Translations under genes and position numbers: made by a program | NCBI RefSeq assembly: GCF_002243045.1 | Contig: NZ_MBKP01000003.1 | Coordinates: 1 to 64,000, forward strand | Direction: 5' to 3' | Origin: Methanolobus psychrotolerans | Lineage (GTDB): Archaea; Halobacteriota; Methanosarcinia; Methanosarcinales; Methanosarcinaceae | Length of the DNA: 64,000 bases | In this document: in pieces, positions 1 through 64,000 of the stretch | How positions within the stretch are numbered: position 1 is the first letter of the stretch | Layout: the number at the start of each line of letters is the position of its first letter | The notes under the pieces: generated by a model | What the model was told of the DNA's origin: nothing | What the model saw: only the letters and a program-made list of their open reading frames with translations | The model's database searches: none

Positions 1-3
1 TAA

Positions 4-228
4 ATTTGTCAAGCACAGGTTGTAGCATTGATATACCGGTCCTATATCAAAAAACAGATGCAAATGAAAGGTCTTCTCAAGGATTACACGTTGCCGGGTC
101 TATTGGATAAACTGGATGTCATTGAATGTTTTGAACAGCCAGGCAAATCGCTTCGGGTAGGGGAGATGCTGGAGAAACAAAAAGAGCTGTATTATGACAT
201 GGGAGTGAACCCGCCAGGCTCGTTATGA
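4..228 (+). pseudogene. Transposase C-terminal fragment
   Basis: An open frame directly after an in-frame TAA at 1-3 encodes about 75 residues that read like the C-terminal tail of an IS4/IS1634-type transposase, ending in GVNPPGSL. The catalytic DDE core would lie to the left, outside the window. The stop at 1-3 means that either the upstream part is frameshifted or only this tail remains. I could not identify a terminal inverted repeat after it. The stop codon overlaps the start of the next gene. The family assignment rests on general resemblance only. Confidence 0.45.
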
Positions 229-503
229 ATGAGCGGGAATATAGGAAACACCATCATACCTCTTTTCAGAAAAGAGCTATAACTGCATTAGTTTTCGTTG
301 GTGGAATGGCAACTTTAATGTCATTGTTTTTTTCGATTTTAACAGTTGGTTTTTCAAAAGATCTACTTTTAACTTGGGTTTATAATCTTGTTATCAGTGC
401 TATATTTGCATATCCTTTAGTAGTGTTTGTTGCGGGCCCACTTGTTGGTTTTGTATTTAGGATAATATTCCCAGAAGGTTCTATTGTTGATATGGCGAAA
501 TGA
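225..503 (+). CDS. DUF2798-like small two-TM protein
   Basis: This 92-residue protein has a basic N-terminus with a His run, then two hydrophobic segments (about residues 22-45 and 52-82) joined by a short loop, the layout of the DUF2798 family of small membrane proteins. Its ATG overlaps the stop of the transposase fragment (ATGA), so the N-terminus may be shorter, for example from a Met near residue 28. Function is unknown. It may have been brought in or truncated by the adjacent mobile element. Confidence 0.5.
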   Translation: MNEREYRKHHHTSFQKRAITALVFVGGMATLMSLFFSILTVGFSKDLLLTWVYNLVISAIFAYPLVVFVAGPLVGFVFRIIFPEGSIVDMAK

Positions 504-823
504 TTTTCGTAATTAAAACCCCTCTTTTTTGTTTTTCCCACGTTCTTAAGTGTTCCCTTGCGTAGACATTAAGCGTAAAGAACTTATCTGCCTTTGCATT
601 TTTTCATAGAACGAAATGTACCTTTAAAGTATCCTACCTTTTTTCATCTACAATACAAGATAGTTTAGTATTTTGCGTTATATCGTCAAAATCCTGCCTT
701 GCAATCCTATGAGCATGCTTGCAAAAATTAAGAGTCTTCTTTGATTTGAAAATATTTCAAGATTCAAGATTCCTTGTTCTAAATTTAAGCAATATCCTTA
801 AATATTAGATTACATGAAAATAC

Positions 824-865
824 TTGTCGTAACAACTATTGTCATGACAACTGTTGTCATAACAA
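824..865. promoter_or_regulatory. Three tandem palindromic operators
   Basis: The 398-base gap before the NuoB-like gene holds one clear structure: three 12-bp sites of form TTGTCNTNACAA at 824-835, 839-850 and 854-865, starting exactly 15 bp apart. The middle one (TTGTCATGACAA) is a perfect palindrome. A TATA-like stretch lies at about 798-808, so transcription should begin near the first site, which suggests repression. The MarR-type regulator encoded at 1598 is the obvious candidate ligand. I see no coding sequence in the rest of 504-823. Confidence 0.65.
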
Positions 866-901
866 GCATATAGCATCTTAATCAAAAAAGGAGATTCTTA
901 A

Positions 902-1447
902 ATGGACGATTTAGAGCAAAATAATATGGAGCTGGTGACATATAATGACGTTCCTGGTATAGCACTCACTGAATCAAACAGTATCGCTAATTTTATAAAA
1001 AAGACAAAGGTTCAGGGCGTTATCAACTGGGGACGTAAAAATTCATTGTGGTTTGCAGTAAATGCAATGGGTTGTTGTGGCGTTGAGTTGATTGCTGTAG
1101 GTATGGCTCACTTCGACACGGATCGTTTTGGTATTCTTCCACGTAATTCCCCAAGACACGCAGATGTACTTCTCATCAGTGGGTATGTGACAAAGAAGTA
1201 TCTTCCTGCTTTGAGAAGGATATGGGACCAGATGCCTGCACCAAAATGGGTGATAGCTATTGGAGACTGTGCTATAAGTGGTGGCCCTTTTTATGAATCC
1301 TACAGTACTCATCAGAATATGGATGAAATATTTCCAGTTGATGTTTATGTTCCTGGATGTCCGCCAAGACCTGAAGCCATTATCCAGGGTTTTGTTGAAC
1401 TACAGAAAAAGATAGAATCAAAGAAGGATAAAGCTATTGATTATTGA
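902..1447 (+). CDS. Orphan NuoB/FpoB-like iron-sulfur subunit
   Basis: This 181-residue protein belongs to the NuoB family, the complex I subunit that carries the N2 [4Fe-4S] cluster; in methanogens it is FpoB of F420H2 dehydrogenase. All four expected Cys ligands are visible: the tandem pair C58-C59 (MGCCGVE), C123 (GDCAISGG) and C153 (PGCPPRPE). The ATG at 902 has a good GGAG site upstream. No other fpo, nuo or hydrogenase gene lies nearby, so it is an orphan subunit that may substitute into a complex encoded elsewhere. Its neighbours are three tandem operators upstream and a marR-type gene downstream, which suggests inducible expression. A redox-sensing role without electron transfer cannot be excluded. 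Confidence 0.8.
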   Translation: MDDLEQNNMELVTYNDVPGIALTESNSIANFIKKTKVQGVINWGRKNSLWFAVNAMGCCGVELIAVGMAHFDTDRFGILPRNSPRHADVLLISGYVTKKYLPALRRIWDQMPAPKWVIAIGDCAISGGPFYESYSTHQNMDEIFPVDVYVPGCPPRPEAIIQGFVELQKKIESKKDKAIDY

Positions 1448-1597
1448 TGAATCAACAGAAGTTAATTATAGAAAAGTGTAAACGATCTATGAGATTGCAA
1501 GCAAAGTAAACATGCGAGTATGTAAACGGGAAACATGAACAATATCATTAAATAGTCACTTCAATATTATTATTGTTACAACAGCAAGGAGTAATAA

Positions 1598-2101
1598 ATG
1601 GATACTGTACCCGTCGGAGCCTTCATTACAATAGCCTATCGTAGTAGTTTTGTGAGATTGAACCATAAAATGAAAGAACTTGGTCTTTCTGCAGGCCAAT
1701 TCTTCGTACTCCTGATGCTTTCTCATGAGCAGGGACTAACACATGACACACTTGCCAGACATCTTGTTATAGACCAGGCAAGTATTACCCGGGCAGTCAA
1801 TATCCTTGAAAATAAAGACTTTGTCAAACGTGTCACTGATGAAAATGATCGGCGAGCTGTGCGCATTTATTTCACGGAAAAGGGTGAGGAACTCATTCCA
1901 AAAATATCCATAATTGATAGTGAGCTGGAAGAAGCTTCAATGACAGGATTCACAGAGGAAGAGAAAAAACAAGCAAGAGATCTACTCAGGAGGATATCAC
2001 AAAATATCTACGAAGTTGCATACGAAAAAGATGACAAGAAGCGGAAGGCTTTCCCCCTGAAGGATCATTGGCAGATTCAAGACAAAAGTATGAAACCTTA
2101 A
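1598..2101 (+). CDS. MarR family transcriptional regulator
   Basis: This 167-residue winged-helix protein has the MarR layout: N-terminal dimerisation helix, HTH (about residues 50-80, with QASITRAVNILENKDFV as the recognition part), and the charged wing TDENDRRAVRIYFTEKG at about 86-102, followed by C-terminal dimer helices. The last 25 residues are a basic extension beyond the usual family end. An AAGGAG site precedes the ATG. It probably binds the TTGTC-type palindromes upstream of the NuoB-like gene and may co-regulate itself; a related TTGTTACAA lies just before its own start. The effector is unknown. Confidence 0.85.
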   Translation: MDTVPVGAFITIAYRSSFVRLNHKMKELGLSAGQFFVLLMLSHEQGLTHDTLARHLVIDQASITRAVNILENKDFVKRVTDENDRRAVRIYFTEKGEELIPKISIIDSELEEASMTGFTEEEKKQARDLLRRISQNIYEVAYEKDDKKRKAFPLKDHWQIQDKSMKP

Positions 2102-2133
2102 ATATATTACAGTATTTCTAACCAAATTCAAAA

Positions 2134-2274
2134 TCAATATCCATTGCACATCTCCAACCTTTCTCTTACATGAGCATTAAGAATAAATGGTCTATTAGCT
2201 TCGCCATTCTTCTTCATATAATGCAAAGTACCCTCAGAGAATCCCATTTTATTCCATTCAGAATAAGGTATGCA
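2134..2274 (-). pseudogene. Decayed Cas1-like C-terminal fragment
   Basis: On the minus strand 46 codons read IPYSEWNKMGFSEGTLHYMK and continue to a TGA with a PF-LN-HVRERLE motif, which resembles the C-terminal tail of Cas1 integrases of Methanosarcina-type CRISPR systems. A TAG interrupts this frame just upstream, and another frame continues briefly, so the gene is broken and only the tail survives. No Cas2 and no repeat-spacer array accompany it. It lies in the 384-base gap between marR and the aminopeptidase gene, which holds nothing else recognisable. The family call is from memory of the motif, so it is moderate. Confidence 0.42.
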
Positions 2275-2485
2275 TGTCGATGGAGCCTAGTTCCATCTTT
2301 TTCTTGTCAGCATAAGTTACAGTATTAAGTATCCTGAGAAGCTATTATACTATGGTGCTAAAACAAAATAAAAAAGATTTTGTCATTATGTGATCCCTCA
2401 CACAGTGAGACGCTATGGAAAGAAACTAATTCAAAGCCCATTACAAAGCTGAATGCATATGAGCAACATGAAAAAGGTGGAAAAT

Positions 2486-3790
2486 ATGGATCGTATCAGG
2501 AATTATACCAGGGATTTTTTTGGATTTACGAAAAAAGCGACAACATCCGTTCAGACAGTGGATGCCATAAGAGAACGTCTGGACGCTGAAGGTTTTAGGG
2601 AATTGGAAATAAATGAGATATGGACATTGAATGCATCGGGAAAATACTATCTTACCCCTTATCCTTCCATGTTGGTGGGCTTTACTATCGGAAGCGGTCA
2701 ATTTCCGTCAAAATGGGTGAAGATGATCGCTGCACATACGGATAATCCCGGGTTTCGGATAAAACCCAATCCGGAGGTGAACAGTGAAGGAATGTTGACA
2801 CTAAATGTGGAACGTTACGGCGGACCTATTCTTAATACATGGTTCGATCGTCCTTTATCCATTGCCGGAAGAATAGCGGTGAAGTCCGATGAGGTTCTGA
2901 AGCCAAAAGTGATCCATCTGGATTTTCAAAGACCTATACTTATCATCCCGAATCTGGCCATCCATATGAACCGCGAGGTCAATAAAGGTGTGGAGATCAA
3001 GGTTCAAAAAGAAATGCAACCTCTCTTGACCCAGTTGATCGAAGATGAGATCAAGGATAATTATCTGCTGGATCTGGTTGCAGAGGAAGCAGGAGTTAAT
3101 CCTGAAGATATTCTGGACATGGACTTGAACGTCTATTGTAGTGAAGAAGGTATGTTGGTGGGCTCAAAAGAGGAATTCATCTCCTGTCCGAGAATCGACG
3201 ATCTGTCCATGATATATGCTGCTATGGAAGCTCTTGTAGAATCAAATCATCAGAACGGGATCAACATGGTGGCATTTATGGACAATGAAGAGATCGGTTC
3301 TGCGACCCGGCAAGGTGCTGACTCCGTGATGCTGAGCAATATACTGGCAAGGATCCGTATGGGAACAACGGGAACGGAACAACAATCCATCCATCAGGAG
3401 ATGAACTTGTTTGTGATCTCGGCAGACGGTGCTCATGGCTTTCATCCCAATTACAGTGAAAAGAGCGATATCACCAACAAGCCTGTGATGAACAAAGGAA
3501 TTGCTATTAAGATCAGTTGTAATCGTTCCTATGCATCGGAAGTGGAGACTATTGCAGCTTTTCAGCAGCTGTGTGACAAAGCCCATGTGAAATACCAAAA
3601 ATTCGTGAACCATTCAGACCAACCCGGAGGAACGACCCTGGGCCCTTTACTTAGCAAATATGTGCCTGTTCATGTGGTGGATGCAGGAGTGCCGATGCTG
3701 GCAATGCATTCAGCCAGGGAACTGATGGGTAAACAGGACTTCCTGGATTCCATCAAGATATTCAGTACATTTTTTCAATTGGAGGAGTGA
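2486..3790 (+). CDS. M18 family aminopeptidase
   Basis: This cytosolic dinuclear-metal aminopeptidase, related to aspartyl aminopeptidase (ApeB/DNPEP), removes N-terminal residues. Its motifs are the metal-binding His in IAAHTDNPGFRIKPNP, the catalytic and metal Glu pair in MDNEEIGS, the later metal site near DGAHGFHPNY, and the terminal MHSARE His. A GGTGG site decides for the ATG at 2486 (MDRIRNYTRDFFGF) over three earlier in-frame Met codons from 2453. Length (434 residues) is normal for M18. The family is mainly bacterial and eukaryotic, and the surroundings (IS tail, broken Cas1-like piece) make gene transfer plausible. Confidence 0.85.
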   Translation: MDRIRNYTRDFFGFTKKATTSVQTVDAIRERLDAEGFRELEINEIWTLNASGKYYLTPYPSMLVGFTIGSGQFPSKWVKMIAAHTDNPGFRIKPNPEVNSEGMLTLNVERYGGPILNTWFDRPLSIAGRIAVKSDEVLKPKVIHLDFQRPILIIPNLAIHMNREVNKGVEIKVQKEMQPLLTQLIEDEIKDNYLLDLVAEEAGVNPEDILDMDLNVYCSEEGMLVGSKEEFISCPRIDDLSMIYAAMEALVESNHQNGINMVAFMDNEEIGSATRQGADSVMLSNILARIRMGTTGTEQQSIHQEMNLFVISADGAHGFHPNYSEKSDITNKPVMNKGIAIKISCNRSYASEVETIAAFQQLCDKAHVKYQKFVNHSDQPGGTTLGPLLSKYVPVHVVDAGVPMLAMHSARELMGKQDFLDSIKIFSTFFQLEE

Positions 3791-4025
3791 TATATATATT
3801 TAATAACTTATAAATTCAATGGCTCTGTAATTTTATCTTTTTTTGTTCTTGTCACCATCACTCTACCTCAAACCTCAAGACCCTGGACACCTTTATTGAC
3901 CGTTCTTTGAAACTAAAACAAAAAGTAAATTTCGTTCAGGTTTTCATTATAACCGGGATCTTCTCAAAGCTTAGGTTGTATTTTTTATACAGATCCCATA
4001 ATGTATCTTTGGAACTCCTAATGAT

Positions 4026-4259
4026 TTATCTTGTGATCCATTCTATTACTTCATCGACCTTTGGAACCCTGCCAACTATCTTCACTTCTCCATCGACAAC
4101 AACAGCGGGAGTTATCAGCACCCCATATGCGAGTATGCCATTCATGTCCTCGACCTTCACAATCTCAGCGTCGACACCTGCCTGAGCAACTGCCTCTTCT
4201 ACGAACTTCTTTGTTTTGTTGCATTTGGGACAACCGGTACCTAATATCTCTATTTTCAT
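4026..4259 (-). CDS. Thioredoxin-like small redox protein
   Basis: This 77-residue protein has the glutaredoxin-like fold of archaeal redox-active disulfide proteins. It carries a CPKC active site close to the N-terminus (MKIEILGTGCPKC) and the cis-Pro segment VLITPAVVVDGE that closes the active site. A dithiol/disulfide exchange role in the cytosol follows. I chose the ATG at 4259 because family members begin MKIEILG; an ATG at 4268 is also in frame. It follows the ferredoxin gene by 18 bases on the same strand, so the two are probably co-transcribed and may form a small electron-transfer pair. Confidence 0.8.
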   Translation of the reverse strand: MKIEILGTGCPKCNKTKKFVEEAVAQAGVDAEIVKVEDMNGILAYGVLITPAVVVDGEVKIVGRVPKVDEVIEWITR

Positions 4260-4277
4260 ATTGTTCATCTCTTTGGT

Positions 4278-4460
4278 TTAAACAAATACTTTTATGGCAT
4301 CATACTCACAGGATGCAACGCAATCCATACAGTACTTGCATGAACTCATTCCTGCAGGGAAACATAACCCATCCTTGAGTTCAAGTATATCATTCTGACA
4401 AGCATCTACACATGAACCGCAGCCTGTACATTTATTATCATAAACTGCAACTAGGACCAT
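4278..4460 (-). CDS. Small 2x[4Fe-4S]-type ferredoxin
   Basis: A 60-residue protein has two Cys clusters: CTGCGSCVDAC near the N-terminus and CKYCMDCVASC near the C-terminus, the arrangement of a two-cluster bacterial-type ferredoxin. The usual Pro after the fourth Cys is replaced in both motifs (CQND, CEYD), which is slightly atypical. The start at 4460 (ATG) is preferred to a GTG at 4472 and has GGAAG upstream. It is the first gene of a two-gene unit with the thioredoxin-like protein. Likely role: low-potential electron carrier. Its partner enzyme is not in the window. Confidence 0.82.
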   Translation of the reverse strand: MVLVAVYDNKCTGCGSCVDACQNDILELKDGLCFPAGMSSCKYCMDCVASCEYDAIKVFV

Positions 4461-4638
4461 TTTTGTAAACACTTCCTTTTTGATAGGAGAATGTCAGTAC
4501 CTTCTATTTAATATAACTGTCAGTTCAACGGAACCTAAGATTTTTTTCTCAAATTTGCTTGTTTAAAGCTGTTGTAAATATAAAATAGAATCTTCAGCAA
4601 ACCATCAAGAGTATATCTGAAAAATACAATTGGAACAT

Positions 4639-5502
4639 ATGCCATTCAAACCCATAGGAAAAGTGTCAAATTTCGCAGATGAAGAAACAATGCAGCTCCT
4701 TGCTCTCTGGAAGGAAAGCGTAAGTATAATTGAACTGGAAGAAAAAGATCCAAACGGACTTCTCTTTGAAGACTATTCACATTACATTGTAATCCATGAT
4801 CCTCTGAAAATGGAGTTCCCTGAAAAAAGAAAAGAGTGGAACAGGAGATTCTGCAGGAACGCAGGAGTTTCAGTTGTTGAGCTTATAAAAAAGGATGGAA
4901 ATAAGATATACTTCAAAGGTCTTTTTGCAGCAAACATGTCTTCTGTTTATGGTATCGTTCCTTACACTGCCTTTGATAATCAGGAAGCAGACTTCCCTGC
5001 GGCAGAGATGGAAATACTCAAAAGACAGACAATGGAGGCAGCACTCCCGGAGGCAAACAGCAAGGCAATACTTGATGTGGGATGTGGAGTCGGAAGTATA
5101 ACTCTGAAAATGGCAAGGATGAATCCCGGATCAAAAATAACTGGGATCGACCTTCTGGAAGATACCATGAAACAGTGTCGTTTGAATGCTGTTGCCTATG
5201 ATATTAAAAATGTGTCTTTTACAGCGGCCAGTGTTTATGAACTTCCTTTTGATGACGGGAAATTTGAAACTATAACATGCTTCTTCATGCTCCATCATCT
5301 TGATGACATACCGAAGGCTCTTTCAGAAATAAGAAGAGTCCTTAACAAAGGAGGAAAAATACTAGCTGTAGAGCCTCTTGACCATCATCATGGAACAGAA
5401 AGAGGTATACAGGACTGGGTAAACCATTTTGAAAATGCCGGTTTTTCCGCAGAGACAGAACAGATTAGCAGGGCCGTTTTCGTGCGTGCAAAGTTGAAGT
5501 AA
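4639..5502 (+). CDS. SAM methyltransferase with TrmO-like N-terminus
   Basis: The C-terminal half (about residues 135-235) is a class I SAM-dependent methyltransferase: the glycine motif LDVGCGVGS binds SAM, GIDLLE is the acidic motif II, and FFMLHHLDD with LNKGGKILAVEP are later motifs. The N-terminal 110 residues resemble a degenerate TsaA/TrmO beta-barrel (PIGKVSNF near the start, then an ELEEKDPNGLLFEDYSHYIV stretch matching the family's GLxxxxxFSHIIV motif). TrmO itself methylates t6A37 of tRNA, so a tRNA or small-molecule substrate is possible, but none can be assigned. The ATG at 4639 is preferred to TTG at 4630. It is monocistronic. Confidence 0.7.
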   Translation: MPFKPIGKVSNFADEETMQLLALWKESVSIIELEEKDPNGLLFEDYSHYIVIHDPLKMEFPEKRKEWNRRFCRNAGVSVVELIKKDGNKIYFKGLFAANMSSVYGIVPYTAFDNQEADFPAAEMEILKRQTMEAALPEANSKAILDVGCGVGSITLKMARMNPGSKITGIDLLEDTMKQCRLNAVAYDIKNVSFTAASVYELPFDDGKFETITCFFMLHHLDDIPKALSEIRRVLNKGGKILAVEPLDHHHGTERGIQDWVNHFENAGFSAETEQISRAVFVRAKLK

Positions 5503-5513
5503 AGCAAAACGTA

Positions 5514-5613
5514 GGAGGAGCGGGTGTATCGCACCCGCGGTAAAAACAGATGTGCAATATCCGAACCCTTCGGGAGGTAAACCACCTGGAAACATTTTTA
5601 CTTGATTGCACAT
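5514..5613 (+). other. Structured element after methyltransferase gene
   Basis: This 100-base segment has several perfect pairings. A GCGGGTG/CACCCGC hairpin lies at 5520-5538. A second unit is closed by TGTGCAAT (5550-5557) with ATTGCACA (5605-5612) and encloses two hairpins, CCGAA-ccc-TTCGG and AGGT-aaacc-ACCT. The first hairpin lacks a U-tract, so it is not a typical terminator. The closed three-way shape looks like a folded RNA or a dispersed palindromic element. It lies 170 bases before the first symporter unit. No known riboswitch class fits. Strand is undecided. Confidence 0.4.
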
Positions 5614-5785
5614 AAGTGTTACAAACTATTTTATTTTTAACACTAAATCCACTATGAATTGTTAATATTTATAACTTATGCCCGCTGGAAAAGGCATCTA
5701 ATTCCTGCATAATATCGAAAAGTTAAAGTACGTATCATGTTAACAGATAGCATTATTAATAATGTTATTTGTTGGTGATGCAAAA

Positions 5786-5905
5786 ATGCTAGGAATAAAC
5801 GATCCGCAAATCTGGATAGCATATTTATTATGTTTTATCAGTGCCATAGGATGCATAATTTATGGACTGATACATTGGAATGATAATGAAGAGGATGATA
5901 ACTGA
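5786..5905 (+). CDS. Symporter small accessory protein (copy 1)
   Basis: A 39-residue single-TM peptide beginning MLGINDPQIWIAYLLCFISA and ending in an acidic tail (WNDNEEDDN). Its TGA overlaps the symporter ATG by one base (TGATG), so the two are translationally coupled. A nearly identical peptide precedes the second symporter at 8766, which shows that the small frame is under selection. It fits the small accessory proteins annotated next to SSS symporters in methylotrophic methanogens. It probably sits in the membrane beside the transporter to stabilise or regulate it. The upstream region 5613-5785 contains a 12-bp palindrome ATTATTAATAAT at 5752-5763. Confidence 0.8.
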   Translation: MLGINDPQIWIAYLLCFISAIGCIIYGLIHWNDNEEDDN

Positions 5906-7494
5906 TGGCTGTCAGTTCACCCATTCTTGGAATAGCAGTTGCTGCCTACATGATAGTGGTTTTCTATCTTGGCTGGCTTGGTTACAAACAGACAAAAAAT
6001 ACTGATGATTATATGCTGGCTGGAAGAAAGGTCAATCCTTTCGTACTTGCATTCTCCTATGGAGCCGCATTTATCAGCACATCCGCGATCATTGGATTCG
6101 GAGGATATGCCGGTGCATTTGGTATGGGCATCCTGTGGCTGGTCGTCATGAACATTTTTGTTGGCATCTTTATCGCCTTTGTTGTATTCGGCTCCAGAAC
6201 CAGGCGTATTGGTGTCAATCTGAAAGCTGTTACATTCCCTGAACTAATTGGAAGAAGGTTCCAGTCCAGATTCATTCAGGGATTCTCAGGTGCACTAATC
6301 ACCATTTTTATGCCGCTTTATGCAGGCAGTGTCCTGATAGGAGGAGCACGTTTTATGGAAACTGCCCTTGATATTAACTATAACGTTGCTGTTCTTATAC
6401 TTGCCATAATCGTTGCAGCCTATGTCATAACAGGCGGACTTATTGCTGTTATGTATACTGATGCCTTGCAGGGAGTATTGATGTTCATTGGAATGGGCAT
6501 CCTGCTTGTATTAACATATTCAAAGCTTGGCGGTGTTATTGAAGCACATCAGGCACTCACGAACATGGCATACCTGGTTCCCGATAATTTGGCCGCCGTC
6601 GGACATAACGGATGGACATCAATGCCAGCTTTAGGCTCACCCACATGGTGGACACTTGTATCTACCATAATACTTGGAGTAGGCATCGGAGTGCTTGCGC
6701 AGCCACAGCTGGCTGTACGTTTTATGACAGTGAAGAACACCCGTTCACTGAAAAGAGCGGTCCTTTCAGGTGGGCCTTTTATCTTTATGATGGCAGGTGT
6801 TGCCTACATTGTCGGTGCACTATCAAATGTATATTTCTTTGACACAAAAGGAATGCTGTCAATTGATGTTGCAGGAGGGAACATCGACAAAATAATGCCT
6901 GAATACATCAACAGTGCAATGCCTGATTATTTCGTTGTGTTCTTCCTGCTTACCCTGCTTGCAGCAGCCATGTCAACGCTAAGTTCCCAGTTCCATGCTA
7001 TGGGTACAGCATTTGGACATGACTTTTACCGTGAGTTTGTGATGAAGGGGAAGATCGGAAAGACTATCACCCTCACAAGAGTTGGTATTGCAACGACAAT
7101 CATGGCCAGTGTAGTACTCGCATACATTCTCCCGCCAGGAATTATAGCAAGGGCAACAGCGATCTTCTTTGGACTCTGTGCAGCAGCTTTCCTTCCAATG
7201 TACTCAGGAGCCATCTTCTGGAAACGCATGACAAAAGAAGGAGCAATTGCAAGTCTTCTTGTCGGAACGTTCAGTAGCCTTTTCTGGCTCACATTCGTTC
7301 ACGTAAAAGAAGCAAGCGCACTGGGTATTAGCCAGGCACTGTTTGGTAAAGTTACATTGCTTACAGGTACATGGACCGTTATAGACCCGATACTTGTGGC
7401 CACACCACTATCTATCATAGTTGCCATAGTAGTGAGCCTTATGACAAAACCTGCATCAAAAGAGCATATTGACCTGTGCTTTAAGAGAGAATAA
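5905..7494 (+). CDS. Sodium:solute symporter, SSS family (copy 1)
   Basis: A 529-residue integral membrane protein with about 13 hydrophobic segments, of the sodium:solute symporter family (PanF/ActP/PutP group). Family marks are DDYMLAGRKVNPF after TM1, SYGAAFISTSAIIGFGG in TM2, the AVTFPELIGRRF loop and AAAMSTLSSQFHAMGTAFGHD in TM8/9, the region that contributes the second sodium site. Substrate cannot be read from sequence; a carboxylate or compatible solute is possible. It is coupled to the 39-residue peptide upstream and is a close paralogue of the gene at 8891. A hairpin terminator follows at 7519. Confidence 0.9.
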   Translation: MAVSSPILGIAVAAYMIVVFYLGWLGYKQTKNTDDYMLAGRKVNPFVLAFSYGAAFISTSAIIGFGGYAGAFGMGILWLVVMNIFVGIFIAFVVFGSRTRRIGVNLKAVTFPELIGRRFQSRFIQGFSGALITIFMPLYAGSVLIGGARFMETALDINYNVAVLILAIIVAAYVITGGLIAVMYTDALQGVLMFIGMGILLVLTYSKLGGVIEAHQALTNMAYLVPDNLAAVGHNGWTSMPALGSPTWWTLVSTIILGVGIGVLAQPQLAVRFMTVKNTRSLKRAVLSGGPFIFMMAGVAYIVGALSNVYFFDTKGMLSIDVAGGNIDKIMPEYINSAMPDYFVVFFLLTLLAAAMSTLSSQFHAMGTAFGHDFYREFVMKGKIGKTITLTRVGIATTIMASVVLAYILPPGIIARATAIFFGLCAAAFLPMYSGAIFWKRMTKEGAIASLLVGTFSSLFWLTFVHVKEASALGISQALFGKVTLLTGTWTVIDPILVATPLSIIVAIVVSLMTKPASKEHIDLCFKRE

Positions 7495-7518
7495 TACTTT
7501 CCTTTTTTTTGAGAAGCA

Positions 7519-7556
7519 GTCAATAAAATGGATTTTGTTTTATTGACACGCTTTTC
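7519..7556 (+). terminator. Hairpin terminator after symporter 1
   Basis: GTCAATAAAA (7519-7528) pairs perfectly with TTTTATTGAC (7538-7547) over a 9-base loop, followed by CGCTTTTC. It lies 25 bases after the symporter stop. The remainder of the gap to 7816 is AT-rich with no convincing gene. Confidence 0.55.
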
Positions 7557-7816
7557 TTATTTTTGCATTGGAAAATTGGATGCTGGCATTTTGAGGTAGT
7601 ACAAAAGTTTCCGATTATGCAAACTAATTGGAGAATTTCTTCCTTCGGCTTTGTAGTAAAACCGAGATTGTATGTAAATCAAAATGTGCTTTTTTGGATG
7701 CTGTTGGAAAACTTTCCTTTACTTAGCAATTTAGATTACAGTCCGATGATACTATGACATCACCATAACCCCTAATTTGATGCGAAGATTTTTTTATAGG
7801 GCAAGAACAAGGGGGA

Positions 7817-8011
7817 ATGAGCAACATGAAAAAAAAGTCATACTCAATTGTAGCTGTTTTATGGTATGTGGGAGCAATATGCTTTTTTATCGCTGCAGGA
7901 ATCGGCAAAAACAGCGCATATATGGCATTAGGGGCACTTTATCTATGTATTGGTTCATTCTATTTGGCATTGTATAAGAAACATAAAAATAATGATGAAA
8001 AAAGAGAATAG
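7817..8011 (+). CDS. Small two-TM membrane protein
   Basis: A 64-residue protein with two hydrophobic segments (about residues 10-27 and 33-52) and a basic C-terminal tail (KKHKNNDEKRE). A strong GGGGG ribosome-binding site lies 5 bases before the ATG, which supports it as a real gene. It sits alone between the two symporter units, and no family is recognised. The length and two short helices are typical of uncharacterised small membrane proteins of methanogens. Confidence 0.6.
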   Translation: MSNMKKKSYSIVAVLWYVGAICFFIAAGIGKNSAYMALGALYLCIGSFYLALYKKHKNNDEKRE

Positions 8012-8090
8012 TCATTTTTTGCACTTTCCTTTATTATGGAAAAATGGATACGTTTTTTGAATATCTGCTAGCCTTATAACCTCATTTTGA

Positions 8091-8351
8091 TTATTTTGAA
8101 CCTGACGATTTTAGGGTAACCCGGAAATCCCAATTCAATTTATTTTTATTTACAGGTACGAACTCACACCTGACCATCGCTTCTTTAAACTGCTTATTTG
8201 TTATAAAGAAACCATCTGGCGATTGTTCAAACAGAAGTTTAAGCGCATAACTAGGGTGAGTTTTACTTGGTGTTTTTTGTGGGAGTATATTTTGCATTAT
8301 CCAATTATCCAGGGCTTTTTTTTGACTGTCGGGTAATTCATATTCACTCAT
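8091..8351 (-). CDS. Small phage/ICE-type hypothetical protein
   Basis: An 86-residue soluble protein with the central segment SYALKLLFEQSPDGFFITNK followed by QFKEAMVRCEFVPV, a pattern I associate with small proteins of bacterial phages and conjugative elements, especially in Firmicutes (from memory, unverified). The start at 8351 is an ATG with GGAG 9 bases upstream; an in-frame GTG at 8360 is the alternative. There is no neighbour on the same strand. Function is unknown, possibly a leftover of an integrated element. Confidence 0.5.
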   Translation of the reverse strand: MSEYELPDSQKKALDNWIMQNILPQKTPSKTHPSYALKLLFEQSPDGFFITNKQFKEAMVRCEFVPVNKNKLNWDFRVTLKSSGSK

Positions 8352-8701
8352 TTTCCACACTCCAATATTTCATCATTTATCAATAAAGTATCAAGCGTCT
8401 CGTTTACACAAGGCTTGTAAATGTATATCCTAAAAACATGCCTTGGACTATAAGATGAAATACCATACATTTATTTCTATCCTCCACTGAAAACTATCCA
8501 GAATAATGTATTCAAATTACTTGTATGTTACAAGGTAATAAGGTAATCTGGTTATCTTTTTAATTTGGATTAAAATTAGATGACATTAGCACAACTTTCC
8601 TTTATTACGTGAATTGGGAACATAAAGAAATCTCTTTTATTCTGTCATTTAATCAGCCGCAGGCATGCAATATCTTTTCCTAAACTTTAAATAGAGTGTC
8701 A

Positions 8702-8724
8702 TGCTAACATATGACATATTAGCA
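8702..8724. promoter_or_regulatory. Inverted repeat before symporter unit 2
   Basis: TGCTAA (8702-8707) and TTAGCA (8719-8724) form an inverted repeat around a CATATG core, 42 bases before the start of the second accessory peptide. A TTTAAATAG TATA-like element lies just upstream at about 8686-8694, so the repeat overlaps the expected transcription start and could be an operator. The rest of the 414-base gap from 8352 is AT-rich, with no gene seen. Confidence 0.4.
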
Positions 8725-8765
8725 ACTGTCATGATCGACTATAAGAAATATAAGAAGGATTAAAA

Positions 8766-8891
8766 ATGCTTGGAATAGATGACCCACAAATATGGCTTGC
8801 ATATATACTTTGTTTTGTAAGCGCTATAGGCTGCATAATCTATGGAGCCCTCAAATGGAACGATGATTCAGATGATGGAGAGGTGGCATAG
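8766..8891 (+). CDS. Symporter small accessory protein (copy 2)
   Basis: A 41-residue single-TM peptide (begins MLGIDDPQIWLAYILCFVSA, acidic tail) closely matching the copy at 5786. AGAAGGAT lies upstream of the ATG. The TAG overlaps the GTG of the next symporter by one base, so translation is coupled as in copy 1. Conservation of length, the DPQIW motif and the acidic tail in both copies indicates a functional partner of the transporter. Confidence 0.82.
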   Translation: MLGIDDPQIWLAYILCFVSAIGCIIYGALKWNDDSDDGEVA

Positions 8892-10477
8892 TGGCATTGA
8901 GCACACCTGTACTTGGAATTATCATACTGATTTATCTGATGGTGATCTTTTACCTCGGATGGCTTGGATACAAGAAAACAAAAGAAACCGAAGATTACAT
9001 GGTGGCAGGAAGGAAGATACATCCATATATACTTGCACTGTCCTATGGTGCCACCTTTATCAGCACATCCGCAATTGTAGGGTTTGGAGGAGCTGCCGGT
9101 GCCCTTGGTATGGGACTTCTCTGGCTTGCCTTCATGAATATTTTTGTAGGAATATTCATAGCATTTGTTATATTCGGTTCAAAAACACGTCGTATGGGCC
9201 TGAATCTTAAAGCTGTTACATTCCCGGAACTCCTTGGAAGACGTTTTCAGTCCAGATTCATCCAGGGATTTTCAGGAGCACTTATAGGCATATTCATGCC
9301 ACTGTACGCAGGTATTGTACTTATCGGAGGAGCAAGGTTCCTTGAAACCACCCTCAGCATAAACTATGATGTTGCTGTGCTTATTCTCACGGTCATCGTT
9401 GCTGCATATGTAATCACAGGAGGACTTATTGCTGTTATGTATACTGATGCCCTGCAGGGTACCCTCATGTTCATTGGAATGGTATTCCTGCTGGCTTTTA
9501 CTTACATCAAACTTGGAGGAATTACTGCCGCCCATTCTGCACTTACAGCTATGAATAACCTTGTGCCTGAAAGCCTTGCTGCAGGGGGACACTTGGGATG
9601 GACCTCAATGCCGGCTTTCGGGTCACCCATCTGGTGGTCGCTTGTGTCAACACTTGTACTTGGTGTGGGAATAGGAGTAATTGCACAACCACAACTTGCA
9701 GTCCGGTTCATGACTGTAAAGGATGACAAAGCACTCAACCGGGCTGTACTTGTTGGCGGACCATTCATTCTCATGATGACAGGAGTTGCCTTTACAGTTG
9801 GTGCATTATCAAATGTATATTTCTTCAACACAAAGGGAATGATATCTCTTGCCGTTGCCGGAGGAAACACTGATCTTATAATACCAGAATTTATCAACAG
9901 TGCCATGCCTTCGACTTTTGTTGTTCTTTTCATGCTGACCCTTCTTGCAGCGGCCATGTCTACCCTGAGTTCCCAGTTCCATACAATGGGAACGTCCATT
10001 GGTCATGATTTTTACCGTGAGTACCTCAAAAAGGGAGAACTTGGTCATACAATTAACATTACTAAAGCATCAATTGCATTTACAATCCTTGCAAGTGTTG
10101 TTCTGGCCTACATACTTCCAATAAGTATCATTGCAAAGGCAACGGCAATTTTCTTCGGACTTTGTGCAGCAGCGTTCCTGCCAATGTACGCTGGTGCCCT
10201 TTTCTGGAAACGCATGACAAAAGAAGGAGCCATAGCAAGTTTGCTGGTAGGAACATTTTCAAGCCTTTTCTGGCTTGCATTTGTGCATAAATCAGAAGCT
10301 GTACCACTTGGGATCAGCAAGGCCATCTTTGGTGTTGACACTATCCTGACAGGCACATGGACAATTGTAGATCCCATACTTGTAGCTACACCACTTGCCA
10401 TTATTGCTGCAATTGTTGTAAGCCTTGTAACAAAACCAACCCCACAGAAACATCTTGAAGCATGCTTTAAAAAATAG
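8891..10477 (+). CDS. Sodium:solute symporter, SSS family (copy 2)
   Basis: A 528-residue paralogue of the symporter at 5905, alike along its whole length, including the EDYMVAGRKIHPY loop, the FISTSAIVGFGG helix, AVTFPELLGRRF and the AAAMSTLSSQFHTMGTSIGHD sodium-site region. It starts with GTG overlapping the stop of its small partner. The differences cluster in the loops (for example DDKALN for NTRSLK), which suggests the two copies diverged in regulation or affinity while keeping the mechanism. The upstream inverted repeat differs from that of copy 1. A strong terminator follows. Confidence 0.9.
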   Translation: MALSTPVLGIIILIYLMVIFYLGWLGYKKTKETEDYMVAGRKIHPYILALSYGATFISTSAIVGFGGAAGALGMGLLWLAFMNIFVGIFIAFVIFGSKTRRMGLNLKAVTFPELLGRRFQSRFIQGFSGALIGIFMPLYAGIVLIGGARFLETTLSINYDVAVLILTVIVAAYVITGGLIAVMYTDALQGTLMFIGMVFLLAFTYIKLGGITAAHSALTAMNNLVPESLAAGGHLGWTSMPAFGSPIWWSLVSTLVLGVGIGVIAQPQLAVRFMTVKDDKALNRAVLVGGPFILMMTGVAFTVGALSNVYFFNTKGMISLAVAGGNTDLIIPEFINSAMPSTFVVLFMLTLLAAAMSTLSSQFHTMGTSIGHDFYREYLKKGELGHTINITKASIAFTILASVVLAYILPISIIAKATAIFFGLCAAAFLPMYAGALFWKRMTKEGAIASLLVGTFSSLFWLAFVHKSEAVPLGISKAIFGVDTILTGTWTIVDPILVATPLAIIAAIVVSLVTKPTPQKHLEACFKK

Positions 10478-10489
10478 GAACTTCTTATC

Positions 10490-10518
10490 CGGGCATTAAA
10501 TGCCCGACCTTCTTTTTT
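10490..10518 (+). terminator. Terminator of symporter unit 2
   Basis: CGGGCATT (10490-10497) pairs perfectly with AATGCCCG (10499-10506) and is followed by a T-run at 10513-10518. It begins 12 bases after the symporter stop codon. Confidence 0.75.
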
Positions 10519-10540
10519 AGATCAATCATCGTTTTTTAAT

Positions 10541-10736
10541 GGTAACTATTCAGCCTACTACAATCTGCTTATTGATACTGATTTCATCGAAACGGAGATG
10601 TTTGCTCACTAACAACCTAATAATCAAAAAAGCAATCAATAGCAACAATCAAAATAAATGATTCTAATGAAATTTAGGTCTCAACTTTTTGTCAAGATTG
10701 CTATTGATAGTGTTATTATCAGGCTGAATAGTTACC
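10541..10736. mobile_element. MITE-like element, 196 bp
   Basis: Perfect 16-bp terminal inverted repeats, GGTAACTATTCAGCCT at 10541-10556 and its complement at 10721-10736, are flanked on both sides by AAT (10538-10540 and 10737-10739), a likely 3-bp target duplication. The interior has no open frame but holds a second inverted repeat (ATCAATAGC at 10635, GCTATTGAT at 10700). These are the marks of a non-autonomous miniature element. No copy of the parent transposase is visible here. The stretch from 10740 to 10912 holds no gene I can support. Confidence 0.65.
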
Positions 10737-10912
10737 AATAATTATTACAAAGAAGATGAACTGGCAGGCAAAAGCCGTATGACGAGAACCAGAGGGGATA
10801 TGTATTTTATAATAAATATAACTCGACTTTTGCCTAATCTAAGTTCGACATAATCAAATATAAACCTATCCGTAGCATATAAAAATCAAGTGCATCATTT
10901 ATAAGCGTTTCA

Positions 10913-11608
10913 TTATAAAATTATGGAGCTGCCAATTTCCATAATTACAACTTCTGTTCCAGATACTGTTTTTACATGCTCACAAAAAACATTTGGATCC
11001 TGAGAAATAACGTCGAATGTATTATAATGCATCGGAATTGCAATTCCAGGACGCAACATCCCAACTGCAAGTGCGGCATCTCGGGCATCCATAGTATACC
11101 TTCCCCCTATTGGAAGAATGGCAACATCAGGATGGTAAAGTCTTGATATCAGCTCCATGTCCCCGAAAATACCTGTATCCCCTGCATGGTAGATTGAGAC
11201 AATCCCTGCCCTGATAACAAAACCTGCTGCCCGCCCACCATCAAAGCTCCAGCTGGATTCATCAATAGATGAAGAATGCCTTGCATCCGTCATTGTGAAA
11301 AGAATACCGTCTAGCTCAATAGTTCCCCCAATATTCATTCCTGCTGTCTTAATTCCTTTTGATCCCAGATACCGGGACATCTCATGGATACACACAACCG
11401 TGCAACCGGTTCTCTTTGCTATACTGACAGTATCACCAAGATGATCATCATGACCGTGTGTGACTGCAATGATATCAGGATTTAGTTCTTCAGCCCTAAC
11501 AATGGCTTTTGGATTATCCGTTATGAACGGATCAATGAGTACAGTAATCCCTGCAGCATCTATCTGAAAGCAAGAATGACCAAGCCATGTCAATCGAATG
11601 TTGTTCAT
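10913..11608 (-). CDS. Metallo-beta-lactamase-fold hydrolase, UPF0173
   Basis: A 231-residue metal-dependent hydrolase. The start is the ATG at 11608 (MNNIRLTWLGHSCF), which matches the family N-terminus; the open frame extends further upstream without similarity. Metal-binding motifs are GHSCF, THGHDDHLGD (HxHxDH), the later Asp in YHAGDTGIFGD and the terminal His in PMHYNTFD. Proteins of this UPF0173 group are widespread in archaea; their substrate is not established. The gene is divergent from the DUF2117 gene, with 78 bases between starts. Confidence 0.85.
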   Translation of the reverse strand: MNNIRLTWLGHSCFQIDAAGITVLIDPFITDNPKAIVRAEELNPDIIAVTHGHDDHLGDTVSIAKRTGCTVVCIHEMSRYLGSKGIKTAGMNIGGTIELDGILFTMTDARHSSSIDESSWSFDGGRAAGFVIRAGIVSIYHAGDTGIFGDMELISRLYHPDVAILPIGGRYTMDARDAALAVGMLRPGIAIPMHYNTFDVISQDPNVFCEHVKTVSGTEVVIMEIGSSIIL

Positions 11609-11686
11609 ACAGTGCAAAATGAGCTTATCAAAATAATAGTTTGTCGGCAGAAAGTATAATTGTAAAAGATCACTAAAAAAGGTTGT

Positions 11687-12841
11687 ATGGAAATAGGCGT
11701 AATTATCCACGGACCTGATGTTGTCGATTCCGGCATGGCAAAGGCAGTTCTCGATAAACTTAAGGAATATGGAAATACTTCTGCCATAATGGCAGGAACT
11801 ATTGGTAAAACAGCAGTTCTCGATGCTCATCTTGAAGAGATCATTGACATCACAGAAAACCTAAAACCAAGCCGTTGCATAGAAGAATGCTTCACTACAA
11901 AAGACGTTGTTTTTCTGCTGAATCATGGAAAAACAACACAAAATGGCATTCTATTTGCAAATATAGTGATTTCAAGGCTTAAAGATCGCAATATAAAACC
12001 TCTTATTCACATTGAAAGACCAGGAATGCCTGATGGAAAGATAGTACCATGGAATGCGGATTCCCTTGAATTTGCAATAAAAATGGCAAAGGTTCTTGGT
12101 CTGGAAATATCAGATGTTCCTGAGCAGATTATCCCTATAAGTGTGGAAGATCACGGACGTCGCATCATAAGAAATGTTTACGGTGTACTCCCCGGAGAAA
12201 AAATAATGATCAACGGAATAATCGTGGGATTTGCACAATCAGAAAACATACAGATAATAAGCGAAGATGGCTTCATTAAAGAGATCAGTGGGGCAAGGAT
12301 CAAAGAACACGGACTTGAAAAAATCCATGGATATAATAAGAGAATACCTATTGACCTTAAAAGCTCCTGGGTAAAAAGCGGACCGCTTAGAAGTAATAAC
12401 TTTTCTGTCCGTAAAAAAGGAAAAATGTTCAAATTTGCATCAGAAAATGAAGCAGATTCCACTGATCGGGGAGAAAAAATAAAAGCAGTCATCATTGACC
12501 ATGAAGCTGAGAGAACGTTTGAGCTGATAGGAGATGCTAATGTTGCAGTAACAATAGGTGACGATACAACAGATATTGCCGCAGACATACTTTTCAGGTT
12601 GAGAATACCCATAATAGGAATAACAGATGGAGATATTGATGGATTCTCACACATGAAACACATATACCCAGGTTCAACTGTGCTTAGATTACAGCCAGGC
12701 AGTGATGATATTATTGGAAAAGAAATACGAAAGCAAATATTTAATGGAAGAAATTCCTGTATTTTTGATTCGCTTAACTCGCTCAGGAATAATATATTCT
12801 CATTATCGAAAAAGTATTTCATTTTTAGCACAGATTATTAA
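11687..12841 (+). CDS. DUF2117 family protein
   Basis: A 384-residue protein beginning MEIGVIIHGPDVVDSGMAK, the signature opening of the methanogen-associated DUF2117 family. The second half contains EAERTFELIGDANVAVTIGD and the DTTDIAADILFRLRIPIIG segment typical of the family. Function is unknown; the composition is cytosolic. The last 50 residues (FNGRNSCIFDSLNSL onward) are less regular and may be a lineage-specific tail. It is probably driven by a divergent promoter shared with the hydrolase at 11608. Confidence 0.8.
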   Translation: MEIGVIIHGPDVVDSGMAKAVLDKLKEYGNTSAIMAGTIGKTAVLDAHLEEIIDITENLKPSRCIEECFTTKDVVFLLNHGKTTQNGILFANIVISRLKDRNIKPLIHIERPGMPDGKIVPWNADSLEFAIKMAKVLGLEISDVPEQIIPISVEDHGRRIIRNVYGVLPGEKIMINGIIVGFAQSENIQIISEDGFIKEISGARIKEHGLEKIHGYNKRIPIDLKSSWVKSGPLRSNNFSVRKKGKMFKFASENEADSTDRGEKIKAVIIDHEAERTFELIGDANVAVTIGDDTTDIAADILFRLRIPIIGITDGDIDGFSHMKHIYPGSTVLRLQPGSDDIIGKEIRKQIFNGRNSCIFDSLNSLRNNIFSLSKKYFIFSTDY

Positions 12842-12945
12842 TTATTAAGTGTTTTAATTTTGCGCATATATAACTTTAAATATAATAATGACATACTATG
12901 GAATAGAGCTCATTAGAGCACAACTTAAATAAGGGGTTATTATTT

Positions 12946-13326
12946 ATGAAAGACTTTGAAGTAAAGATACTGGATGACACAGACTATAAGTTCATAGAAG
13001 CACTGAAAAGCCTGGGAATGTCAAGGAACGTTGCAACCACTCTCACATACCTTTCAAATGTGCAGGAAGCATCATCTCAGGAAATAGAAATGAGCACTGG
13101 CCTTAGACAGCCAGAAGTAAGCGTTGCCATGAGGCATATGCGCGAAAGAAGCTGGATCGATATCCACAACAAGAAAGCAATTGGGAAAGGCAGACCTACA
13201 AAGATCTACAAACTCTCTGCACCTGTTGAAGATATCATCAAACACTATGAACAGAAGATAATCGAAGACACAAAAACAACGATGGATGCCATCACTAAAC
13301 TTAAAGACATTACAAAGAGAATGTGA
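12946..13326 (+). CDS. Winged-helix regulator, TrmB/ArsR-like
   Basis: This 126-residue protein has an N-terminal winged helix (about residues 15-85): SRNVATTLTYLSN, then QEIEMSTGLRQPEVSVAMRH as helix-turn-helix, and a basic wing (NKKAIGKGRPTKIYKLS). A C-terminal amphipathic helix (about 90-126) probably dimerises. The gene has an AAGGGG site before its ATG and a TATA-like region at 12868-12884. Archaeal regulators of this kind often act locally; the following gene block encodes ATPases and archaellins, so control of that block is possible but unproven. Confidence 0.7.
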   Translation: MKDFEVKILDDTDYKFIEALKSLGMSRNVATTLTYLSNVQEASSQEIEMSTGLRQPEVSVAMRHMRERSWIDIHNKKAIGKGRPTKIYKLSAPVEDIIKHYEQKIIEDTKTTMDAITKLKDITKRM

Positions 13327-13352
13327 ATTTATTGATAGTGTCCGGTCAATAT

Positions 13353-13565
13353 TTATCCCTGTGATGCAATACACATAATGGTCAAATTGCCGGACACCGC
13401 TATTCCATCAACGGGGACAACCTGTTTTTCTTTTAAAATAAGGACAGTTTCCTGGTTTATACCAAGAATGTCCAGTACGTTTTCATAAGTAGTTCCATTC
13501 GGAACAATCAATTGTTTACTTGAAAGGTCCGAATTGATCAATTCAATATTGATACTTAAGGTCAA
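13353..13565 (-). CDS. MoaD/ThiS-like protein lacking Gly-Gly tail
   Basis: A 70-residue beta-grasp protein with the ThiS/MoaD pattern (LDILGINQETVLILKEKQ, then VPVDGIAVSGNLTIMCIASQ). Active sulfur carriers and archaeal SAMPs end in Gly-Gly; this one ends Gln-Gly, so thiocarboxylate or conjugation chemistry through the terminal Gly is uncertain. The start is TTG at 13565, overlapping the TGA of the 41-residue gene upstream, so the two are coupled. No MoeB/ThiF-type E1 gene is in the window. Confidence 0.65.
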   Translation of the reverse strand: MTLSINIELINSDLSSKQLIVPNGTTYENVLDILGINQETVLILKEKQVVPVDGIAVSGNLTIMCIASQG

Positions 13566-13687
13566 TCTGCGATCTCACCATCCGGGGACTTTAGGTCATT
13601 GAGGTTTTCCTGTAATAGTTTTGCATCCAGTTCTTCGTTTTTCTTATCACCTTTACGTTCATAGTCTCTTTTATGGAACTTTGACAT
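13562..13687 (-). CDS. 41-residue charged peptide upstream of ThiS-like gene
   Basis: A small gene with ATG at 13687 and a GAGGTG site 7 bases upstream. The product is a very hydrophilic peptide starting MSKFHKRDYERKGDKKNEEL and ending SPDGEIAD. Its stop overlaps the TTG start of the ThiS-like gene, which is the main reason for accepting it. It has no recognised family. The lysine-rich, probably unstructured sequence could be a partner or target of the beta-grasp protein. Confidence 0.55.
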   Translation of the reverse strand: MSKFHKRDYERKGDKKNEELDAKLLQENLNDLKSPDGEIAD

Positions 13688-13889
13688 ACGAAACACCTCG
13701 AATTAAATCTGCTGCAATAGGTATTAACCTTTTCGGGAAACAAAAACCATATCATATAATCCAAACGATAATATAGCAAGAATAAATAAAATGTTTAAAG
13801 TATAGCAGATTATTTAGAAAATTATAAATCCTACCCTTTACAGTAATATTATACATTGAAACCAATAAAATGGTAGTGACAAAAATAGA

Positions 13890-14567
13890 ATGAGCATTAG
13901 TAAACAAAACCAAACACTGATGGTACTCCTTGAAGTACTTAAAGAGAAAAGCTCAGTTTTTTGCTATAACAAAGATTCCGGATCTGCAGAAATTATAAGA
14001 TTACTCACATGCGAGATGGAAAAACAGGAATTTCTGCCAGTGATCTGGATATACTGGAACGAAAACGGACAAATGTGCAGTTTGGATGTAGAAAGAGTAA
14101 CTTCATTCCATGTGTTCAGGAATTTTACCAGCACATTAATCAAAATCGATAAAATGCTTTCCAAAAGCAAACATCTCATACTACTTGCAGACCTGACTAC
14201 CTTCAAACCGGAACAAAACAGCCAGCCATATATTCATTTTATTTCAGTCCTGCTTCGCAAGAATGAAGAGTATAACAGTACACTTGTAACAATGGTCAAT
14301 GAAGAAGAAATGAACCCCCTTATCAGAACCGAGCTTATTCCATATTTCAAAAATGAATTTGTACTAAAAAACAAAAGAATGAAAAAAACAAATGATGAAC
14401 TTATAGATATCAAATATGATACAAGCAGAAACATTTTACATCTTGAGCCTTACCTGCAAAATGATTTAAATAAAATTAGAGAAATCTTCAGCCTGACCCC
14501 GGAAGAGAAAAAAGAACTTGACAGGATAGTAGGTCAGAGCATTGAAGAATACAGGACATCAATGTAA
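13890..14567 (+). CDS. Possible degenerate RecA/KaiC-like protein
   Basis: A 225-residue soluble protein without a recognised family. The order of hydrophobic strands recalls a RecA/KaiC core: SSVFCYNKDSGSAEIIRLL sits where a P-loop would be but lacks GKT/S, and SKHLILLADLTTF resembles a Walker B strand. If so, it is an inactive relative of the KaiC-like ATPases at 15892 and 20430. A C-terminal helical tail (about 195-225) follows. It is convergent with the MinD-type gene, with 15 bases between. Function unknown; placed with the block by location only. Confidence 0.5.
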   Translation: MSISKQNQTLMVLLEVLKEKSSVFCYNKDSGSAEIIRLLTCEMEKQEFLPVIWIYWNENGQMCSLDVERVTSFHVFRNFTSTLIKIDKMLSKSKHLILLADLTTFKPEQNSQPYIHFISVLLRKNEEYNSTLVTMVNEEEMNPLIRTELIPYFKNEFVLKNKRMKKTNDELIDIKYDTSRNILHLEPYLQNDLNKIREIFSLTPEEKKELDRIVGQSIEEYRTSM

Positions 14568-14582
14568 CTATCACAGAATATC

Positions 14583-15317
14583 CTATTTCATCAACTTTTC
14601 TGCTATTGTTTTTAACTGAGCACAATAATTGCAGTCAGGATCGTCCTTCATAGGGATTTTCCTGGACCATGCCTTTGCTACTGACTCGTCGTAAGATATA
14701 AGTCCAAGTAGCTCTGTTCCAAGCCTGTTACTGAAATCAGAAACTATCTCACTTATCTCATCTTTCTTTTCCAGAGGTATTCTGTTAAAGAGCAGAGTTG
14801 CCCGGGTTCCCAGCTTACCGGACATACTTGATAACAGATAGGTACCCCTTATATCCTGAAGGTCAATAGTTGACACAATTGTTGCCTTGTCCACTACATT
14901 CATGGTCAGAAGACTTGATTTATTTATTCCCGGACTGCAGTCGAACAGGAAATGATCAATACCATACTTATCCCTTATTTTCCTTACAAGTTCCAGCAGT
15001 TTCTCCCTTGCCTCACCCGGAGTATTGAACATGGCAGAGATATCTTCCTCACAGGCTTTAGAAGGAACAATGAAAACATTTGTATCTTCATACCTGTAAA
15101 CGACCTCATCAGCACGGCAAACACCTTGAAGGAAATCTATCAGCGTCATTTCATACCTGATGTCAAACAACGAATGTATACCAGGACCGTTCACATCCGT
15201 ATCTATTAGACACACTTTTTTACCCTGCTGCGCAAGCATGACCCCGAGATTTCCTACAAATGTAGTCTTTCCAGTGCCGCCCTTATAAGAATGAAAACTT
15301 AACAGCATCAACCTCAC
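14583..15317 (-). CDS. MinD/ParA-family ATPase
   Basis: A 244-residue P-loop ATPase with the deviant Walker A motif YKGGTGKTT (residues 11-19, signature Lys 12), the Walker A' strand CLIDTDVNGPG and the HFLFDCSPGINK switch. These proteins dimerise on ATP and position complexes at membranes or poles; in haloarchaea a MinD homologue places archaella. The C-terminus has DPDCNYC (a CxxC) and ends SEKLMK-like without a clear amphipathic membrane-targeting helix. The ATG overlaps the stop of the winged-helix gene upstream (ATGA), so the pair is coupled. Its archaellin neighbourhood supports a positioning role, by inference. Confidence 0.82.
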   Translation of the reverse strand: MRLMLLSFHSYKGGTGKTTFVGNLGVMLAQQGKKVCLIDTDVNGPGIHSLFDIRYEMTLIDFLQGVCRADEVVYRYEDTNVFIVPSKACEEDISAMFNTPGEAREKLLELVRKIRDKYGIDHFLFDCSPGINKSSLLTMNVVDKATIVSTIDLQDIRGTYLLSSMSGKLGTRATLLFNRIPLEKKDEISEIVSDFSNRLGTELLGLISYDESVAKAWSRKIPMKDDPDCNYCAQLKTIAEKLMK

Positions 15318-15721
15318 CCAAGTAACTTACTAAGTTTGTTTTCAACTTCTTCCACCGCAGACCAGTAATCATTATTCTTACTGTCTATTTTCTTGCTTAA
15401 AGAATAATATATCTTTTTACCTTTCCTGTCCCTTTCAATCCATCCAGCCCTATAAAGCTCGTTAAGGTATTTGTTTTCAATAGAGCGATGCCTTCCTGTA
15501 ATCTCACTTACCTCATCTGCGGTACAGGAGTTCAGTTTAGAAACCGCAAACAAAGATTTGCGGATAGAATCAGGAACTGTGAGAAAAACAGCCATTTTAT
15601 CATTGACGTGAGGAGAATTACGGGATTCAAGATCAGCCAGACGTAACTCCAGTGATGTCAAACGCTCGTTTATATCACTCAGATATGTTAAAATTCTATT
15701 GTTATTATGCAGGTCAGACAT
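15314..15721 (-). CDS. Winged-helix protein coupled to MinD-type ATPase
   Basis: A 135-residue protein. The start is ATG at 15721 (MSDLHNNNRILTYLSDINE). An N-terminal coiled-coil (about residues 8-40, SDINERLTSLELRLADLE) precedes a winged-helix domain (about 55-110, SCTADEVSEITGRHRSIENK then the wing GWIERDRKGKKIYYSLSKK) and a C-terminal helix. It may be a DNA-binding regulator or a protein-interaction HTH. A similar HTH closes the 540-residue coiled-coil protein at 18003. The divergent promoter region is shared with the KaiC-like gene. Confidence 0.65.
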   Translation of the reverse strand: MSDLHNNNRILTYLSDINERLTSLELRLADLESRNSPHVNDKMAVFLTVPDSIRKSLFAVSKLNSCTADEVSEITGRHRSIENKYLNELYRAGWIERDRKGKKIYYSLSKKIDSKNNDYWSAVEEVENKLSKLLG

Positions 15722-15891
15722 GATTATCAACGTCGAGAAAAGTGATTTGGATGTTATATCCAATTTAATAGGTCTGATAATATATAAAGTTGCTCAAATA
15801 CGTTTGAAAAGATATTAATAATGATTTTTGATCTGTTTAGATTTACGACAAACTTATAAAATATCCCAACATATGAGAAGTAGTGGACCGC

Positions 15892-16602
15892 ATGAGAAAA
15901 CCATTCTATGTCACAAAAATGGATATTCTTCTCCATGGGGGACTTATAAAACCATCATCTGTTCTTATCGCAGGCTCATGTGGAACAGGTAAGACGACCC
16001 TATGCTTGCAGTCATTGTTCAATGCCGCAAAACTTGGAGAAAAATGCGTATATGTTTCAATGCTTTCCGAATCAAGGGACAAGATAATCCGGGATTTGTC
16101 TTCCTTCTCATTCTATAATGAAAAACTGATAGACGAAAAAATAAAGATAGTTTCCATCAATTCAGACGTCGTGGCAAAAGGAGATTTTGCCATATTCGAA
16201 TATATGAATGAGAATGTACTTAAAGACAAACCATCCCGGGTTGTTATTGATACCATTAATATCTTTGAGGACATTGAAAGTACATTTGATGAAAGACCAT
16301 TCCATAAGTTCGAATTAAGATATTTTATCCAGAATCTGTTCCAGGAATTTGATGAGAATGACATACTACTCATGGCAACCGGAGAAATACCTGCTTCAAA
16401 TATACAATCCAGTATATGGTCATATATCTTCGATACAGTAATTGTACTTGGCACCGATATTGAAGAACAAATACCCCATAGGTATCTTGAGATAATCAAA
16501 GAACGAGGGAGTGATTTTACAATGGGGAAACACAAATTCACTATCACAGATGATGGATTCGTTTTTTTAAACTGCCAGAGGAACCCGGTACCTCCAGGAT
16601 AA
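15892..16602 (+). CDS. KaiC-like RecA-family ATPase
   Basis: A 236-residue single-domain KaiC/RecA-family ATPase. Walker A is GSCGTGKTT near residues 28-36, Walker B is the SRVVIDTINIF strand, and DILLMATGE is the following sensor strand. Its size matches ArlH/FlaH, the KaiC-like archaellum protein, but it lacks the archaellum operon around it. A TATA-like ACTTATAAAATA at 15849-15860 puts transcription start close to the gene, so it may be leaderless; GTG at 15883 is the alternative start. It is the only plus-strand ATPase in the block and is divergent from the winged-helix gene. Confidence 0.72.
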   Translation: MRKPFYVTKMDILLHGGLIKPSSVLIAGSCGTGKTTLCLQSLFNAAKLGEKCVYVSMLSESRDKIIRDLSSFSFYNEKLIDEKIKIVSINSDVVAKGDFAIFEYMNENVLKDKPSRVVIDTINIFEDIESTFDERPFHKFELRYFIQNLFQEFDENDILLMATGEIPASNIQSSIWSYIFDTVIVLGTDIEEQIPHRYLEIIKERGSDFTMGKHKFTITDDGFVFLNCQRNPVPPG

Positions 16603-16612
16603 CGTATTCAGA

Positions 16613-17194
16613 TCAAAGATGAAGATCCAGAGCTTTGAGTTCACGCTGGCTGTGATTTTTAATTATATTATTAAGTCTCATACGCACATTCTTTATTCCA
16701 TCTTCACTCGTAAAATGAGAAAGGACATCAGTGAGCTGGTCTATCATGAACTGATAATCACGCTCTGTCCCCGAATCCCTCAGTTTTTGCATTGCACCTT
16801 CAGCTATTTGTGAAGTCCACTCGTCATTTTTATAGTAGATCTTATCATCAACTTCAAGCTTCTTTCTTGCAACATCGTTATTGACCCTGGTAAAAATAAG
16901 TTCCACAGTATGCGGATCGCCCACGAATTCATTCATGAATTGCATAATATCCATTACAACTTCAAAATAAGGAATTTCAGGGTTCTCACAATCCTTGAAC
17001 ATCTGCATTAATTCAAGTCGTATATTCCTTTCTGCAGGCTTGAGGAGATAACTTGTAATATCATCTATTACAGCAGCACAACTCTCAACACCCATATTAG
17101 CCGACAGTTCATAAGTATTGCCTGACAATGCATTGTATCTACCATAATATTTCAATAAATTCTTACGCAATCGCTGCATATCTAAATTTGCCAA
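16613..17194 (-). CDS. Hypothetical helical protein
   Basis: A 193-residue, all-helical, soluble protein of no recognised family. It is the last gene of the minus-strand operon that begins at 23388. The TTG at 17194 has GGTGATG at a good distance; ATG at 17179 is an alternative. The composition (many Arg, Asp, Met; MQMFKDCENPEIPYFEVVMD; DQLTDVLSHFTSEDG) suggests an interaction scaffold. It ends 10 bases from the convergent KaiC-like gene. Confidence 0.65.
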   Translation of the reverse strand: MANLDMQRLRKNLLKYYGRYNALSGNTYELSANMGVESCAAVIDDITSYLLKPAERNIRLELMQMFKDCENPEIPYFEVVMDIMQFMNEFVGDPHTVELIFTRVNNDVARKKLEVDDKIYYKNDEWTSQIAEGAMQKLRDSGTERDYQFMIDQLTDVLSHFTSEDGIKNVRMRLNNIIKNHSQRELKALDLHL

Positions 17195-17222
17195 GACATC
17201 ACCTGAATCTTTTTATCATTTA

Positions 17223-17984
17223 TTAAATTTCAAATCCCTTAAGAAATGAATCCATTTCGTCCATGAGTTTATTATCCAGAAGCTCCCTTGAATTTTCAAA
17301 AAGCTGCTGGAAATCTCTGAGCTCTTCCTTTGATATGGACTTACCCATATTGTATTTAAACTTCAGTGCCTCATATCTTCCTATAAGCTCAGGCATGACC
17401 ATTCGCGGATAACTGCCAGCCATGACTTTTAATGTATCCTTAGCCCGAGGATATGGAAGTATCAGGTAATCCTTGTATCTGGGAGAAAGGCCATTGTTAT
17501 TTGGATTTAACCGTTTGAATTTCAGCTTATCTTTAAAGAACCTGGCTGCTCCCGGGTTGTCAGGCAACGTAATAACATTAGTTTCTAAATTTTTGACAGC
17601 AATCGCAAATAACAAACGTCCAATGCCTACATGACGGTGTGCCGGATGGATCTCTATGCTCCTGAGAAGATGAACAGAATAGTTCACAATATTCGTTTTG
17701 CCCCTGTAGGTCTTCTCTGTTTCATCGGATATTTTTTCAAATCGTGCAAAACCCAAAAGGTGCTCAGAACCCTGGATAGCAACAAAAAGTGAATGTCCCG
17801 AGCTTATTGAACTTTTCAGCAGGAAGTCATATGGCATACCAAACTTATTATGGAAATAATTGAAACCCACGTTATTGGCGTGTCCAATATCTATATTGAG
17901 CTGATCCACCGATGAGCCTGTTTCCAATAAACCATAGCTGACATGTCCAGCCATATGTAATATGCTCAAACCTTCAATCGACAT
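17223..17984 (-). CDS. GNAT acetyltransferase with helical tail
   Basis: A 253-residue protein with a GNAT fold: the acetyl-CoA loop is RSIEIHPAHRHVGIGRLLFA (motif A, R/Q-x-x-G-x-G/A type) at about residues 108-127, preceded by FVAIQGSEHLLGFARF and followed by the NPGAARFFKDKLKFKRL motif B. The C-terminal 60 residues (SKEELRDFQQLFENSRELL) form a probable helical extension not found in minimal GNATs. The gene lies 19 bases after the coiled-coil gene, in the CheF/KaiC operon. With a second GNAT and two deacetylases next door, protein acetylation is a reasonable inference. Confidence 0.75.
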   Translation of the reverse strand: MSIEGLSILHMAGHVSYGLLETGSSVDQLNIDIGHANNVGFNYFHNKFGMPYDFLLKSSISSGHSLFVAIQGSEHLLGFARFEKISDETEKTYRGKTNIVNYSVHLLRSIEIHPAHRHVGIGRLLFAIAVKNLETNVITLPDNPGAARFFKDKLKFKRLNPNNNGLSPRYKDYLILPYPRAKDTLKVMAGSYPRMVMPELIGRYEALKFKYNMGKSISKEELRDFQQLFENSRELLDNKLMDEMDSFLKGFEI

Positions 17985-18002
17985 TCTAGATCATCTAATA
18001 TT

Positions 18003-19625
18003 TCAAACATTAACTGGATCTGCAACAGAGTAGAAAGTATATCTTCCTTTTTTAGTTGAACTAACGAGTTGTTCCTGTTCCAGATATGACATTACAAGGG
18101 AAAGTTTTTCAAAATCAATTGAAACTCCATTTTCATTGATCTGTTTCTCAAGCTGTTTAAGGGTCGCAGAACCAAGAATCAAGAGCTGCCCGGTAATGAC
18201 ATCTTCTATCGGGATATCTGAAAATCGCCTGGGTTTTTGCTCTTCTGTAACATTTAGATGATATGGTTCTTCCTGCACTACTGAAAGATCATAACCCGTT
18301 TCCATTATATCCCGAGAGTTGAACACATTCTCCTGAAGCTGCTGCTGTTGAGAGGTGAGTATATTTTCCTGAACTTGTTGCTGTATGGAAGCAAGCATAT
18401 TTTCCACACTGGCTTTGAAAGATTCCATCTCACCGGATATAGCTATTATATCCTCTCTGCTGGCTTTTGAACCAACCATTTCTTCGATCCTTGACAGATC
18501 AGGAGCCTCAGTAAACTCAGATACATGATTTTCTGCAAGGGTAGAATTCCGGAATTCGACCAGATTTTTGTTCAGCTTATTAATCGCTCTTGTATGCAGA
18601 TTAACAGCTTTTGCTATACTTTTCATCTGTTCCCTTATATCAATGAGTTCCTGTGATTTTGAAGTGGCATCCTCAAGCTGGTTGTTTTGCAGTTCAGCTA
18701 TAAAACTGACATTTTCTGTAATATTGGACAATTCATTCTGGAATACACTAATATCAGCAACTATCTTATCAATGGAATGCTCATGTAACACCACTTTTTT
18801 AATAGTGTATTCCCGGCTTCCTGTTTCAACAAATGAGCGGAAATCCTGTGAATTATAATTTGGAACATGCTGGAAAAGTATTTTGAACAATTCTATATAG
18901 GTCCCATGTATCTGCTTTACAGAAACTATTTTGGAAGATATGGCATCAGAGAGACCTCTTATTATGAAAGAATCGTTCTCAAATCTGAAAAAATCGACTC
19001 CTGCACTGAACTGGCGTACACTCTCCCTGGCCTCTTCCACCATTTCAGCAGAATCTCTGTCGCCATACACACCAAGCATGGCGTTATAAATATCATTCAA
19101 AGTCTTTGCATAAGTGATCTCAAGGACATCCGGCGGAACCTTTGTAGCATCCAGAGATTCGGCATTTATTGAATCTTCTGCCTGGACAACACGTTTCAGT
19201 CTCTTGGAAAATTGAGCAAAATCCTTTTTGAGCTGTTTTAACTCGGCCTCATCCGCCCTTGTGTGAAGATTATTTTCTATAGAAGATAATAAACTTCCGT
19301 TTGAATCCAGAACTTCATTCATCTTTGTCTGAAGCTCCGTGAACCTTTCCTCAAATGCAAATAACCGGGACTGAAGTTCATCATTGAGTGCTTCAGCTTC
19401 TTTTAACCTGGACAACACATCTTCATCTGTTTCCTGGAAAACAGATTCATGGGAAATATCAGAGGAAACTCCAAAGTCATTAGTATCAACCAGTCCATCC
19501 ACATCTGTGTTTAGAACGACATCATTAGGCATAATTGCATGATCGTCTGTTTTCATTGCTTCTTTGCCTCCATAGACATGGTCTCCTTGATCAGAGGGAT
19601 TTAAGACACATATTTCATCATTCAT
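18003..19625 (-). CDS. Large coiled-coil protein with C-terminal winged helix
   Basis: A 540-residue protein. An acidic disordered start (about 1-65) is followed by coiled-coils (about 68-150 and 275-350), a globular middle (about 165-260), a Gln-rich linker (SIQQQVQEN, TSQQQQLQEN around 400-425) and a winged-helix-like domain (about 455-538: TGQLLILGSATLKQLEKQIN, then the wing LVSSTKKGRYTFYSVAD). No signal peptide or TM. It lacks the ArlD/E motif, so it is not an obvious archaellum scaffold. A GGTGATC site precedes the ATG. It could be the structural hub of the block, by inference. Confidence 0.65.
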   Translation of the reverse strand: MNDEICVLNPSDQGDHVYGGKEAMKTDDHAIMPNDVVLNTDVDGLVDTNDFGVSSDISHESVFQETDEDVLSRLKEAEALNDELQSRLFAFEERFTELQTKMNEVLDSNGSLLSSIENNLHTRADEAELKQLKKDFAQFSKRLKRVVQAEDSINAESLDATKVPPDVLEITYAKTLNDIYNAMLGVYGDRDSAEMVEEARESVRQFSAGVDFFRFENDSFIIRGLSDAISSKIVSVKQIHGTYIELFKILFQHVPNYNSQDFRSFVETGSREYTIKKVVLHEHSIDKIVADISVFQNELSNITENVSFIAELQNNQLEDATSKSQELIDIREQMKSIAKAVNLHTRAINKLNKNLVEFRNSTLAENHVSEFTEAPDLSRIEEMVGSKASREDIIAISGEMESFKASVENMLASIQQQVQENILTSQQQQLQENVFNSRDIMETGYDLSVVQEEPYHLNVTEEQKPRRFSDIPIEDVITGQLLILGSATLKQLEKQINENGVSIDFEKLSLVMSYLEQEQLVSSTKKGRYTFYSVADPVNV

Positions 19626-19639
19626 AACAGATCACCACA

Positions 19640-20410
19640 TCATACGAAAGACTCAAGTTTGTGTTTTATATCCGGTATCCATTCAGCCTCACAGATATCT
19701 GCCACATAATCACCATGCAGAGGACGTATCTGATCCCTTATGATCATTTCAACAAGCAAAGGCCACAGGTCTTCGGTCATCCATTTTGGAGATGAGGCAA
19801 TCTCATTGAAAGCCATTGCAAGCACCTGTTCAACCTCTCCCCTGCCCATGACACCGGTGATCTTCTCTTTTATATCAGCAAGAAGTTCCATGTTCTTTTT
19901 GTACTCCGAAGACTGGGTGTACATTTCATTGAAAACTATTTTAGACAATATACGCAACTCATCAGCTACTTCCGGAGGATAGCTTGCTAACTGCTCTGCA
20001 GACATGGGACGCTGTTCAAAGATATGTTGTATCACATGTCTTGCAATGGTTATCTTATCCATGTTTGCTGACAGATCGACCTTTCCCGTGAAAAGGGAGA
20101 TTAAAAGCGCTCCACGACCAACCGAAGAGAAAATGACAGTACCGAAGTCATATTCGATGACAGATTCTTTAAGTCCCATTGCAAGCTGCTGGCTCACATG
20201 AAGCAGGTTATGGCTGATAAGGTTTGTAAGCTCAAATATTTTAGGGCCGATACTATCCGGTATGTAGGATGCATATATCCTTCCATCTGCACCTGCAAAC
20301 AAAAGCACATCCACATCACTGGATTGGTGTGTCCTTTTCAGCTGTGCGACCAGAGCAAACTTCAGAAGAGAAACATCCTCAAGGTCATCTTTTGTTTTTT
20401 TAATTGACAC
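19640..20410 (-). CDS. Roadblock/LC7-like protein
   Basis: Residues about 15-125 resemble a roadblock/LC7 domain: VDVLLFAGADGRIYASYIPD is the first hairpin and FGTVIFSSVGRGALLISLF the matching strands. Such proteins (MglB, for example) bind and regulate GTPases or form signalling dimers. The C-terminal half is helical (LADIKEKITGVMGRGEVEQV). The start is GTG at 20410, decided by an AGGTGG site 5 bases upstream; an earlier in-frame start at 20455 would overlap the KaiC-like gene. It lies between the KaiC-like ATPase and the coiled-coil protein. No MglA-type GTPase is present in the window. Confidence 0.6.
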   Translation of the reverse strand: MSIKKTKDDLEDVSLLKFALVAQLKRTHQSSDVDVLLFAGADGRIYASYIPDSIGPKIFELTNLISHNLLHVSQQLAMGLKESVIEYDFGTVIFSSVGRGALLISLFTGKVDLSANMDKITIARHVIQHIFEQRPMSAEQLASYPPEVADELRILSKIVFNEMYTQSSEYKKNMELLADIKEKITGVMGRGEVEQVLAMAFNEIASSPKWMTEDLWPLLVEMIIRDQIRPLHGDYVADICEAEWIPDIKHKLESFV

Positions 20411-20429
20411 GTCAACCCACCTCATGCAG

Positions 20430-21500
20430 TCACTGGACAAATTCTTCCAGTTCACTTAAATTGTCGATCTCTATAAGGCCTTCATCATCTGAAGATGAAA
20501 CATCATCCAGCTCAATATTGTCAACATTCATGGTTACACCGGAGATATCACTGACATCCAATGGAACTTCCGAAGAGAGAGTAGCTTCTTTTCGTCTTAC
20601 AAGATCCTCTTTTGTCAATGCATCATTAAGACCCTGGGATTCGAAGAATATCTGGAGTGTTTCCTTCGGAGAGAATGGATATGACCAGTTCTCCTTAACG
20701 TAAACAAGGCGATCAAGCATCTTTTCGTTGGCTCCAAGATCTGCGGCCGTTCTTATAGCTTTGTCAAAGATATCATCATATTTGCGTACATCTTCAGCAG
20801 AGACCAACGGAGTGGTCCTTACAACAACGCCGACACCACGCACAAATATGTACGGATATACCTCTTCACCATGCCTTGTGGCACGCATCTTTATGATTTC
20901 AAGAGCCCTGTTAAAAGCACCTCCAATTGGCCTGTAAGTAAGGTGGACAGCACCATCTGACATGTAAATTGGAATCAGCACATCCTCACCAACAGTCTCC
21001 CCGGGTGTAGAATGTTCTTCAGTTGTAATAAGGACAGGACCAAGCTGTTTTAAAGTATAGAACAGCTTTGTGATAATCTCACGCTGTTCCTGCTTGTCCT
21101 GTACAGCCCATATAAGGGGAGTTAAAGGATCAATTATAACGCGGGTCTTTACTGCATAGTTTTTATTAGCTTCCACAAGCGCTGGGAGTTGCTCATCTAC
21201 AAGCTTTACAAAATCCCTACCTTTTGAATGGAAAAAGAACAGCTCCTTGCCATAGTACTCATCAAGATTAAAACCAAGCATCTTTGCTTCACGCATGATC
21301 TGTTCCGGAGGCTCTTCCATACTTATGTAGAGTCCATTTTCACCATGCTCAAGACCATAATTCAGGTATTGCATTGCAAAAGTAGATTTTCCGGTACCAC
21401 TTGAACCAACAACCAGAAGAGTCGTATTATCACGTACTCCGCCTTCAATGACCCTGTCAAGACCTGCGATCCCGGTTGGTATTCTCCTCTCACTACTCAT
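20430..21500 (-). CDS. KaiC-domain ATPase with acidic tail
   Basis: A 356-residue single KaiC domain. It opens RIPTGIAGLDRVIEGG, the family signature, with Walker A GSSGTGKST (residues 32-40), the KaiC segment GLYISMEEPPEQIMREA and Walker B in TRVIIDPLTPLIW. The domain ends near residue 240; an unstructured, highly acidic tail (about 300-356) follows. KaiC-type ATPases switch partners with ATP state and often sit in signalling operons. It overlaps the Sm-like gene upstream by 4 bases (ATGA) and has a strong GGAGGTG site, so the two are coupled. Size and tail exclude ArlH. Confidence 0.85.
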   Translation of the reverse strand: MSSERRIPTGIAGLDRVIEGGVRDNTTLLVVGSSGTGKSTFAMQYLNYGLEHGENGLYISMEEPPEQIMREAKMLGFNLDEYYGKELFFFHSKGRDFVKLVDEQLPALVEANKNYAVKTRVIIDPLTPLIWAVQDKQEQREIITKLFYTLKQLGPVLITTEEHSTPGETVGEDVLIPIYMSDGAVHLTYRPIGGAFNRALEIIKMRATRHGEEVYPYIFVRGVGVVVRTTPLVSAEDVRKYDDIFDKAIRTAADLGANEKMLDRLVYVKENWSYPFSPKETLQIFFESQGLNDALTKEDLVRRKEATLSSEVPLDVSDISGVTMNVDNIELDDVSSSDDEGLIEIDNLSELEEFVQ

Positions 21501-21847
21501 CTCAGCACCTCCAGAAATCCGAGGTCCTTTATTTTATGATCTGAATCTGGAAGCAGGGAGCCATCCTCGATCTTAAGTATAAGAGATTCATTACTGTCAA
21601 ATGGAAAACTCTTTTCTATATATACCGACTCAATAGCATGCCCTATTATCAACATACTATCGCTAACATCAACCCATCCGGTATCATTCTTTTTAACAAC
21701 ATTTTTCAAAAGGACATTGTTGCTCTTTTGGTCTATCCTTACACACTCGCCCCTGTAGTGTGAGTTATCCGTGATCACCCTGACAAATTCACCTATGAAC
21801 TCTCCCAGGTGATTATTTAATGAAACTGATCTGTAACCTGACATCAT
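21497..21847 (-). CDS. Small Sm/LSm-like barrel protein
   Basis: A 116-residue protein whose first 75 residues have the strand order of an Sm fold: GEFVRVITDNSHYRGECVRI (Sm1-like, with the Gly after the aromatic) and DSMLIIGHAIESVYIEK (Sm2-like, with I-x-G). The RNA-binding Asn of true Sm proteins is not clear, so a protein-protein role is as likely. The alternative is another small beta-barrel such as PilZ. It is translationally coupled to the KaiC ATPase downstream and follows the V4R gene by 4 bases. Confidence 0.5.
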   Translation of the reverse strand: MMSGYRSVSLNNHLGEFIGEFVRVITDNSHYRGECVRIDQKSNNVLLKNVVKKNDTGWVDVSDSMLIIGHAIESVYIEKSFPFDSNESLILKIEDGSLLPDSDHKIKDLGFLEVLR

Positions 21848-21851
21848 ATCC

Positions 21852-22766
21852 CTACTGATTTTTTTTCATTTTTGCAAGAAGTTCGGCAAAACTATCGGTC
21901 TTTTTGGCTTCTTCCTGCAGTTTTTTAGTCTCCTCGGAGACAACAGGTGCAGGAGGTACAACTCCTACGTTTTGCTCTGACTGTACTGTTTTGGCCATTG
22001 CGCCAAAAGCACCGCCAAAAGTATTGTGCGTGGCAGCAATTGAAGAAAGTTCTTCTTTAAGTTTCCACGGAGGATCGAATTTCTTTTCATCGACTTTTAT
22101 TGTACTTGCAAATTGCATGTAAGCAGTGCCTATTTCTGATAAACGGCCGTTTTCCAGTAATTTGTATACGGTCAATGCCCGTACCCTGTCCTTTAATTCA
22201 TTATCATCGACCGGTGGCCTGACACCTGAGAGTATCATCTTATCATACTCATCCAGCATCACCTGGTATGCGGATATAGGCTGGAGGTCCACTTTGAATT
22301 TGCACGCAGAATTGCCATTTTTGATACATTCGATCTCTTCAACTGAACACTCAAGTTCAAGATCCTCTCTAAAGAACCTGTGAAGGGCATCTGTTGTAGC
22401 TACACACACTTTCTGGTTGTTGAGTGCCGGATAGAAATTACACACAGGGTTGTTGGGAACTGCAAAAATGTAATGCATTGGAGCATATGAGATCAATTGC
22501 ATGTTACCGAGACCGATTTCCCGGAACATTTCCATATGGAAACGATAAAGTGAAGTGGCTCTTATCGCCTCAATTGTACTTGCCTTGAGGAATTCCCTGG
22601 TCCCACTCCATGGAACTTTTACTTTAGGGAACCTTTCGCTGATGTTCTGCTGTAATTTGAGCAGTGCACCAAAAGCGCCCATAGACTGTGCAAAACTACC
22701 ATCTGATATCGAAGGAGGACCTCCGGCAGAGGCTGTCATGAAAGGAGGAAGGCCAGGATCTGCCAT
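21852..22766 (-). CDS. V4R-domain sensor protein
   Basis: This 304-residue protein has a V4R (4-vinyl-reductase) domain at about residues 60-165. The hallmark is the C-terminal Cys pair region ELECSVEEIECIKNGNSACK; additional Cys residues (CNFYPALNNQKVC) could bind a metal or small molecule. V4R domains sense ligands such as hydrocarbons or tetrapyrroles. The N-terminal 35 residues are Gly/Pro/Ser-rich and the C-terminal 70 residues are low-complexity with a coiled end. A GGAGG site precedes the ATG. It is the second gene of the CheF-like operon and probably its input sensor, by inference. Confidence 0.72.
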   Translation of the reverse strand: MADPGLPPFMTASAGGPPSISDGSFAQSMGAFGALLKLQQNISERFPKVKVPWSGTREFLKASTIEAIRATSLYRFHMEMFREIGLGNMQLISYAPMHYIFAVPNNPVCNFYPALNNQKVCVATTDALHRFFREDLELECSVEEIECIKNGNSACKFKVDLQPISAYQVMLDEYDKMILSGVRPPVDDNELKDRVRALTVYKLLENGRLSEIGTAYMQFASTIKVDEKKFDPPWKLKEELSSIAATHNTFGGAFGAMAKTVQSEQNVGVVPPAPVVSEETKKLQEEAKKTDSFAELLAKMKKNQ

Positions 22767-22800
22767 TTACAATGCCTCCTTTTTGGTGATCGGATTCATC

Positions 22801-23388
22801 TCACATCATCTCCCTTATTTGCTTTTGACCCTGTTCTGTAAGTGTTCCTGAAGTGTCACACAAATTCTGCTCCCTCAGACTCTTAAAACTGTTAGTCAGT
22901 GTGTCGTTATCAACACCTATGAAGAAAACCAGCTTCTGTAAATCATTTACACCTGTGTAAAGCATGTAAAGAAGCTTTTTATCAACATCAGTAAGCGATT
23001 GTTTTTTCGGAGGTGTGCCACACATTGGCTGAAGATAGGTCTTTAACGTATTGATAACGGCTTCATTGCCTGCCAATAATGCAGTGGCTGAAGCTGTTGC
23101 TCCTTCTACGACAGATGATGGCTGAAGATAATCTATCATGAGTACATGTGAAGTACCGATAGTCCTCTGTGCTTTCATCCGGATAGGATCAGTGACCTCT
23201 CTGCCTACCATTGTAATGCTTTTTAGAGGTATTGTTATCCATCCTCCTCCTTCGGAGAACCACAGGTTCAAGTTGGTAAGATATAGAACACCCTTTTCCC
23301 AATTATCGGAATACAGGGAATTACCCATCATCACTGCTTTATAAATATAAGTTAAATCTACTTTTGCGATACCCTGCTCTTGAGCCAT
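22801..23388 (-). CDS. CheF-like archaellum adaptor protein
   Basis: A 195-residue protein that fits the archaeal CheF architecture. The N-terminal PH-like half has NWEKGVLYLTNLNLWF followed by ITIPLKSITMVGREV; the C-terminal half is a winged helix (LTDVDKKLLYMLYTGVNDLQ, then IGVDNDTLTNSFKSL). In haloarchaea CheF links the chemotaxis response regulator to the archaellum switch. It is the first gene of the operon running to 16613; the 214-base AT-rich gap upstream (23404-23617) is its likely promoter. The start at 23388 (MAQEQGIAKVDL) is preferred to 23403, with GGGG upstream. Confidence 0.65.
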   Translation of the reverse strand: MAQEQGIAKVDLTYIYKAVMMGNSLYSDNWEKGVLYLTNLNLWFSEGGGWITIPLKSITMVGREVTDPIRMKAQRTIGTSHVLMIDYLQPSSVVEGATASATALLAGNEAVINTLKTYLQPMCGTPPKKQSLTDVDKKLLYMLYTGVNDLQKLVFFIGVDNDTLTNSFKSLREQNLCDTSGTLTEQGQKQIREMM

Positions 23389-23617
23389 TTGGAAAGACCC
23401 CATACTAATAAATTATATATCTAGTATTATAATTATAGTTAATATTGTATTGACTATATTAATACTCTTCTGTTGAACAATAAAAATAACATAATTTTGT
23501 TTTTTAAAAATATATAAATATGGCTTTCAAATAAAAACAGTTTCTAGATCAAACTTAGAAAGTACGTATTGAAAACAATTAATTGGAATGAAGAATAAAG
23601 AAATATCCTCTGATTTC

Positions 23618-24496
23618 TTATGTGAATGGCTTTTTAAGGGGAAGGAAATACCGTTCAATATGGCAGTTTGCACAAATAAAAGCAGTACCTTTCTTTTTAC
23701 CTATGACTTGATATTTATATACTATAGAATGTCCGCATTTGCAGGGAGACATCATTTTTTGCTCCCCGACAAACTTACCATCAAATACCACAGGACCCTT
23801 TGGGTCAGCAGCCTCTTTATTCTGAGATAGAACCGGAAAATCATTTTTATCTTCGGCAGCAACAGTAGTATCAATAACAACAGATTCAGTTAATGTTGGT
23901 GTCCTAGTACACTTATTCATAGCCTCAATACCTGATTCCTTCGGGAATATCTTCATCCTGCATGATCTGATGTTTTCTTCAAGTAAAGAAATGCCTTCAA
24001 AAGATAGCAATTCCTTCTTATTATCTTCCAATATGAGATAACCGGGATAATTACTGAGATTAACCGGAGAATTTACAGGCGGTTCTACAAAATTGAGAGA
24101 TTCAAAAAACATCTTTGCAGTCTTGTTCACAGGCTTTGTTATTATGTGACCAAGAAGTATGCGGGATATAAGGAAAAACATATTTTTTCCCATACCCCTC
24201 CTTGCAAGCTGCGGAGATACCTCAATACCACGCAGCACATACACAGGTTTTCCATCAACTGAAGAACAACTCCATTTTTCATTCATGGACCATCCGACAA
24301 CAGTATTACCTGATATTGCCAGCACTAATTCCACCGTAGGTCTTTTAAGCCAGCTGTTAAAATTTGAAAAATAATCTGCCATACCAAGATATTTTCTGAA
24401 ATAGCTGAACTCACCTATCTTCAACTTGTCCAGCTCAAAAGCATGCTCAAGTTTACAAAAAGATATACCATCTTCAGTTCTTGCAAGTTCAAACAT
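23618..24496 (-). CDS. GNAT acetyltransferase with zinc-ribbon tail
   Basis: A 292-residue protein with an N-terminal GNAT domain (about 1-160): VVGWSMNEKWSCSSVDGKPV, then the acetyl-CoA loop RGIEVSPQLARRGMGKNMFF, then the NKTAKMFFESLNFVEPP motif B. A linker of about 70 residues leads to a C-terminal zinc ribbon with CKC and CANC pairs (about residues 252-285). The zinc ribbon suggests a protein or nucleic-acid target. It directly follows the two deacetylase genes in the same operon (15-base gap), so acetylation and deacetylation enzymes are co-expressed. It differs from the GNAT at 17223 in its tail but shares the loop style. Confidence 0.75.
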   Translation of the reverse strand: MFELARTEDGISFCKLEHAFELDKLKIGEFSYFRKYLGMADYFSNFNSWLKRPTVELVLAISGNTVVGWSMNEKWSCSSVDGKPVYVLRGIEVSPQLARRGMGKNMFFLISRILLGHIITKPVNKTAKMFFESLNFVEPPVNSPVNLSNYPGYLILEDNKKELLSFEGISLLEENIRSCRMKIFPKESGIEAMNKCTRTPTLTESVVIDTTVAAEDKNDFPVLSQNKEAADPKGPVVFDGKFVGEQKMMSPCKCGHSIVYKYQVIGKKKGTAFICANCHIERYFLPLKKPFT

Positions 24497-24511
24497 TTGA
24501 TCAACTACCTG

Positions 24512-25588
24512 TTAAGTTCGGGTCCACAAGCCCCAGTATGGTTCCAGCCTCATTTTCAGAAGGGACAAACTATTGTTGAAGTCTTTTCTGGTTTTGGCAT
24601 GCCTTGAAGCAAGCAGGTCTATCTGGTCTACTTCATCCTTAATGTTGCTTTCGCCTGTCAATGCACGCAGTACAACGGACGTAAGCAGACCAAGATCTTC
24701 GTGATAACCACCTTCCAGCAAAGTTACAATGTTCCATTTACTTGCAAGTTTAAATATAATTCGATAGTAACCATCGATTGTTAGGTTCAGTTTGGTCAGA
24801 GACTCCTTATAGTAAGCATCAAAACCACATTCAAGGATAACTATCTGGGGATCGAACTTTGTAAGTACTTTTTCTACCACTTCATCATAGAATATACCAT
24901 ATTCAGGATTACCGGATTCCGGAGGCATTTCCATATTTATACAATAGCCAAGTGCAGGCCTTGCACCAATATCCCGGATAAAACCCTTGTACGGATAAAG
25001 AGTGGACTGGTCCTGGTGGACAGATATGCAAAGGACGCTTGGATCAGTCTCAAATACAGCATATGTCCCATCAGAAGCATGAGCATCGATATTTAAGATC
25101 GCAATTCGCTCAAAGCCGTGTACTTCCTGGAGATACCTGGCAAGTATGCCAGAGTTATTGAAAAGACAAAATCCACTGGAAGCATCGGGTCCTGCATGAT
25201 GCCCAGGAGGACGTATCAGGGCAAAAGAATGTTTGCACTTACCCGTGGCAACAAGAATTCCTGCGTTCAGTACACACCCCACCGCCTGCAAGAGGACTTC
25301 ATAAGAAGAAGGACATACATATACATCCTTACCAGGACTTGATCGGGGGTCTTTTACACAGGACTTTATAAATTTAATATACTTAACCGTGTGAACACGC
25401 AGTATATCCCTTACAGAAGCTGGCTCTGATGCATAAATATGATAATGAATGCCAGTTACAAGATCACTGTTCGCAAGGTATTCAAGTATATTCCTTATAC
25501 GGGATGGGTTTTCAGGACTTGGAAAACCATTAAGAAAAGAGTCATGCAAGTAATGATTCTCATTAAAGGTTATTCCAACAGGGATCAT
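24512..25588 (-). CDS. Histone deacetylase-family enzyme
   Basis: A 358-residue zinc deacetylase of the class II HDAC/AcuC/acetylpolyamine amidohydrolase superfamily. The catalytic set is complete: the His pair H130-H131 in RPPGHHAG, zinc ligands D168 and H170 in NIDAHASDGT and D257 in ECGFDAYY, and the catalytic Tyr295 in EGGYHED. It should hydrolyse acetyl-lysine or a related acetylamide in the cytosol. Its ATG overlaps the stop of the preceding HDAC gene (ATGA), so the two deacetylases are coupled and may form a heteromer. A GNAT gene follows. No acetoin-utilisation genes are near, which argues for a protein target. Confidence 0.88.
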   Translation of the reverse strand: MIPVGITFNENHYLHDSFLNGFPSPENPSRIRNILEYLANSDLVTGIHYHIYASEPASVRDILRVHTVKYIKFIKSCVKDPRSSPGKDVYVCPSSYEVLLQAVGCVLNAGILVATGKCKHSFALIRPPGHHAGPDASSGFCLFNNSGILARYLQEVHGFERIAILNIDAHASDGTYAVFETDPSVLCISVHQDQSTLYPYKGFIRDIGARPALGYCINMEMPPESGNPEYGIFYDEVVEKVLTKFDPQIVILECGFDAYYKESLTKLNLTIDGYYRIIFKLASKWNIVTLLEGGYHEDLGLLTSVVLRALTGESNIKDEVDQIDLLASRHAKTRKDFNNSLSLLKMRLEPYWGLWTRT

Positions 25589-27543
25589 CAGGACACCTGC
25601 AAGGAAAGTATAGGACTATTCTTTTTGGACTCAGCTATCTTTTTCTGAGTATCAGCAAATATCTGCTTTTGCAGATTCATTTTATAACTGGAAATTCCCT
25701 GGCGGTCACTGACCGGATTGGGCTTCCCGTGAAGAGAGCTAAGCACACTATGGCATAGCTGACCATTGAAATCATGATAACCACCTTCCATCAGAAAAAC
25801 CATTGGCCCATGGAATACAGAACGTATCTTTGAAGTCATCTGGTGATAACCTTCTGAATCCAGGGTCAGCCCGATATTCTTTTCCTGGTAATATGCATCA
25901 AAACCGCAGCTGAATATTATGAATTCCGGAGCAAAATGACCAACCAGTGGAACAACTACCTCGTCAAACGCCAGCATGTATTCATCATTACCTGCACCCT
26001 CTGGCATCTCAACATTCATAGTATACCCTTTGCCTGCGTTTTCCCCTATCTGTGTACTAAAGCCTTTACGGGGATAGAAACCATGCGGGTCCCTGTGGAG
26101 GGATATGAACATGACAGTCGGATCTTCATAAAATATCTCCATTGTACCATCACCAGCATGAGCATCCCAGTCAATTATCAGTACCCTTCCTACATTCCTG
26201 CGACGCTGCAGATGTCTTGCAAGAACTGCTGCATTGTTGAACAGACAAAAGCCTCCGTACTTCTGGGAACTGGCATGATGACCCGGAGGACGTGCAAGCA
26301 CAAAAGCATGAGAGAATTTCTGTTCAATCAGCAGATCACCTGCTTTTATCGCAGCACCTGCAGCCATCTTTGCAATGTCATAGGAACTTGGCGTCATATA
26401 GGTACTGTCGCCTAAAAACCCTCCTCCGGCATATGCATAGGAGCGGACAAAAGAAATATATGATCCATCATGGACCCTTAAAAGATCAGCTTCATCCGCC
26501 ATTCCGAAGTCATCTATCAATGTACATGTACCGTCATTGAAAACCTTACTCTTTTCCAGATACCACATAGCTTTAATAAGACGTTCCGGTTTTTCATGTG
26601 TATTAATGGACAGTGATGCAGCATCATGCTTTATATGATCCTTGCTATAAAGGAAGGCAATATTTACAGGTGAACTGGGAATGTTTTCTTTTATAAACGT
26701 TGAAACTTTCTGTTTCCCCATATCCGAAATGGCAGAAGATGATGAACTGGAGAGAGTACTCCGGACTTGCAGAGGTTTATCAATTTTTTCAGGTATTGTT
26801 TCTTTAGTAGCTCCTTTGTGAGATGACACCAGAGAGGAATGGGCTGTTTTGAATTTATCAATCCCACTAAATTGCTTCTTTGGTTCTGATTTTACTGGTT
26901 CCTGTGTTTTCATTACAGCAGTACTTGGATCAACCACAACATCATTAGATGATGTTCCTTTCAACTCCGGAAGAGTTCCCTGTTCATTTAAGATTATTTT
27001 ATCCTTTGCCGGCAAAGGAAACTCATGTACATTACTATTACTTGGATCTACAGAAAAGAAATCTGAGTTTTTAGGAATCTTTTTGAGAATCGCAGATACG
27101 GCTTCTGAATAACGCATATCTGCTTTGATTTCAGCAGGGTCCCCCATATCCTCTATCTCAATTTCAACTGATTGATATGCAACATCATCAAAAACTCCGG
27201 AAAGGACATCCGGAACTATAGTAGTAACATTATTACCGCTGGGTTCATCGACATCTTCAGGACCGTCTTGTTTTTTATCTGTATGGTCAATGAAATCTTT
27301 TTTGGAAATATCGGCGATTTCCACTTCTTGATTAGTTTTTGTTTCCTGAACTTGCATACTCTGTTTTTCAATGATACCTGACTGTACCAACTCAATGAGG
27401 GAATCCTTTTCTGATAGATCATCAGTAGTGCCGGTAGATTGCTTTCCATCAAGATAAGATGAAAATGCTTCATTCAGTTTTTTCATAATATCCGGAGATA
27501 TCTGCTTTGAAGTATCTCCTGCTCTGTTATTATCTGATGACAT
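25588..27543 (-). CDS. HDAC-family enzyme with long disordered N-terminus
   Basis: A 651-residue protein. The first 285 residues are low-complexity and acidic with Lys, Ser and Thr clusters and no recognised domain. The rest is a complete histone-deacetylase domain: H422-H423 in RPPGHHAS, zinc ligands D460 and H462 in DWDAHAGDG, D549 in SCGFDAYY, and Tyr589 in EGGYHDF (numbering from the ATG at 27543). The start is set by GGGTGG 5 bases upstream; a TTG at 27558 is weaker. The N-terminal tail is unusual for this family and may bind partners or be its own acetylation substrate. It overlaps the next deacetylase. Confidence 0.85.
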   Translation of the reverse strand: MSSDNNRAGDTSKQISPDIMKKLNEAFSSYLDGKQSTGTTDDLSEKDSLIELVQSGIIEKQSMQVQETKTNQEVEIADISKKDFIDHTDKKQDGPEDVDEPSGNNVTTIVPDVLSGVFDDVAYQSVEIEIEDMGDPAEIKADMRYSEAVSAILKKIPKNSDFFSVDPSNSNVHEFPLPAKDKIILNEQGTLPELKGTSSNDVVVDPSTAVMKTQEPVKSEPKKQFSGIDKFKTAHSSLVSSHKGATKETIPEKIDKPLQVRSTLSSSSSSAISDMGKQKVSTFIKENIPSSPVNIAFLYSKDHIKHDAASLSINTHEKPERLIKAMWYLEKSKVFNDGTCTLIDDFGMADEADLLRVHDGSYISFVRSYAYAGGGFLGDSTYMTPSSYDIAKMAAGAAIKAGDLLIEQKFSHAFVLARPPGHHASSQKYGGFCLFNNAAVLARHLQRRRNVGRVLIIDWDAHAGDGTMEIFYEDPTVMFISLHRDPHGFYPRKGFSTQIGENAGKGYTMNVEMPEGAGNDEYMLAFDEVVVPLVGHFAPEFIIFSCGFDAYYQEKNIGLTLDSEGYHQMTSKIRSVFHGPMVFLMEGGYHDFNGQLCHSVLSSLHGKPNPVSDRQGISSYKMNLQKQIFADTQKKIAESKKNSPILSLQVS

Positions 27544-27561
27544 CAATACCACCCGCAAATA

Positions 27562-28512
27562 TCATTGAACCTGCAGCCACACAGGATCAAGTACGCCTAT
27601 GTATTTTGAAACACCATATTCAAATATCACAGTTGGCTCCTCTATAGACGCCCAGCCTGTCAATTTAGGTGTCAGCACCCAGGTTCTTTTTACAGTTTCA
27701 CCTGGAGCAATGTTGTCAAAGAAGAGATTTATATTCTCAACTTCTAAGGAATTTGCAAATTTGGCCTTGACTGCAAAATTATTATACGGTTGCTGTGTGA
27801 AATTTTTTACCCATACATCCACACCTGTGACCTTACCGGCAGTTATCTGTTGGGCCGGGACGAACCTTATGTATTGCGCTATGGCTTCTTTTTGCAAAGG
27901 AACTGCACCTGAAACATCTATTGTCCGATTATTATTTTTTTTCTTAGCTTTGTCTTTCTTATCCAGATAAAAACCTGTACCAAGCATCACAAAAGCAAAC
28001 ACAGATATAATCGGTGCATTATCAACAATTACATCAATTGAAGTGCTTTCCACTTCAATGTTGACCAACTCAGCATTTTCAAATGACAACTCTGAATTGA
28101 ATGAGACCCTTGTTATGATCCAGCCTAGCTCACTGTCCTGCAACCTGAAATAAATAGGTACAACAGTTGTAGCTTTTACATTTCCGGAAAGGTCAAGTGT
28201 TGCTATGGGACATTCAACATTTACTATAGCAAGATTATCGACTATCTCATGGGAAACAATATTAACTTCGGTGATACTTCCCGGCCCTATGCCTTTATTC
28301 TTAAATATCATTGTGATGCTTGCAGGCGCAAGGAAGTCCTTACCTGTATACAGAGAAAAAGCCAAACCAGGATCGTCTTCGTTGACAGCAGTCAAAAAAT
28401 CCATAACCGTTGATTGGACTGATTCTTCTGGGGATTTGGCAATACAACCACTATGAAAGATAGCTGCCGCAAGGACAAGGAAACAAATGATGTAGGATGA
28501 CCTGTGTTTCAT
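27562..28512 (-). CDS. Membrane-anchored lipoprotein, CARDB-like domain
   Basis: A 316-residue surface protein. A signal peptide ends in a lipobox-like FHSGC (residue 23), so it may be lipid-anchored. The N-terminal domain (about 30-150) resembles small DUF4878/NTF2-like folds (SVQSTVMDFLTAVNEDDPGL). A hydrophobic helix near 165-185 (DNAPIISVFAFVMLGTGFYL) crosses the membrane, a basic stretch follows, and a C-terminal Ig-like CARDB-type domain (VTGVDVWVKNFTQQPYNNFA) ends the protein. The topology, with domains on both sides, is unclear. It follows the 28551 gene in the archaellin operon. Confidence 0.65.
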   Translation of the reverse strand: MKHRSSYIICFLVLAAAIFHSGCIAKSPEESVQSTVMDFLTAVNEDDPGLAFSLYTGKDFLAPASITMIFKNKGIGPGSITEVNIVSHEIVDNLAIVNVECPIATLDLSGNVKATTVVPIYFRLQDSELGWIITRVSFNSELSFENAELVNIEVESTSIDVIVDNAPIISVFAFVMLGTGFYLDKKDKAKKKNNNRTIDVSGAVPLQKEAIAQYIRFVPAQQITAGKVTGVDVWVKNFTQQPYNNFAVKAKFANSLEVENINLFFDNIAPGETVKRTWVLTPKLTGWASIEEPTVIFEYGVSKYIGVLDPVWLQVQ

Positions 28513-28550
28513 ATGAGCACCGTAAATCGATAAGTGATTAGAGAATATTT

Positions 28551-29291
28551 TTATTGAGATTTATTTATTTTATTCGTTCTAATTATATATAATGCTATTG
28601 ACGCAAGTATGACCTCAATTGTAACCAGAAGGGGCAGGAAGAAGCTGCTTTTATAAATGGGCTTTTTCTGCATTGTGACATATGCGGCGTATTCAAATGC
28701 AGGCCTGTCCTCCATCATAAAGGAACGTATGCCACTTACACCCGTGATCACTACACGCCCATCCTGTACAGACTGTGAGACATCATCAAGTCCATCATAT
28801 GAGACTAATTCCATGCCCGAGGGAAGAATGAACCTCATGTTGTCGATGAGCGGATGACCGAGTACCCATACATTATGCGCTCCATTGGAAATTGTTGAAC
28901 TCATATCATATAGTACTATTATTGTCACATTCAACTGAGAAGTATCCACCAGACCTTCTGCACCTTCAAACTGAAGCTCAATAGAATCGATTTCCAACGG
29001 TAGTGAGTTATTATCTATTATAATATATTCTAATAACTGTGCCTTTCGGTTTAATAGATAGCTTTCCCTGAATACTTCGACCTCTGAAGTATTGACATCT
29101 CCACTATCGTCTGTATCCAGATCCCCTCTGAAATCCAGCGCATCTTCAAGGGTATATGTTTCATGTATCGTGAATGTTATAGATCTCTCATGCATTTCGA
29201 TGTCATTAGTAAATGAAACATCTGCTGAAGCCTTTGCAGCAAAACAGCAGAATAATAAAATAAAAAGTATAAGAATAGTTCTTTTGCTCAT
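28551..29291 (-). CDS. Secreted, C-terminally anchored surface protein
   Basis: A 246-residue protein with an N-terminal signal peptide (residues about 5-23), an extracellular beta-rich domain of about 180 residues and a C-terminal TM helix (SSFFLPLLVTIEVILASIAL). The loop DTDDSGDVNTSEVE resembles a dockerin/EF-hand calcium site. The start at 29291 is decided by GAGGG before the ATG; an ATG at 29303 is alternative. It is the third gene of the operon opened by two archaellins, so a cell-surface role linked to the archaellum is plausible. No family is recognised. Confidence 0.65.
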   Translation of the reverse strand: MSKRTILILFILLFCCFAAKASADVSFTNDIEMHERSITFTIHETYTLEDALDFRGDLDTDDSGDVNTSEVEVFRESYLLNRKAQLLEYIIIDNNSLPLEIDSIELQFEGAEGLVDTSQLNVTIIVLYDMSSTISNGAHNVWVLGHPLIDNMRFILPSGMELVSYDGLDDVSQSVQDGRVVITGVSGIRSFMMEDRPAFEYAAYVTMQKKPIYKSSFFLPLLVTIEVILASIALYIIRTNKINKSQ

Positions 29292-29324
29292 ATCATCCCT
29301 CATAAAATATAAAAACAGTCCCCC

Positions 29325-30113
29325 TCATGGATAGAGCTGGACTGCTTCTCTTGTACCATACGACGACGGAGTCAAAAATGTTGCCATTGTCATTGCACCT
29401 GATTCTGGTGTAAGTACTATTGTTACACTTGTACGTGGCCCGATGTTAAGACTAGAATCCTGCTGACCACCTGCGGTGTTTGTTTCGCCTATAGTAGCAA
29501 ATGAAAGATCACTGCCCGAGACAGTGGACACATAGACGATCGCAAGGTCCCCTGTGTTCATAATAGGATTGCCCTGGGTGAATGACATGTCCTCGTCCCT
29601 GATCTTCTGTACTGTGAAGAAATACTTTGCATTGTGACCGGGTGTTGTCTGTGTGCCTTTAAGCAAAGCCTCCAGATTAGCACTTGCGGCAGTGGCATCT
29701 GAAGAGAAATTGGTCATCTTGTAATCATGGGTCCGGTCGTTGTTCGCGTAAAGCAGGTCGTTGGTGTTAGAGCCATCTGAGACGGTAACTATCAATTGGT
29801 TAAGGTCTACAGGAGAACTCCCGACATTCAAACCAACCCGTATCTTCATCAGAGAGATATTGCCTGCCATATCAGTAACATTGTTCTTTGCCCGGATACC
29901 CTCTATATTCTTGACGACCAGGTTAGATGAAACTTCCTGGGTTGCCTGTTTACCGGTTGACTGGGCTTGTTGCTGGAGAATGCCGGATGTCTGTATAAGC
30001 ACAGAAGCGGCTACCGCAGCAATTAGCACCATGGCGATGAATATAATAAGAGTACCTATACCCACCTGAGCCCCAGTATCAGTGAACATTCTGATTTTTG
30101 TGTTTGTCTCCAT
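29325..30113 (-). CDS. Archaellin (FlaB/ArlB), second of pair A
   Basis: A 262-residue archaellin. The class III signal peptide is followed by the conserved helix [20 protein letters not shown]; cleavage is expected after the Ala of TGA, leaving QVG with Gly at +3. The C-terminal beta domain shows the archaellin pattern [20 protein letters not shown]. The ATG at 30113 is preferred because GGAG lies 9 bases upstream; an ATG at 30122 is too close. The N-terminus (METNTKIRMFTDTG) differs from the other three, which start MKAN, and may mark a minor archaellin. No terminator is seen before the surface-protein gene 34 bases downstream. Confidence 0.92.
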   Translation of the reverse strand: METNTKIRMFTDTGAQVGIGTLIIFIAMVLIAAVAASVLIQTSGILQQQAQSTGKQATQEVSSNLVVKNIEGIRAKNNVTDMAGNISLMKIRVGLNVGSSPVDLNQLIVTVSDGSNTNDLLYANNDRTHDYKMTNFSSDATAASANLEALLKGTQTTPGHNAKYFFTVQKIRDEDMSFTQGNPIMNTGDLAIVYVSTVSGSDLSFATIGETNTAGGQQDSSLNIGPRTSVTIVLTPESGAMTMATFLTPSSYGTREAVQLYP

Positions 30114-30137
30114 TGAAACCATCTCCGTGTAAATAAA

Positions 30138-30163
30138 ATGATGTGCAGTAATCTACACATCAT
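30138..30163 (-). promoter_or_regulatory. Hairpin between archaellins of pair A
   Basis: ATGATGTG (30138-30145) pairs perfectly with CACATCAT (30156-30163) over a 10-base loop, in the short gap between the stop of the first archaellin and the start of the second. It could protect the 3' end of the first message or reduce read-through. A matching arrangement with a different sequence exists at 33510-33532. Confidence 0.55.
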
Positions 30164-30171
30164 GAATTACA

Positions 30172-30930
30172 TCACGGATACAGCTGTACATTTTCCTTGA
30201 CGCCATATGATGAGGGAGTTACAAACTCAGCAACAGTGGCTGCACCAGATTCAGGTGTCAGCACAATGTTCACCAGAGTCCTTGGAACAAGTGACAGGTT
30301 TGAGGTTTGGAGATCTCCTGATGTTGACCCAATCTCGGTGAGGGCAGCGCCTGTGGAAGATGTTGTTGAGATGTATACCACAATAAGATCACCTGTGTTC
30401 ATCACGGGGTTACCCTGCGAAAAAGAAGAATCTTCATCACGGATTCTATCGACGGTATAGAATTTAGTAGGGTTGGTACTTTGAGTTAACAATGCTTCCA
30501 AATTATCTGCAGATTCATTACTACCTGAAAAACCAGTCATCGCCCCATATGATTTAGTGTTGCCTCCATAGACAAGATTATGTGCAATACTACCATCTGT
30601 TATTGATATAACTACCTGGTTCACGTCAACAGGAGAACTTCCTACGTTGAGAGCTACCTGCAGCTTGAGCAGGTCAATAGTAGATGACAGACTTGCGCCG
30701 GTTTTTGCACGTACGCCTTCTATATTCTTGATCATCAGGTTGGATGATACTTCCTGAGTTGACTGCTTACCGGTTGACTGGGCTTTCTGTTGCAGTATGC
30801 CGGATGTCTGAATGAGTACTGCTGCAGCAACTGCAGCAACGAGCACCATGGCGATGAATATGATAAGAGTACCTATACCCACCTGGGCCCTGGTATTTTT
30901 CTTTAAATTAAACGCTTTGTTTGCTTTCAT
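30172..30930 (-). CDS. Archaellin (FlaB/ArlB), first of pair A
   Basis: A 252-residue archaellin, promoter-proximal in operon A. The signal peptide [15 protein letters not shown] is followed by [20 protein letters not shown], with the expected prepilin-peptidase-like cut after Ala and Gly at +3. The body carries the [19 protein letters not shown] strand and the common C-terminus ending NVQLYP. An AGGAGG site lies before the ATG at 30930, which decides this start over an upstream in-frame extension. The product should assemble into the archaellum filament; the motor genes needed for it are outside the window. Confidence 0.95.
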   Translation of the reverse strand: MKANKAFNLKKNTRAQVGIGTLIIFIAMVLVAAVAAAVLIQTSGILQQKAQSTGKQSTQEVSSNLMIKNIEGVRAKTGASLSSTIDLLKLQVALNVGSSPVDVNQVVISITDGSIAHNLVYGGNTKSYGAMTGFSGSNESADNLEALLTQSTNPTKFYTVDRIRDEDSSFSQGNPVMNTGDLIVVYISTTSSTGAALTEIGSTSGDLQTSNLSLVPRTLVNIVLTPESGAATVAEFVTPSSYGVKENVQLYP

Positions 30931-30998
30931 GTACAATCCTCCTATTATCCAGATATTTTTGGATATGTAAATTATATATAATATAGATATATATAATA

Positions 30999-31018
30999 TT
31001 TGGTTGGAAATGTCAAAC
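30999..31018. promoter_or_regulatory. Conserved box in divergent promoter A
   Basis: TTTGGTTGGAAATGTCAAAC at 30999-31018 recurs with one change at 34384-34403. It lies between the archaellin pair and the divergent 7-TM gene, 69 bases from the archaellin start and 76 bases from the 7-TM start. TATA-like AT-runs flank it on the archaellin side. A regulator binding here could control both directions. Confidence 0.6.
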
Positions 31019-31093
31019 AACAAACATTATCTTTTTGTACTATTAGATTATTAATATATAATAATAAATAAAAATACTGTATGAGGTTAAGAA

Positions 31094-31900
31094 ATGAGCG
31101 CAGGGTTACTGTTAAATGCAACTATCTGTTTTGCAATAACCATATCTTCATTTGCTTTTGCATGGGTACTTGCCCAAAGCGATTCGCAACACAACAACAA
31201 AAGTAGACCTGCGCTCTGGTCCCTTATAGCTTTATGGTCGCTTGTTGGCCTGACATATTTGCCTACAACAGTACGGATGATTGCAGCGTACATGGACAAC
31301 CAGCAACTGGACCTGATCATGTATTATATAGCTTCAGTGCCTTTCTCTTTCGTTGCCGTGCCATTGGTCTTTTTTATCCTGTATGTAATTATAGGAGACC
31401 AGAAGATCAGCAGTTATATCTCGTTACTTTTTGTCCTGTTTGGTGCGGCCTACCTGGCATTATTCTATTCCAGCGGAGTCATTGGCCCCACTATCACACC
31501 CCTTACTTCCCTTTTCACTATCAACAGCGATATCGCAATTAACATCTATCTGATAGGACTTTTTGTAATACCTACTGCAATGATAATAGGACTGCTTTTC
31601 CTTATCTTCCTCCAGCGTATGCCAAAGAGGCTGCGCTACAGGACCGCATTGCCCCTGGTAGCAATCTCATTTGTCTTTGATTTCATGCTTACAGACATGA
31701 TCACACTTGATGATACTATGCAGCTTGCAGCCAGGATATTTGTTCTCATTGGCACAGTACAGGCTTTCCTTGCATACTTCCCCCCAATGACCCTGCAGGA
31801 AAAACTCGGGATTAAAAAATATGAGTACATCCTCTGCGAAAAAGAGGAAGAAGAAGACTATGACGAGGACGGTGTAGAGGGGAGTGATATCAATGTCTGA
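31094..31900 (+). CDS. 7-TM protein divergent from archaellins, copy A
   Basis: A 268-residue membrane protein with seven predicted helices (about residues 5-27, 40-62, 75-100, 106-127, 148-173, 182-203 and 212-232) and a very acidic C-terminal tail (EKEEEEDYDEDG). The conserved patch QRMPKRLRYRTALPLVAISF lies between TM5 and TM6. No family is recognised; the layout recalls sensor-type 7-TM domains without a signalling output. It is a close paralogue of the gene at 34474, and both are divergent from an archaellin pair. It is translationally linked to the winged-helix-like gene downstream (overlap at 31893-31900). Confidence 0.75.
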   Translation: MSAGLLLNATICFAITISSFAFAWVLAQSDSQHNNKSRPALWSLIALWSLVGLTYLPTTVRMIAAYMDNQQLDLIMYYIASVPFSFVAVPLVFFILYVIIGDQKISSYISLLFVLFGAAYLALFYSSGVIGPTITPLTSLFTINSDIAINIYLIGLFVIPTAMIIGLLFLIFLQRMPKRLRYRTALPLVAISFVFDFMLTDMITLDDTMQLAARIFVLIGTVQAFLAYFPPMTLQEKLGIKKYEYILCEKEEEEDYDEDGVEGSDINV

Positions 31901-32255
31901 AGATATCGATGTCAAACTGGAGCAGGAAGTTGCTGAATTCTACCAATCACTTGGCATACATCAGGGACCTGGAGATATACAATACAGGCTGATACTCAAA
32001 GTCCTTGGTAAGAACGAAGGCAGGATCACAGAGTTCTCAGAGATACGTGAATATACAGATATGTTCGCAGACAAGGGGAGCATCGGAAGCAAGATGAAAA
32101 CTATCTTCCAGCTTGAAGGCCTGGCCGAGAAGGTAAAAAGAGGCGGCTATATTATTACTGACAAAGGTATGACAGCATCTAATTTCCTCAAGGACACGAC
32201 AACATTCTATAAGAAGAACAAGAGGATGGGCGAGATAATAGAAAGAATGCCCTAA
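31893..32255 (+). CDS. Small winged-helix-like protein
   Basis: A 120-residue soluble protein. The start ATG at 31893 has GGGGAG upstream and overlaps the end of the 7-TM gene, so the two are coupled. The C-terminal half (QLEGLAEKVKRGGYIITDKG) resembles the wing of a winged-helix domain, and FLKDTTTFYKKNKRMGEII forms a basic terminal helix. This gene is absent from the second copy of the module, so the duplication either missed it or lost it. A regulator acting on the archaellins is possible but unproven. Confidence 0.6.
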   Translation: MSEDIDVKLEQEVAEFYQSLGIHQGPGDIQYRLILKVLGKNEGRITEFSEIREYTDMFADKGSIGSKMKTIFQLEGLAEKVKRGGYIITDKGMTASNFLKDTTTFYKKNKRMGEIIERMP

Positions 32256-32678
32256 AAATCCATCCGGAACAGCCCAATACTTTTCATTTGCATCTCTTTT
32301 GTATAACTCTATTACATTCGTTTTAGGAACTTTGAAGATCCGCATTCAAAGGAGAATTTACGGACTATTAACCCCTTATGGAAATCTGTGAAAGGACCTT
32401 AATTCATTTATCCGGCAAAAGCATTTAGTGGATGTGCTTACAGAAGATGACCATATCTTCAAATTGGATCGATATTGCATTAAGATAATAGTAGAACCCA
32501 TGTTCAAAGAACACTGATATGAGGGGAAAATTATCTGACCTTCACACCAGAATAAGAATCCAAATCGTTCTAAGTTATTTTTATCTGCTTTGAAGAAGAC
32601 CGTATCGGACTTTGAAACGCTAACCTACAAGAGATATAATAGTAAAATACGTTATACAGAATATCCTGTGAACTTTGC
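32256..32678. other. Gene-free stretch between duplicated modules
   Basis: No convincing gene. A 41-codon open frame without a good start at 32392-32517 (plus strand; contains VDVLTEDDHIFKLDRYCIK) looks like the remnant of a coding sequence, but I cannot name it. It may be debris of the duplicated copy of the small gene at 31893 or of an insertion. Confidence 0.35.
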
Positions 32679-32709
32679 AAAAAAGAAAGAAAAAGGTGAA
32701 AATCACCTT
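32679..32709 (-). terminator. Terminator of archaellin pair B
   Basis: On the minus strand AAGGTGA/TCACCTT (arms 32693-32699 and 32703-32709) forms a hairpin overlapping the archaellin stop, followed by a T-rich run (complement of 32679-32692). It isolates pair B as a two-gene unit, unlike pair A. Confidence 0.65.
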
Positions 32710-33490
32710 ATGGATAAAGTTGTACGTTCTCTTTGATCCCGTATGAAGATGGGGTTACGAAATCCGCGATTGTTGCAGCACCTGCTTCAGGAGTTAATAC
32801 AAGGCTCACTGTAGATCTGGGTCCGACAACAAGACCACTGTCCTTTAATCCAGTAGTGGTTAGGGAACCTACATTTGCAAAGCCTGTGTCACCAGAGGCA
32901 ACGGTGGATATGTAGAGCGTCACCAGGTCACCCGTATTCAGAATTGGCTTTTCCTGTGTGAAAGAACTATCTTCATCGCGTATCTTTTCCGCAGTGAAGA
33001 AGTACTTCGCATTAGCACCAGGAGTACTCTGATTAGACGTCAGCAGCTTTTCCAGATTTGTAGATGCAGTAGCTGATGTCGAGAAATCTGCCATCGCATT
33101 GGTATGAGTTTTGGCATTATTCGCGTATATCAGATTATTGGTCGTGGTACCATCGGTTATGGAAATAACAACCTGGTTCACATCGACAGGCGAACTTCCA
33201 ACATTCAGGCCCACGTTGAGTTTCAGCAGAGATATATTGCCTGCTATGTCACTAGCACTGTTCTTTGCACGGACACCCTCAATGTTCTTGATCATCAGGT
33301 TGGACGATACTTCCTGAGTTGACTGCTTACCAGTAGCCTGTGCTTTCTGTTGCAGGATACCGGATGTCTGTATAAGTACAGCCGCTGCGACAGCAGCAAC
33401 CAGGACCATGGCAATGAAGATGATAAGAGTACCAATACCCACCTGGGCGCGCGTATTCTTCCTGAGATACATTTTGTTGTTTGCTTTCAT
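32708..33490 (-). CDS. Archaellin (FlaB/ArlB), second of pair B
   Basis: A 260-residue archaellin. MKANNKMYLRKNTRA is followed by [20 protein letters not shown] with the same expected cleavage. Internal segments SDIAGNISLLKLNVGLNVGS and NNLIYANNAKTH match the second archaellin of pair A better than its own neighbour, showing that the pair was duplicated as a unit. A GGGGAAGG site precedes the ATG. It ends in the terminator at 32679-32709. Confidence 0.94.
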   Translation of the reverse strand: MKANNKMYLRKNTRAQVGIGTLIIFIAMVLVAAVAAAVLIQTSGILQQKAQATGKQSTQEVSSNLMIKNIEGVRAKNSASDIAGNISLLKLNVGLNVGSSPVDVNQVVISITDGTTTNNLIYANNAKTHTNAMADFSTSATASTNLEKLLTSNQSTPGANAKYFFTAEKIRDEDSSFTQEKPILNTGDLVTLYISTVASGDTGFANVGSLTTTGLKDSGLVVGPRSTVSLVLTPEAGAATIADFVTPSSYGIKENVQLYP

Positions 33491-33509
33491 AATACCTTCC
33501 CCTTAAAAA

Positions 33510-33532
33510 CATGTACAGACAGATCGTACATG
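33510..33532 (-). promoter_or_regulatory. Hairpin between archaellins of pair B
   Basis: CATGTAC (33510-33516) pairs with GTACATG (33526-33532) over a 9-base loop, again between the stop of the first archaellin and the start of the second. The location is the same as in pair A but the sequence is unrelated, which points to a conserved structural role such as differential expression of the two archaellins. Confidence 0.55.
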
Positions 33533-33540
33533 CCTCAATT

Positions 33541-34311
33541 TTATGGATACAGTTGTACGGTCTCCTTGACACCGTATGAGGAAGGTGTTACGAATTCAGC
33601 AATGGTGGCTGCACCTGATTCAGGAGTCATTACGATGTTCACCATAGTCCTTGGAACAAGGTTCAGTTGTGAAGATACCAAGGTTGCATTTGCATCAAGG
33701 GAACCCATATAATCATAAGCAGCACTATTTGCAGCGGCGGATGTTGTTGCAAGGTACACAATAATAAGGTCACCAGTGTTCATCACAGGATTTGCCTGGG
33801 AGAATGACTGATCTTCATCACGTATCCTATCTACAGAATAATATTTTGTTGGAGCTGCAGAAGTAGTCAGTAATGCCTTCAAATTGACAGTAGCATCTGC
33901 ATCATCAAAACCAGTCATCTGGCCATATGTCTTGGAGTTACCTGCATATACAAGATTATGTGCAATAGTACCATCTGTGATGGAGATAACTACCTGATTG
34001 ACGTCAACAGGTGAACTTCCGACGTTAAGGCCTACCGAGAGCTTGAGCATGTCGATGGTAGCAGATGTATTAGAAGCACCGTCCGTTGAACGTACTCCTT
34101 CTATGTTCTTGATCATCAGGTTGGATGATACTTCCTGGGTTGACTGCTTACCGGTTGACTGCGCTTTTTGTTGCAGTATACCAGATGTCTGAATAAGTAC
34201 TGCAGCAGCAACTGCTGCAACAAGCACCATGGCAATGAATATGATAAGAGTACCAATACCCACCTGAGCCCTGGTATTTTTCTTTAAATTAAATGATCTA
34301 TTTGCTTTCAT
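33541..34311 (-). CDS. Archaellin (FlaB/ArlB), first of pair B
   Basis: A 256-residue archaellin. The leader [15 protein letters not shown] and mature start [20 protein letters not shown] are almost the same as in the first archaellin of pair A, and the [14 protein letters not shown]-type strand and the [11 protein letters not shown] loop also match. A GAGGAGG site precedes the ATG. The short intergenic region upstream carries the conserved 20-bp box and TATA-like runs. Expected to be a major filament subunit. Confidence 0.95.
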
Positions 34312-34383
34312 GTACGATCCTCCTCTTATATCCGTATATTTTTGGATATATTACTATTATAGTAATAAATAATATAAATACCA

Positions 34384-34403
34384 TTTGGTTGGAAATATCA
34401 AAC
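34384..34403. promoter_or_regulatory. Conserved box in divergent promoter B
   Basis: TTTGGTTGGAAATATCAAAC, identical in 19 of 20 positions to the box at 30999-31018. Together with the upstream TATTTTTGGATAT segment it is the best-conserved non-coding sequence of the duplicated modules. It lies 73 bases from the archaellin start and 71 bases from the 7-TM start. Confidence 0.6.
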
Positions 34404-34473
34404 GGCAAACTAGTAACACTTGCACAATGAAAATATATAAATAAAATAAATCTAATACATCCCTGAGGCAGAG

Positions 34474-35280
34474 ATGAATCCGGGACTCCTGTTAAATGGT
34501 ACTATATGTTTTGCAATCACATTATCATCCCTTGCATTTGCCTGGGTGCTTTCCCGGCACAAGGAGAGATATAAAGAAAATAGCAAACCTGCACTTTTTT
34601 CACTTATAATTTTCTGGACCATTGTAGGATTGACATATCTGCCAACAGCGTTGAGGATGTTTGCTGCCTATGTAGGTAATCAGGAGATCGATGCTGTCCT
34701 TTATTTTATAACAGCAATCCCGTTTGCCTTTGTATCAGTCCCTCTGGTTTTTTTCATTATATATGTGATAACAGGCAGTATCAGGATAGGAGAGTATATA
34801 GCACTGGTATTCACCCTAATAGGAGCGGCTTATCTTGCTTTTCTGTATAATAGTGGAATAGTAGGACCAGTCGTGACAGAATGGGGCTCAATATTCATGA
34901 TCAACAGTGATGCAGCCATAAACTTGTACCTTATGGGCCTTTTTGTGATACCTACCTCAATGATATTGGGGTTATTGCTACTCATACTGTTGCAGAGGAT
35001 GCCAAAAAGGATACGTTACAGAACAGCGCTTCCATTAGTTGCCATATCATTTGTTTTTGATTTCATGCTCACAGACATGATAGCAATAATAGATGTTATG
35101 CAGATGTTTGCAAGGATATTTGTATTTATAGGTACAGTGCTTGCATACCTTGCGTATTTCCCACCAATTACAGTCCAGGAAAAATTAGGTATTCAGAAAC
35201 AAACGAACAGCATCCAGTATAAGGATTATGCAGATCCTGACATAGAGTTCTTTTTGAAAGATAAAAGTGGAAACCCTTAA
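34474..35280 (+). CDS. 7-TM protein divergent from archaellins, copy B
   Basis: A 268-residue paralogue of the 7-TM protein at 31094, with the same seven helices and the identical QRMPKRIRYRTALPLVAISF and FDFMLTDMI patches. The C-terminal tail is different and less acidic (YKDYADPDIEFFLKDKSGNP). Conservation is strongest in TM5-TM7, which suggests the functional site is there. No downstream partner gene is present. Function unknown; the repeated position next to archaellins suggests a role in archaellum assembly or sensing. Confidence 0.75.
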   Translation: MNPGLLLNGTICFAITLSSLAFAWVLSRHKERYKENSKPALFSLIIFWTIVGLTYLPTALRMFAAYVGNQEIDAVLYFITAIPFAFVSVPLVFFIIYVITGSIRIGEYIALVFTLIGAAYLAFLYNSGIVGPVVTEWGSIFMINSDAAINLYLMGLFVIPTSMILGLLLLILLQRMPKRIRYRTALPLVAISFVFDFMLTDMIAIIDVMQMFARIFVFIGTVLAYLAYFPPITVQEKLGIQKQTNSIQYKDYADPDIEFFLKDKSGNP

Positions 35281-35361
35281 TAGAACTCTGCCCATAGAAA
35301 TTCCATACGGTAGTACCCAAAATAATAGCACATACCGATATTTTTAAATAGAATATTGTTC

Positions 35362-35379
35362 ATGTACATTTTTGTACAT
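35362..35379. promoter_or_regulatory. TGTACA inverted repeat (TRP-box-like operator)
   Basis: ATGTACA (35362-35368) and TGTACAT (35373-35379) form an inverted repeat 23 bases before the trpC start. Each half contains TGTACA, the core of the TRP boxes bound by the archaeal repressor TrpY. A TATA-like TTTTTAAATAG at 35340-35351 places the transcription start at or just after the repeat. Repression by tryptophan is the likely logic; no TrpY gene is in the window. Confidence 0.65.
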
Positions 35380-35402
35380 TAAAGAACAAAAGTGGTTATT
35401 AG

Positions 35403-36203
35403 ATGCACTCAGTCATATACAATATATTAACTTCTACTGAAAAAAGAATTCAAGAAATAGGACATAATTGCGAGCTCAAAAATAAAATAAAAAAAATAGC
35501 TGAGAAAAGAGATATTATCACCGCCATAAACGAAAAAAAATCTCAGAACAAAGTAGCTGTCATAGCAGAAATCAAACCTTCTTCACCCGGAAAGAAATTA
35601 AAAGACATACAGCCCAATGATGCTGCAATGATAGCACATGAGATGGAAAGGGCGGGTGCTGTTGCAATATCCGTACTTACCGAACCCGAGTTTTTCCACG
35701 GTTCACTCAGTAATCTGGAAGCTGTAAGAAAAACAGTTTCCCTGCCTGTATTACGCAAGGACTTTATAATTGACAAAGCCCAGTTCAATGAGATAGAAAG
35801 TGACCTTATGTTACTGATAGCAGGTATACTCGAAGATAATCTTAATGAAATGGTTGATATGGCTATATCGAACGGATTTGAACCGCTTGTTGAGATCCAT
35901 AATGAGGAAGAACTTAAAGAAGCCCTCAACACAAAAGCAAGGCTTATTGGCATCAATAACCGTGACCTTATTACTCTGGATATCGACCTGAACACCACCC
36001 TCAATCTCGCCCCCGTTATAAAGGAATTTGATAAAGATAACAACTCACACCACACCATAATCAGCGAAAGTGGGATGCATAGCACAGAAGATATCAGAAA
36101 AGTGATAAAAGCAGGAGCAGACGCAGTGCTTGTAGGCACTTCTATTATCAAAAGCAGCGATGTCTACGCGAAAACAAAGGAACTTATTGATGCACTTGAT
36201 TAA
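35403..36203 (+). CDS. trpC: Indole-3-glycerol phosphate synthase
   Basis: A 266-residue TIM-barrel enzyme that closes CdRP to indole-3-glycerol phosphate in tryptophan synthesis. Family motifs: AEIKPSSPG (catalytic Lys and phosphate-site start), [11 protein letters not shown] (catalytic Lys), IGINNRDL (Asn), ISESGM (Glu/Ser) and AVLVGTSI (phosphate loop). The N-terminal 45 residues are an extra helix typical of IGPS. It is the first gene of trpCBA, controlled by the TGTACA repeat. trpB starts 21 bases after its stop. Confidence 0.95.
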
Positions 36204-36223
36204 TTAAAGAGACGGAGAAGATT

Positions 36224-37447
36224 ATGAAAAGATCAATGTATGGCAAATATGGAGGACAGTTCGTTCCCGAGGTATTGATGCCGGCACTTGCAGAACTTGA
36301 AGAAGCTTATGAACGTTATAAGAATGATCCGGAATTCCTTGCAGAACTTGATTACTATATGAAGGAATTTGCAGGCAGGGAAACACCACTGTATTTTGCA
36401 AAGAATTTGAGTAAAAAATATGGTATAAAGATATACCTTAAGAGAGAGGATCTTGTGCATGGTGGTGCCCATAAATTGAATAATACCCTTGGACAAGCAC
36501 TTCTGGCAAAGTACATGGGAAAAGAGCGCATCATTGCAGAGACAGGTGCCGGACAACATGGTACTGCAACTGCTATGGCATCTGCCAATATGGGGTTTAG
36601 GTCAGAGGTGTACATGGGTGCAAAAGATGTCATCCGCCAGCACATGAATGTCTACAGGATGGAACTTATGGGCTGTAAGGTCCATGCCGTGAAATCTGGT
36701 TCAATGACCCTTAAGGATGCAATCAATGAGGCACTAAGGGACTGGGTCACTAATGTGGAGAACACACACTACCTCATCGGTTCTGTTGTTGGTCCACATC
36801 CCTATCCTATGATCGTACGTGATTTCCAAAGTGTTATCGGAAAAGAGGTCAAAGAACAGATCATGGAGAAAGAAGGACGTTATCCTGATTCCATTGTTGC
36901 CTGCGCAGGCGGAGGGAGCAATGCAATGGGCATATTCTATCCTTTTATTGAAGATAAAGAAGTCAGACTATTCCCTGTAGAAGCAGGTGGTAAGGGACTA
37001 AAAACAACAGAGAAAGAGGCATTGCATTCTGCTTCACTCTGTGTTGGCGAGGACGGAATACTTCAGGGAGCACATACACGTATACTTCAGGACAAGTATG
37101 GACAGATCCTTGAATCAAGCTCAGTCTCTGCTGGTCTTGATTATTCCGGCGTTGGACCTGAACTTGCCCACTTTGCAGATATTGGCAGGGTAAAACCGTG
37201 CAATGTGAGCGACGATGAAGCACTTGAGGCGTTCTATGAGCTTAGCCTGCTTGAAGGTATCATCCCTGCACTGGAATCATCCCATGCAATAGCCTATGTG
37301 ATGAAGATGGCAAAAACTGGGGAACTTGGAGACCTTGTGGTCATCAATCTTTCAGGAAGGGGAGACAAAGATCTTGAGGCTGTGTTCAGATTGAAGGAAG
37401 AAGGAGAAAAAAAAGAGGCAACAGAAGGAAAGGAGGCTTGCCTGTGA
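36224..37447 (+). CDS. trpB: Tryptophan synthase beta chain
   Basis: A 407-residue PLP enzyme that joins indole and serine. The PLP Lys is in [10 protein letters not shown] (Lys84), ETGAGQHG is the substrate-binding loop, [10 protein letters not shown] is the phosphate-binding glycine loop and NLSGRGDKD is the C-terminal cofactor loop. It is the TrpB1 type, which pairs with TrpA. The last 18 residues are Lys/Glu-rich. The stop overlaps the trpA GTG start (GTGA). The other trp genes (EGDF) are not in the window. Confidence 0.97.
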
Positions 37448-38220
37448 GAATAGCAGATAAATTCGCTGAGCTGGAGAACAAGAGGGAGAAAGCCCTTATT
37501 GCTTATGTGTGTGCAGGTGACCCTTCAATAGAAGCTACAAAAGAGATAGTTCATGCACTGGTTAAAGGTGGCGCGGATATAATCGAGCTGGGACTCCCAT
37601 TTTCCGATCCTGTTGCCGATGGCCCGACAATACAGGCTGCATCCACCAGAGCACTGGCAGCGGGTATGAACCCGGACCTATATTTTGAGATGGCTGCTTC
37701 TATTAAAGAAAACGTGCCCCTTGTCTGTATGACATATTACAACCTGATATATAAGAGGGGAATCGAAAAGTATGCTAAGGATTGTGCAGAGTCGGGAATC
37801 ACCGGGATTATTGTACCTGACCTTCCGGCAGAGGAATCCGATGAGCTGCATGCTGCCTGTAGGAAAAATGGTGTTGACCTTATATTCCTCATTACTCCTG
37901 TAACTACAGAATCGAGGATAAAAAATACAATTGGCAGGACATCCGGTTTTGTCTACATTGTTTCAAGACTTGGAGTCACTGGAGAAAGAGTTGATGTAGC
38001 AGATTCCACAAAGAACATACTTGAGCGTATTCACACGGACGTTCCAAAGGCAGTTGGTTTTGGGATATCAAATAAACAGCAGGCTGCTGAAGTAATTAAA
38101 GCAGGGGCTGACGCAGTCATTGTTGGCTCTGCGTTTGTGAATATCATCGCTTCTGGGAGCGATGTTAACGAGAGGATAGAAAAACTTGCATCAAAGCTCA
38201 AGGAGAGTTGCAGGGAATAG
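37444..38220 (+). CDS. trpA: Tryptophan synthase alpha chain
   Basis: A 258-residue TIM-barrel that cleaves indole-3-glycerol phosphate to feed indole through the tunnel to TrpB. The catalytic Glu lies in [18 protein letters not shown] and the catalytic Asp in [12 protein letters not shown]; phosphate binding is in GFGISN and [11 protein letters not shown] at 37444 is chosen because GGAGG lies 8 bases upstream and it overlaps the trpB stop; a TTG at 37438 is too close to that site. It ends the trpCBA unit, 42 bases from the convergent ftsY. Confidence 0.95.
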
Positions 38221-38262
38221 ACCATACTATAAAAGAAAATGAAAAAGAAAGGAATGGGAAGA

Positions 38263-39384
38263 TCATTCTGCAAATATCTGATCTACAAACCATTTTGGAT
38301 CGAATTTGCGCAGGTCATCATACCCCTGCCCCATTCCAAGGAATAATATCGGCTTACCTGTGATGTATGCAATTGAGATGGCTGCACCACCTTTTGCATC
38401 AGCATCTGTTTTTGTGAGAATGGAACCATGTATTGGGACAGCACCATTGAACTGGGCTGCCCGTTCCACTGCATCATTGCCTGCAACTGCCTCATCAACA
38501 AAGATAAGAAGATCAGGAGGACTTACACGACATACTTTTTTCAACTGCTCCATAAGGTTAATATTCGTATGCATCCTGCCTGCAGTATCTGATAGTACCA
38601 CATCGACCCTGTTAGCCTTTGCATGCTGTATTGCGTCATAGATGACGGCAGCCGGATCGCCTTGCTCCTGGTGTTTGATGATCTTTACGCCAATCTTACC
38701 GGCATGTATGGCCAACTGATCTATAGCCCCTGCCCTGAACGTATCGCCTGCTGCAACTACCACAGACAAGCCCTGATCCTTGAAACGTTTTGCCAGCTTA
38801 GCAATAGACGTTGTTTTTCCTGTACCGTTTATACCGACAAAAACAATGTGTACTGGTTTTTTGGCATTTTTAACATATTCATCAAAATCAAAGACATTGG
38901 CACTCATCACATCATAAATAGCTTTTTTGAGTGCATCTTCAACGATATTACCAGTATTACTGCCAATGCGGCGTCTTGTGCCAACAAGCTGTTTCCTGAC
39001 CGAGTCAACGATAGCTTCGGATACAGTAAGAGCTATATCGCTTTCAAGAAGAGCCATTTCAAGTTCCCATAAAGGTTCTTCAAGATCATCATCATCAAGA
39101 ATGAATTCCCTTTCGAAAACAAGAGCCTTTGCTTTCTGGGCAAAACCAATCTTCTTGTTATTTTGGGTTTCATTGCTGACGGGTGTCTTTTCATGGACAG
39201 ACTTTTCACTTTCAACGGTTGTCTGCACAGGAGAAACTGAAACAGACGGAGTTTGTAAAAAATCCGCAACTTCAACTGGCTCTTCAACTGGCTCTATAGC
39301 AACTGCTTTCTCATCGATCCGGGTTCCGATCTTTTCCTTGAAGCCACTAAGTTTTGCCTTAAGCTTATTGAACACTTGATCCAA
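38263..39384 (-). CDS. ftsY: Signal recognition particle receptor FtsY
   Basis: A 373-residue SRP GTPase that docks ribosome-SRP complexes at the membrane. An acidic, disordered N-terminus (about 1-85) precedes the NG domain: GINGTGKTTSIAKLA is the P-loop, DTFRAGAIDQL the I-box, DTAGRMHTN the G3 motif and TKTDADAKGG the G4 motif. The TTG at 39384 is taken as start because it gives the usual KLK-rich opening; a GTG at 39375 is possible. It is the last gene of the conserved rpl39e-rpl31e-eif6-rplX-pfdA-ftsY cluster. Confidence 0.95.
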   Translation of the reverse strand: MDQVFNKLKAKLSGFKEKIGTRIDEKAVAIEPVEEPVEVADFLQTPSVSVSPVQTTVESEKSVHEKTPVSNETQNNKKIGFAQKAKALVFEREFILDDDDLEEPLWELEMALLESDIALTVSEAIVDSVRKQLVGTRRRIGSNTGNIVEDALKKAIYDVMSANVFDFDEYVKNAKKPVHIVFVGINGTGKTTSIAKLAKRFKDQGLSVVVAAGDTFRAGAIDQLAIHAGKIGVKIIKHQEQGDPAAVIYDAIQHAKANRVDVVLSDTAGRMHTNINLMEQLKKVCRVSPPDLLIFVDEAVAGNDAVERAAQFNGAVPIHGSILTKTDADAKGGAAISIAYITGKPILFLGMGQGYDDLRKFDPKWFVDQIFAE

Positions 39385-39415
39385 CTCGTAATTTTTTAAA
39401 AATAGAATAAAAGGT

Positions 39416-39853
39416 TCACTGGGAACCTACTTTCCCCTGAGCCTGCTGCTGCCTGGAGAGGAAAGATTCAATGGTCTGCATCTGCTGACCTAATTGAAGC
39501 AGGGTATTGTTCATATTCTCAAGAGCTGCTGCAAGCCTTCCCTTACGACGCTGCAAAATATCTTTTGCATCCGCAATGGGCGTTTCAACACTTACCCCTG
39601 CCCCGATATCAACAACTACCTTATCAGTGTGACTGATATTGGCATATACAAATGAACCGGAACCAATAGGGAACATCATTTCAGAACCCATTGAAACATT
39701 GTTGAGTTCTTCAATGATATTCAGGGCTCTGCTGCAATCCTCCACTGAGAGCTGGACCATGCCCATTTGCTGTTGCATCATTTCAGCACGTCTTTGGAAT
39801 TCACGGTGCTGATTTAAAAGCACTCTTGGATCCTGTCCATTCATATCGGCCAT
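39416..39853 (-). CDS. pfdA: Prefoldin alpha subunit
   Basis: A 145-residue prefoldin alpha subunit: two long coiled-coil helices (about 8-45 and 100-140) flank a beta-hairpin core (EMMFPIGSGSFVYANI, DKVVVDIGAGVSVE). Prefoldin holds unfolded proteins for the thermosome. It starts 3 bases after the stop of the LX gene and precedes ftsY, the canonical archaeal order. The C-terminus is Gln-rich. Confidence 0.93.
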   Translation of the reverse strand: MADMNGQDPRVLLNQHREFQRRAEMMQQQMGMVQLSVEDCSRALNIIEELNNVSMGSEMMFPIGSGSFVYANISHTDKVVVDIGAGVSVETPIADAKDILQRRKGRLAAALENMNNTLLQLGQQMQTIESFLSRQQQAQGKVGSQ

Positions 39854-39856
39854 GGA

Positions 39857-40033
39857 TTATGCCTCGTTAATACTTTCAATCTTGACAAAGTTCCTTTTTA
39901 GACCATGCTTGCTGCCAAAGAGGGAGTACACTTTATCAAGTGCATTCTTCTCATTCTGACTCTCAAGGACCTTTGTAAACCTTTCCCATGCTACTCCGGC
40001 CTTAAATGTGCCTTTGACTTGAAATGTCTTCAT
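39857..40033 (-). CDS. rplX: 50S ribosomal protein LX (L18a/L20a)
   Basis: A 58-residue ribosomal protein. The frame starts [20 protein letters not shown] and ends [10 protein letters not shown], matching the archaeal LX/L20a family in length and order. It lies between eif6 and pfdA, as in most archaea. A GGTGATTT site lies before the ATG at 40033. Basic residues near [10 protein letters not shown] are typical for rRNA contact. Confidence 0.92.
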
Positions 40034-40051
40034 TTAAATCACCTGCTATTA

Positions 40052-40705
40052 TTACAAAAAACCCAGGGCATCTTCAATTCTTCCCAGTTCATGACCTGTT
40101 GTCTGCGAACCTGCAACGTAACCTCTGGAATTAGCGATCAGCCCGGAGCCAACCATTTGCGTACCATAATTTGTAGTACCCATAGCTACCGGAAGTCCAA
40201 AGAGCTCTTCAATAAACTCCAGTTCTGAACTTGTTGCACGTGGATTTACAAGCAGCCCTTTATTGGTTGCTACCCCGGCCATTCCCACAGTTTTGATACC
40301 ACCGATCGTACCGCGCCTGACATCAACCTTCAGGGCTTTTTCTATTGTTTCGATGGATCTGTCACTAAGTTCCGGATGCACCAGCGCAGCTGAGTCATTG
40401 GCCAATACAACATTTCCCAATGCATTTAGTCTGCCCGGTAATTCAAAGATAGGAGTATCAATTTGCTCCTGTCCTCTTATGTGGGCATCCCTTGGAACAA
40501 GTATTGCATTGGAATTTCCACGACAAAGTGAACCCACTATGGTGCCTCCATTTACAAGGATTTCTACTACATCTACCTGTAGCAATTGACCTAGAGTATC
40601 CCGGGTCTTTTCCAGTGTGCCTAGCGGTACCAAAGCTATGTTTTCCGTACACGTTGCAAAAGCCCCTATTACGGGGCTTTCCTGAATAGTTATAGTTCTT
40701 ATCAT
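40052..40705 (-). CDS. eif6: Translation initiation factor aIF6
   Basis: A 217-residue factor that binds the large ribosomal subunit and keeps subunits apart. The five-fold pentein repeat is visible in recurring segments such as [33 protein letters not shown] and [11 protein letters not shown]. The ATG at 40705 gives the expected [16 protein letters not shown] start. It belongs to the conserved ribosomal cluster, 40 bases after rpl31e. Confidence 0.96.
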
Positions 40706-40744
40706 TATATACGATCTATGAACTGAAATGATGCCCGGGGACCG

Positions 40745-41011
40745 TTATGCGAGTTCTGCCTGAACTTCGCCATCCTCGAACTTTGCAGCCCTTACACGAA
40801 TGGACAAAGGTGGCTTCTCTGAACCACGTTCCCATACTTTCTCATTTATGGTCTTGTCTATCTTGACCATATCAGGTTCAACCTTCATGTGTTTTGTAAG
40901 GTATTCCCGGATAACGCTTAAAGCCTTCTTGGATCTCTTCCAGCGAGGAGCTTCCTTCACTTCACGAAGAGGAATTGTGTATATCTGTTCTTTTACTATG
41001 CCTTCTGCCAT
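40745..41011 (-). CDS. rpl31e: 50S ribosomal protein L31e
   Basis: An 88-residue ribosomal protein of the large subunit. The segments [20 protein letters not shown] and [20 protein letters not shown] are diagnostic. The start is ATG at 41011 (MAEGIVKEQ), with GGTGAT upstream; the frame opens at 41020 with a GTG. It follows rpl39e by 13 bases. Confidence 0.95.
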
Positions 41012-41024
41012 TATCATCACCTAC

Positions 41025-41180
41025 TTATTTCACATCGAGATTGCTTCTTCTCCAGTGCCTTCTCTTTGGATGGCTTACAACCTTGCGGCCGGTCTTTATG
41101 ATAACCCAGGTAGGAACTCTCTGGTTCTGCCTGTGTGCTTTTGCCAACCGGGTCTTCTGTCCTTTAGTATTGTGACTCAC
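41025..41180 (-). CDS. rpl39e: 50S ribosomal protein L39e
   Basis: A 51-residue, very basic ribosomal protein starting (GTG) [20 protein letters not shown] and ending [10 protein letters not shown], with the RRHWRRS motif typical of L39e. It lines the exit tunnel of the large subunit. An AGGTGAG site lies directly before the GTG at 41180. It is the first gene of the rpl39e-ftsY cluster. Confidence 0.95.
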
Positions 41181-41266
41181 TTGTCTCACCTATGCTATGA
41201 TTGATATGTATTAAGGTATTGATTGAATTTTGAACTTATAACATAGATTATCGTATAAATCTTTAA

Positions 41267-41884
41267 TCATGTTATCTTGTTCTGTCCTGCTTTCCTGCGT
41301 TCGATAACGTGCGATTGCACATGAAGGGGGAATATCTCTTTTATCTTCCCCGGACCATGACGCTGTCTTATCAGTTCCCGAAGTTCCGTCTCGTAATCCG
41401 CTTTAAGGATTTCCTCGCTCATGCCTTCCTCAATGAACAGGTGTTCCTTCACAAGTTCATTAACCGCAGCACGCCCGAACCCTTTAAGGGGACAAATATA
41501 ATGAACTCCGAACCGATCTTCAATGCTCCTGATATCAGGTTGCCCCAGCACAGGAACACGATCATCACGGCGAATACCATCTGCAATGACTTTTACATTA
41601 TTATCAGCCGCAAGATACTCAATTACACTCTTATGAATGAAATTGATGGCATTCTTTGGAAAACCATCCTGCAGGATCATGTCATACGCCTTTTCAAGGA
41701 TCGATGTGTCGGGTTTGATAATCCGATGTGGAAAACCAAGCTTTTTTGCAGTTTCGGCAGCCACTTCCCCTATGGGAAGTAACGAGAAACCACACGTCAC
41801 AAGTTCAACCTCAAAGAAAGGCTCCAGCAGTATTGCGGAAAGTGAACTGTCCTTTCCACCACTGAATAAGACAGATATCTGCAT
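41267..41884 (-). CDS. PP-loop ATP pyrophosphatase-type protein
   Basis: A 205-residue N-type ATP-pyrophosphatase (HUP/adenine nucleotide alpha hydrolase) with the PP-loop SGGKDSSLSA at the N-terminus and the second motif ADGIRRDDRVPV. Members adenylate a substrate, usually in tRNA or cofactor modification; the archaeal subgroup between pdcd5 and rpl39e has no firm assignment. The ATG at 41884 gives the usual MQISVLFSGGKDS start. It begins 9 bases after the pdcd5 stop, so a translation-related role is likely. Confidence 0.82.
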   Translation of the reverse strand: MQISVLFSGGKDSSLSAILLEPFFEVELVTCGFSLLPIGEVAAETAKKLGFPHRIIKPDTSILEKAYDMILQDGFPKNAINFIHKSVIEYLAADNNVKVIADGIRRDDRVPVLGQPDIRSIEDRFGVHYICPLKGFGRAAVNELVKEHLFIEEGMSEEILKADYETELRELIRQRHGPGKIKEIFPLHVQSHVIERRKAGQNKIT

Positions 41885-41893
41885 GGAGGGCAC

Positions 41894-42250
41894 TCACATA
41901 CGCTTTATGGTCGTTTCCCTCTTCTTAGGTTGCATCTGAACCAGAAGCTGTTTGAGTTTTTCATCGTCTATAATTGTTTGAAGCCTGCCACTTTGTGCAA
42001 GCATGATCAACTGAGACTCAAGCTGCTCCACCAGTTCCTTGCGGGACATTCGCAGAGTTGTCAGCCTTTCACGTGCTTCCGGAGTCAGGATCTGACGCAT
42101 CAGAGCCTGCTTCTTTGCATCCATTTCGGCCTGTGCCTGCTCCTGCTGCATAGCTGCCTGCATGTCGCCGGCACCCATTTGCTGCTGAGCTGCCTGCTGT
42201 TGCATTTGAGCAAGCCTTCTTCGTCTTATTTCATCAAGGTCATCCGTCAT
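41894..42250 (-). CDS. PDCD5-family DNA-binding protein
   Basis: A 118-residue archaeal PDCD5/TFAR19 homologue: a charged N-terminal helix (DDLDEIRRRRLAQMQQQAAQ) is followed by a Gln/Ala-rich linker and a three-helix bundle (LMRQILTPEARERLTTLRMS to DDEKLKQLLVQM). It binds nucleic acid or chaperonin in studied homologues. The start at 42250 (MTDDLDEI) has GGTGA upstream. It lies between rps19e and the PP-loop gene, the usual archaeal neighbourhood. Confidence 0.93.
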   Translation of the reverse strand: MTDDLDEIRRRRLAQMQQQAAQQQMGAGDMQAAMQQEQAQAEMDAKKQALMRQILTPEARERLTTLRMSRKELVEQLESQLIMLAQSGRLQTIIDDEKLKQLLVQMQPKKRETTIKRM

Positions 42251-42321
42251 TAAAGTCACCTATGCTTTACAGAAATGTAAGCAATGATTCCTTATAGGGT
42301 TACCGAATAGGAAATATGCAA

Positions 42322-42771
42322 TCAGTACTTAGCAAGACCAGGAATACTTTCCACCAAGTCCTGTTTTACCTGATATGCAACATTGTCGAGCATGGACTGT
42401 CCCTGTGGAGATACCACACGACCGCTCTTGAGGGTACGTACAAAACCTGCCTCTTCAAGCTGCTGCAAAGCTGTTCTTGCAATTGAACCGCTACCCTTTG
42501 CCTTTACGCTGGGAGCGACTCCTCTGTTCTTCTTTCCACCATATACAGATCTCAGCCTCTCAACGCCAATGGGGCCCTGAGTATATACTGTCCTGAGTAC
42601 TGCGGCACATCTTGTATACCACCATTCACTGTCGGTTGGTGGAAGCTCTTTGTGCACACCGGTCTTTACGTATGCTGCCCACTCAGGGGGAGTAACCTTT
42701 TCATTTTCTTTCAACTTTTCTGCTACCTTTGTGATAAACTGGGCTGCAGGAACGTCATATACAGTTGTCAT
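42322..42771 (-). CDS. rps19e: 30S ribosomal protein S19e
   Basis: A 149-residue ribosomal protein with a winged-helix-like fold. The diagnostic start is [20 protein letters not shown], followed by [11 protein letters not shown] and [20 protein letters not shown]. The ATG at 42771 has a GGAGAA site; the frame is open to 42813, but the extra residues are not part of the family. First gene of the rps19e-pdcd5-PP-loop group. Confidence 0.95.
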
Positions 42772-42914
42772 AATATTCTCCTGAATTATAATATCTGTTA
42801 AGATACTCACCATCTGCCGGACTCAATGGCATCTGGTAATTAGTTCAGCTGGATTTGTGATGTTTAAACTATTGAGTAGTATATACGCTTTTCGGCCGTT
42901 CTTGTGTTTCTGCC

Positions 42915-44186
42915 TTATTTTTTAAACGTTTGCTCTCGTGCAGGCCCAACTGAGATATACTCTATAGGCACTCCCATCTTATTTTCAAGGTAAAGAACAT
43001 AGTCCTTTGCTGCCTGTGGAAGATCATTGAATTCCTTTACACCTGTAAGGTCACTCTGCCACCCTGCAAGGTCTTCATATACAGGTTTACACCCCGCAAG
43101 TTCTGACGTATCCTCCGGAGGATATGCAACTGTCCTGCCACCCAGTTCATATGAAACACATACACGGATAGGATCAATATCGGACAAAACATCAAGTTTA
43201 GTAAGGGCAATGGATGTGTAACCATTTAGATAAATAGCTTTTTTAAGCAATGGAAGATCGAACCAGCCGCAACGTCTTGACCTGCCGGTAGTAGTACCAA
43301 ATTCCCTTCCAACCTGCTGTATCTGCTGGCCAACCTCATCAATAAGCTCAGTTGGTAGCGGCCCTTCACCCACACGAGTAATGTAAGCCTTCACTATACC
43401 CAGTACACTATCAACTCTTGTCGGACCTACACCAATATTAGCACATGCAGAACCTGCAACAGTACTGGAAGATGTCACAAATTTCTGAGTTCCGTGTATT
43501 ACGTCCAGATGCGTGCCCTGTGCCCCTTCTGCAAGGACGTTCTTGCCTTCATCAAGTGCCTTATTAACTTCATATGATACATCGGTTATGTAAGGTGCAA
43601 ACCGTTCACCAAGTTTTAGATACTTATCAATGAGGTTTTTATCCATTACCATAGAAGGATCGCCACCAAGTTCCTTGATCGCTACTTCCTTTTGGGGCGC
43701 AAGTTCTGCAAGCCTCTGTAGGAATTTATCCCTATCTACAATATCAGACATGCGGACCTCATCTCTGGCAACCTTATCAATATAAGCAAAACCGATGCCA
43801 CGCTTTGTGGTACCGATCTTTTCGGTCCTGAGGGATTCCCGCAAGCCATCAAGCTCGATATGATATGGCATTATAATACTTGTCTTGGCATCAACACCAA
43901 GTTTTCCCGGACCAAGTTCTATGCCACCCTCTGCAAGCATATCCATTTCCCTTGCCAGCACCTCAGGATTCATAACAGTACCAGGACCAATTAACACCCT
44001 TGAATCAAGAAGAAAACCCGAGGGAATGAGGTGGAGCTTGTATACATCCTCACCCACCTTGACCGTATGCCCTGCATTGTCCCCTCCCTGAAAACGGACA
44101 ACAACATCATATTCCCCGGACATTAGGTCAACTATTTTCCCTTTGCCTTCATCGCCAAACTGCGCACCTGTGATGATCGTAAACAT
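42915..44186 (-). CDS. purA: Adenylosuccinate synthetase
   Basis: A 423-residue enzyme that joins IMP and aspartate with GTP, the first step to AMP. Motifs: GAQFGDEGKGKIVDLM (P-loop and catalytic Asp), GGDNAGHTV (catalytic His), EGAQGTHLDVIHGTQ (IMP site), TTTGRSRRCGWFD (substrate loop) and KLDVLSD (guanine recognition). Length is normal. Monocistronic, with 45 bases to the next minus-strand gene upstream. Confidence 0.97.
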   Translation of the reverse strand: MFTIITGAQFGDEGKGKIVDLMSGEYDVVVRFQGGDNAGHTVKVGEDVYKLHLIPSGFLLDSRVLIGPGTVMNPEVLAREMDMLAEGGIELGPGKLGVDAKTSIIMPYHIELDGLRESLRTEKIGTTKRGIGFAYIDKVARDEVRMSDIVDRDKFLQRLAELAPQKEVAIKELGGDPSMVMDKNLIDKYLKLGERFAPYITDVSYEVNKALDEGKNVLAEGAQGTHLDVIHGTQKFVTSSSTVAGSACANIGVGPTRVDSVLGIVKAYITRVGEGPLPTELIDEVGQQIQQVGREFGTTTGRSRRCGWFDLPLLKKAIYLNGYTSIALTKLDVLSDIDPIRVCVSYELGGRTVAYPPEDTSELAGCKPVYEDLAGWQSDLTGVKEFNDLPQAAKDYVLYLENKMGVPIEYISVGPAREQTFKK

Positions 44187-44231
44187 GGGTTCAGGATTAT
44201 CCTATTCGCTTAATAAAGTTTTGATTGCACT

Positions 44232-44591
44232 TCAAATGTCTTCTTCAAACACCAGCATACGAGCACCTTCATCAAAAAAACCAGATGGCATTTCCATACG
44301 ACATCTCAAAGCCTTAGTAACTCCCATATCAACCAGGGTATCTATAAGTTTATCAGCAATAGTGATATTTACATTGAATTCCGACTGAAGCATATAGATG
44401 GCATCCGGCCTTTTTATCGAATAGAAACAGGCACGTGACCTCTTATCAGAAGTACATGTAGTATAACTATCACATTTCAATACCCGGGAACTGTTCTTGA
44501 AATGAATGGCAAGGCCTTGCCAGGAATGTACATTATGCATGCCCTTAATACCATAAATATTGGATTTTGTTTTCTCATTAGACCCATTCAT
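44232..44591 (-). CDS. Hypothetical protein, methanogen type
   Basis: A 119-residue soluble protein, no family recognised. It has three Cys residues in its first half (KCDSYTTCTSDKRSRACFYS) that could bind a metal, and a conserved-looking C-terminal part (SEFNVNITIADKLIDTLVDM, then MEMPSGFFDEGARMLVFEED). The start might be a later Met at residue 18. It is upstream of purA on the same strand (45-base gap) and may be co-transcribed with it. Confidence 0.6.
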   Translation of the reverse strand: MNGSNEKTKSNIYGIKGMHNVHSWQGLAIHFKNSSRVLKCDSYTTCTSDKRSRACFYSIKRPDAIYMLQSEFNVNITIADKLIDTLVDMGVTKALRCRMEMPSGFFDEGARMLVFEEDI

Positions 44592-44734
44592 ATTATGAAG
44601 TAAGTAGTAGTAATATAATTATTTTACCTATAATAGTGATGAGTTAACATTTGAAAACAAATTTAATTATATAACAACATTATTTAAAAAGGTTTTAATA
44701 ACATTAAGTCTCTCTTACTATAGAGTGGAGATCA

Positions 44735-45001
44735 ATGCTGACAAGCACAATAATAACCACAACAACCAGTACGATATCTTCAACTGCGGCAGGCATAGTG
44801 TCAATGACAACACAACCAGGACTGCCGGAATATGGTGTGCTGGCAGTCGTTGCACTGATCTTGTTGCTTTCGGCAAAAGAGATTCTTTCTGCTTCCGAGA
44901 AGTGGAATAAATCCCTGGATTGTTCGTTAAATATGACAATCTTGCCACTGTTGGTGTCGTTTGTAGCGATAGTGATCTTCAAGATATCAGAGATACTCTG
45001 A
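44735..45001 (+). CDS. Small surface/membrane protein with Thr-rich head
   Basis: An 88-residue protein. The N-terminus is Thr/Ser-rich (STIITTTTSTISSTAAG) and could be glycosylated; two hydrophobic helices follow (about 34-46 and 68-85). GGAG lies 6 bases before the ATG. The PGLPEYGVLAVVALILLL segment resembles the C-terminal anchor motifs of archaeal surface proteins. The stop codon lies inside the terminator stem. Function unknown. Confidence 0.65.
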   Translation: MLTSTIITTTTSTISSTAAGIVSMTTQPGLPEYGVLAVVALILLLSAKEILSASEKWNKSLDCSLNMTILPLLVSFVAIVIFKISEIL

Positions 45002-45017
45002 TATCTTTTTCTTTTTT
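44981..45017 (+). terminator. Strong hairpin terminator
   Basis: AAGATATCAGAG (44981-44992) pairs perfectly with CTCTGATATCTT (44996-45007) over a 3-base loop, followed by TTTTTCTTTTTT. The preceding gene's TGA (44999-45001) lies inside the stem. The stem is also near-symmetric, so it may serve as a bidirectional end for the minus-strand gene at 45147. Confidence 0.8.
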
Positions 45018-45146
45018 AGTATTACGTATAGACTCTGGTTAACGCAGTTGTTGCAACAAAAGCCAACATAAGAAAATTAAAGAAGATTCTTTGAAGACAA
45101 GAGTAAATCTAAACAAAAGCACCAGCACCCTTATCTTCAATTAATG

Positions 45147-46121
45147 TTACTTATACTGGTTTTTCCTGAATCCAATAAATATAGCACCCAGGCAGAAAAC
45201 CCCAAGAACCGCACCCATTACACCAAGGTCAGGTAATTTGCTCTTAATTCCGGAAGTCTGGTTTTCCAATACATACCCTGATATATCGTTTGATTCTGCA
45301 GTGCTTCCAAGACTTTCAGAAGCACCATCTATCGTTGAAGCTTCAGCATCTTCCCCGACACCATCAGACTCCTCGTCACCAAGTGTATCTGCAGGGACGA
45401 TATTCAATTCAGTTCCTGTATGACTGCTACTACTTTTACCCGAGGGAGAGGAGGAAGAGCTATCATCATTATCATCCATTGTCCCAAGAGATAACTGCCG
45501 GCTTTGTCCACCTATTTTTACGGAGAAATCACCTTCAGGCATGTTTTCTGTTGTGTAACTGTATGCAAAATTCCCGTCTGCATCAGCAGTAATGGTAGCT
45601 TTAGCATTAAAGGAGAGAGTTACTTCATCACCGGGAGCAATACCACTTAATTTGAGATCATAGGTACCACTCTTTATTTTGCTTGTGCCAAATGTAGCAA
45701 TATTATTACTGACACTCGCAGGAACAGTTATTGGTACACCAAGGATATACACAGTAACATCAAGATTATTCACACCTACTGCCTTTAAACCGAAAGAGTC
45801 CGAACCTTCGGGAATCGTGACTTTTCCTATGTGGTACTCATAAACACCATCTGAAACAGCTTGTATTTTTGCAAACGAAACCGAAGCAGATATCTCTTCA
45901 TTAGGTGATGCTTTTCCAGTAATGGTTACAGTGTCACCAGGAGACGGGTTTTCTGGTGAGATGGTCATTTCCGTCACCTCTGCAAGAGCAGCAGAGGTCA
46001 TTGTCAGAATAACTATAATTGTCGCACAGAGTAATATCAGGCACGTTTTTATCTGGCCTGCGCAATGATTTGACAGACCATTTTTATGAATCATATAGAA
46101 TGCATCTCCGTAATTGATCAT
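45147..46121 (-). CDS. Secreted surface protein with C-terminal anchor
   Basis: A 324-residue protein. After a short cytoplasmic part, a signal segment (LILLCATIIVILTMTSAALA, about residues 28-47) leads into two Ig/big-like beta domains (PGDTVTITGKASPNEEIS and KSGTYDLKLSGIAPGDEVTL). A Ser/Asp-rich stalk (about 215-285) and a C-terminal TM helix (VMGAVLGVFCLGAIFIGF) followed by basic residues complete an S-layer-linked or cell-wall-type layout. A start at 46094 (MIHKNG) is equally plausible. No family-specific hit is recognised. Confidence 0.7.
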   Translation of the reverse strand: MINYGDAFYMIHKNGLSNHCAGQIKTCLILLCATIIVILTMTSAALAEVTEMTISPENPSPGDTVTITGKASPNEEISASVSFAKIQAVSDGVYEYHIGKVTIPEGSDSFGLKAVGVNNLDVTVYILGVPITVPASVSNNIATFGTSKIKSGTYDLKLSGIAPGDEVTLSFNAKATITADADGNFAYSYTTENMPEGDFSVKIGGQSRQLSLGTMDDNDDSSSSSPSGKSSSSHTGTELNIVPADTLGDEESDGVGEDAEASTIDGASESLGSTAESNDISGYVLENQTSGIKSKLPDLGVMGAVLGVFCLGAIFIGFRKNQYK

Positions 46122-46259
46122 ATGAAAAGGACTTTTACCCCATTATAACCCCGGATAACATAGGACCATACATTTATTTAACGGTTCCTGTAAATTTTTT
46201 TATTACTATATTTATCCAGAAATCCCCGAAAATTCAGAGCAATTATAGATCCCCACATA

Positions 46260-47084
46260 TCACGACAGAAGAGGAATTATACCGAAAAGGAAGACATTGA
46301 CAAAACCATGAGTAAGAGTGACCAATGGAAGACTGTTTGTTCTCTGGAACATATAACCAATTACAAGACCCGCAAAAGAAGTAAAAAATATCTCATAGAT
46401 AGTCCCATATCCAGAGTGCATTACACCAAAGAGGAGGCTTGCAAGTAATAACCCCTTAACATGACCAAATGAATCCGAAAGCCGCGTCTGGAGCAGAGAT
46501 CTGAAAATCAGCTCCTCCAGAAAACCGACGAAGAATATCATAACTATTGATAGTTTCAGAATACTTACAAAAGACAGATCTGGTACCAGATTGCCGGCAT
46601 TAATTGTGAGATACTCACCCTGTGCAATAATAAATCCAACTGCCACAGATAATGGAAGATATTTTTGCATATCACGGAAATGAATACCAAGTGTTCTTTT
46701 GGTTATATGCTGATGACGTATAATAAAATAGATAGGCACCAGTAGCGGAGTGTACACATATATATACAAATAAAGAGTCATATCAGAGAATACCGGCATT
46801 GACACGTTTAAAAGCCGCAGTATGGGGAGAAGGGAAAGTACCTGAAGTGACCTTGAAACATGTGACCCATCTATCCATATAGCAGAAACTGATAATGTAA
46901 GAAGCGTAATAACATGCATGACAATGCCAGCTCTGATGTTACCGGCATACATCAAGAGTTCTGCAAGAACTACCATAAGCATTGCAATTGCGATGATATA
47001 ATTATCTGTAAGTCCAGGGACAACAGATGAACTGGTTGCCTTTACAGAGGACTGAGTGTCAATTAACCTTTCATGCTTCATCAT
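46260..47084 (-). CDS. CPBP-family intramembrane metalloprotease
   Basis: A 274-residue membrane protein with about eight helices and the three CPBP (Abi/CAAX protease) motifs: EELIFRSLLQ (Glu-Glu-x3-Arg), FGVMHSGYG (catalytic His) and THGFVNVFLF (third motif). It probably cleaves or binds prenylated or small membrane peptides; CPBP proteins also act in bacteriocin immunity. The ATG at 47084 overlaps the stop of the DUF1616 gene (TAATG), so the pair is co-translated. The N-terminal tail is cytosolic. Confidence 0.85.
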   Translation of the reverse strand: MMKHERLIDTQSSVKATSSSVVPGLTDNYIIAIAMLMVVLAELLMYAGNIRAGIVMHVITLLTLSVSAIWIDGSHVSRSLQVLSLLPILRLLNVSMPVFSDMTLYLYIYVYTPLLVPIYFIIRHQHITKRTLGIHFRDMQKYLPLSVAVGFIIAQGEYLTINAGNLVPDLSFVSILKLSIVMIFFVGFLEELIFRSLLQTRLSDSFGHVKGLLLASLLFGVMHSGYGTIYEIFFTSFAGLVIGYMFQRTNSLPLVTLTHGFVNVFLFGIIPLLS

Positions 47085-47965
47085 TAAGCCTCTGTTACAT
47101 TGATCCACAAGTGCAGATCCCGATAAGATCCGGCCATATTGCCATCCCTGTAGAGCAGGTATTGTAATTTCATGTCAGTACCTGTAACTGCGGGCACGAA
47201 AGAGATTGGTTTTTCCCAGGTAACGTTATGAGCTATGGCTATTTCTTGCAAACTCTGCGGAGTCTCCATGGTCTCATTATCCATCTTGATAACGATTGAA
47301 TAGTTTACAACAGAATATTCGTGGTTCACTATGCCTACTATGACATCAACACTCTCACCTACAGCCAGTTGTGTCCTGTAGTTGTCTGCCATTCTTTCGG
47401 GACCCAGTATGTAGAACTCAGTGAATTTCTCCCCCTCTTTGGGAGTGACTACCACATACCCCAATGTCATCACAGAAGCCAGTATAGATAATACCAGGAT
47501 TACCGTAAGTATTCGGTCAAGCCTTGATTCGGGTTTTGTGACTATTTCAGCCTTAGCAGACTCGTATATTTCTCTGAAAGGAACAGAAAATGCAGCCTCA
47601 CCAAGTGCCTCCCTCCGATAGATAGCCACGACAGCCATTATTATAGTGAAATTCGTAAGGAATACGAGGATAGGTACAAGCCTGATGCCCCACGGCGTAT
47701 AATTAAGTCCAAGCCCGATTAGCGGAACAACAGCTATGCTAAGCCCAAAACTCAAGGCAATACGTTCTATACCATCAAGATCATCCTTCCCGGGAAAAAG
47801 AGCTGCTATCAGAGCATAACCCGGCAGGAATAAAACCATTGGCAATCCAAGAACAGTGCGTATTGGGCTATCACTCAGAAAAGGAACCAGCACAAAAAAG
47901 TCTGTGAGCAGCACAAGGGCGATCAACAGTTTGATATCCACAGGGATTTGTTTTTTTTCTGGCAT
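47084..47965 (-). CDS. DUF1616 membrane protein
   Basis: A 293-residue protein of the DUF1616 family. Four N-terminal TM helices (about residues 12-130), including the LGLPMVLFLPGYALIAALFP signature, and a fifth near 165-185 are followed by an external Ig-like domain (EFYILGPERMADNYRTQLAV to the end). These proteins are common in archaeal surface loci; function is undefined. The start at 47965 is the first ATG; TTG at 47980 is possible. Coupled to the CPBP protease downstream. Confidence 0.82.
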   Translation of the reverse strand: MPEKKQIPVDIKLLIALVLLTDFFVLVPFLSDSPIRTVLGLPMVLFLPGYALIAALFPGKDDLDGIERIALSFGLSIAVVPLIGLGLNYTPWGIRLVPILVFLTNFTIIMAVVAIYRREALGEAAFSVPFREIYESAKAEIVTKPESRLDRILTVILVLSILASVMTLGYVVVTPKEGEKFTEFYILGPERMADNYRTQLAVGESVDVIVGIVNHEYSVVNYSIVIKMDNETMETPQSLQEIAIAHNVTWEKPISFVPAVTGTDMKLQYLLYRDGNMAGSYRDLHLWINVTEA

Positions 47966-48000
47966 AGTTTTCCGTTCCAATTACAGTTTATATATTATTA

Positions 48001-48028
48001 AAACATTTCCGAAATGTTTCCGCGGAAA
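48001..48028. promoter_or_regulatory. Overlapping palindromes before DUF1616 gene
   Basis: AAACATTTC-c-GAAATGTTT (48001-48019) is a perfect 9+9 inverted repeat, and TTTCCGCGGAAA (48017-48028) is a perfect 12-bp palindrome overlapping it by 3 bases. Both share TTTC/GAAA half-sites, as expected for adjacent sites of one regulator. The position is 36 bases upstream of the minus-strand DUF1616 start. The ferredoxin gene at 48164 lies on the other side. Confidence 0.5.
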
Positions 48029-48163
48029 TTGAAGTAGACAAAGATAATACATTCACCATTCCCTTGAAAAACGATACATTACAGAAAGGAGATAGTTATT
48101 TATTCTATTATTCCAGAACTTTATTGTAGGTATTTTAAAGAGATAAGATAGGAGTGAAATAAA

Positions 48164-48340
48164 ATGCCAGCTATTGTTGATAAAAATGCGTGTACAGGAT
48201 GTGAACAATGCGTCAATTCCTGCCCTGTTGAAGCAATATCGATGACTGATGAAGATGTTGCGGTTGTTGATCCGGACGCATGCGTGGACTGTGGTGATTG
48301 TGTAGATGTTTGCCCCGTTGAAGCAATTACACTGGAATAA
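48164..48340 (+). CDS. 2[4Fe-4S] ferredoxin
   Basis: A 58-residue ferredoxin with two classical motifs, CTGCEQCVNSCP and CVDCGDCVDVCP, each followed by VEAI. It has the pseudo-two-fold symmetry of clostridial-type ferredoxins and is very acidic. GGAGTG precedes the ATG at 48164. It is likely an electron carrier for methanogenic enzymes such as Fpo, Rnf or CO dehydrogenase; no partner is adjacent. Confidence 0.93.
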   Translation: MPAIVDKNACTGCEQCVNSCPVEAISMTDEDVAVVDPDACVDCGDCVDVCPVEAITLE

Positions 48341-48631
48341 GCTTTACAAGACTACTCAAGCTGCTGCACCAACAGCCTTTGAGAGTATCAGCTACAGGAT
48401 ACCAACCTTCAAGTAACCAGATCCACTCGCAGACTTTGGAGCATTCACGAAACACTGCGTCCTTTACTTCATGAGCTTTGTTTTTATAGGTGAGAACAGA
48501 GATTGACTCAACTCATAAGACACCTCAAAGACAAACGCACTTCAAACTTTGATACAAATTAAATGTTTTCATCAGTCTGAAGACAGGAGTATAAAATACC
48601 AATGAAAACCCTTTGCGAATAAAGAAACAGC

Positions 48632-49687
48632 TCAAAGTATCATTCCAAAAGCCGGCACTGTTGCAAGATATCCGTCATAAAGGATTATAGTATCCTCTAC
48701 TGTTTTCTCAGTTACATGCTCCCGCTTTTCAAATTCTGCAAGAAGACTTGCTTTCAGAAAGAAGAGCTCTTTCACTTTATCAAGTTCAGACGTTGCTATG
48801 TCAGGTAATTGATTTCCATCTGCTTTTTGTTCGATGGCTTTACGATATACAACACCAATAAAATGGTCAGTTGATGCAATCAAACGAAGATATCGGGAAA
48901 TAGCTTCAACTGCTTCAGATGAAAATGGTTTAACCGACAAATTGGAATAAACAATACTATCAATGTTCTCCGTTTCACCTGTTCTGTTTAGTAATATTCT
49001 CCTTACAAAGTCACCCTCCAGTTTAAAGACCTGCCAATCAAGGCCTTCCGTAAGATATGTGGGTAGGTCTATGAAATTCTCAGAAGATAATTCTGCCTCA
49101 AACTCAGCTCTGCTCACATCACTGATATCCCAGGGCTCAAACGTCATCTTGTCGACATACTCAAGCAACTTATTTTGCAGGATTTCAGGAGGAATATAAT
49201 TAGCGATCCTTTCTGGCAGAGACGCATACATTTCCTTTGATTCACCAAGCATCTTGTTGATCTGGTCTGCAGGTATTTCTGCCATAGCTTCCTTCCCAAG
49301 GAGTATCATATCCGAACTTTCATCATCAGAGAATCCCCTGCAGGACATGCTAGGGTATAATTGCAACCTCCATCCAAAGAAGAACTTCACCGGAAATGTC
49401 CTGCACAGGAGTGCACGGATATCGTAAATACCGCACCTTTTGTTCTCTTTGAGGAAAATGCAGGCTCCCCTGTCATTATGTTGTTTGAATGTGTAAATGC
49501 CATCAAGACACGGATGTCCATCATCCCATTTCCTGAATGCTCCAGCGTCCTTTTCCAGTATCAATTGAAAGTTTTTCTCCCATTGCCTCACCTCCGCCGG
49601 GAATGAACAGCAAAATCCACATCCTTCAAGACAATTGAATTTAAGTCCCTTTAATGGTGTAAAATCTATATCGGTCATTGTTCCCAT
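48632..49687 (-). CDS. YkgJ-type cysteine-cluster protein
   Basis: This 351-residue protein has an N-terminal CxxxCC-type metal site, CLEGCGFCC, followed by CGIYDIRALLCRTFPVKFFF and a further Cys (SCRGF), the mark of the YkgJ/UPF0153 family (Zn or Fe-S binding). The C-terminal 200 residues are helical with no recognised fold. The start is uncertain: ATG at 49687 (MGTMTDIDF) or at 49678. Function is unknown. The stretch upstream of 48632 to the ferredoxin carries only coding debris on the minus strand (48327-48512). Confidence 0.72.
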   Translation of the reverse strand: MGTMTDIDFTPLKGLKFNCLEGCGFCCSFPAEVRQWEKNFQLILEKDAGAFRKWDDGHPCLDGIYTFKQHNDRGACIFLKENKRCGIYDIRALLCRTFPVKFFFGWRLQLYPSMSCRGFSDDESSDMILLGKEAMAEIPADQINKMLGESKEMYASLPERIANYIPPEILQNKLLEYVDKMTFEPWDISDVSRAEFEAELSSENFIDLPTYLTEGLDWQVFKLEGDFVRRILLNRTGETENIDSIVYSNLSVKPFSSEAVEAISRYLRLIASTDHFIGVVYRKAIEQKADGNQLPDIATSELDKVKELFFLKASLLAEFEKREHVTEKTVEDTIILYDGYLATVPAFGMIL

Positions 49688-49970
49688 AGCTCCCTGAGTA
49701 TCAATATCAAATATCAAATTCAGTTCTTTAGTTCCTGAAAATATCTCAAAATATCTGAATATCTGATGATCACGTCACCTTTAATTTTAGAACAGTCTGT
49801 GTATATTCACTGAAAGAAGGTTGTTTAAGTATTAAAAGCCTCTCAGCAGCCCATATCCATATTAAGGCAAATTTATAAAGACTATACCTGATTAAACCCA
49901 CATATGGCCTTTGAAGCAATGATCTAAGGAACGAACACATGAATAATTGTCATTTCTTTGAACAACAAAT

Positions 49971-49996
49971 ATAAAAATGTCCCTTTTTGGGGACAT
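49971..49996 (-). terminator. Terminator of the 762-residue protein gene
   Basis: On the minus strand ATGTCCC/GGGACAT (arms 49977-49983 and 49990-49996) forms a hairpin followed by TTTTTAT, 22 bases after the stop of the large gene. The rest of 49688-49970 is AT-rich and holds no gene I can support. Confidence 0.65.
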
Positions 49997-50018
49997 GAAT
50001 TAAAACTGAACAGAATAC

Positions 50019-52307
50019 TTACTTGTCAAGTATCACAACATGTAACGAGTTTCCCCTCCAGATGCTGAGGGTATCGAATTCCCAGTTACTGGCAAGTCCG
50101 CCGGTTGCATTGAATGCCCTGCTACGCCCTTCAAGATAGAACCTGTAACCTCCCTCATCCACAGATGACGGCACAGTCACAGTCCAGTCAAGTACCTTAT
50201 TGTTGTCTCCCACGGTGTGATGCCAGTAGCTGTCACTTCCCACAGAACCCGAACATCCGGTGAAACTGATATATATATCCCTCAAATGAGTTGCTGCTAC
50301 ATTATAGTTGACCCGTAGCTCAATATCTGTTCCTGCAGTCCGCTTAATGATAGGACAATGAAGTGGAGCTTCACTCCAGGCCCCTCCGGCCTCCCTGTAC
50401 TCAAGCTTTAGGAAATCAACTGGAGCTGGCTGACTGTTGTCTATAACCACTTTCACGAGATCAAGGGCTGCAGCAATTGGATTGTGTGCCGCATCGTACA
50501 GTTCCAGACGAAGTTCATACTTCCCGTCAGAATAATTGTGGGTGCGCCAGTTTATCAGGGTGTGATAGGGGAAATAGTCATTTGCAGGTGTCAGCACCTC
50601 ATAGAACCCATTCTCATCAGGTTTTACATAATGAGATGTGCCTGCGCTGATATTGTACACATGCCATCGTTCATTAAAGTGGGTTTCAGATCCACCCTGG
50701 TATTTATAAAAAACCTTGTAGTAAGAGGCATTTCCATAGTCAGGACAACCTACGACACGGATTGTTTTGCACAAGGGTGCCTCAGCATCGGGCCTTACCA
50801 TGTGAGGCAGCGGGAATGCGACAAATTGCTTCGGCCTGTTAACTCCTTTAACATAACCTTGTGCATCAAAGTATATCGGGTCAACTGCCATGTCATTTAA
50901 GCCTACGATCCCGGTCTTGGTACATGGCTTATAAGCCGGTCCGCATGGCACACATATAGCATTGGACCATGCCTCTATCTGCACATCTGTTGTGGACTCG
51001 CCAAGGTTCCAGTTCACATCGAAATAGCCCTCTTCATAAATAGTTTCAAGCACCCCGTCACCATCGATATCCTGTTCTACCTTGAAAACAATGTCAGGCA
51101 CATCAAGGAAAAGGTTCCATTCAGGCACGATCTCAGGCCAGCAACGCAGCAATCTTACAAGAGGACTTGAACTGCGTATCTGCGCGATGGTAGAAGCTAT
51201 ATTCTTTTTCTGTTTACCGAGCATCTCCAGCAGTAGATCATCATCTGGCAGTGATGGAGGAGCTATTGAACGCGGAAATGCGGACTGGTCCAGTATAGAG
51301 GAGCTATCCTTGCTCACAGGCTCAAACAGAGCATCCTTCCTGAAAAGGGTCTTACGGACAGCTTCAAATCTTGACTTTGTAAACAGGTCGCTTGTAGTAT
51401 CAACATCTGTACGCAAAGCCTTCATGAACCCCGCTGAGACTGTTTCAACGTTATCAGTACTCACAGATTTAAGATTCCTGTATTCCATCTCCTTGATGAC
51501 AGGCTCCGACTGCGGCCAGGACTGGGGCCTTGGTTTGACCTTCATTTCAGGCAAAGCTTTTAGTTCCGGATAGTAGCGTATGTCCGGCTTAACTCCCATA
51601 TCTATAGCCTCAAGTACTGTTGGCCGTCTGAGTATATCCCAGAGACAGCGATAACGCAATCTCCACCTGAGAACAGCATCAATATCGAAATACGGGATAT
51701 TGACACAGAAATAACCACATTCATCTGTCTTTACAGTTGCAATCTCCTCTTTACGATGCGGGAAGAACGGGAAGATCCAGCCCCATGGCAATCCAGGATT
51801 CGGATACCACCAGAAGAAGTTAACGTCAACATCATACACATGAACTGTAGCTCCGGGAACCGGACATTTTTCACCTGTAACGGGGTCTGTCTTAAAGACA
51901 CGGCCGCAAACCTTGTGTTTCAGCTGCCATAATCCAAGCACACTGTCAACCGGCTTAATTGAGATGTCTTCTTCCTTTAGTACTCCTTTCCTTGAAAGGA
52001 TGGTATCCTTTGTAATGCTTGCAACAGATGCGTTTGCAGATTCTGACAGCCTGCGTATCTGGGTTTTCGGTTTCAGCTCATCCGGAACAATAGATATTTT
52101 CAAATTATCCGGCATCTTTGCAGCTTCCACATCAAGAACTATATCAAGGTTGTCGGTTGTCAGCTTTTTCTCTGCCAGTATTTTCACTTCATTCAAATCT
52201 TCTGAAAAAACAACAGCTTTTAATGGGACTGACGAATTCTTAACTCCTTCCACTTTTGCTGATATTTTAACACCATTTGTTATTCTGGTTCTTGCCACGA
52301 ATTCCAC
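50019..52307 (-). CDS. Large multidomain protein, carboxypeptidase-regulatory-like
   Basis: A 762-residue protein with no signal peptide. Residues about 130-215 form a carboxypeptidase-regulatory-like beta domain (KVCGRVFKTDPVTGEKCPVP) interrupted by an aromatic, Pro-rich insertion (NFFWWYPNPGLPWGWIFPFF). A linker of 200 residues follows; a DGDGVLETIYEEGYFDVN segment (about 425-445) recalls a calcium loop, and the C-terminal 250 residues look like Ig/fibronectin-type beta domains. I recall similar Cys/Trp-rich proteins from bacteria but cannot name a function. Monocistronic with a terminator; gene transfer is possible. The 318-base gap upstream (52308-52625) holds no gene. Confidence 0.65.
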   Translation of the reverse strand: MEFVARTRITNGVKISAKVEGVKNSSVPLKAVVFSEDLNEVKILAEKKLTTDNLDIVLDVEAAKMPDNLKISIVPDELKPKTQIRRLSESANASVASITKDTILSRKGVLKEEDISIKPVDSVLGLWQLKHKVCGRVFKTDPVTGEKCPVPGATVHVYDVDVNFFWWYPNPGLPWGWIFPFFPHRKEEIATVKTDECGYFCVNIPYFDIDAVLRWRLRYRCLWDILRRPTVLEAIDMGVKPDIRYYPELKALPEMKVKPRPQSWPQSEPVIKEMEYRNLKSVSTDNVETVSAGFMKALRTDVDTTSDLFTKSRFEAVRKTLFRKDALFEPVSKDSSSILDQSAFPRSIAPPSLPDDDLLLEMLGKQKKNIASTIAQIRSSSPLVRLLRCWPEIVPEWNLFLDVPDIVFKVEQDIDGDGVLETIYEEGYFDVNWNLGESTTDVQIEAWSNAICVPCGPAYKPCTKTGIVGLNDMAVDPIYFDAQGYVKGVNRPKQFVAFPLPHMVRPDAEAPLCKTIRVVGCPDYGNASYYKVFYKYQGGSETHFNERWHVYNISAGTSHYVKPDENGFYEVLTPANDYFPYHTLINWRTHNYSDGKYELRLELYDAAHNPIAAALDLVKVVIDNSQPAPVDFLKLEYREAGGAWSEAPLHCPIIKRTAGTDIELRVNYNVAATHLRDIYISFTGCSGSVGSDSYWHHTVGDNNKVLDWTVTVPSSVDEGGYRFYLEGRSRAFNATGGLASNWEFDTLSIWRGNSLHVVILDK

Positions 52308-52625
52308 TCCAAATTCTTATTAGAAAACAGAAGTTACACACCCAGGATACAAAAAAGATATCAAGTGAACTAAATGGATAATCAACATTTCCTTGGAACT
52401 CCAGTTCCACGACAATAGTTCCCTCGACCTCATTATTTGCACTCTCTGACTTTCAAAGGTGTAGAGGATACCCCTATTTCCCATAAACTGGTAATTTTAC
52501 CGAAGTTAATGTCAGTTTAATTCATATTTAAAATAGTAGGATGAAAATAAAATAAACAGTTCAATTATTACATCGACTCTATTTTTACCACGAGAGACTA
52601 TTTTATATAGCAATATATCAAATAA

Positions 52626-53216
52626 ATGGCAATGGCTTCTATTTCTTTTACAAATGAACTGATGCGCAAGGGCATTCATCTAACTTCAATATTCATAGTG
52701 CTTGTCTATGCTTTCTTTGGAAAACAGGCAAGTCAGACCCTGCTGATAGTTTATCTTGTATTAATTTTATGTATCGAACATCTTAGACTTGACAGGGGCA
52801 TCAGACTCCCGGCCCTGGATATTCTTTTGCGCCAGAAAGAGAGATCAGGACTTGGATCACATGTATATTTCACCATTGGTGCACTGATTGCAGTTTCTGT
52901 TTTCAGCAGGAATATTGCTTTGGCAGCTATTCTCATGACCACTTTTGGAGATATGAGCGCTGCACTTATCGGTCAAAAATATGGAAAAAGAAGGATATTT
53001 ACTAATGGAAAAAGCCTTGAAGGCTGTATTGCAGAGTTTGTCGTAAACCTGGTCATAGCTGTTCTCTTGCTTGAAAACCCGGCGGTTTCAATAATAATGG
53101 CATTTGTTGCAACCTTTGTAGAAGCAACATTCGTAAAAATAGATGATAATCTGTCAATACCGGTCTTTTCCGGTGTTTTTGCAGAAGTAGCGTTCCTGTT
53201 GCTCTCTTATTTATGA
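52626..53216 (+). CDS. Diacylglycerol/polyprenol kinase-family protein
   Basis: A 196-residue membrane protein with about six helices. Signature motifs are NELMRKGIHL in TM1, TTFGDMSAALIGQKYGKRRI and NGKSLEG, which together define the dolichol kinase/CTP-dependent diacylglycerol kinase family (SEC59/DGK1-like). It probably phosphorylates a polyprenol or archaeal isoprenoid lipid using CTP. No clear ribosome-binding site precedes the ATG and a TTTTATATAG element lies 20-30 bases upstream, so it may be leaderless. Monocistronic. Confidence 0.82.
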   Translation: MAMASISFTNELMRKGIHLTSIFIVLVYAFFGKQASQTLLIVYLVLILCIEHLRLDRGIRLPALDILLRQKERSGLGSHVYFTIGALIAVSVFSRNIALAAILMTTFGDMSAALIGQKYGKRRIFTNGKSLEGCIAEFVVNLVIAVLLLENPAVSIIMAFVATFVEATFVKIDDNLSIPVFSGVFAEVAFLLLSYL

Positions 53217-53355
53217 TCCGCTGTAGCGATAATTGCAGGACCTTTCGTAGCATGATGTGGCACTTATGGATCAAATACTTATAGAGTCTTTTCCCAAACC
53301 AGGGATCTTCACTTGTCAGAATCCTTTAATAATCATGAAATCAATCTACTAATAT

Positions 53356-53622
53356 ATGACTGACAACAAAGCAGATGAGCAGATCTTAGCAGAAAGAAAA
53401 AACCGGAGAGACTCCGACAGTCCTCTTCTTCAGCCCACGTTTGGTAGCTCTGTAAGGGGTGAAGATATTGCAACCCCGGGTTTTGAGATAGAATATGCCC
53501 CTCACAAATCGCAGGGTCTGCAAAGTGCATCTGATATGTGGATAGACAAGAGCAGGCTTTTTGATGGTCTTTCAAAAGAAAAAAGGGATTTGAAAAATAT
53601 CAACGGATTATCACGCCAGTAA
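53356..53622 (+). CDS. Small hydrophilic hypothetical protein
   Basis: An 88-residue, highly charged, probably unstructured protein (AERKNRRDSDSPLLQPTFGS to NINGLSRQ). No ribosome-binding site is visible; an ACTTATAG TATA-like element about 80 bases upstream is too distant for leaderless initiation. Codon choice matches the neighbours and the frame is open throughout, but no family is recognised. Confidence 0.45.
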   Translation: MTDNKADEQILAERKNRRDSDSPLLQPTFGSSVRGEDIATPGFEIEYAPHKSQGLQSASDMWIDKSRLFDGLSKEKRDLKNINGLSRQ

Positions 53623-53867
53623 ACTTTTCTTTTAACTTTTTTCAATATCAATTATTGGTCATTAACAGCAGGCAATCATCTTGCTGCTTTTTACTAAAAC
53701 AGGGAACTTATGCGGATGACATTACTGTCACAAATAAGTCCAGTTAATTTGTTTTAAACACAACTTTGTTTTTTGACAAGTTATTTATATAACGCGATTA
53801 TACGATATTATATACTCAAACTAAATCTCAGCGATTAGAGTAAACATCAGTGATCAGAGGTTAGAAT

Positions 53868-54047
53868 ATGGCACCATGGGAATATGATATCAGGGCTGTT
53901 CGCTACGGAGAATTGGACAGCACGAAAGAAGATCTGAACAAGCTCGGAGTCGATGGCTGGGAACTCATACGTTTCTCAGATGATATTGATGAAAACGGAA
54001 TGGTAAAGGCATTCTTCAAGAGACCGCTTGACTGTCTTGAGATATGA
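53868..54047 (+). CDS. DUF4177-like small protein
   Basis: A 59-residue protein beginning MAPWEYDIRAVRYGELDSTK with the DUF4177 core ELNxLGxxGWEL (here LNKLGVDGWELIRFSDD), then a hydrophobic strand (MVKAFFKRP). These short beta-alpha proteins are widespread in bacteria and archaea and of unknown function. AGAGG lies 8 bases before the ATG at 53868. The gap to 54261 holds TATA-like AT-runs only. Confidence 0.75.
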   Translation: MAPWEYDIRAVRYGELDSTKEDLNKLGVDGWELIRFSDDIDENGMVKAFFKRPLDCLEI

Positions 54048-54261
54048 GTGATCTTCGCCTCCTTTCATTTTCTTTCATAAATTTTACTTGTTTTACATCT
54101 CATCGGTTCTGAATTATTTAAAACAGATACAATTCCCTGCGTATTATAACGCATGTGATACAAAATTCACATATTTAACTTAACTTAATCCCATTTTTTA
54201 ATTAAATACTTGGCTTTGGTAAGAACATATAGTTACATCTTAGGGGAAACTATATTTCGGC

Positions 54262-54443
54262 ATGAACTGCCCGAAATGTAAGAGTTCAAACCACAAAAAA
54301 AAAACGGTCAGGTAGGTGGACACCAACGATACAAGTGCCATACTTGCGGATATAACTATTCAGTAGAGATAAAATCGACTGTATTGTGTAATGTGCCCTC
54401 ATGTTCAGTTTCTGTTTTTGTTCTTCCGGATATTGAACAATAA
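54262..54443 (+). pseudogene. IS1-type transposase N-terminal remnant, frameshifted
   Basis: ATG at 54262 starts MNCPKCKSSNHKKK, the zinc-finger head of IS1-family transposases. After a run of ten A (54295-54304) the frame ends at TAG; in the -1 frame it continues GGHQRYKCHTCGYNYSVEIK, the second half of the finger, then loses similarity and stops at 54443. A-runs of this kind drive programmed -1 frameshifting in IS1, but the catalytic domain is missing, so the piece is dead. GGGGAAACTATA at 54243-54254 may be part of the left IS end. Confidence 0.65.
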
Positions 54444-54545
54444 CTTTAAATAATATAAAGAAGGTAAACAGATTCTGTTTGCTGATAAGGTATAAAACAA
54501 TATTATCTGCAAACAAAATAGAAAAAATACAGGTAGAAAGATATA

Positions 54546-54968
54546 ATGACACAAAATGTCGCAAACTTAAGCAATATACAGATCCCGAAGGGTTACAGCC
54601 TGAAGAGAATACAGTTATACTTCTGGTTAGGACTAATATCGGCAACCTTCCTGAGATTGATAATCATTGCTGATTATTATAGCGGAACATTATCTAAAGT
54701 TCTATTCTACCTGGGTGTCGTTGGATACCTTGTCTTCTTCGCACACAGATATCATATTGCAACACGCAGGATAGATGTCCTGAAGAACCTGGAGTTGCTG
54801 AAAAAGATAGAGGGCAGGATTCCTTTAAGCGAAAATGACTACTGTGGATTACAATATATCATGTGGAGTCTGTCCGTGTCAAAGGAACGCATGAATTACC
54901 TGGTCATCTTTACTTTCTCGATAATCGCCATTATAGTATCGCTGGCACTTGACCTTGGAATTGTTTGA
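54546..54968 (+). CDS. Small membrane protein, three TM
   Basis: A 140-residue protein with helices at about residues 24-43, 50-68 and 117-137, and a cytoplasmic central loop (HIATRRIDVLKNLELLKKIE). No family recognised. The ATG at 54546 is preceded by a weak GAAAGAT site. It directly follows the IS1 remnant and stands before the truncated corrinoid gene. Composition and codon use are like the neighbours. Confidence 0.6.
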   Translation: MTQNVANLSNIQIPKGYSLKRIQLYFWLGLISATFLRLIIIADYYSGTLSKVLFYLGVVGYLVFFAHRYHIATRRIDVLKNLELLKKIEGRIPLSENDYCGLQYIMWSLSVSKERMNYLVIFTFSIIAIIVSLALDLGIV

Positions 54969-55035
54969 TCATAAGAAGAACGAAATGTAAAATACTAAAC
55001 CAATAGAATAGCACCAGACACAAAGGTGATTAAAT

Positions 55036-55353
55036 ATGAACCCAACAAAGGAAGAGATCATTGACATGGCAAAGCATGCAGTGATAGATCTCGATGAGAA
55101 CGCAGTCGAAAGAATAGCCCATGAAGCTCTGGACGCAGGAATTAGTCCTGTTGACCTTATTGAACAGGGATTTGTCGAAGGTATGAAAGTTATGGGTGAT
55201 CTTTTTGAAGAAGGCAAGTCCCAGCTTGCCCAGATATTTGAAGCATCACACATTGTTGAATCAGGCATCAATGTGCTCAGACCTGCAATTATGAGTTCAA
55301 TGGGTTCCAAAAATGATGTATGCTGGTTTGGTAACCTCGTTGTAGGAGTATGA
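55036..55353 (+). CDS. Truncated methyltransferase corrinoid protein
   Basis: A 105-residue protein matching only the N-terminal helical cap of MtbC/MttC/MtmC-type corrinoid proteins (DLIEQGFVEGMKVMGDLFEE, then KSQLAQIFEASHIVESGINV). Full-length family members run to about 210-220 residues and carry a B12-binding Rossmann domain with DxHxxG; here the sequence ends just where its first strand (NLVVGV) begins. It has an AAAGGTGAT ribosome-binding site. Either a pseudogene or a free cap domain; corrinoid binding by this piece alone is unlikely. Confidence 0.7.
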   Translation: MNPTKEEIIDMAKHAVIDLDENAVERIAHEALDAGISPVDLIEQGFVEGMKVMGDLFEEGKSQLAQIFEASHIVESGINVLRPAIMSSMGSKNDVCWFGNLVVGV

Positions 55354-55592
55354 GCAGGCCTGCTGAATAATTTACTTCGGTCTTTAAAAACCTCCTTCTT
55401 TTCTCCTCCACTTTTATTTTAAAGATGACTCATTACATTTAACAAAAAGTTCATGAGCCACATTTGCGGAAGGCAAAGTTATTTATTTCAATGCTGGTTT
55501 TTATTCCCTTGTCTGAGAAACCTGCAGACTGGTTACTATTATAGTTAATATAAACAGTTAGCACAAGCAGCAAATATGTGTGAATGGACAGG

Positions 55593-55641
55593 TGTGCCAT
55601 TAGGCACAGGTACTAAAAATCCGGCAGAAGAGCTGGTTTTT
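55593..55641 (+). promoter_or_regulatory. Two hairpins upstream of aconitase gene
   Basis: TGTGCC-atta-GGCACA (55593-55608) is a perfect hairpin. It is followed by CCGGC-agaaga-GCTGG (55621-55636, one G-T pair) flanked by AAAAA and TTTTT, which resembles an intrinsic terminator. The pair ends 50 bases before the acnA ATG. It may end a short upstream transcript or form a leader structure. The rest of 55354-55592 holds no gene. Confidence 0.4.
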
Positions 55642-55690
55642 ACCTTATATGAATATGACAATCAAAGATTACATTTGAATAGGTGACATT

Positions 55691-58471
55691 ATGACATGTG
55701 ATGATTTCAAAGATCCTTTCGGGTCCAGACAGACCATCAATATTGCTGATAAAGAGGTAACTATCTATCGTTTGAAGAAACTGGAAGAGCTTGGAATAGC
55801 AAAGATCTCCAGATTACCTTACTCTATCAGGGTCTTGCTTGAAGCAATATTAAGGAATGTTGATGGAAAGGTTATTACCGAAGATGATGTGAAAAATCTT
55901 GCGGGTTGGAATCCTGAAGGAGTTCTTGCACTCGATATACCATTCGTTCCATCAAGAGTTATAATGCAGGACTTCACAGGCGTTCCTGCAGTAGTGGACA
56001 TTGCAGCCATAAGGTCAGCCATGCAAAGACTTGGAGGGGACCCCTTGGCGATCAATCCTGTGATCCCTGCAGACCTTGTAATTGACCACTCGATCCAGGT
56101 GGATTACTATGGTACATCCTATGCCCGCAGCTGTAATGAGAAATATGAGTTCCACCGTAATAAAGAAAGATACGAACTATTGCACTGGGCCCAGAATGCT
56201 TTTGACAATATGAGGGTGGTCCCTCCTTCAAGTGGTATCATTCATCAGGTCAATCTTGAGAACCTGGCATCTGTTGTCCATCTAAAAGAGAAGAATGGTG
56301 AGTTTGTTGCTTATCCTGATACCCTTGTAGGCACCGATTCCCACACTACAATGATAAACGGACTTGGCGTTCTGGGTTGGGGTGTAGGCGGTATTGAAGC
56401 TGAAGCGGTTATGCTCGGCCAGCCTTACTATATGCCCATTCCTGAAGTAGTAGGCTTTAAACTCACAGGCGAACTCAGAGAAGGTATCACATCCACAGAC
56501 CTTGTACTTACAGTCGTAGCTATGCTCAGGAAACATGGTGTTGTAAGCAAATTTGTGGAGTTCTATGGACCAGGCTATAAGACACTCGAACTGACTGACA
56601 GGGCAGTGCTTGCTAACATGGCTCCTGAATACGGTGCTACGATGGGATTCTGTCCGGTGGATGAAATCACTCTGGACTACATGCTCATGACAGGCAGGAG
56701 CGAGGAGCATATTGATCTGGTCAGGAAATACTGCAAGGAGCAGAGCCTCTTCCTGGAAGATGGCATTGAGGATCCTGAATTCACATCAACACTGGAGCTT
56801 GATATCAGCACAGTAGAACCAAGCCTTGCAGGACCCAAAAGACCGCAGGACCGAATACCTGTGCAGGATATGTCAAAGGTCTTCCATCAGACCATGAAAG
56901 AAGTGTTTGCTGCAAAGAGCGGAAAGGCTGTCAATGGATCAGATCCTGATTACAGCCGCTGGCTTGGTGAAGGCGGATACAGTGTTGTAAAGGTTACACA
57001 CCCCCACCACACAGGTATTACAAAGATAAAATGTGCAGATGATGCCGTTTCAGTGACACATGGCTCTGTAGTTATTGCATCCATTACATCATGTACCAAC
57101 ACATCCAGTCCATCCCTTATGATAGGTGCGGGCCTGCTCGCAAAGAAAGCCGTTGAAAGAGGACTTAAGGTAAAACCATTTGTCAAGACAAGTCTTGCAC
57201 CTGGTTCCCGTGTCGTTACCGATTATCTTGAGGAAGCAGGCCTTATGCCATACCTCGAGGCACTCGGTTTCCATCTTGTAGGCTATGGATGCCTTACATG
57301 CATAGGTAACAGTGGACCTCTGAGAGAAGCGGTTTCAAATGAAATAGAGAACAAGGACCTTACAGTTGCTGCAGTTCTCAGTGGGAACCGGAACTTCGAA
57401 GGCAGGATCAACTCCCAGGTTAAAGCCAATTACCTGGCTTCACCATTGCTTGTGGTAGCTTATGCACTTGCTGGCACTGTTGATATTGACCTCATGAAAG
57501 AGCCGATAGCCTGTGACCCTAATGGGCAGCCAGTTTACCTGAAGGACATCTGGCCAGGCAGAGAAGAGCTTAATGAGTGCATACACAGATCAGTCACCCC
57601 TGAGATGTTCAAAGAACAGTATTCCAACATCTACAAAGGAACAGAACTTTGGAGAAGTCTTGATGCACCTGCGGGCCTGCTTTACGAATGGGACACTCAT
57701 TCCACATATATTCAGGAACCACCATTCTTCAAGAATTTCCCACTTGATGTTACCAGGCTGACAGACATCAAAGGAGCAAGGGCTCTTGCTATGGTAGGAG
57801 ACAGTATAACCACAGATCATATCTCACCGGCAGGCTCCATCCCATCAAGTTATCCTGCGGGCCAGTATCTGCAATCAAAGGGTGTTGATGAGAAGGACTT
57901 CAACTCATATGGTTCCAGGCGAGGTAATCATGAGGTAATGATGAGAGGTACTTTTGGGAACGTCCGTCTTAAGAACAAACTTGTTGCAGGAAAGGAAGGA
58001 TCATGGACCATTCACCAGCCAGATGATCAGGAAATGCCCATCTATGATGCTGCAATGAAATATGTTGAAGAAGGAACTCCACTTATAGTTATTGCAGGAA
58101 AGGAGTATGGCACTGGAAGCTCACGTGACTGGGCTGCGAAGGGTACCCAGCTGCTTGGTATAAAGGCAGTTATTGCAGAATCATTTGAGAGGATACACCG
58201 CAGCAACCTTGTCGGCATGGGAGTCCTGCCACTGCAATTCCAGGAAGGAGAATCTGCGACAAGCCTTGGACTTAGCGGAAAGGAAATATTCGATCTAAAA
58301 GGAATAGACACACTCAGACCATTCGGTGAGCTTACCGTTGTTGCAAGATCAGCCAATGGCGATGAAAAGACCTTTAATGTCCTTGTCCGCCTTAACTCTG
58401 AAATAGAAGTGGAGTATTACATCAATGGTGGCATACTTCACAAATTCCTCCGGGACAGGATAAAGGGATAA
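55691..58471 (+). CDS. acnA: Aconitate hydratase, AcnA type
   Basis: A 926-residue bacterial-type aconitase A that isomerises citrate to isocitrate. The Fe-S ligands are in ASITSCTNTSSPSLMIG and GYGCLTCIGNSG; GTDSHTTMINGLGVLGWGVG is the substrate loop; the swivel domain carries GDSITTDHISPAGSI and GTGSSRDWAAKGTQLLG. Length is typical. A GGTGA site precedes the ATG. With gltA downstream it forms the oxidative TCA branch that yields 2-oxoglutarate for glutamate in Methanosarcina-type methanogens. A strong palindromic terminator overlaps its stop, so gltA is transcribed separately. Confidence 0.97.
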   Translation: MTCDDFKDPFGSRQTINIADKEVTIYRLKKLEELGIAKISRLPYSIRVLLEAILRNVDGKVITEDDVKNLAGWNPEGVLALDIPFVPSRVIMQDFTGVPAVVDIAAIRSAMQRLGGDPLAINPVIPADLVIDHSIQVDYYGTSYARSCNEKYEFHRNKERYELLHWAQNAFDNMRVVPPSSGIIHQVNLENLASVVHLKEKNGEFVAYPDTLVGTDSHTTMINGLGVLGWGVGGIEAEAVMLGQPYYMPIPEVVGFKLTGELREGITSTDLVLTVVAMLRKHGVVSKFVEFYGPGYKTLELTDRAVLANMAPEYGATMGFCPVDEITLDYMLMTGRSEEHIDLVRKYCKEQSLFLEDGIEDPEFTSTLELDISTVEPSLAGPKRPQDRIPVQDMSKVFHQTMKEVFAAKSGKAVNGSDPDYSRWLGEGGYSVVKVTHPHHTGITKIKCADDAVSVTHGSVVIASITSCTNTSSPSLMIGAGLLAKKAVERGLKVKPFVKTSLAPGSRVVTDYLEEAGLMPYLEALGFHLVGYGCLTCIGNSGPLREAVSNEIENKDLTVAAVLSGNRNFEGRINSQVKANYLASPLLVVAYALAGTVDIDLMKEPIACDPNGQPVYLKDIWPGREELNECIHRSVTPEMFKEQYSNIYKGTELWRSLDAPAGLLYEWDTHSTYIQEPPFFKNFPLDVTRLTDIKGARALAMVGDSITTDHISPAGSIPSSYPAGQYLQSKGVDEKDFNSYGSRRGNHEVMMRGTFGNVRLKNKLVAGKEGSWTIHQPDDQEMPIYDAAMKYVEEGTPLIVIAGKEYGTGSSRDWAAKGTQLLGIKAVIAESFERIHRSNLVGMGVLPLQFQEGESATSLGLSGKEIFDLKGIDTLRPFGELTVVARSANGDEKTFNVLVRLNSEIEVEYYINGGILHKFLRDRIKG

Positions 58472-58492
58472 TTATCCCTTTAATTTATTTTT
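58461..58492 (+). terminator. Terminator of acnA
   Basis: TAAAGGGATAA (58461-58471) and TTATCCCTTTA (58472-58482) form a 22-bp perfect palindrome, followed by TTTATTTTTT. The acnA TAA is part of the stem. Confidence 0.75.
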
Positions 58493-58638
58493 TCTGTTAA
58501 AATAACCATATGTTTGCATTTGCCGGGATTTATATATAAATAGTGTCAAATTCCAGCAAGATTTATATATGGATAATCAAAAGTAAATATTGAGCACATT
58601 TTATCAAAACGTTAACTTAATCCATTTGGGGATTTTAC

Positions 58639-59736
58639 ATGGAAGAGATGAAAAAAGGCCTTGAAGGCGTAGTAGCTCTGGATACCAAAATATCCTTTAT
58701 TGACGGTATTCAGGGAATCCTGAAATATAGGGGGATCAACATAGAGGATCTTGCAGATCTCTCTTATGATGCGGTTTCCTATCTCCTTATCAACGGAAAG
58801 ATCCCTGATGAAACTGAGCTGTCCGAGTATTCGCAGGAGCTTAAAAAAAACCGTCGCATCAATGGTAAGCAGATAGAGGTTCTCAAAGAATTTGATTTTG
58901 GAATAGAAGCTCTTGATGGATTGAGAACGGCTATTTCCTGTACAGCCCACTTTGACAATGAGAACAACCATCACACACCCGATGCCAATAAAAACAAATC
59001 CATCAGACTTGTTGCAAAATTCCCTACCATCGTTGCAGCTTTGCATCGAAGCGGTCATGGTGAGCCGATCATTGAGCCGGATAGCGAGTTGTCCCATGCT
59101 GCTAACTTCCTTTTTATGCTTAAAGGGAAAATTCCCACCAAGCTTGAAACCGAAGCAATGGAAAAAGACCTCATCCTGAGTGCCGAGCATGAATTGAACC
59201 CTTCAACATTTTCATTAAGGATTGCAGCATCAACCCTTTCAGACATGTACTCTGCCATCATATGTGGTCTTTGTACCCTTAAGGGACCTTTGCATGGCGG
59301 TGCCAGAAAGGGCGTAATGGACATGCTGGACGAGGTTGGCAGTCAGGAGAACGCCCGGGATTATATTGTTCAAAAACTTGAGAGGAAAGAGAAGATAATG
59401 GGATTCGGTCATCGTGTTTATAAGACCTATGATCCAAGGGCAATGATATACAAAGATGTTGCCAGGAGACTGGCCATAGAGAAAGCAGACTGCAGCTGGT
59501 TTGATATGGCTGAGGAAATTGAACATATCCTTTACCACGAATTCATAGAACTGAGAGGAAAACCGATCTATCCTAATGTTGATTTCTACTCTGCTGTTGT
59601 ATACAAGTATCTGGAGATCCCAGCCGAGCTTGCAACTTCCATATTCGCAATGGGAAGGGTCTCTGGGTGGATAGCACACTGCATGGAACAATATTCAGAC
59701 AACAGAGTTATCAGGCCAAGGGCACATTCTGTGTAA
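58639..59736 (+). CDS. gltA: Citrate synthase
   Basis: A 365-residue citrate synthase of the small archaeal/bacterial type. Catalytic residues are in AEHELNPSTFSLRI (His), KGPLHGGARKGVM (His) and FGHRVYKTYDPRA (His, Arg), with the active-site Asp in YPNVDFYSA. It condenses oxaloacetate and acetyl-CoA. A GGGG site lies before the ATG. Two copies of GATTTATATAT (58527 and 58560) upstream may be alternative TATA regions. The 3' end overlaps the convergent SRPBCC gene by 26 bases. Confidence 0.96.
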   Translation: MEEMKKGLEGVVALDTKISFIDGIQGILKYRGINIEDLADLSYDAVSYLLINGKIPDETELSEYSQELKKNRRINGKQIEVLKEFDFGIEALDGLRTAISCTAHFDNENNHHTPDANKNKSIRLVAKFPTIVAALHRSGHGEPIIEPDSELSHAANFLFMLKGKIPTKLETEAMEKDLILSAEHELNPSTFSLRIAASTLSDMYSAIICGLCTLKGPLHGGARKGVMDMLDEVGSQENARDYIVQKLERKEKIMGFGHRVYKTYDPRAMIYKDVARRLAIEKADCSWFDMAEEIEHILYHEFIELRGKPIYPNVDFYSAVVYKYLEIPAELATSIFAMGRVSGWIAHCMEQYSDNRVIRPRAHSV

Positions 59737-60181
59737 ACACTTGCCCATTTATTTTTTCACATTCTTTTTTCAGGCTTGCATTCATATTTTCAAAACCTTC
59801 TCTGGTCTTCTCGCCAATGAAGTATAGTATCAGCGGTGCAAGAATACCTCTGAACCTTTCACACTGTATGAGCCTTGTCCTGTTGTTTTCCAGCTCCTCG
59901 AGCCTGAAAACGTGTTCCCCGTCAAAGATCCCTTTGAACCATAAATGACCTGTCCACCTGTATTCATTTACAGGCTCAACTTTTGTGATAACAGGATTTA
60001 AGTTCGTGCCTTTCATTCCGGTGGGCTGCATGTGAACATCAAGCTTTGAACCGGGTTCAAGTTTTCCTTTTATGCTTGTAATAAAAGGATTCCATATTTC
60101 AAATCTGTCAAAATCTGTCAGGAGGTCCCAGACCTCGTTGATCGGAGCTTCAATTATGATATCAGTACAAATCTTATGCAT
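59711..60181 (-). CDS. SRPBCC (START-like) family protein
   Basis: A 156-residue helix-grip protein of the polyketide-cyclase/START superfamily: APINEVWDLLTDFDRFEIWN at the N-terminus, the beta-sheet core EPGSKLDVHMQPTG and EYRWTGHLWFKGIFDGEHVF, and the C-terminal helix GFENMNASLKKECEKI. Such proteins bind hydrophobic ligands; the ligand is unknown. It is convergent with gltA with overlapping ends, so antisense interference is possible. The gap 60182-60545 is AT-rich with TATA-like runs and no gene I can support. Confidence 0.85.
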   Translation of the reverse strand: MHKICTDIIIEAPINEVWDLLTDFDRFEIWNPFITSIKGKLEPGSKLDVHMQPTGMKGTNLNPVITKVEPVNEYRWTGHLWFKGIFDGEHVFRLEELENNRTRLIQCERFRGILAPLILYFIGEKTREGFENMNASLKKECEKINGQVFTQNVPLA

Positions 60182-60545
60182 TGTGAGGTAAACCTCCGGT
60201 AAAAAAGAAGTTGTAAGAAAAAAATGGTCTATTGTTCACACTAATTCCCTGCTTTTATGTCAACCATATTGGCACTAATAAGATATATATTTACAGATTG
60301 TATATAAATAAGATACATCGAAAACAAGATCAACTGCAAATCGAAAAAACAAATAGAATCTTTACTTATAAGCATATATACCGTCGCTATACCTGCTTAA
60401 TGTATGCATGGATTAAAAGTTTTACTATTTAATTCAGCATCTGTAAGAATATTTATGCCGGCAGAAATAAAGTATACATGGAAGCACTATTATACAACTG
60501 GAATCATTTATTCTACAATTATCAATTTCAACAAAGGTAATAAGC

Positions 60546-60752
60546 ATGAGTAACAATAGAACATATGGAATTCCGGCACTGCTTTCTTTTTTCATACCAG
60601 GACTTGGACAGGTAATAAAAGGCGATATATTCAAGGCAATAGGTATATGGACTGTCCTGGTCATTTGTTGGTTTTTGCAGTTCATTCTAATAGGGTACTT
60701 ATTGGGATTTATTGTATGGATATGGCAGATATATGATGCTTACAATAATTAA
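60546..60752 (+). CDS. Small two-TM membrane protein, TM2-like
   Basis: A 68-residue protein with two hydrophobic helices and the PALLSFFIPGLGQVIKGD motif near the N-terminus, which resembles the TM2/DUF5683 group (PGLGQ-x3-G). A YDAYNN C-terminus follows the second helix. AAGGTAAT lies before the ATG. Function unknown. Confidence 0.65.
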   Translation: MSNNRTYGIPALLSFFIPGLGQVIKGDIFKAIGIWTVLVICWFLQFILIGYLLGFIVWIWQIYDAYNN

Positions 60753-60906
60753 TGGATTGAAGAACAGTCCTCTATTAATTCATGTCTGATCTTTTGGATT
60801 GTTCCAGCAACGTATCAAGAAAAGCATGATGCTATCCCACTCAGCCTAAATACACCTTTCATTTTTAAAGATAAGTATAAGTGGTTTGCACACTTGTTCC
60901 ATCCGT

Positions 60907-63900
60907 TTATTTGAAATTACTTTCCAAAATAGCCAGCTCAGCTTTCATCTTTTCCAGCAGCTCCGGAATTTTTTCATTTTCTAGTTCTACAGCTTTTTCC
61001 AGCTCGCCTGTCAGATCTGCCATGATGGAAAAACCAATATTAAGAGAAGTACCTTTGATGCAGTGTGCACTGCTTCTTACCTTTTCCATATCATTTTGGG
61101 AAAATGAATCTGTAATATCTTCAAAATTACGGGCAAGGGATGATATTGCCATAAAGATAAGATTATCATACAGTTCTTTATTGCCATTCACACTTCCCAT
61201 TAATGAATCCCCATCAAAATGAACAGGAGGTCCGTTTTCATGACTCCGTTTCACTGGCTCCGGATTTTCCTGTTCAAGCAACCATTTATTTAAAATATGA
61301 TTAATTGTATCTGATACTATTGGTTTTGTAACATAATCATCCATTCCTGCCTCAATGCATCGTTCTTTTTCTCCTTTGAAAATACCGGCTGTCAGAGCAA
61401 TTATGGGTGTACGTTTATCGTTTCCACTCCCGGTGCTTCTTATCAAAGCAGTTGCATCATACCCGCTAAATTCAGGCATCTGTATGTCCATGAATATTAT
61501 GTCAGGTTTATTCTCCCTGTACATCCGGACAGCTTCTTTTCCGTCTTTTGCCTGCAGTATCTTTGCCCCGGGTAACAGGCTGGAAATAATTATCGATGCG
61601 AGGATCATGTTTGTTTCATTGTCTTCAGCAATGAGGATACTATAATTACGGTTGTTGCTCCCCAGATGTGGAATAGGTAAAATCACTTTTTCATTTAGTT
61701 CATTATTCATGTCCATTTTTCTGGAAGAATTGGATTGACATATTGCATCAAAGAGTTCTGCCTTCCTGACAGGTTTGATAATGCTGGCACAGATACCCAG
61801 TTCACTGTTTTCATCATGCTTTGAGGAGATATCGGTTGAATCGCGCATCAGGATAGCAGGAACTCCCGTAGGCAGTTTGCTTTCCCTGCGCATGTTACGG
61901 ACCAGTTCATATCCTCCCATTACAGGCATATAAATATCAGCAATGATAAGGTCGTATTCGGTGTCATTGTTCAGCATATCCAGTGCTTTTGTACCACTTG
62001 ATGCAATATCAGCTTTAATATCAAATCTTTGCAGCATGTTTTGCAAGATGGAGAGATTGTTGCTGTTATCATCTACAATAAGGACTTTACGAATGGTTTG
62101 CAGATCATTGATACAACAACTGTCTATCTGTTCACTTTGCTCTGTGGAAAAGGGTACTGTAAAATAGAATCTGCTTCCCTTTCCCTCTTCACTTTCAAGC
62201 TCGAGTTTTGATCCCATTTTCTCCAGCAATTTATTGGAGATGCTCAGACCAAGTCCGGTCCCACCGTATTTACGGGTTATAGTACCGTCTGCCTGTGAGA
62301 ATGAATCAAATATCCGGGATATATTCTCCCCTGCGATTCCTATTCCCGTATCCCTTACTGAAAATGTGAATTCCATTTCCTGTAACTTTCCGGCAGTTGA
62401 GGAAGCTTCGACTTTAAGCTCGATCTCTCCGGCTGAGGTGAACTTTATTGCATTACCCAACAGATTTACCAGTACCTGTCTCAATCTTAACCTGTCAGCG
62501 ACAATATAACGTGGCAAGTCAGGGGACATGTTCATCAACAGTTCAAGGCCTTTCTCATGAACTCTGTATTTCAACATATCCGTAATTTGTTCGCACAATT
62601 CTACCAGATCAATTCTTTCAGTATCAAGTTCCAGTTTGCCAGCCTCTATTTTTGATATGTCAAGTACATCATTGATAAGATCAAGTAATAAACTGGCAGA
62701 CGTCGATACTGTTTTCATGTAACGAAACTGCTGATCGCTTAGCTCTGATTTCAAAAGCAGATCAGAAAAACCAATAATTCCATTCAGAGGAGTGCGCATT
62801 TCGTGGCTCATATTTGCAAGGAATTCCGATTTGGCCTTGTTGGCAGCGTTTGCTTTTTCTTCGGCTTCTTTGTTCTCATTGATGCTGATATGTGTTCCGT
62901 ACATGTGCAAAGGCTTTCCTGTAGGATCATACATGGCTATTCTTCCATGAGCACGAACCCACATCCACCGCTTTTCTTTGTGCCACATCCTGTATTCTGC
63001 CATAAAAAGCTGGTTTTTCCCTTCGATCGTGTCCTGCAATTTCCGGGTGACCAGCCCTGCATCATCAGGATGTATCATTTTGGCCCACACATCAAGGTTA
63101 TAATGAGTAAAGTCGCTTGTAGTGTATCCGGTGATCTTTTCCCAGCTATCAAGTCCCTGCAAAGTAATATCGCCAGTTATCAGGTCAAGGTCCCATATTC
63201 CGGCACATGTTGCTTTTAGTGCCATATCAAGTAGTTCTGTCCTGTTCTGTAACTGTTCCTGGACTATCTTGCGTTCATTGATATCACGGACTACTGCAAG
63301 CACCCGCTCCTCACCGGATATCTCTGTTTTCTTCTGTGAGACCTCTACCCAGAAAGACTCACCGTTCTCTTTTTTTGCCAGCCATTCAAACACATGAGGT
63401 CCTTGCTCAATGGTCCTTTTTGTGTGTTCTATGGCCTCTTTTTCAGTGTAGGGAAAAACATTAGTACACATATCACAGATGCTACCCGACAACACCCTTT
63501 CCTTTGTAGTATAGCCATACATCCTGAGCATGGCATCATTGACATCAAGTATCTTCCTAGTAGTAATATCATGAATGAAAATGGCTTCGTTGGTCGAATT
63601 GAATATTTCCCTATAGTTCTTCTCACTTTTACGCAGGGCTTTCTGGTCACGTACACGCTCAGAAACATCCCGGCATGCACAGAAGACCAATCTCTGGCCG
63701 CCACGTATCACCTCATTGGAGCTGATCTCCACGTCTATGAATGTACCATCCTTACGAATATGGCGTGTTAAGAAATACTCCTCAGTAGTATGGACATTAT
63801 GCAGCATGTGTAAGAGTTCACTACGTGTCCATTGCTTGTCCCACTCCCATATATGCAGCTTCATTATTTCTTCGGGAGAGTAACCCAACATTTTTGCAAA

Positions 63901-64000
63901 TTTCTCGTTTGCTTCGTAGACCTTGCCATTTAGATCAAGAATCACGCCCCCATCCCTGGATTGCTCAATAAGCAGCCGTCTCCATACAGCCTCTTCAGCG
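60907..64000 (-). CDS. Hybrid histidine kinase, 5' end beyond window
   Basis: At least 1,030 residues; the frame stays open through the right edge, so the true start is outside. Visible domains in order: three PAS domains (about residues 1-95, 105-230 and 240-370), a HisKA dimerisation domain with the phospho-His in NMSHEMRTPL, an HATPase domain (NLLGNAIKFTSAGEIELKVE, DTGIGIAGEN, GGTGLGLSI), two receiver domains (Asp in DLIIADIYMPVMGG and in DIIFMDIQMPEFSG) and a C-terminal Hpt domain (SSAHCIKGTSLNIGF). No TM segment is seen, so it is probably a cytosolic phosphorelay sensor. No response regulator gene is adjacent. Confidence 0.93.
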   Translation of the reverse strand, partial: AEEAVWRRLLIEQSRDGGVILDLNGKVYEANEKFAKMLGYSPEEIMKLHIWEWDKQWTRSELLHMLHNVHTTEEYFLTRHIRKDGTFIDVEISSNEVIRGGQRLVFCACRDVSERVRDQKALRKSEKNYREIFNSTNEAIFIHDITTRKILDVNDAMLRMYGYTTKERVLSGSICDMCTNVFPYTEKEAIEHTKRTIEQGPHVFEWLAKKENGESFWVEVSQKKTEISGEERVLAVVRDINERKIVQEQLQNRTELLDMALKATCAGIWDLDLITGDITLQGLDSWEKITGYTTSDFTHYNLDVWAKMIHPDDAGLVTRKLQDTIEGKNQLFMAEYRMWHKEKRWMWVRAHGRIAMYDPTGKPLHMYGTHISINENKEAEEKANAANKAKSEFLANMSHEMRTPLNGIIGFSDLLLKSELSDQQFRYMKTVSTSASLLLDLINDVLDISKIEAGKLELDTERIDLVELCEQITDMLKYRVHEKGLELLMNMSPDLPRYIVADRLRLRQVLVNLLGNAIKFTSAGEIELKVEASSTAGKLQEMEFTFSVRDTGIGIAGENISRIFDSFSQADGTITRKYGGTGLGLSISNKLLEKMGSKLELESEEGKGSRFYFTVPFSTEQSEQIDSCCINDLQTIRKVLIVDDNSNNLSILQNMLQRFDIKADIASSGTKALDMLNNDTEYDLIIADIYMPVMGGYELVRNMRRESKLPTGVPAILMRDSTDISSKHDENSELGICASIIKPVRKAELFDAICQSNSSRKMDMNNELNEKVILPIPHLGSNNRNYSILIAEDNETNMILASIIISSLLPGAKILQAKDGKEAVRMYRENKPDIIFMDIQMPEFSGYDATALIRSTGSGNDKRTPIIALTAGIFKGEKERCIEAGMDDYVTKPIVSDTINHILNKWLLEQENPEPVKRSHENGPPVHFDGDSLMGSVNGNKELYDNLIFMAISSLARNFEDITDSFSQNDMEKVRSSAHCIKGTSLNIGFSIMADLTGELEKAVELENEKIPELLEKMKAELAILESNFK

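Follow-up and report, generated by a model that had tools for sequence, protein, structure and literature searches.

The 64,000-nucleotide stretch of Methanolobus psychrotolerans DNA analysed here (the window; contig NZ_MBKP01000003.1) carries two adjacent runs of genes on the minus strand, whose named members all lie at the coordinates and on the strand given in the first-pass annotation. The first run opens with two archaellin genes (30172..30930 and 29325..30122; PF01917, E 1e-33 and 2e-30), followed by surfA (28551..29303), encoding a predicted surface protein, and surfB (27562..28512), encoding a predicted lipoprotein-like surface protein, both recognised by synteny in that they travel with archaellins. 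Next come HDACl (25588..27558; PF00850, 1.5e-84), with a predicted class II HDAC domain at residues ~320–600 and a long variable N-terminus, HDACs (24512..25588; PF00850, 2.8e-75), a second predicted class II HDAC, and GNATzn (23618..24496), a GNAT with a C-terminal CxCG...CxxC zinc ribbon whose cysteines are invariant.

The second run, 229 bp away, comprises genes for a CheF-like protein with one PH-like domain and a winged-helix-like C-terminal domain (CTD) (22801..23388); a V4R-domain protein, possibly a ligand sensor (21852..22766; PF02830, 1.3e-6, under the cut-off); an Sm-like small beta-barrel (21497..21847; Pfam 6e-4); KaiC1, a single-domain KaiC ATPase with an acidic tail (20430..21500; PF06745, 1.3e-45) and an intact Walker A motif (GSSGTGKS); a roadblock/LC7-domain protein with C-terminal helices (19640..20410, the conserved start of the gene being 20410); CCwH, a coiled-coil protein with a C-terminal winged helix recognised by eye (18003..19625; 481–1018 aa in relatives); GNAT2 (17223..17984; PF00583, 1.2e-5); and HEL, a conserved helical protein (16613..17194) present in 14 of 20 loci. 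The surface proteins, the roadblock-like protein and HEL have no Pfam match. Optional neighbours are KaiC2 on the plus strand (15883..16602; PF06745, 1.4e-31) and, on the minus strand, a winged-helix protein (15314..15763) and a ParA/MinD-like ATPase (14583..15317; PF13614, 3.4e-18). Among the weaker domain calls, comparison of folds or profiles upheld the roadblock-like, GNATzn and CheF-like proteins; the Sm-like call is still weak.

Several junctions had been thought to overlap by 4 bases; only the Sm-like and KaiC1 genes do so, with HDACl and HDACs overlapping by 1 and the remaining intergenic gaps within the runs measuring 3–49 bp (3 bp between surfB and HDACl). This tight spacing supports two operons, within which the genes may be co-expressed. 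The arlC-J motor genes are not part of the cluster. Both these and cheA/Y are missing from the window, as first noted, and elsewhere in the genome arlCE-J lie on C39 (L058) and cheA on C51.

The order of this module of ~11 genes recurs in 20 loci from five genera of Methanosarcinaceae (Methanolobus and four related genera), and the arrangement is therefore not due to chance. Identity of the module proteins falls to ~36% between genera while the order persists, and one of the HDACs and one of the GNATs occur in every one of the 20 loci examined. Searches in the 34 other genera of the class did not find the roadblock protein. The gene set is a real, conserved unit, usually adjoining archaellin genes in the five genera; Methanolobus genomes carry their che and arl genes far from it. 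A search of a literature library, covering sources other than the key paper on archaeal KaiC hubs, returned no description of the module.

In a complete, single-contig Methanosalsum genome (G073), the module sits between archaellum and che genes, in the order trp, two adjoining arlDE-type genes, four archaellins, surfA/B, HDACl, GNATzn, CheF-like, V4R, Sm, KaiC1, roadblock, CCwH, HEL, MCP, cheW, cheY, cheB, cheA, cheC, cheR, cheC and cheD. In Methanosalsum natronophilum (G071) the island is split: HDAC and GNAT stay with V4R-KaiC-roadblock, and the archaellins, surface proteins, che genes, arlCE and the CheF-like/Sm pair (L131) lie together at a separate place, with the pair adjoining arlCE on the che/archaellin contig, apart from KaiC1. 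It is therefore the KaiC hub, and not the filament, that the acetylation enzymes go with. A Methanolobus genome (G054), placed within module-bearing Methanolobus in a PurA tree, has lost the block from HDACl to g13890, KaiC2 included, as a unit, leaving a remnant of the winged-helix gene (wHTH15) as a scar. No CheA was found in this genome, which retains surfA, surfB, the archaellins and the arl core, so that the module is dispensable for keeping archaellum genes. In the complete genome G064, the module, che genes and archaellins are present and no CheF-like protein was found.

Of 60 genomes that carry an archaellum of this type, 38 have both the module and a G073-like CheA and 22 have neither (Fisher test, 7e-17); on the PurA tree this co-occurrence amounts to just 2–3 independent changes and has no significance after tree correction, so we do not rely on the Fisher value. 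Full-length CheF was found by profile search in none of the 37 roadblock-bearing genomes. The Pfam CheF model by itself overlooked a true CheF in G019; the negative result was therefore checked again using a profile for CheF of the Methanosarcina type. The module genomes resemble the canonical Che-CheF-archaellum pathway (PMC2666748; PMC9126983) in having MCP, CheA, CheW, CheY, CheC and the arl motor in one genome, but differ in lacking full-length CheF. Their CheA scores higher against the Methanosarcina CheF-less che2 type than against the CheF-linked type, and Methanosarcina, where the module is absent, has a related che region that likewise lacks CheF.

The CheF-like protein (195 aa) matches Pfam CheF-arch below the cut-off (E 7.6e-4; 19.7 bits, cut-off 25). 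Profile–profile comparison identifies it as a homologue of CheF (hhalign prob 96.8, E 2.6e-10, against prob 0.1–0.2 for unrelated profile pairs), and the CheF profile matches its orthologues at 2e-13. Residues 16–191 align with CheF 93–258 only, i.e. the second PH domain and CTD. Unlike CheF (PF04283), which is an adaptor from CheY-P to ArlCDE, the module protein lacks the first PH domain and is encoded in a KaiC/acetylation operon. Its two best PDB profile matches are CheF structures (7ovp and 7od9), both weak (E 0.05 and 0.75). We rejected its assignment as a plain CheF orthologue because a ~400-aa double-domain KaiC-partner family, also present in genomes without CheA, is nearer to it than CheF (hhalign E 1.9e-23).

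For the roadblock protein, the AF2 model (pLDDT 80; order H-EE-H-EEE-H) shows a roadblock/LC7 fold, consistent with matches to roadblock/MglB by Foldseek (E 2e-5) and HMM (6e-4). A KaiC-hub signalling module consists of a KaiC ATPase encoded together with sensor and adaptor domains, and the V4R, roadblock and CheF-like genes in conserved order with KaiC1 fit this definition. Such archaeal modules were reportedly treated by Makarova, Galperin and Koonin in 2017. The locus is like them in this pairing of KaiC with sensor and adaptor domains; it differs in adding two HDACs and two GNATs and in lying at archaellin or archaellin/che loci.

We propose that the locus encodes a lineage-specific, KaiC-based signalling module for control of taxis and the archaellum, with its own reversible acetylation, a reading to which we give an even chance; protein acetylation as the modification, CheY binding, and coupling to KaiC and ArlCE are inferred. 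In a che system without full-length CheF, the recipient of phospho-CheY would be the short CheF-like protein. Its CTD corresponds to the end of CheF that binds CheY; CheF itself binds CheY-P at its CTD, with the PH domains presumed to be turned towards ArlCDE (PMC9126983). The CheF-like protein would couple to KaiC1, a roadblock scaffold, a V4R sensor and CCwH, and via these to the archaellar switch (ArlCE). The GNATs, using acetyl-CoA, and the zinc-dependent HDACs would set a slow, reversible state of lysine acetylation on a hub component, for which the CheF-like protein, KaiC1, roadblock, CheY and ArlCE are candidates; output would thereby be adjusted to the metabolic state. A narrower version, which we consider rather doubtful, is that a short CheF-like/KaiC/roadblock hub has taken the place of the CheF adaptor, its state being set by its own GNAT/HDAC pairs so that archaellar switching responds to the supply of acetyl-CoA.

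If the proposal holds, acetylation would be a second input to taxis output, as in E. coli, where acetylation of CheY is known; there acetyl-CoA synthetase and autoacetylation have been named (PMC8556138), and the present locus differs in having GNAT and HDAC genes of its own alongside motility genes. Schlesner et al. (2009) left open how the CheF-less che2 regions of Methanosarcina act on the flagellum (PMC2666748); with the module, five genera offer a candidate related to CheF, and that question becomes testable. Through the module, swimming may be linked to sensing and to the supply of acetyl-CoA. Were the acetylation enzymes to act on the hub, a circuit of reversible acetylation dedicated to the purpose, supplied by this central metabolite, would govern how archaea swim.

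Of the original suggestion of a reversible-acetylation module acting on the archaellum, what survives is a conserved module with HDAC residues kept, linked to motility by position and co-occurrence; the parting of HDAC and GNAT from archaellins in G071 weakens it. We count against the motility reading this separation, which also takes them from che and the CheF-like gene; the small number of independent changes; G064; the module-free Methanosarcina che region; the closeness of the CheF-like protein to the KaiC-partner family; and its poor fold model, with mainly MarR-type winged helices among Foldseek matches (E > 0.01). Several of these points are consistent with a possible, if on the whole unlikely, alternative: a KaiC hub with acetylation that governs archaellin and surface gene expression or, for example, cell polarity, with no input to the switch, the CheF-like protein being a KaiC adaptor and the archaellin linkage operonic or regulatory. 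The double-domain relatives, the winged-helix resemblance of the modelled CTD, the parting of most of the module from archaellins in G071 and the 3 bp between surfB and HDACl would all suit it; the position of the G071 CheF-like/Sm pair by arlCE, away from KaiC1, and the joint absence of CheA and module from G054 argue for the taxis reading instead.

The enzymes themselves bear on another alternative, in which small molecules such as polyamines or N-acetylated metabolites would be the substrates of the HDACs and GNATs, functionally apart from the signalling genes. The catalytic HH, DxH, D and Y are invariant in all 38 HDAC sequences (21 HDACl, 17 HDACs) and, by domain and catalytic residues, both are class II zinc-dependent HDACs. 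HDAC10-type polyamine deacetylases are marked by a gatekeeper Glu; the corresponding residue is N, D, H or T in HDACl and L in HDACs, never E, and among solved structures both enzymes match class II lysine deacetylases best, with HDAC6 as the closest chain. In the acetyl-CoA loop of GNAT2 (RxxGIG), R117, G120, I121 and G122 are invariant, in agreement with the GNAT consensus Q/RxxGxG/A, and an active site is plausible. GNATzn, whose Pfam match is marginal (E 0.019), is a GNAT2 paralogue (hhalign E 2.6e-22); in its loop one glycine is invariant and the other nearly so, and the first position is variable, being neither Q nor R in the window. A small-molecule role draws on the polyamine substrates of some prokaryotic HDAC-fold enzymes (PMC8556138) and on a HyuA-like gene beside a Methanosarcina HDAC; the solved matches, the gatekeeper residues and the pairing of HDAC with GNAT in every locus examined make it improbable. 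Neutral co-location of unrelated operons through shared ancestry would accord with the few independent events and the remote che and arl genes of Methanolobus, but is highly improbable given the order kept over five genera down to ~36% identity and the loss of the block as a unit in a genome also without CheA. The Methanosarcina HDAC was itself considered as a module equivalent and rejected, having another neighbourhood and no roadblock protein; it adjoins the HyuA-like gene (L055, L056).

The set of about eleven genes that follows the archaellins and their two surface-protein neighbours in Methanolobus psychrotolerans, here called the module, is a conserved and lineage-specific KaiC hub that is linked to motility and includes its own acetylation enzymes, and no description of it was found in the literature searched. 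All fifteen genes named in the first-pass annotation lie on the minus strand exactly where it had placed them. The first run (30930 to 23618) encodes two archaellins, two predicted surface proteins (SurfA and SurfB), two HDAC-family enzymes (HDACl and HDACs) and an acetyltransferase (GNATzn); the second (23388 to 16613), separated from it by 229 bp, encodes a CheF-like protein, V4R, an Sm-like protein, KaiC1, a roadblock-like protein, a coiled-coil/winged-helix protein (CCwH), a second acetyltransferase (GNAT2) and a helical protein (HEL). The annotation had also counted several 4-base overlaps between neighbouring genes, which was too many: there is a single 4-base overlap (Sm/KaiC) and a single 1-base overlap (HDACl/HDACs), and the remaining intergenic gaps within the two runs are 3–49 bp. 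Pfam supports the archaellins, both HDACs, KaiC and GNAT2; its support for V4R and the CheF-like protein is weaker. The roadblock-like protein had no match in the Pfam search; its predicted structure (pLDDT 80) resembles roadblock/MglB structures.

The gene order is shared by 20 loci. All 20 carry HDACl, GNATzn, V4R, KaiC1, roadblock and CCwH, while HDACs, GNAT2, HEL, the CheF-like protein and Sm are each absent from some; sequence conservation is highest in KaiC1, roadblock and the CheF-like protein. The roadblock protein occurs in 37 of the 238 genomes of the class, all of them within five genera, including Methanolobus, Methanomethylovorans, Methanosalsum and Methanohalobium. Beyond HEL, KaiC2, a winged-helix gene (wHTH15), a ParA/MinD-like gene and g13890 (window 13890–16602) flank the module in Methanolobus and at one Methanomethylovorans-group locus, and none of these four was seen at the Methanosalsum and Methanohalobium loci examined.

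A link to motility is seen in one Methanosalsum genome (G073), where an unbroken stretch of the single contig runs from two arlDE-type genes through four archaellins and surfA/B to the module and a che (taxis) operon. In Methanosalsum natronophilum AME2 (G071, identified by contig and position) this island is split: one contig carries che, archaellins, surfA/B, arlCE and the genes for the CheF-like and Sm proteins, and the trp locus carries HDACl, GNATzn, V4R, KaiC1, roadblock, CCwH and HEL. In a further genome, G054, the entire block from HDACl to g13890 is absent from the interior of a 161-kb contig. At the deletion site 129 bp of wHTH15 persist, and the loss is thus derived. Despite it, G054 retains archaellins and the arl (archaellum) core; a search for CheA gave no match in this genome, and one for CheW gave a single weak match. 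The four genes flanking the module beyond HEL are gone together with it. On the other side of the archaellins, and divergent from them, the window encodes a membrane protein in two copies and a small winged-helix-like protein (31094–32255 and 34474–35280), and these genes stay beside the archaellins in G073, G071 and G054 (one copy in the last).

Module and taxis genes also coincide across genomes. ArlDE of the type found in module genomes is present in 60 genomes. In 38 of them the module occurs together with a G073-like CheA, and the other 22 lack both; the 38 include one genome (70% complete) in which both HDACs and the CheF-like protein are present and roadblock was not detected. On the PurA tree this coincidence amounts to three changes at most, and it is therefore only suggestive as evidence for a link. 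One genome of another genus (G109, 73% complete) has orthologues of the CheF-like protein and V4R at the end of a contig, where an HDAC is missing upstream, and neither roadblock nor CheA was found in this genome. We infer that the KaiC hub is likely to control taxis or archaellum output. At two Methanolobus loci away from the arl core, a second ArlDE-domain protein is encoded that is far larger: 903 aa at one locus and, at a contig end, 722 aa at the other.

Both HDACs have class II enzymes as their closest solved structures, HDAC6 first, and both retain all catalytic residues. GNATzn and GNAT2 are paralogues; the acetyl-CoA loop of GNAT2 is complete, and GNATzn has an additional zinc ribbon. 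That HDACl and GNATzn sit with KaiC and roadblock in M. natronophilum points to an association of the acetylation enzymes with the hub rather than with the filament. Acetylation may plausibly be the modification that regulates the KaiC hub. In Methanosarcina an HDAC-family gene adjoins a HyuA-like gene at two loci, a neighbour that suggests a role different from that of the module HDACs.

The CheF-like protein shares homology with CheF from the second CheF domain onward, and the CheF profile picks up orthologues of it directly in Methanohalobium (2.4e-13) and in a single genome from the Methanomethylovorans genus group (4e-9). No full-length CheF was found by profile search in roadblock-bearing genomes, although a CheF too divergent for the profiles used could escape. 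The CheF-like protein is nearer to a family of about 400 aa with two CheF-like domains than to CheF itself, and the genes of this family adjoin a KaiC ATPase gene (L188, L189, L190, L192). At three of these loci (L188, L190, L192) a PAS/DUF835 protein is also encoded alongside, with a receiver domain at two of them (L190, L192). A recurrent theme of receiver, CheF-like protein and KaiC would fit both the homology to CheF and the closeness to the KaiC-neighbour family. The CheF-like protein is not indispensable to the gene set, since one genome (G064) lacks it and keeps the module, che and archaellins.

Elsewhere in the window (55691–59736), an aconitase-like gene adjoins a citrate synthase-like gene, both named by eye from their translations.
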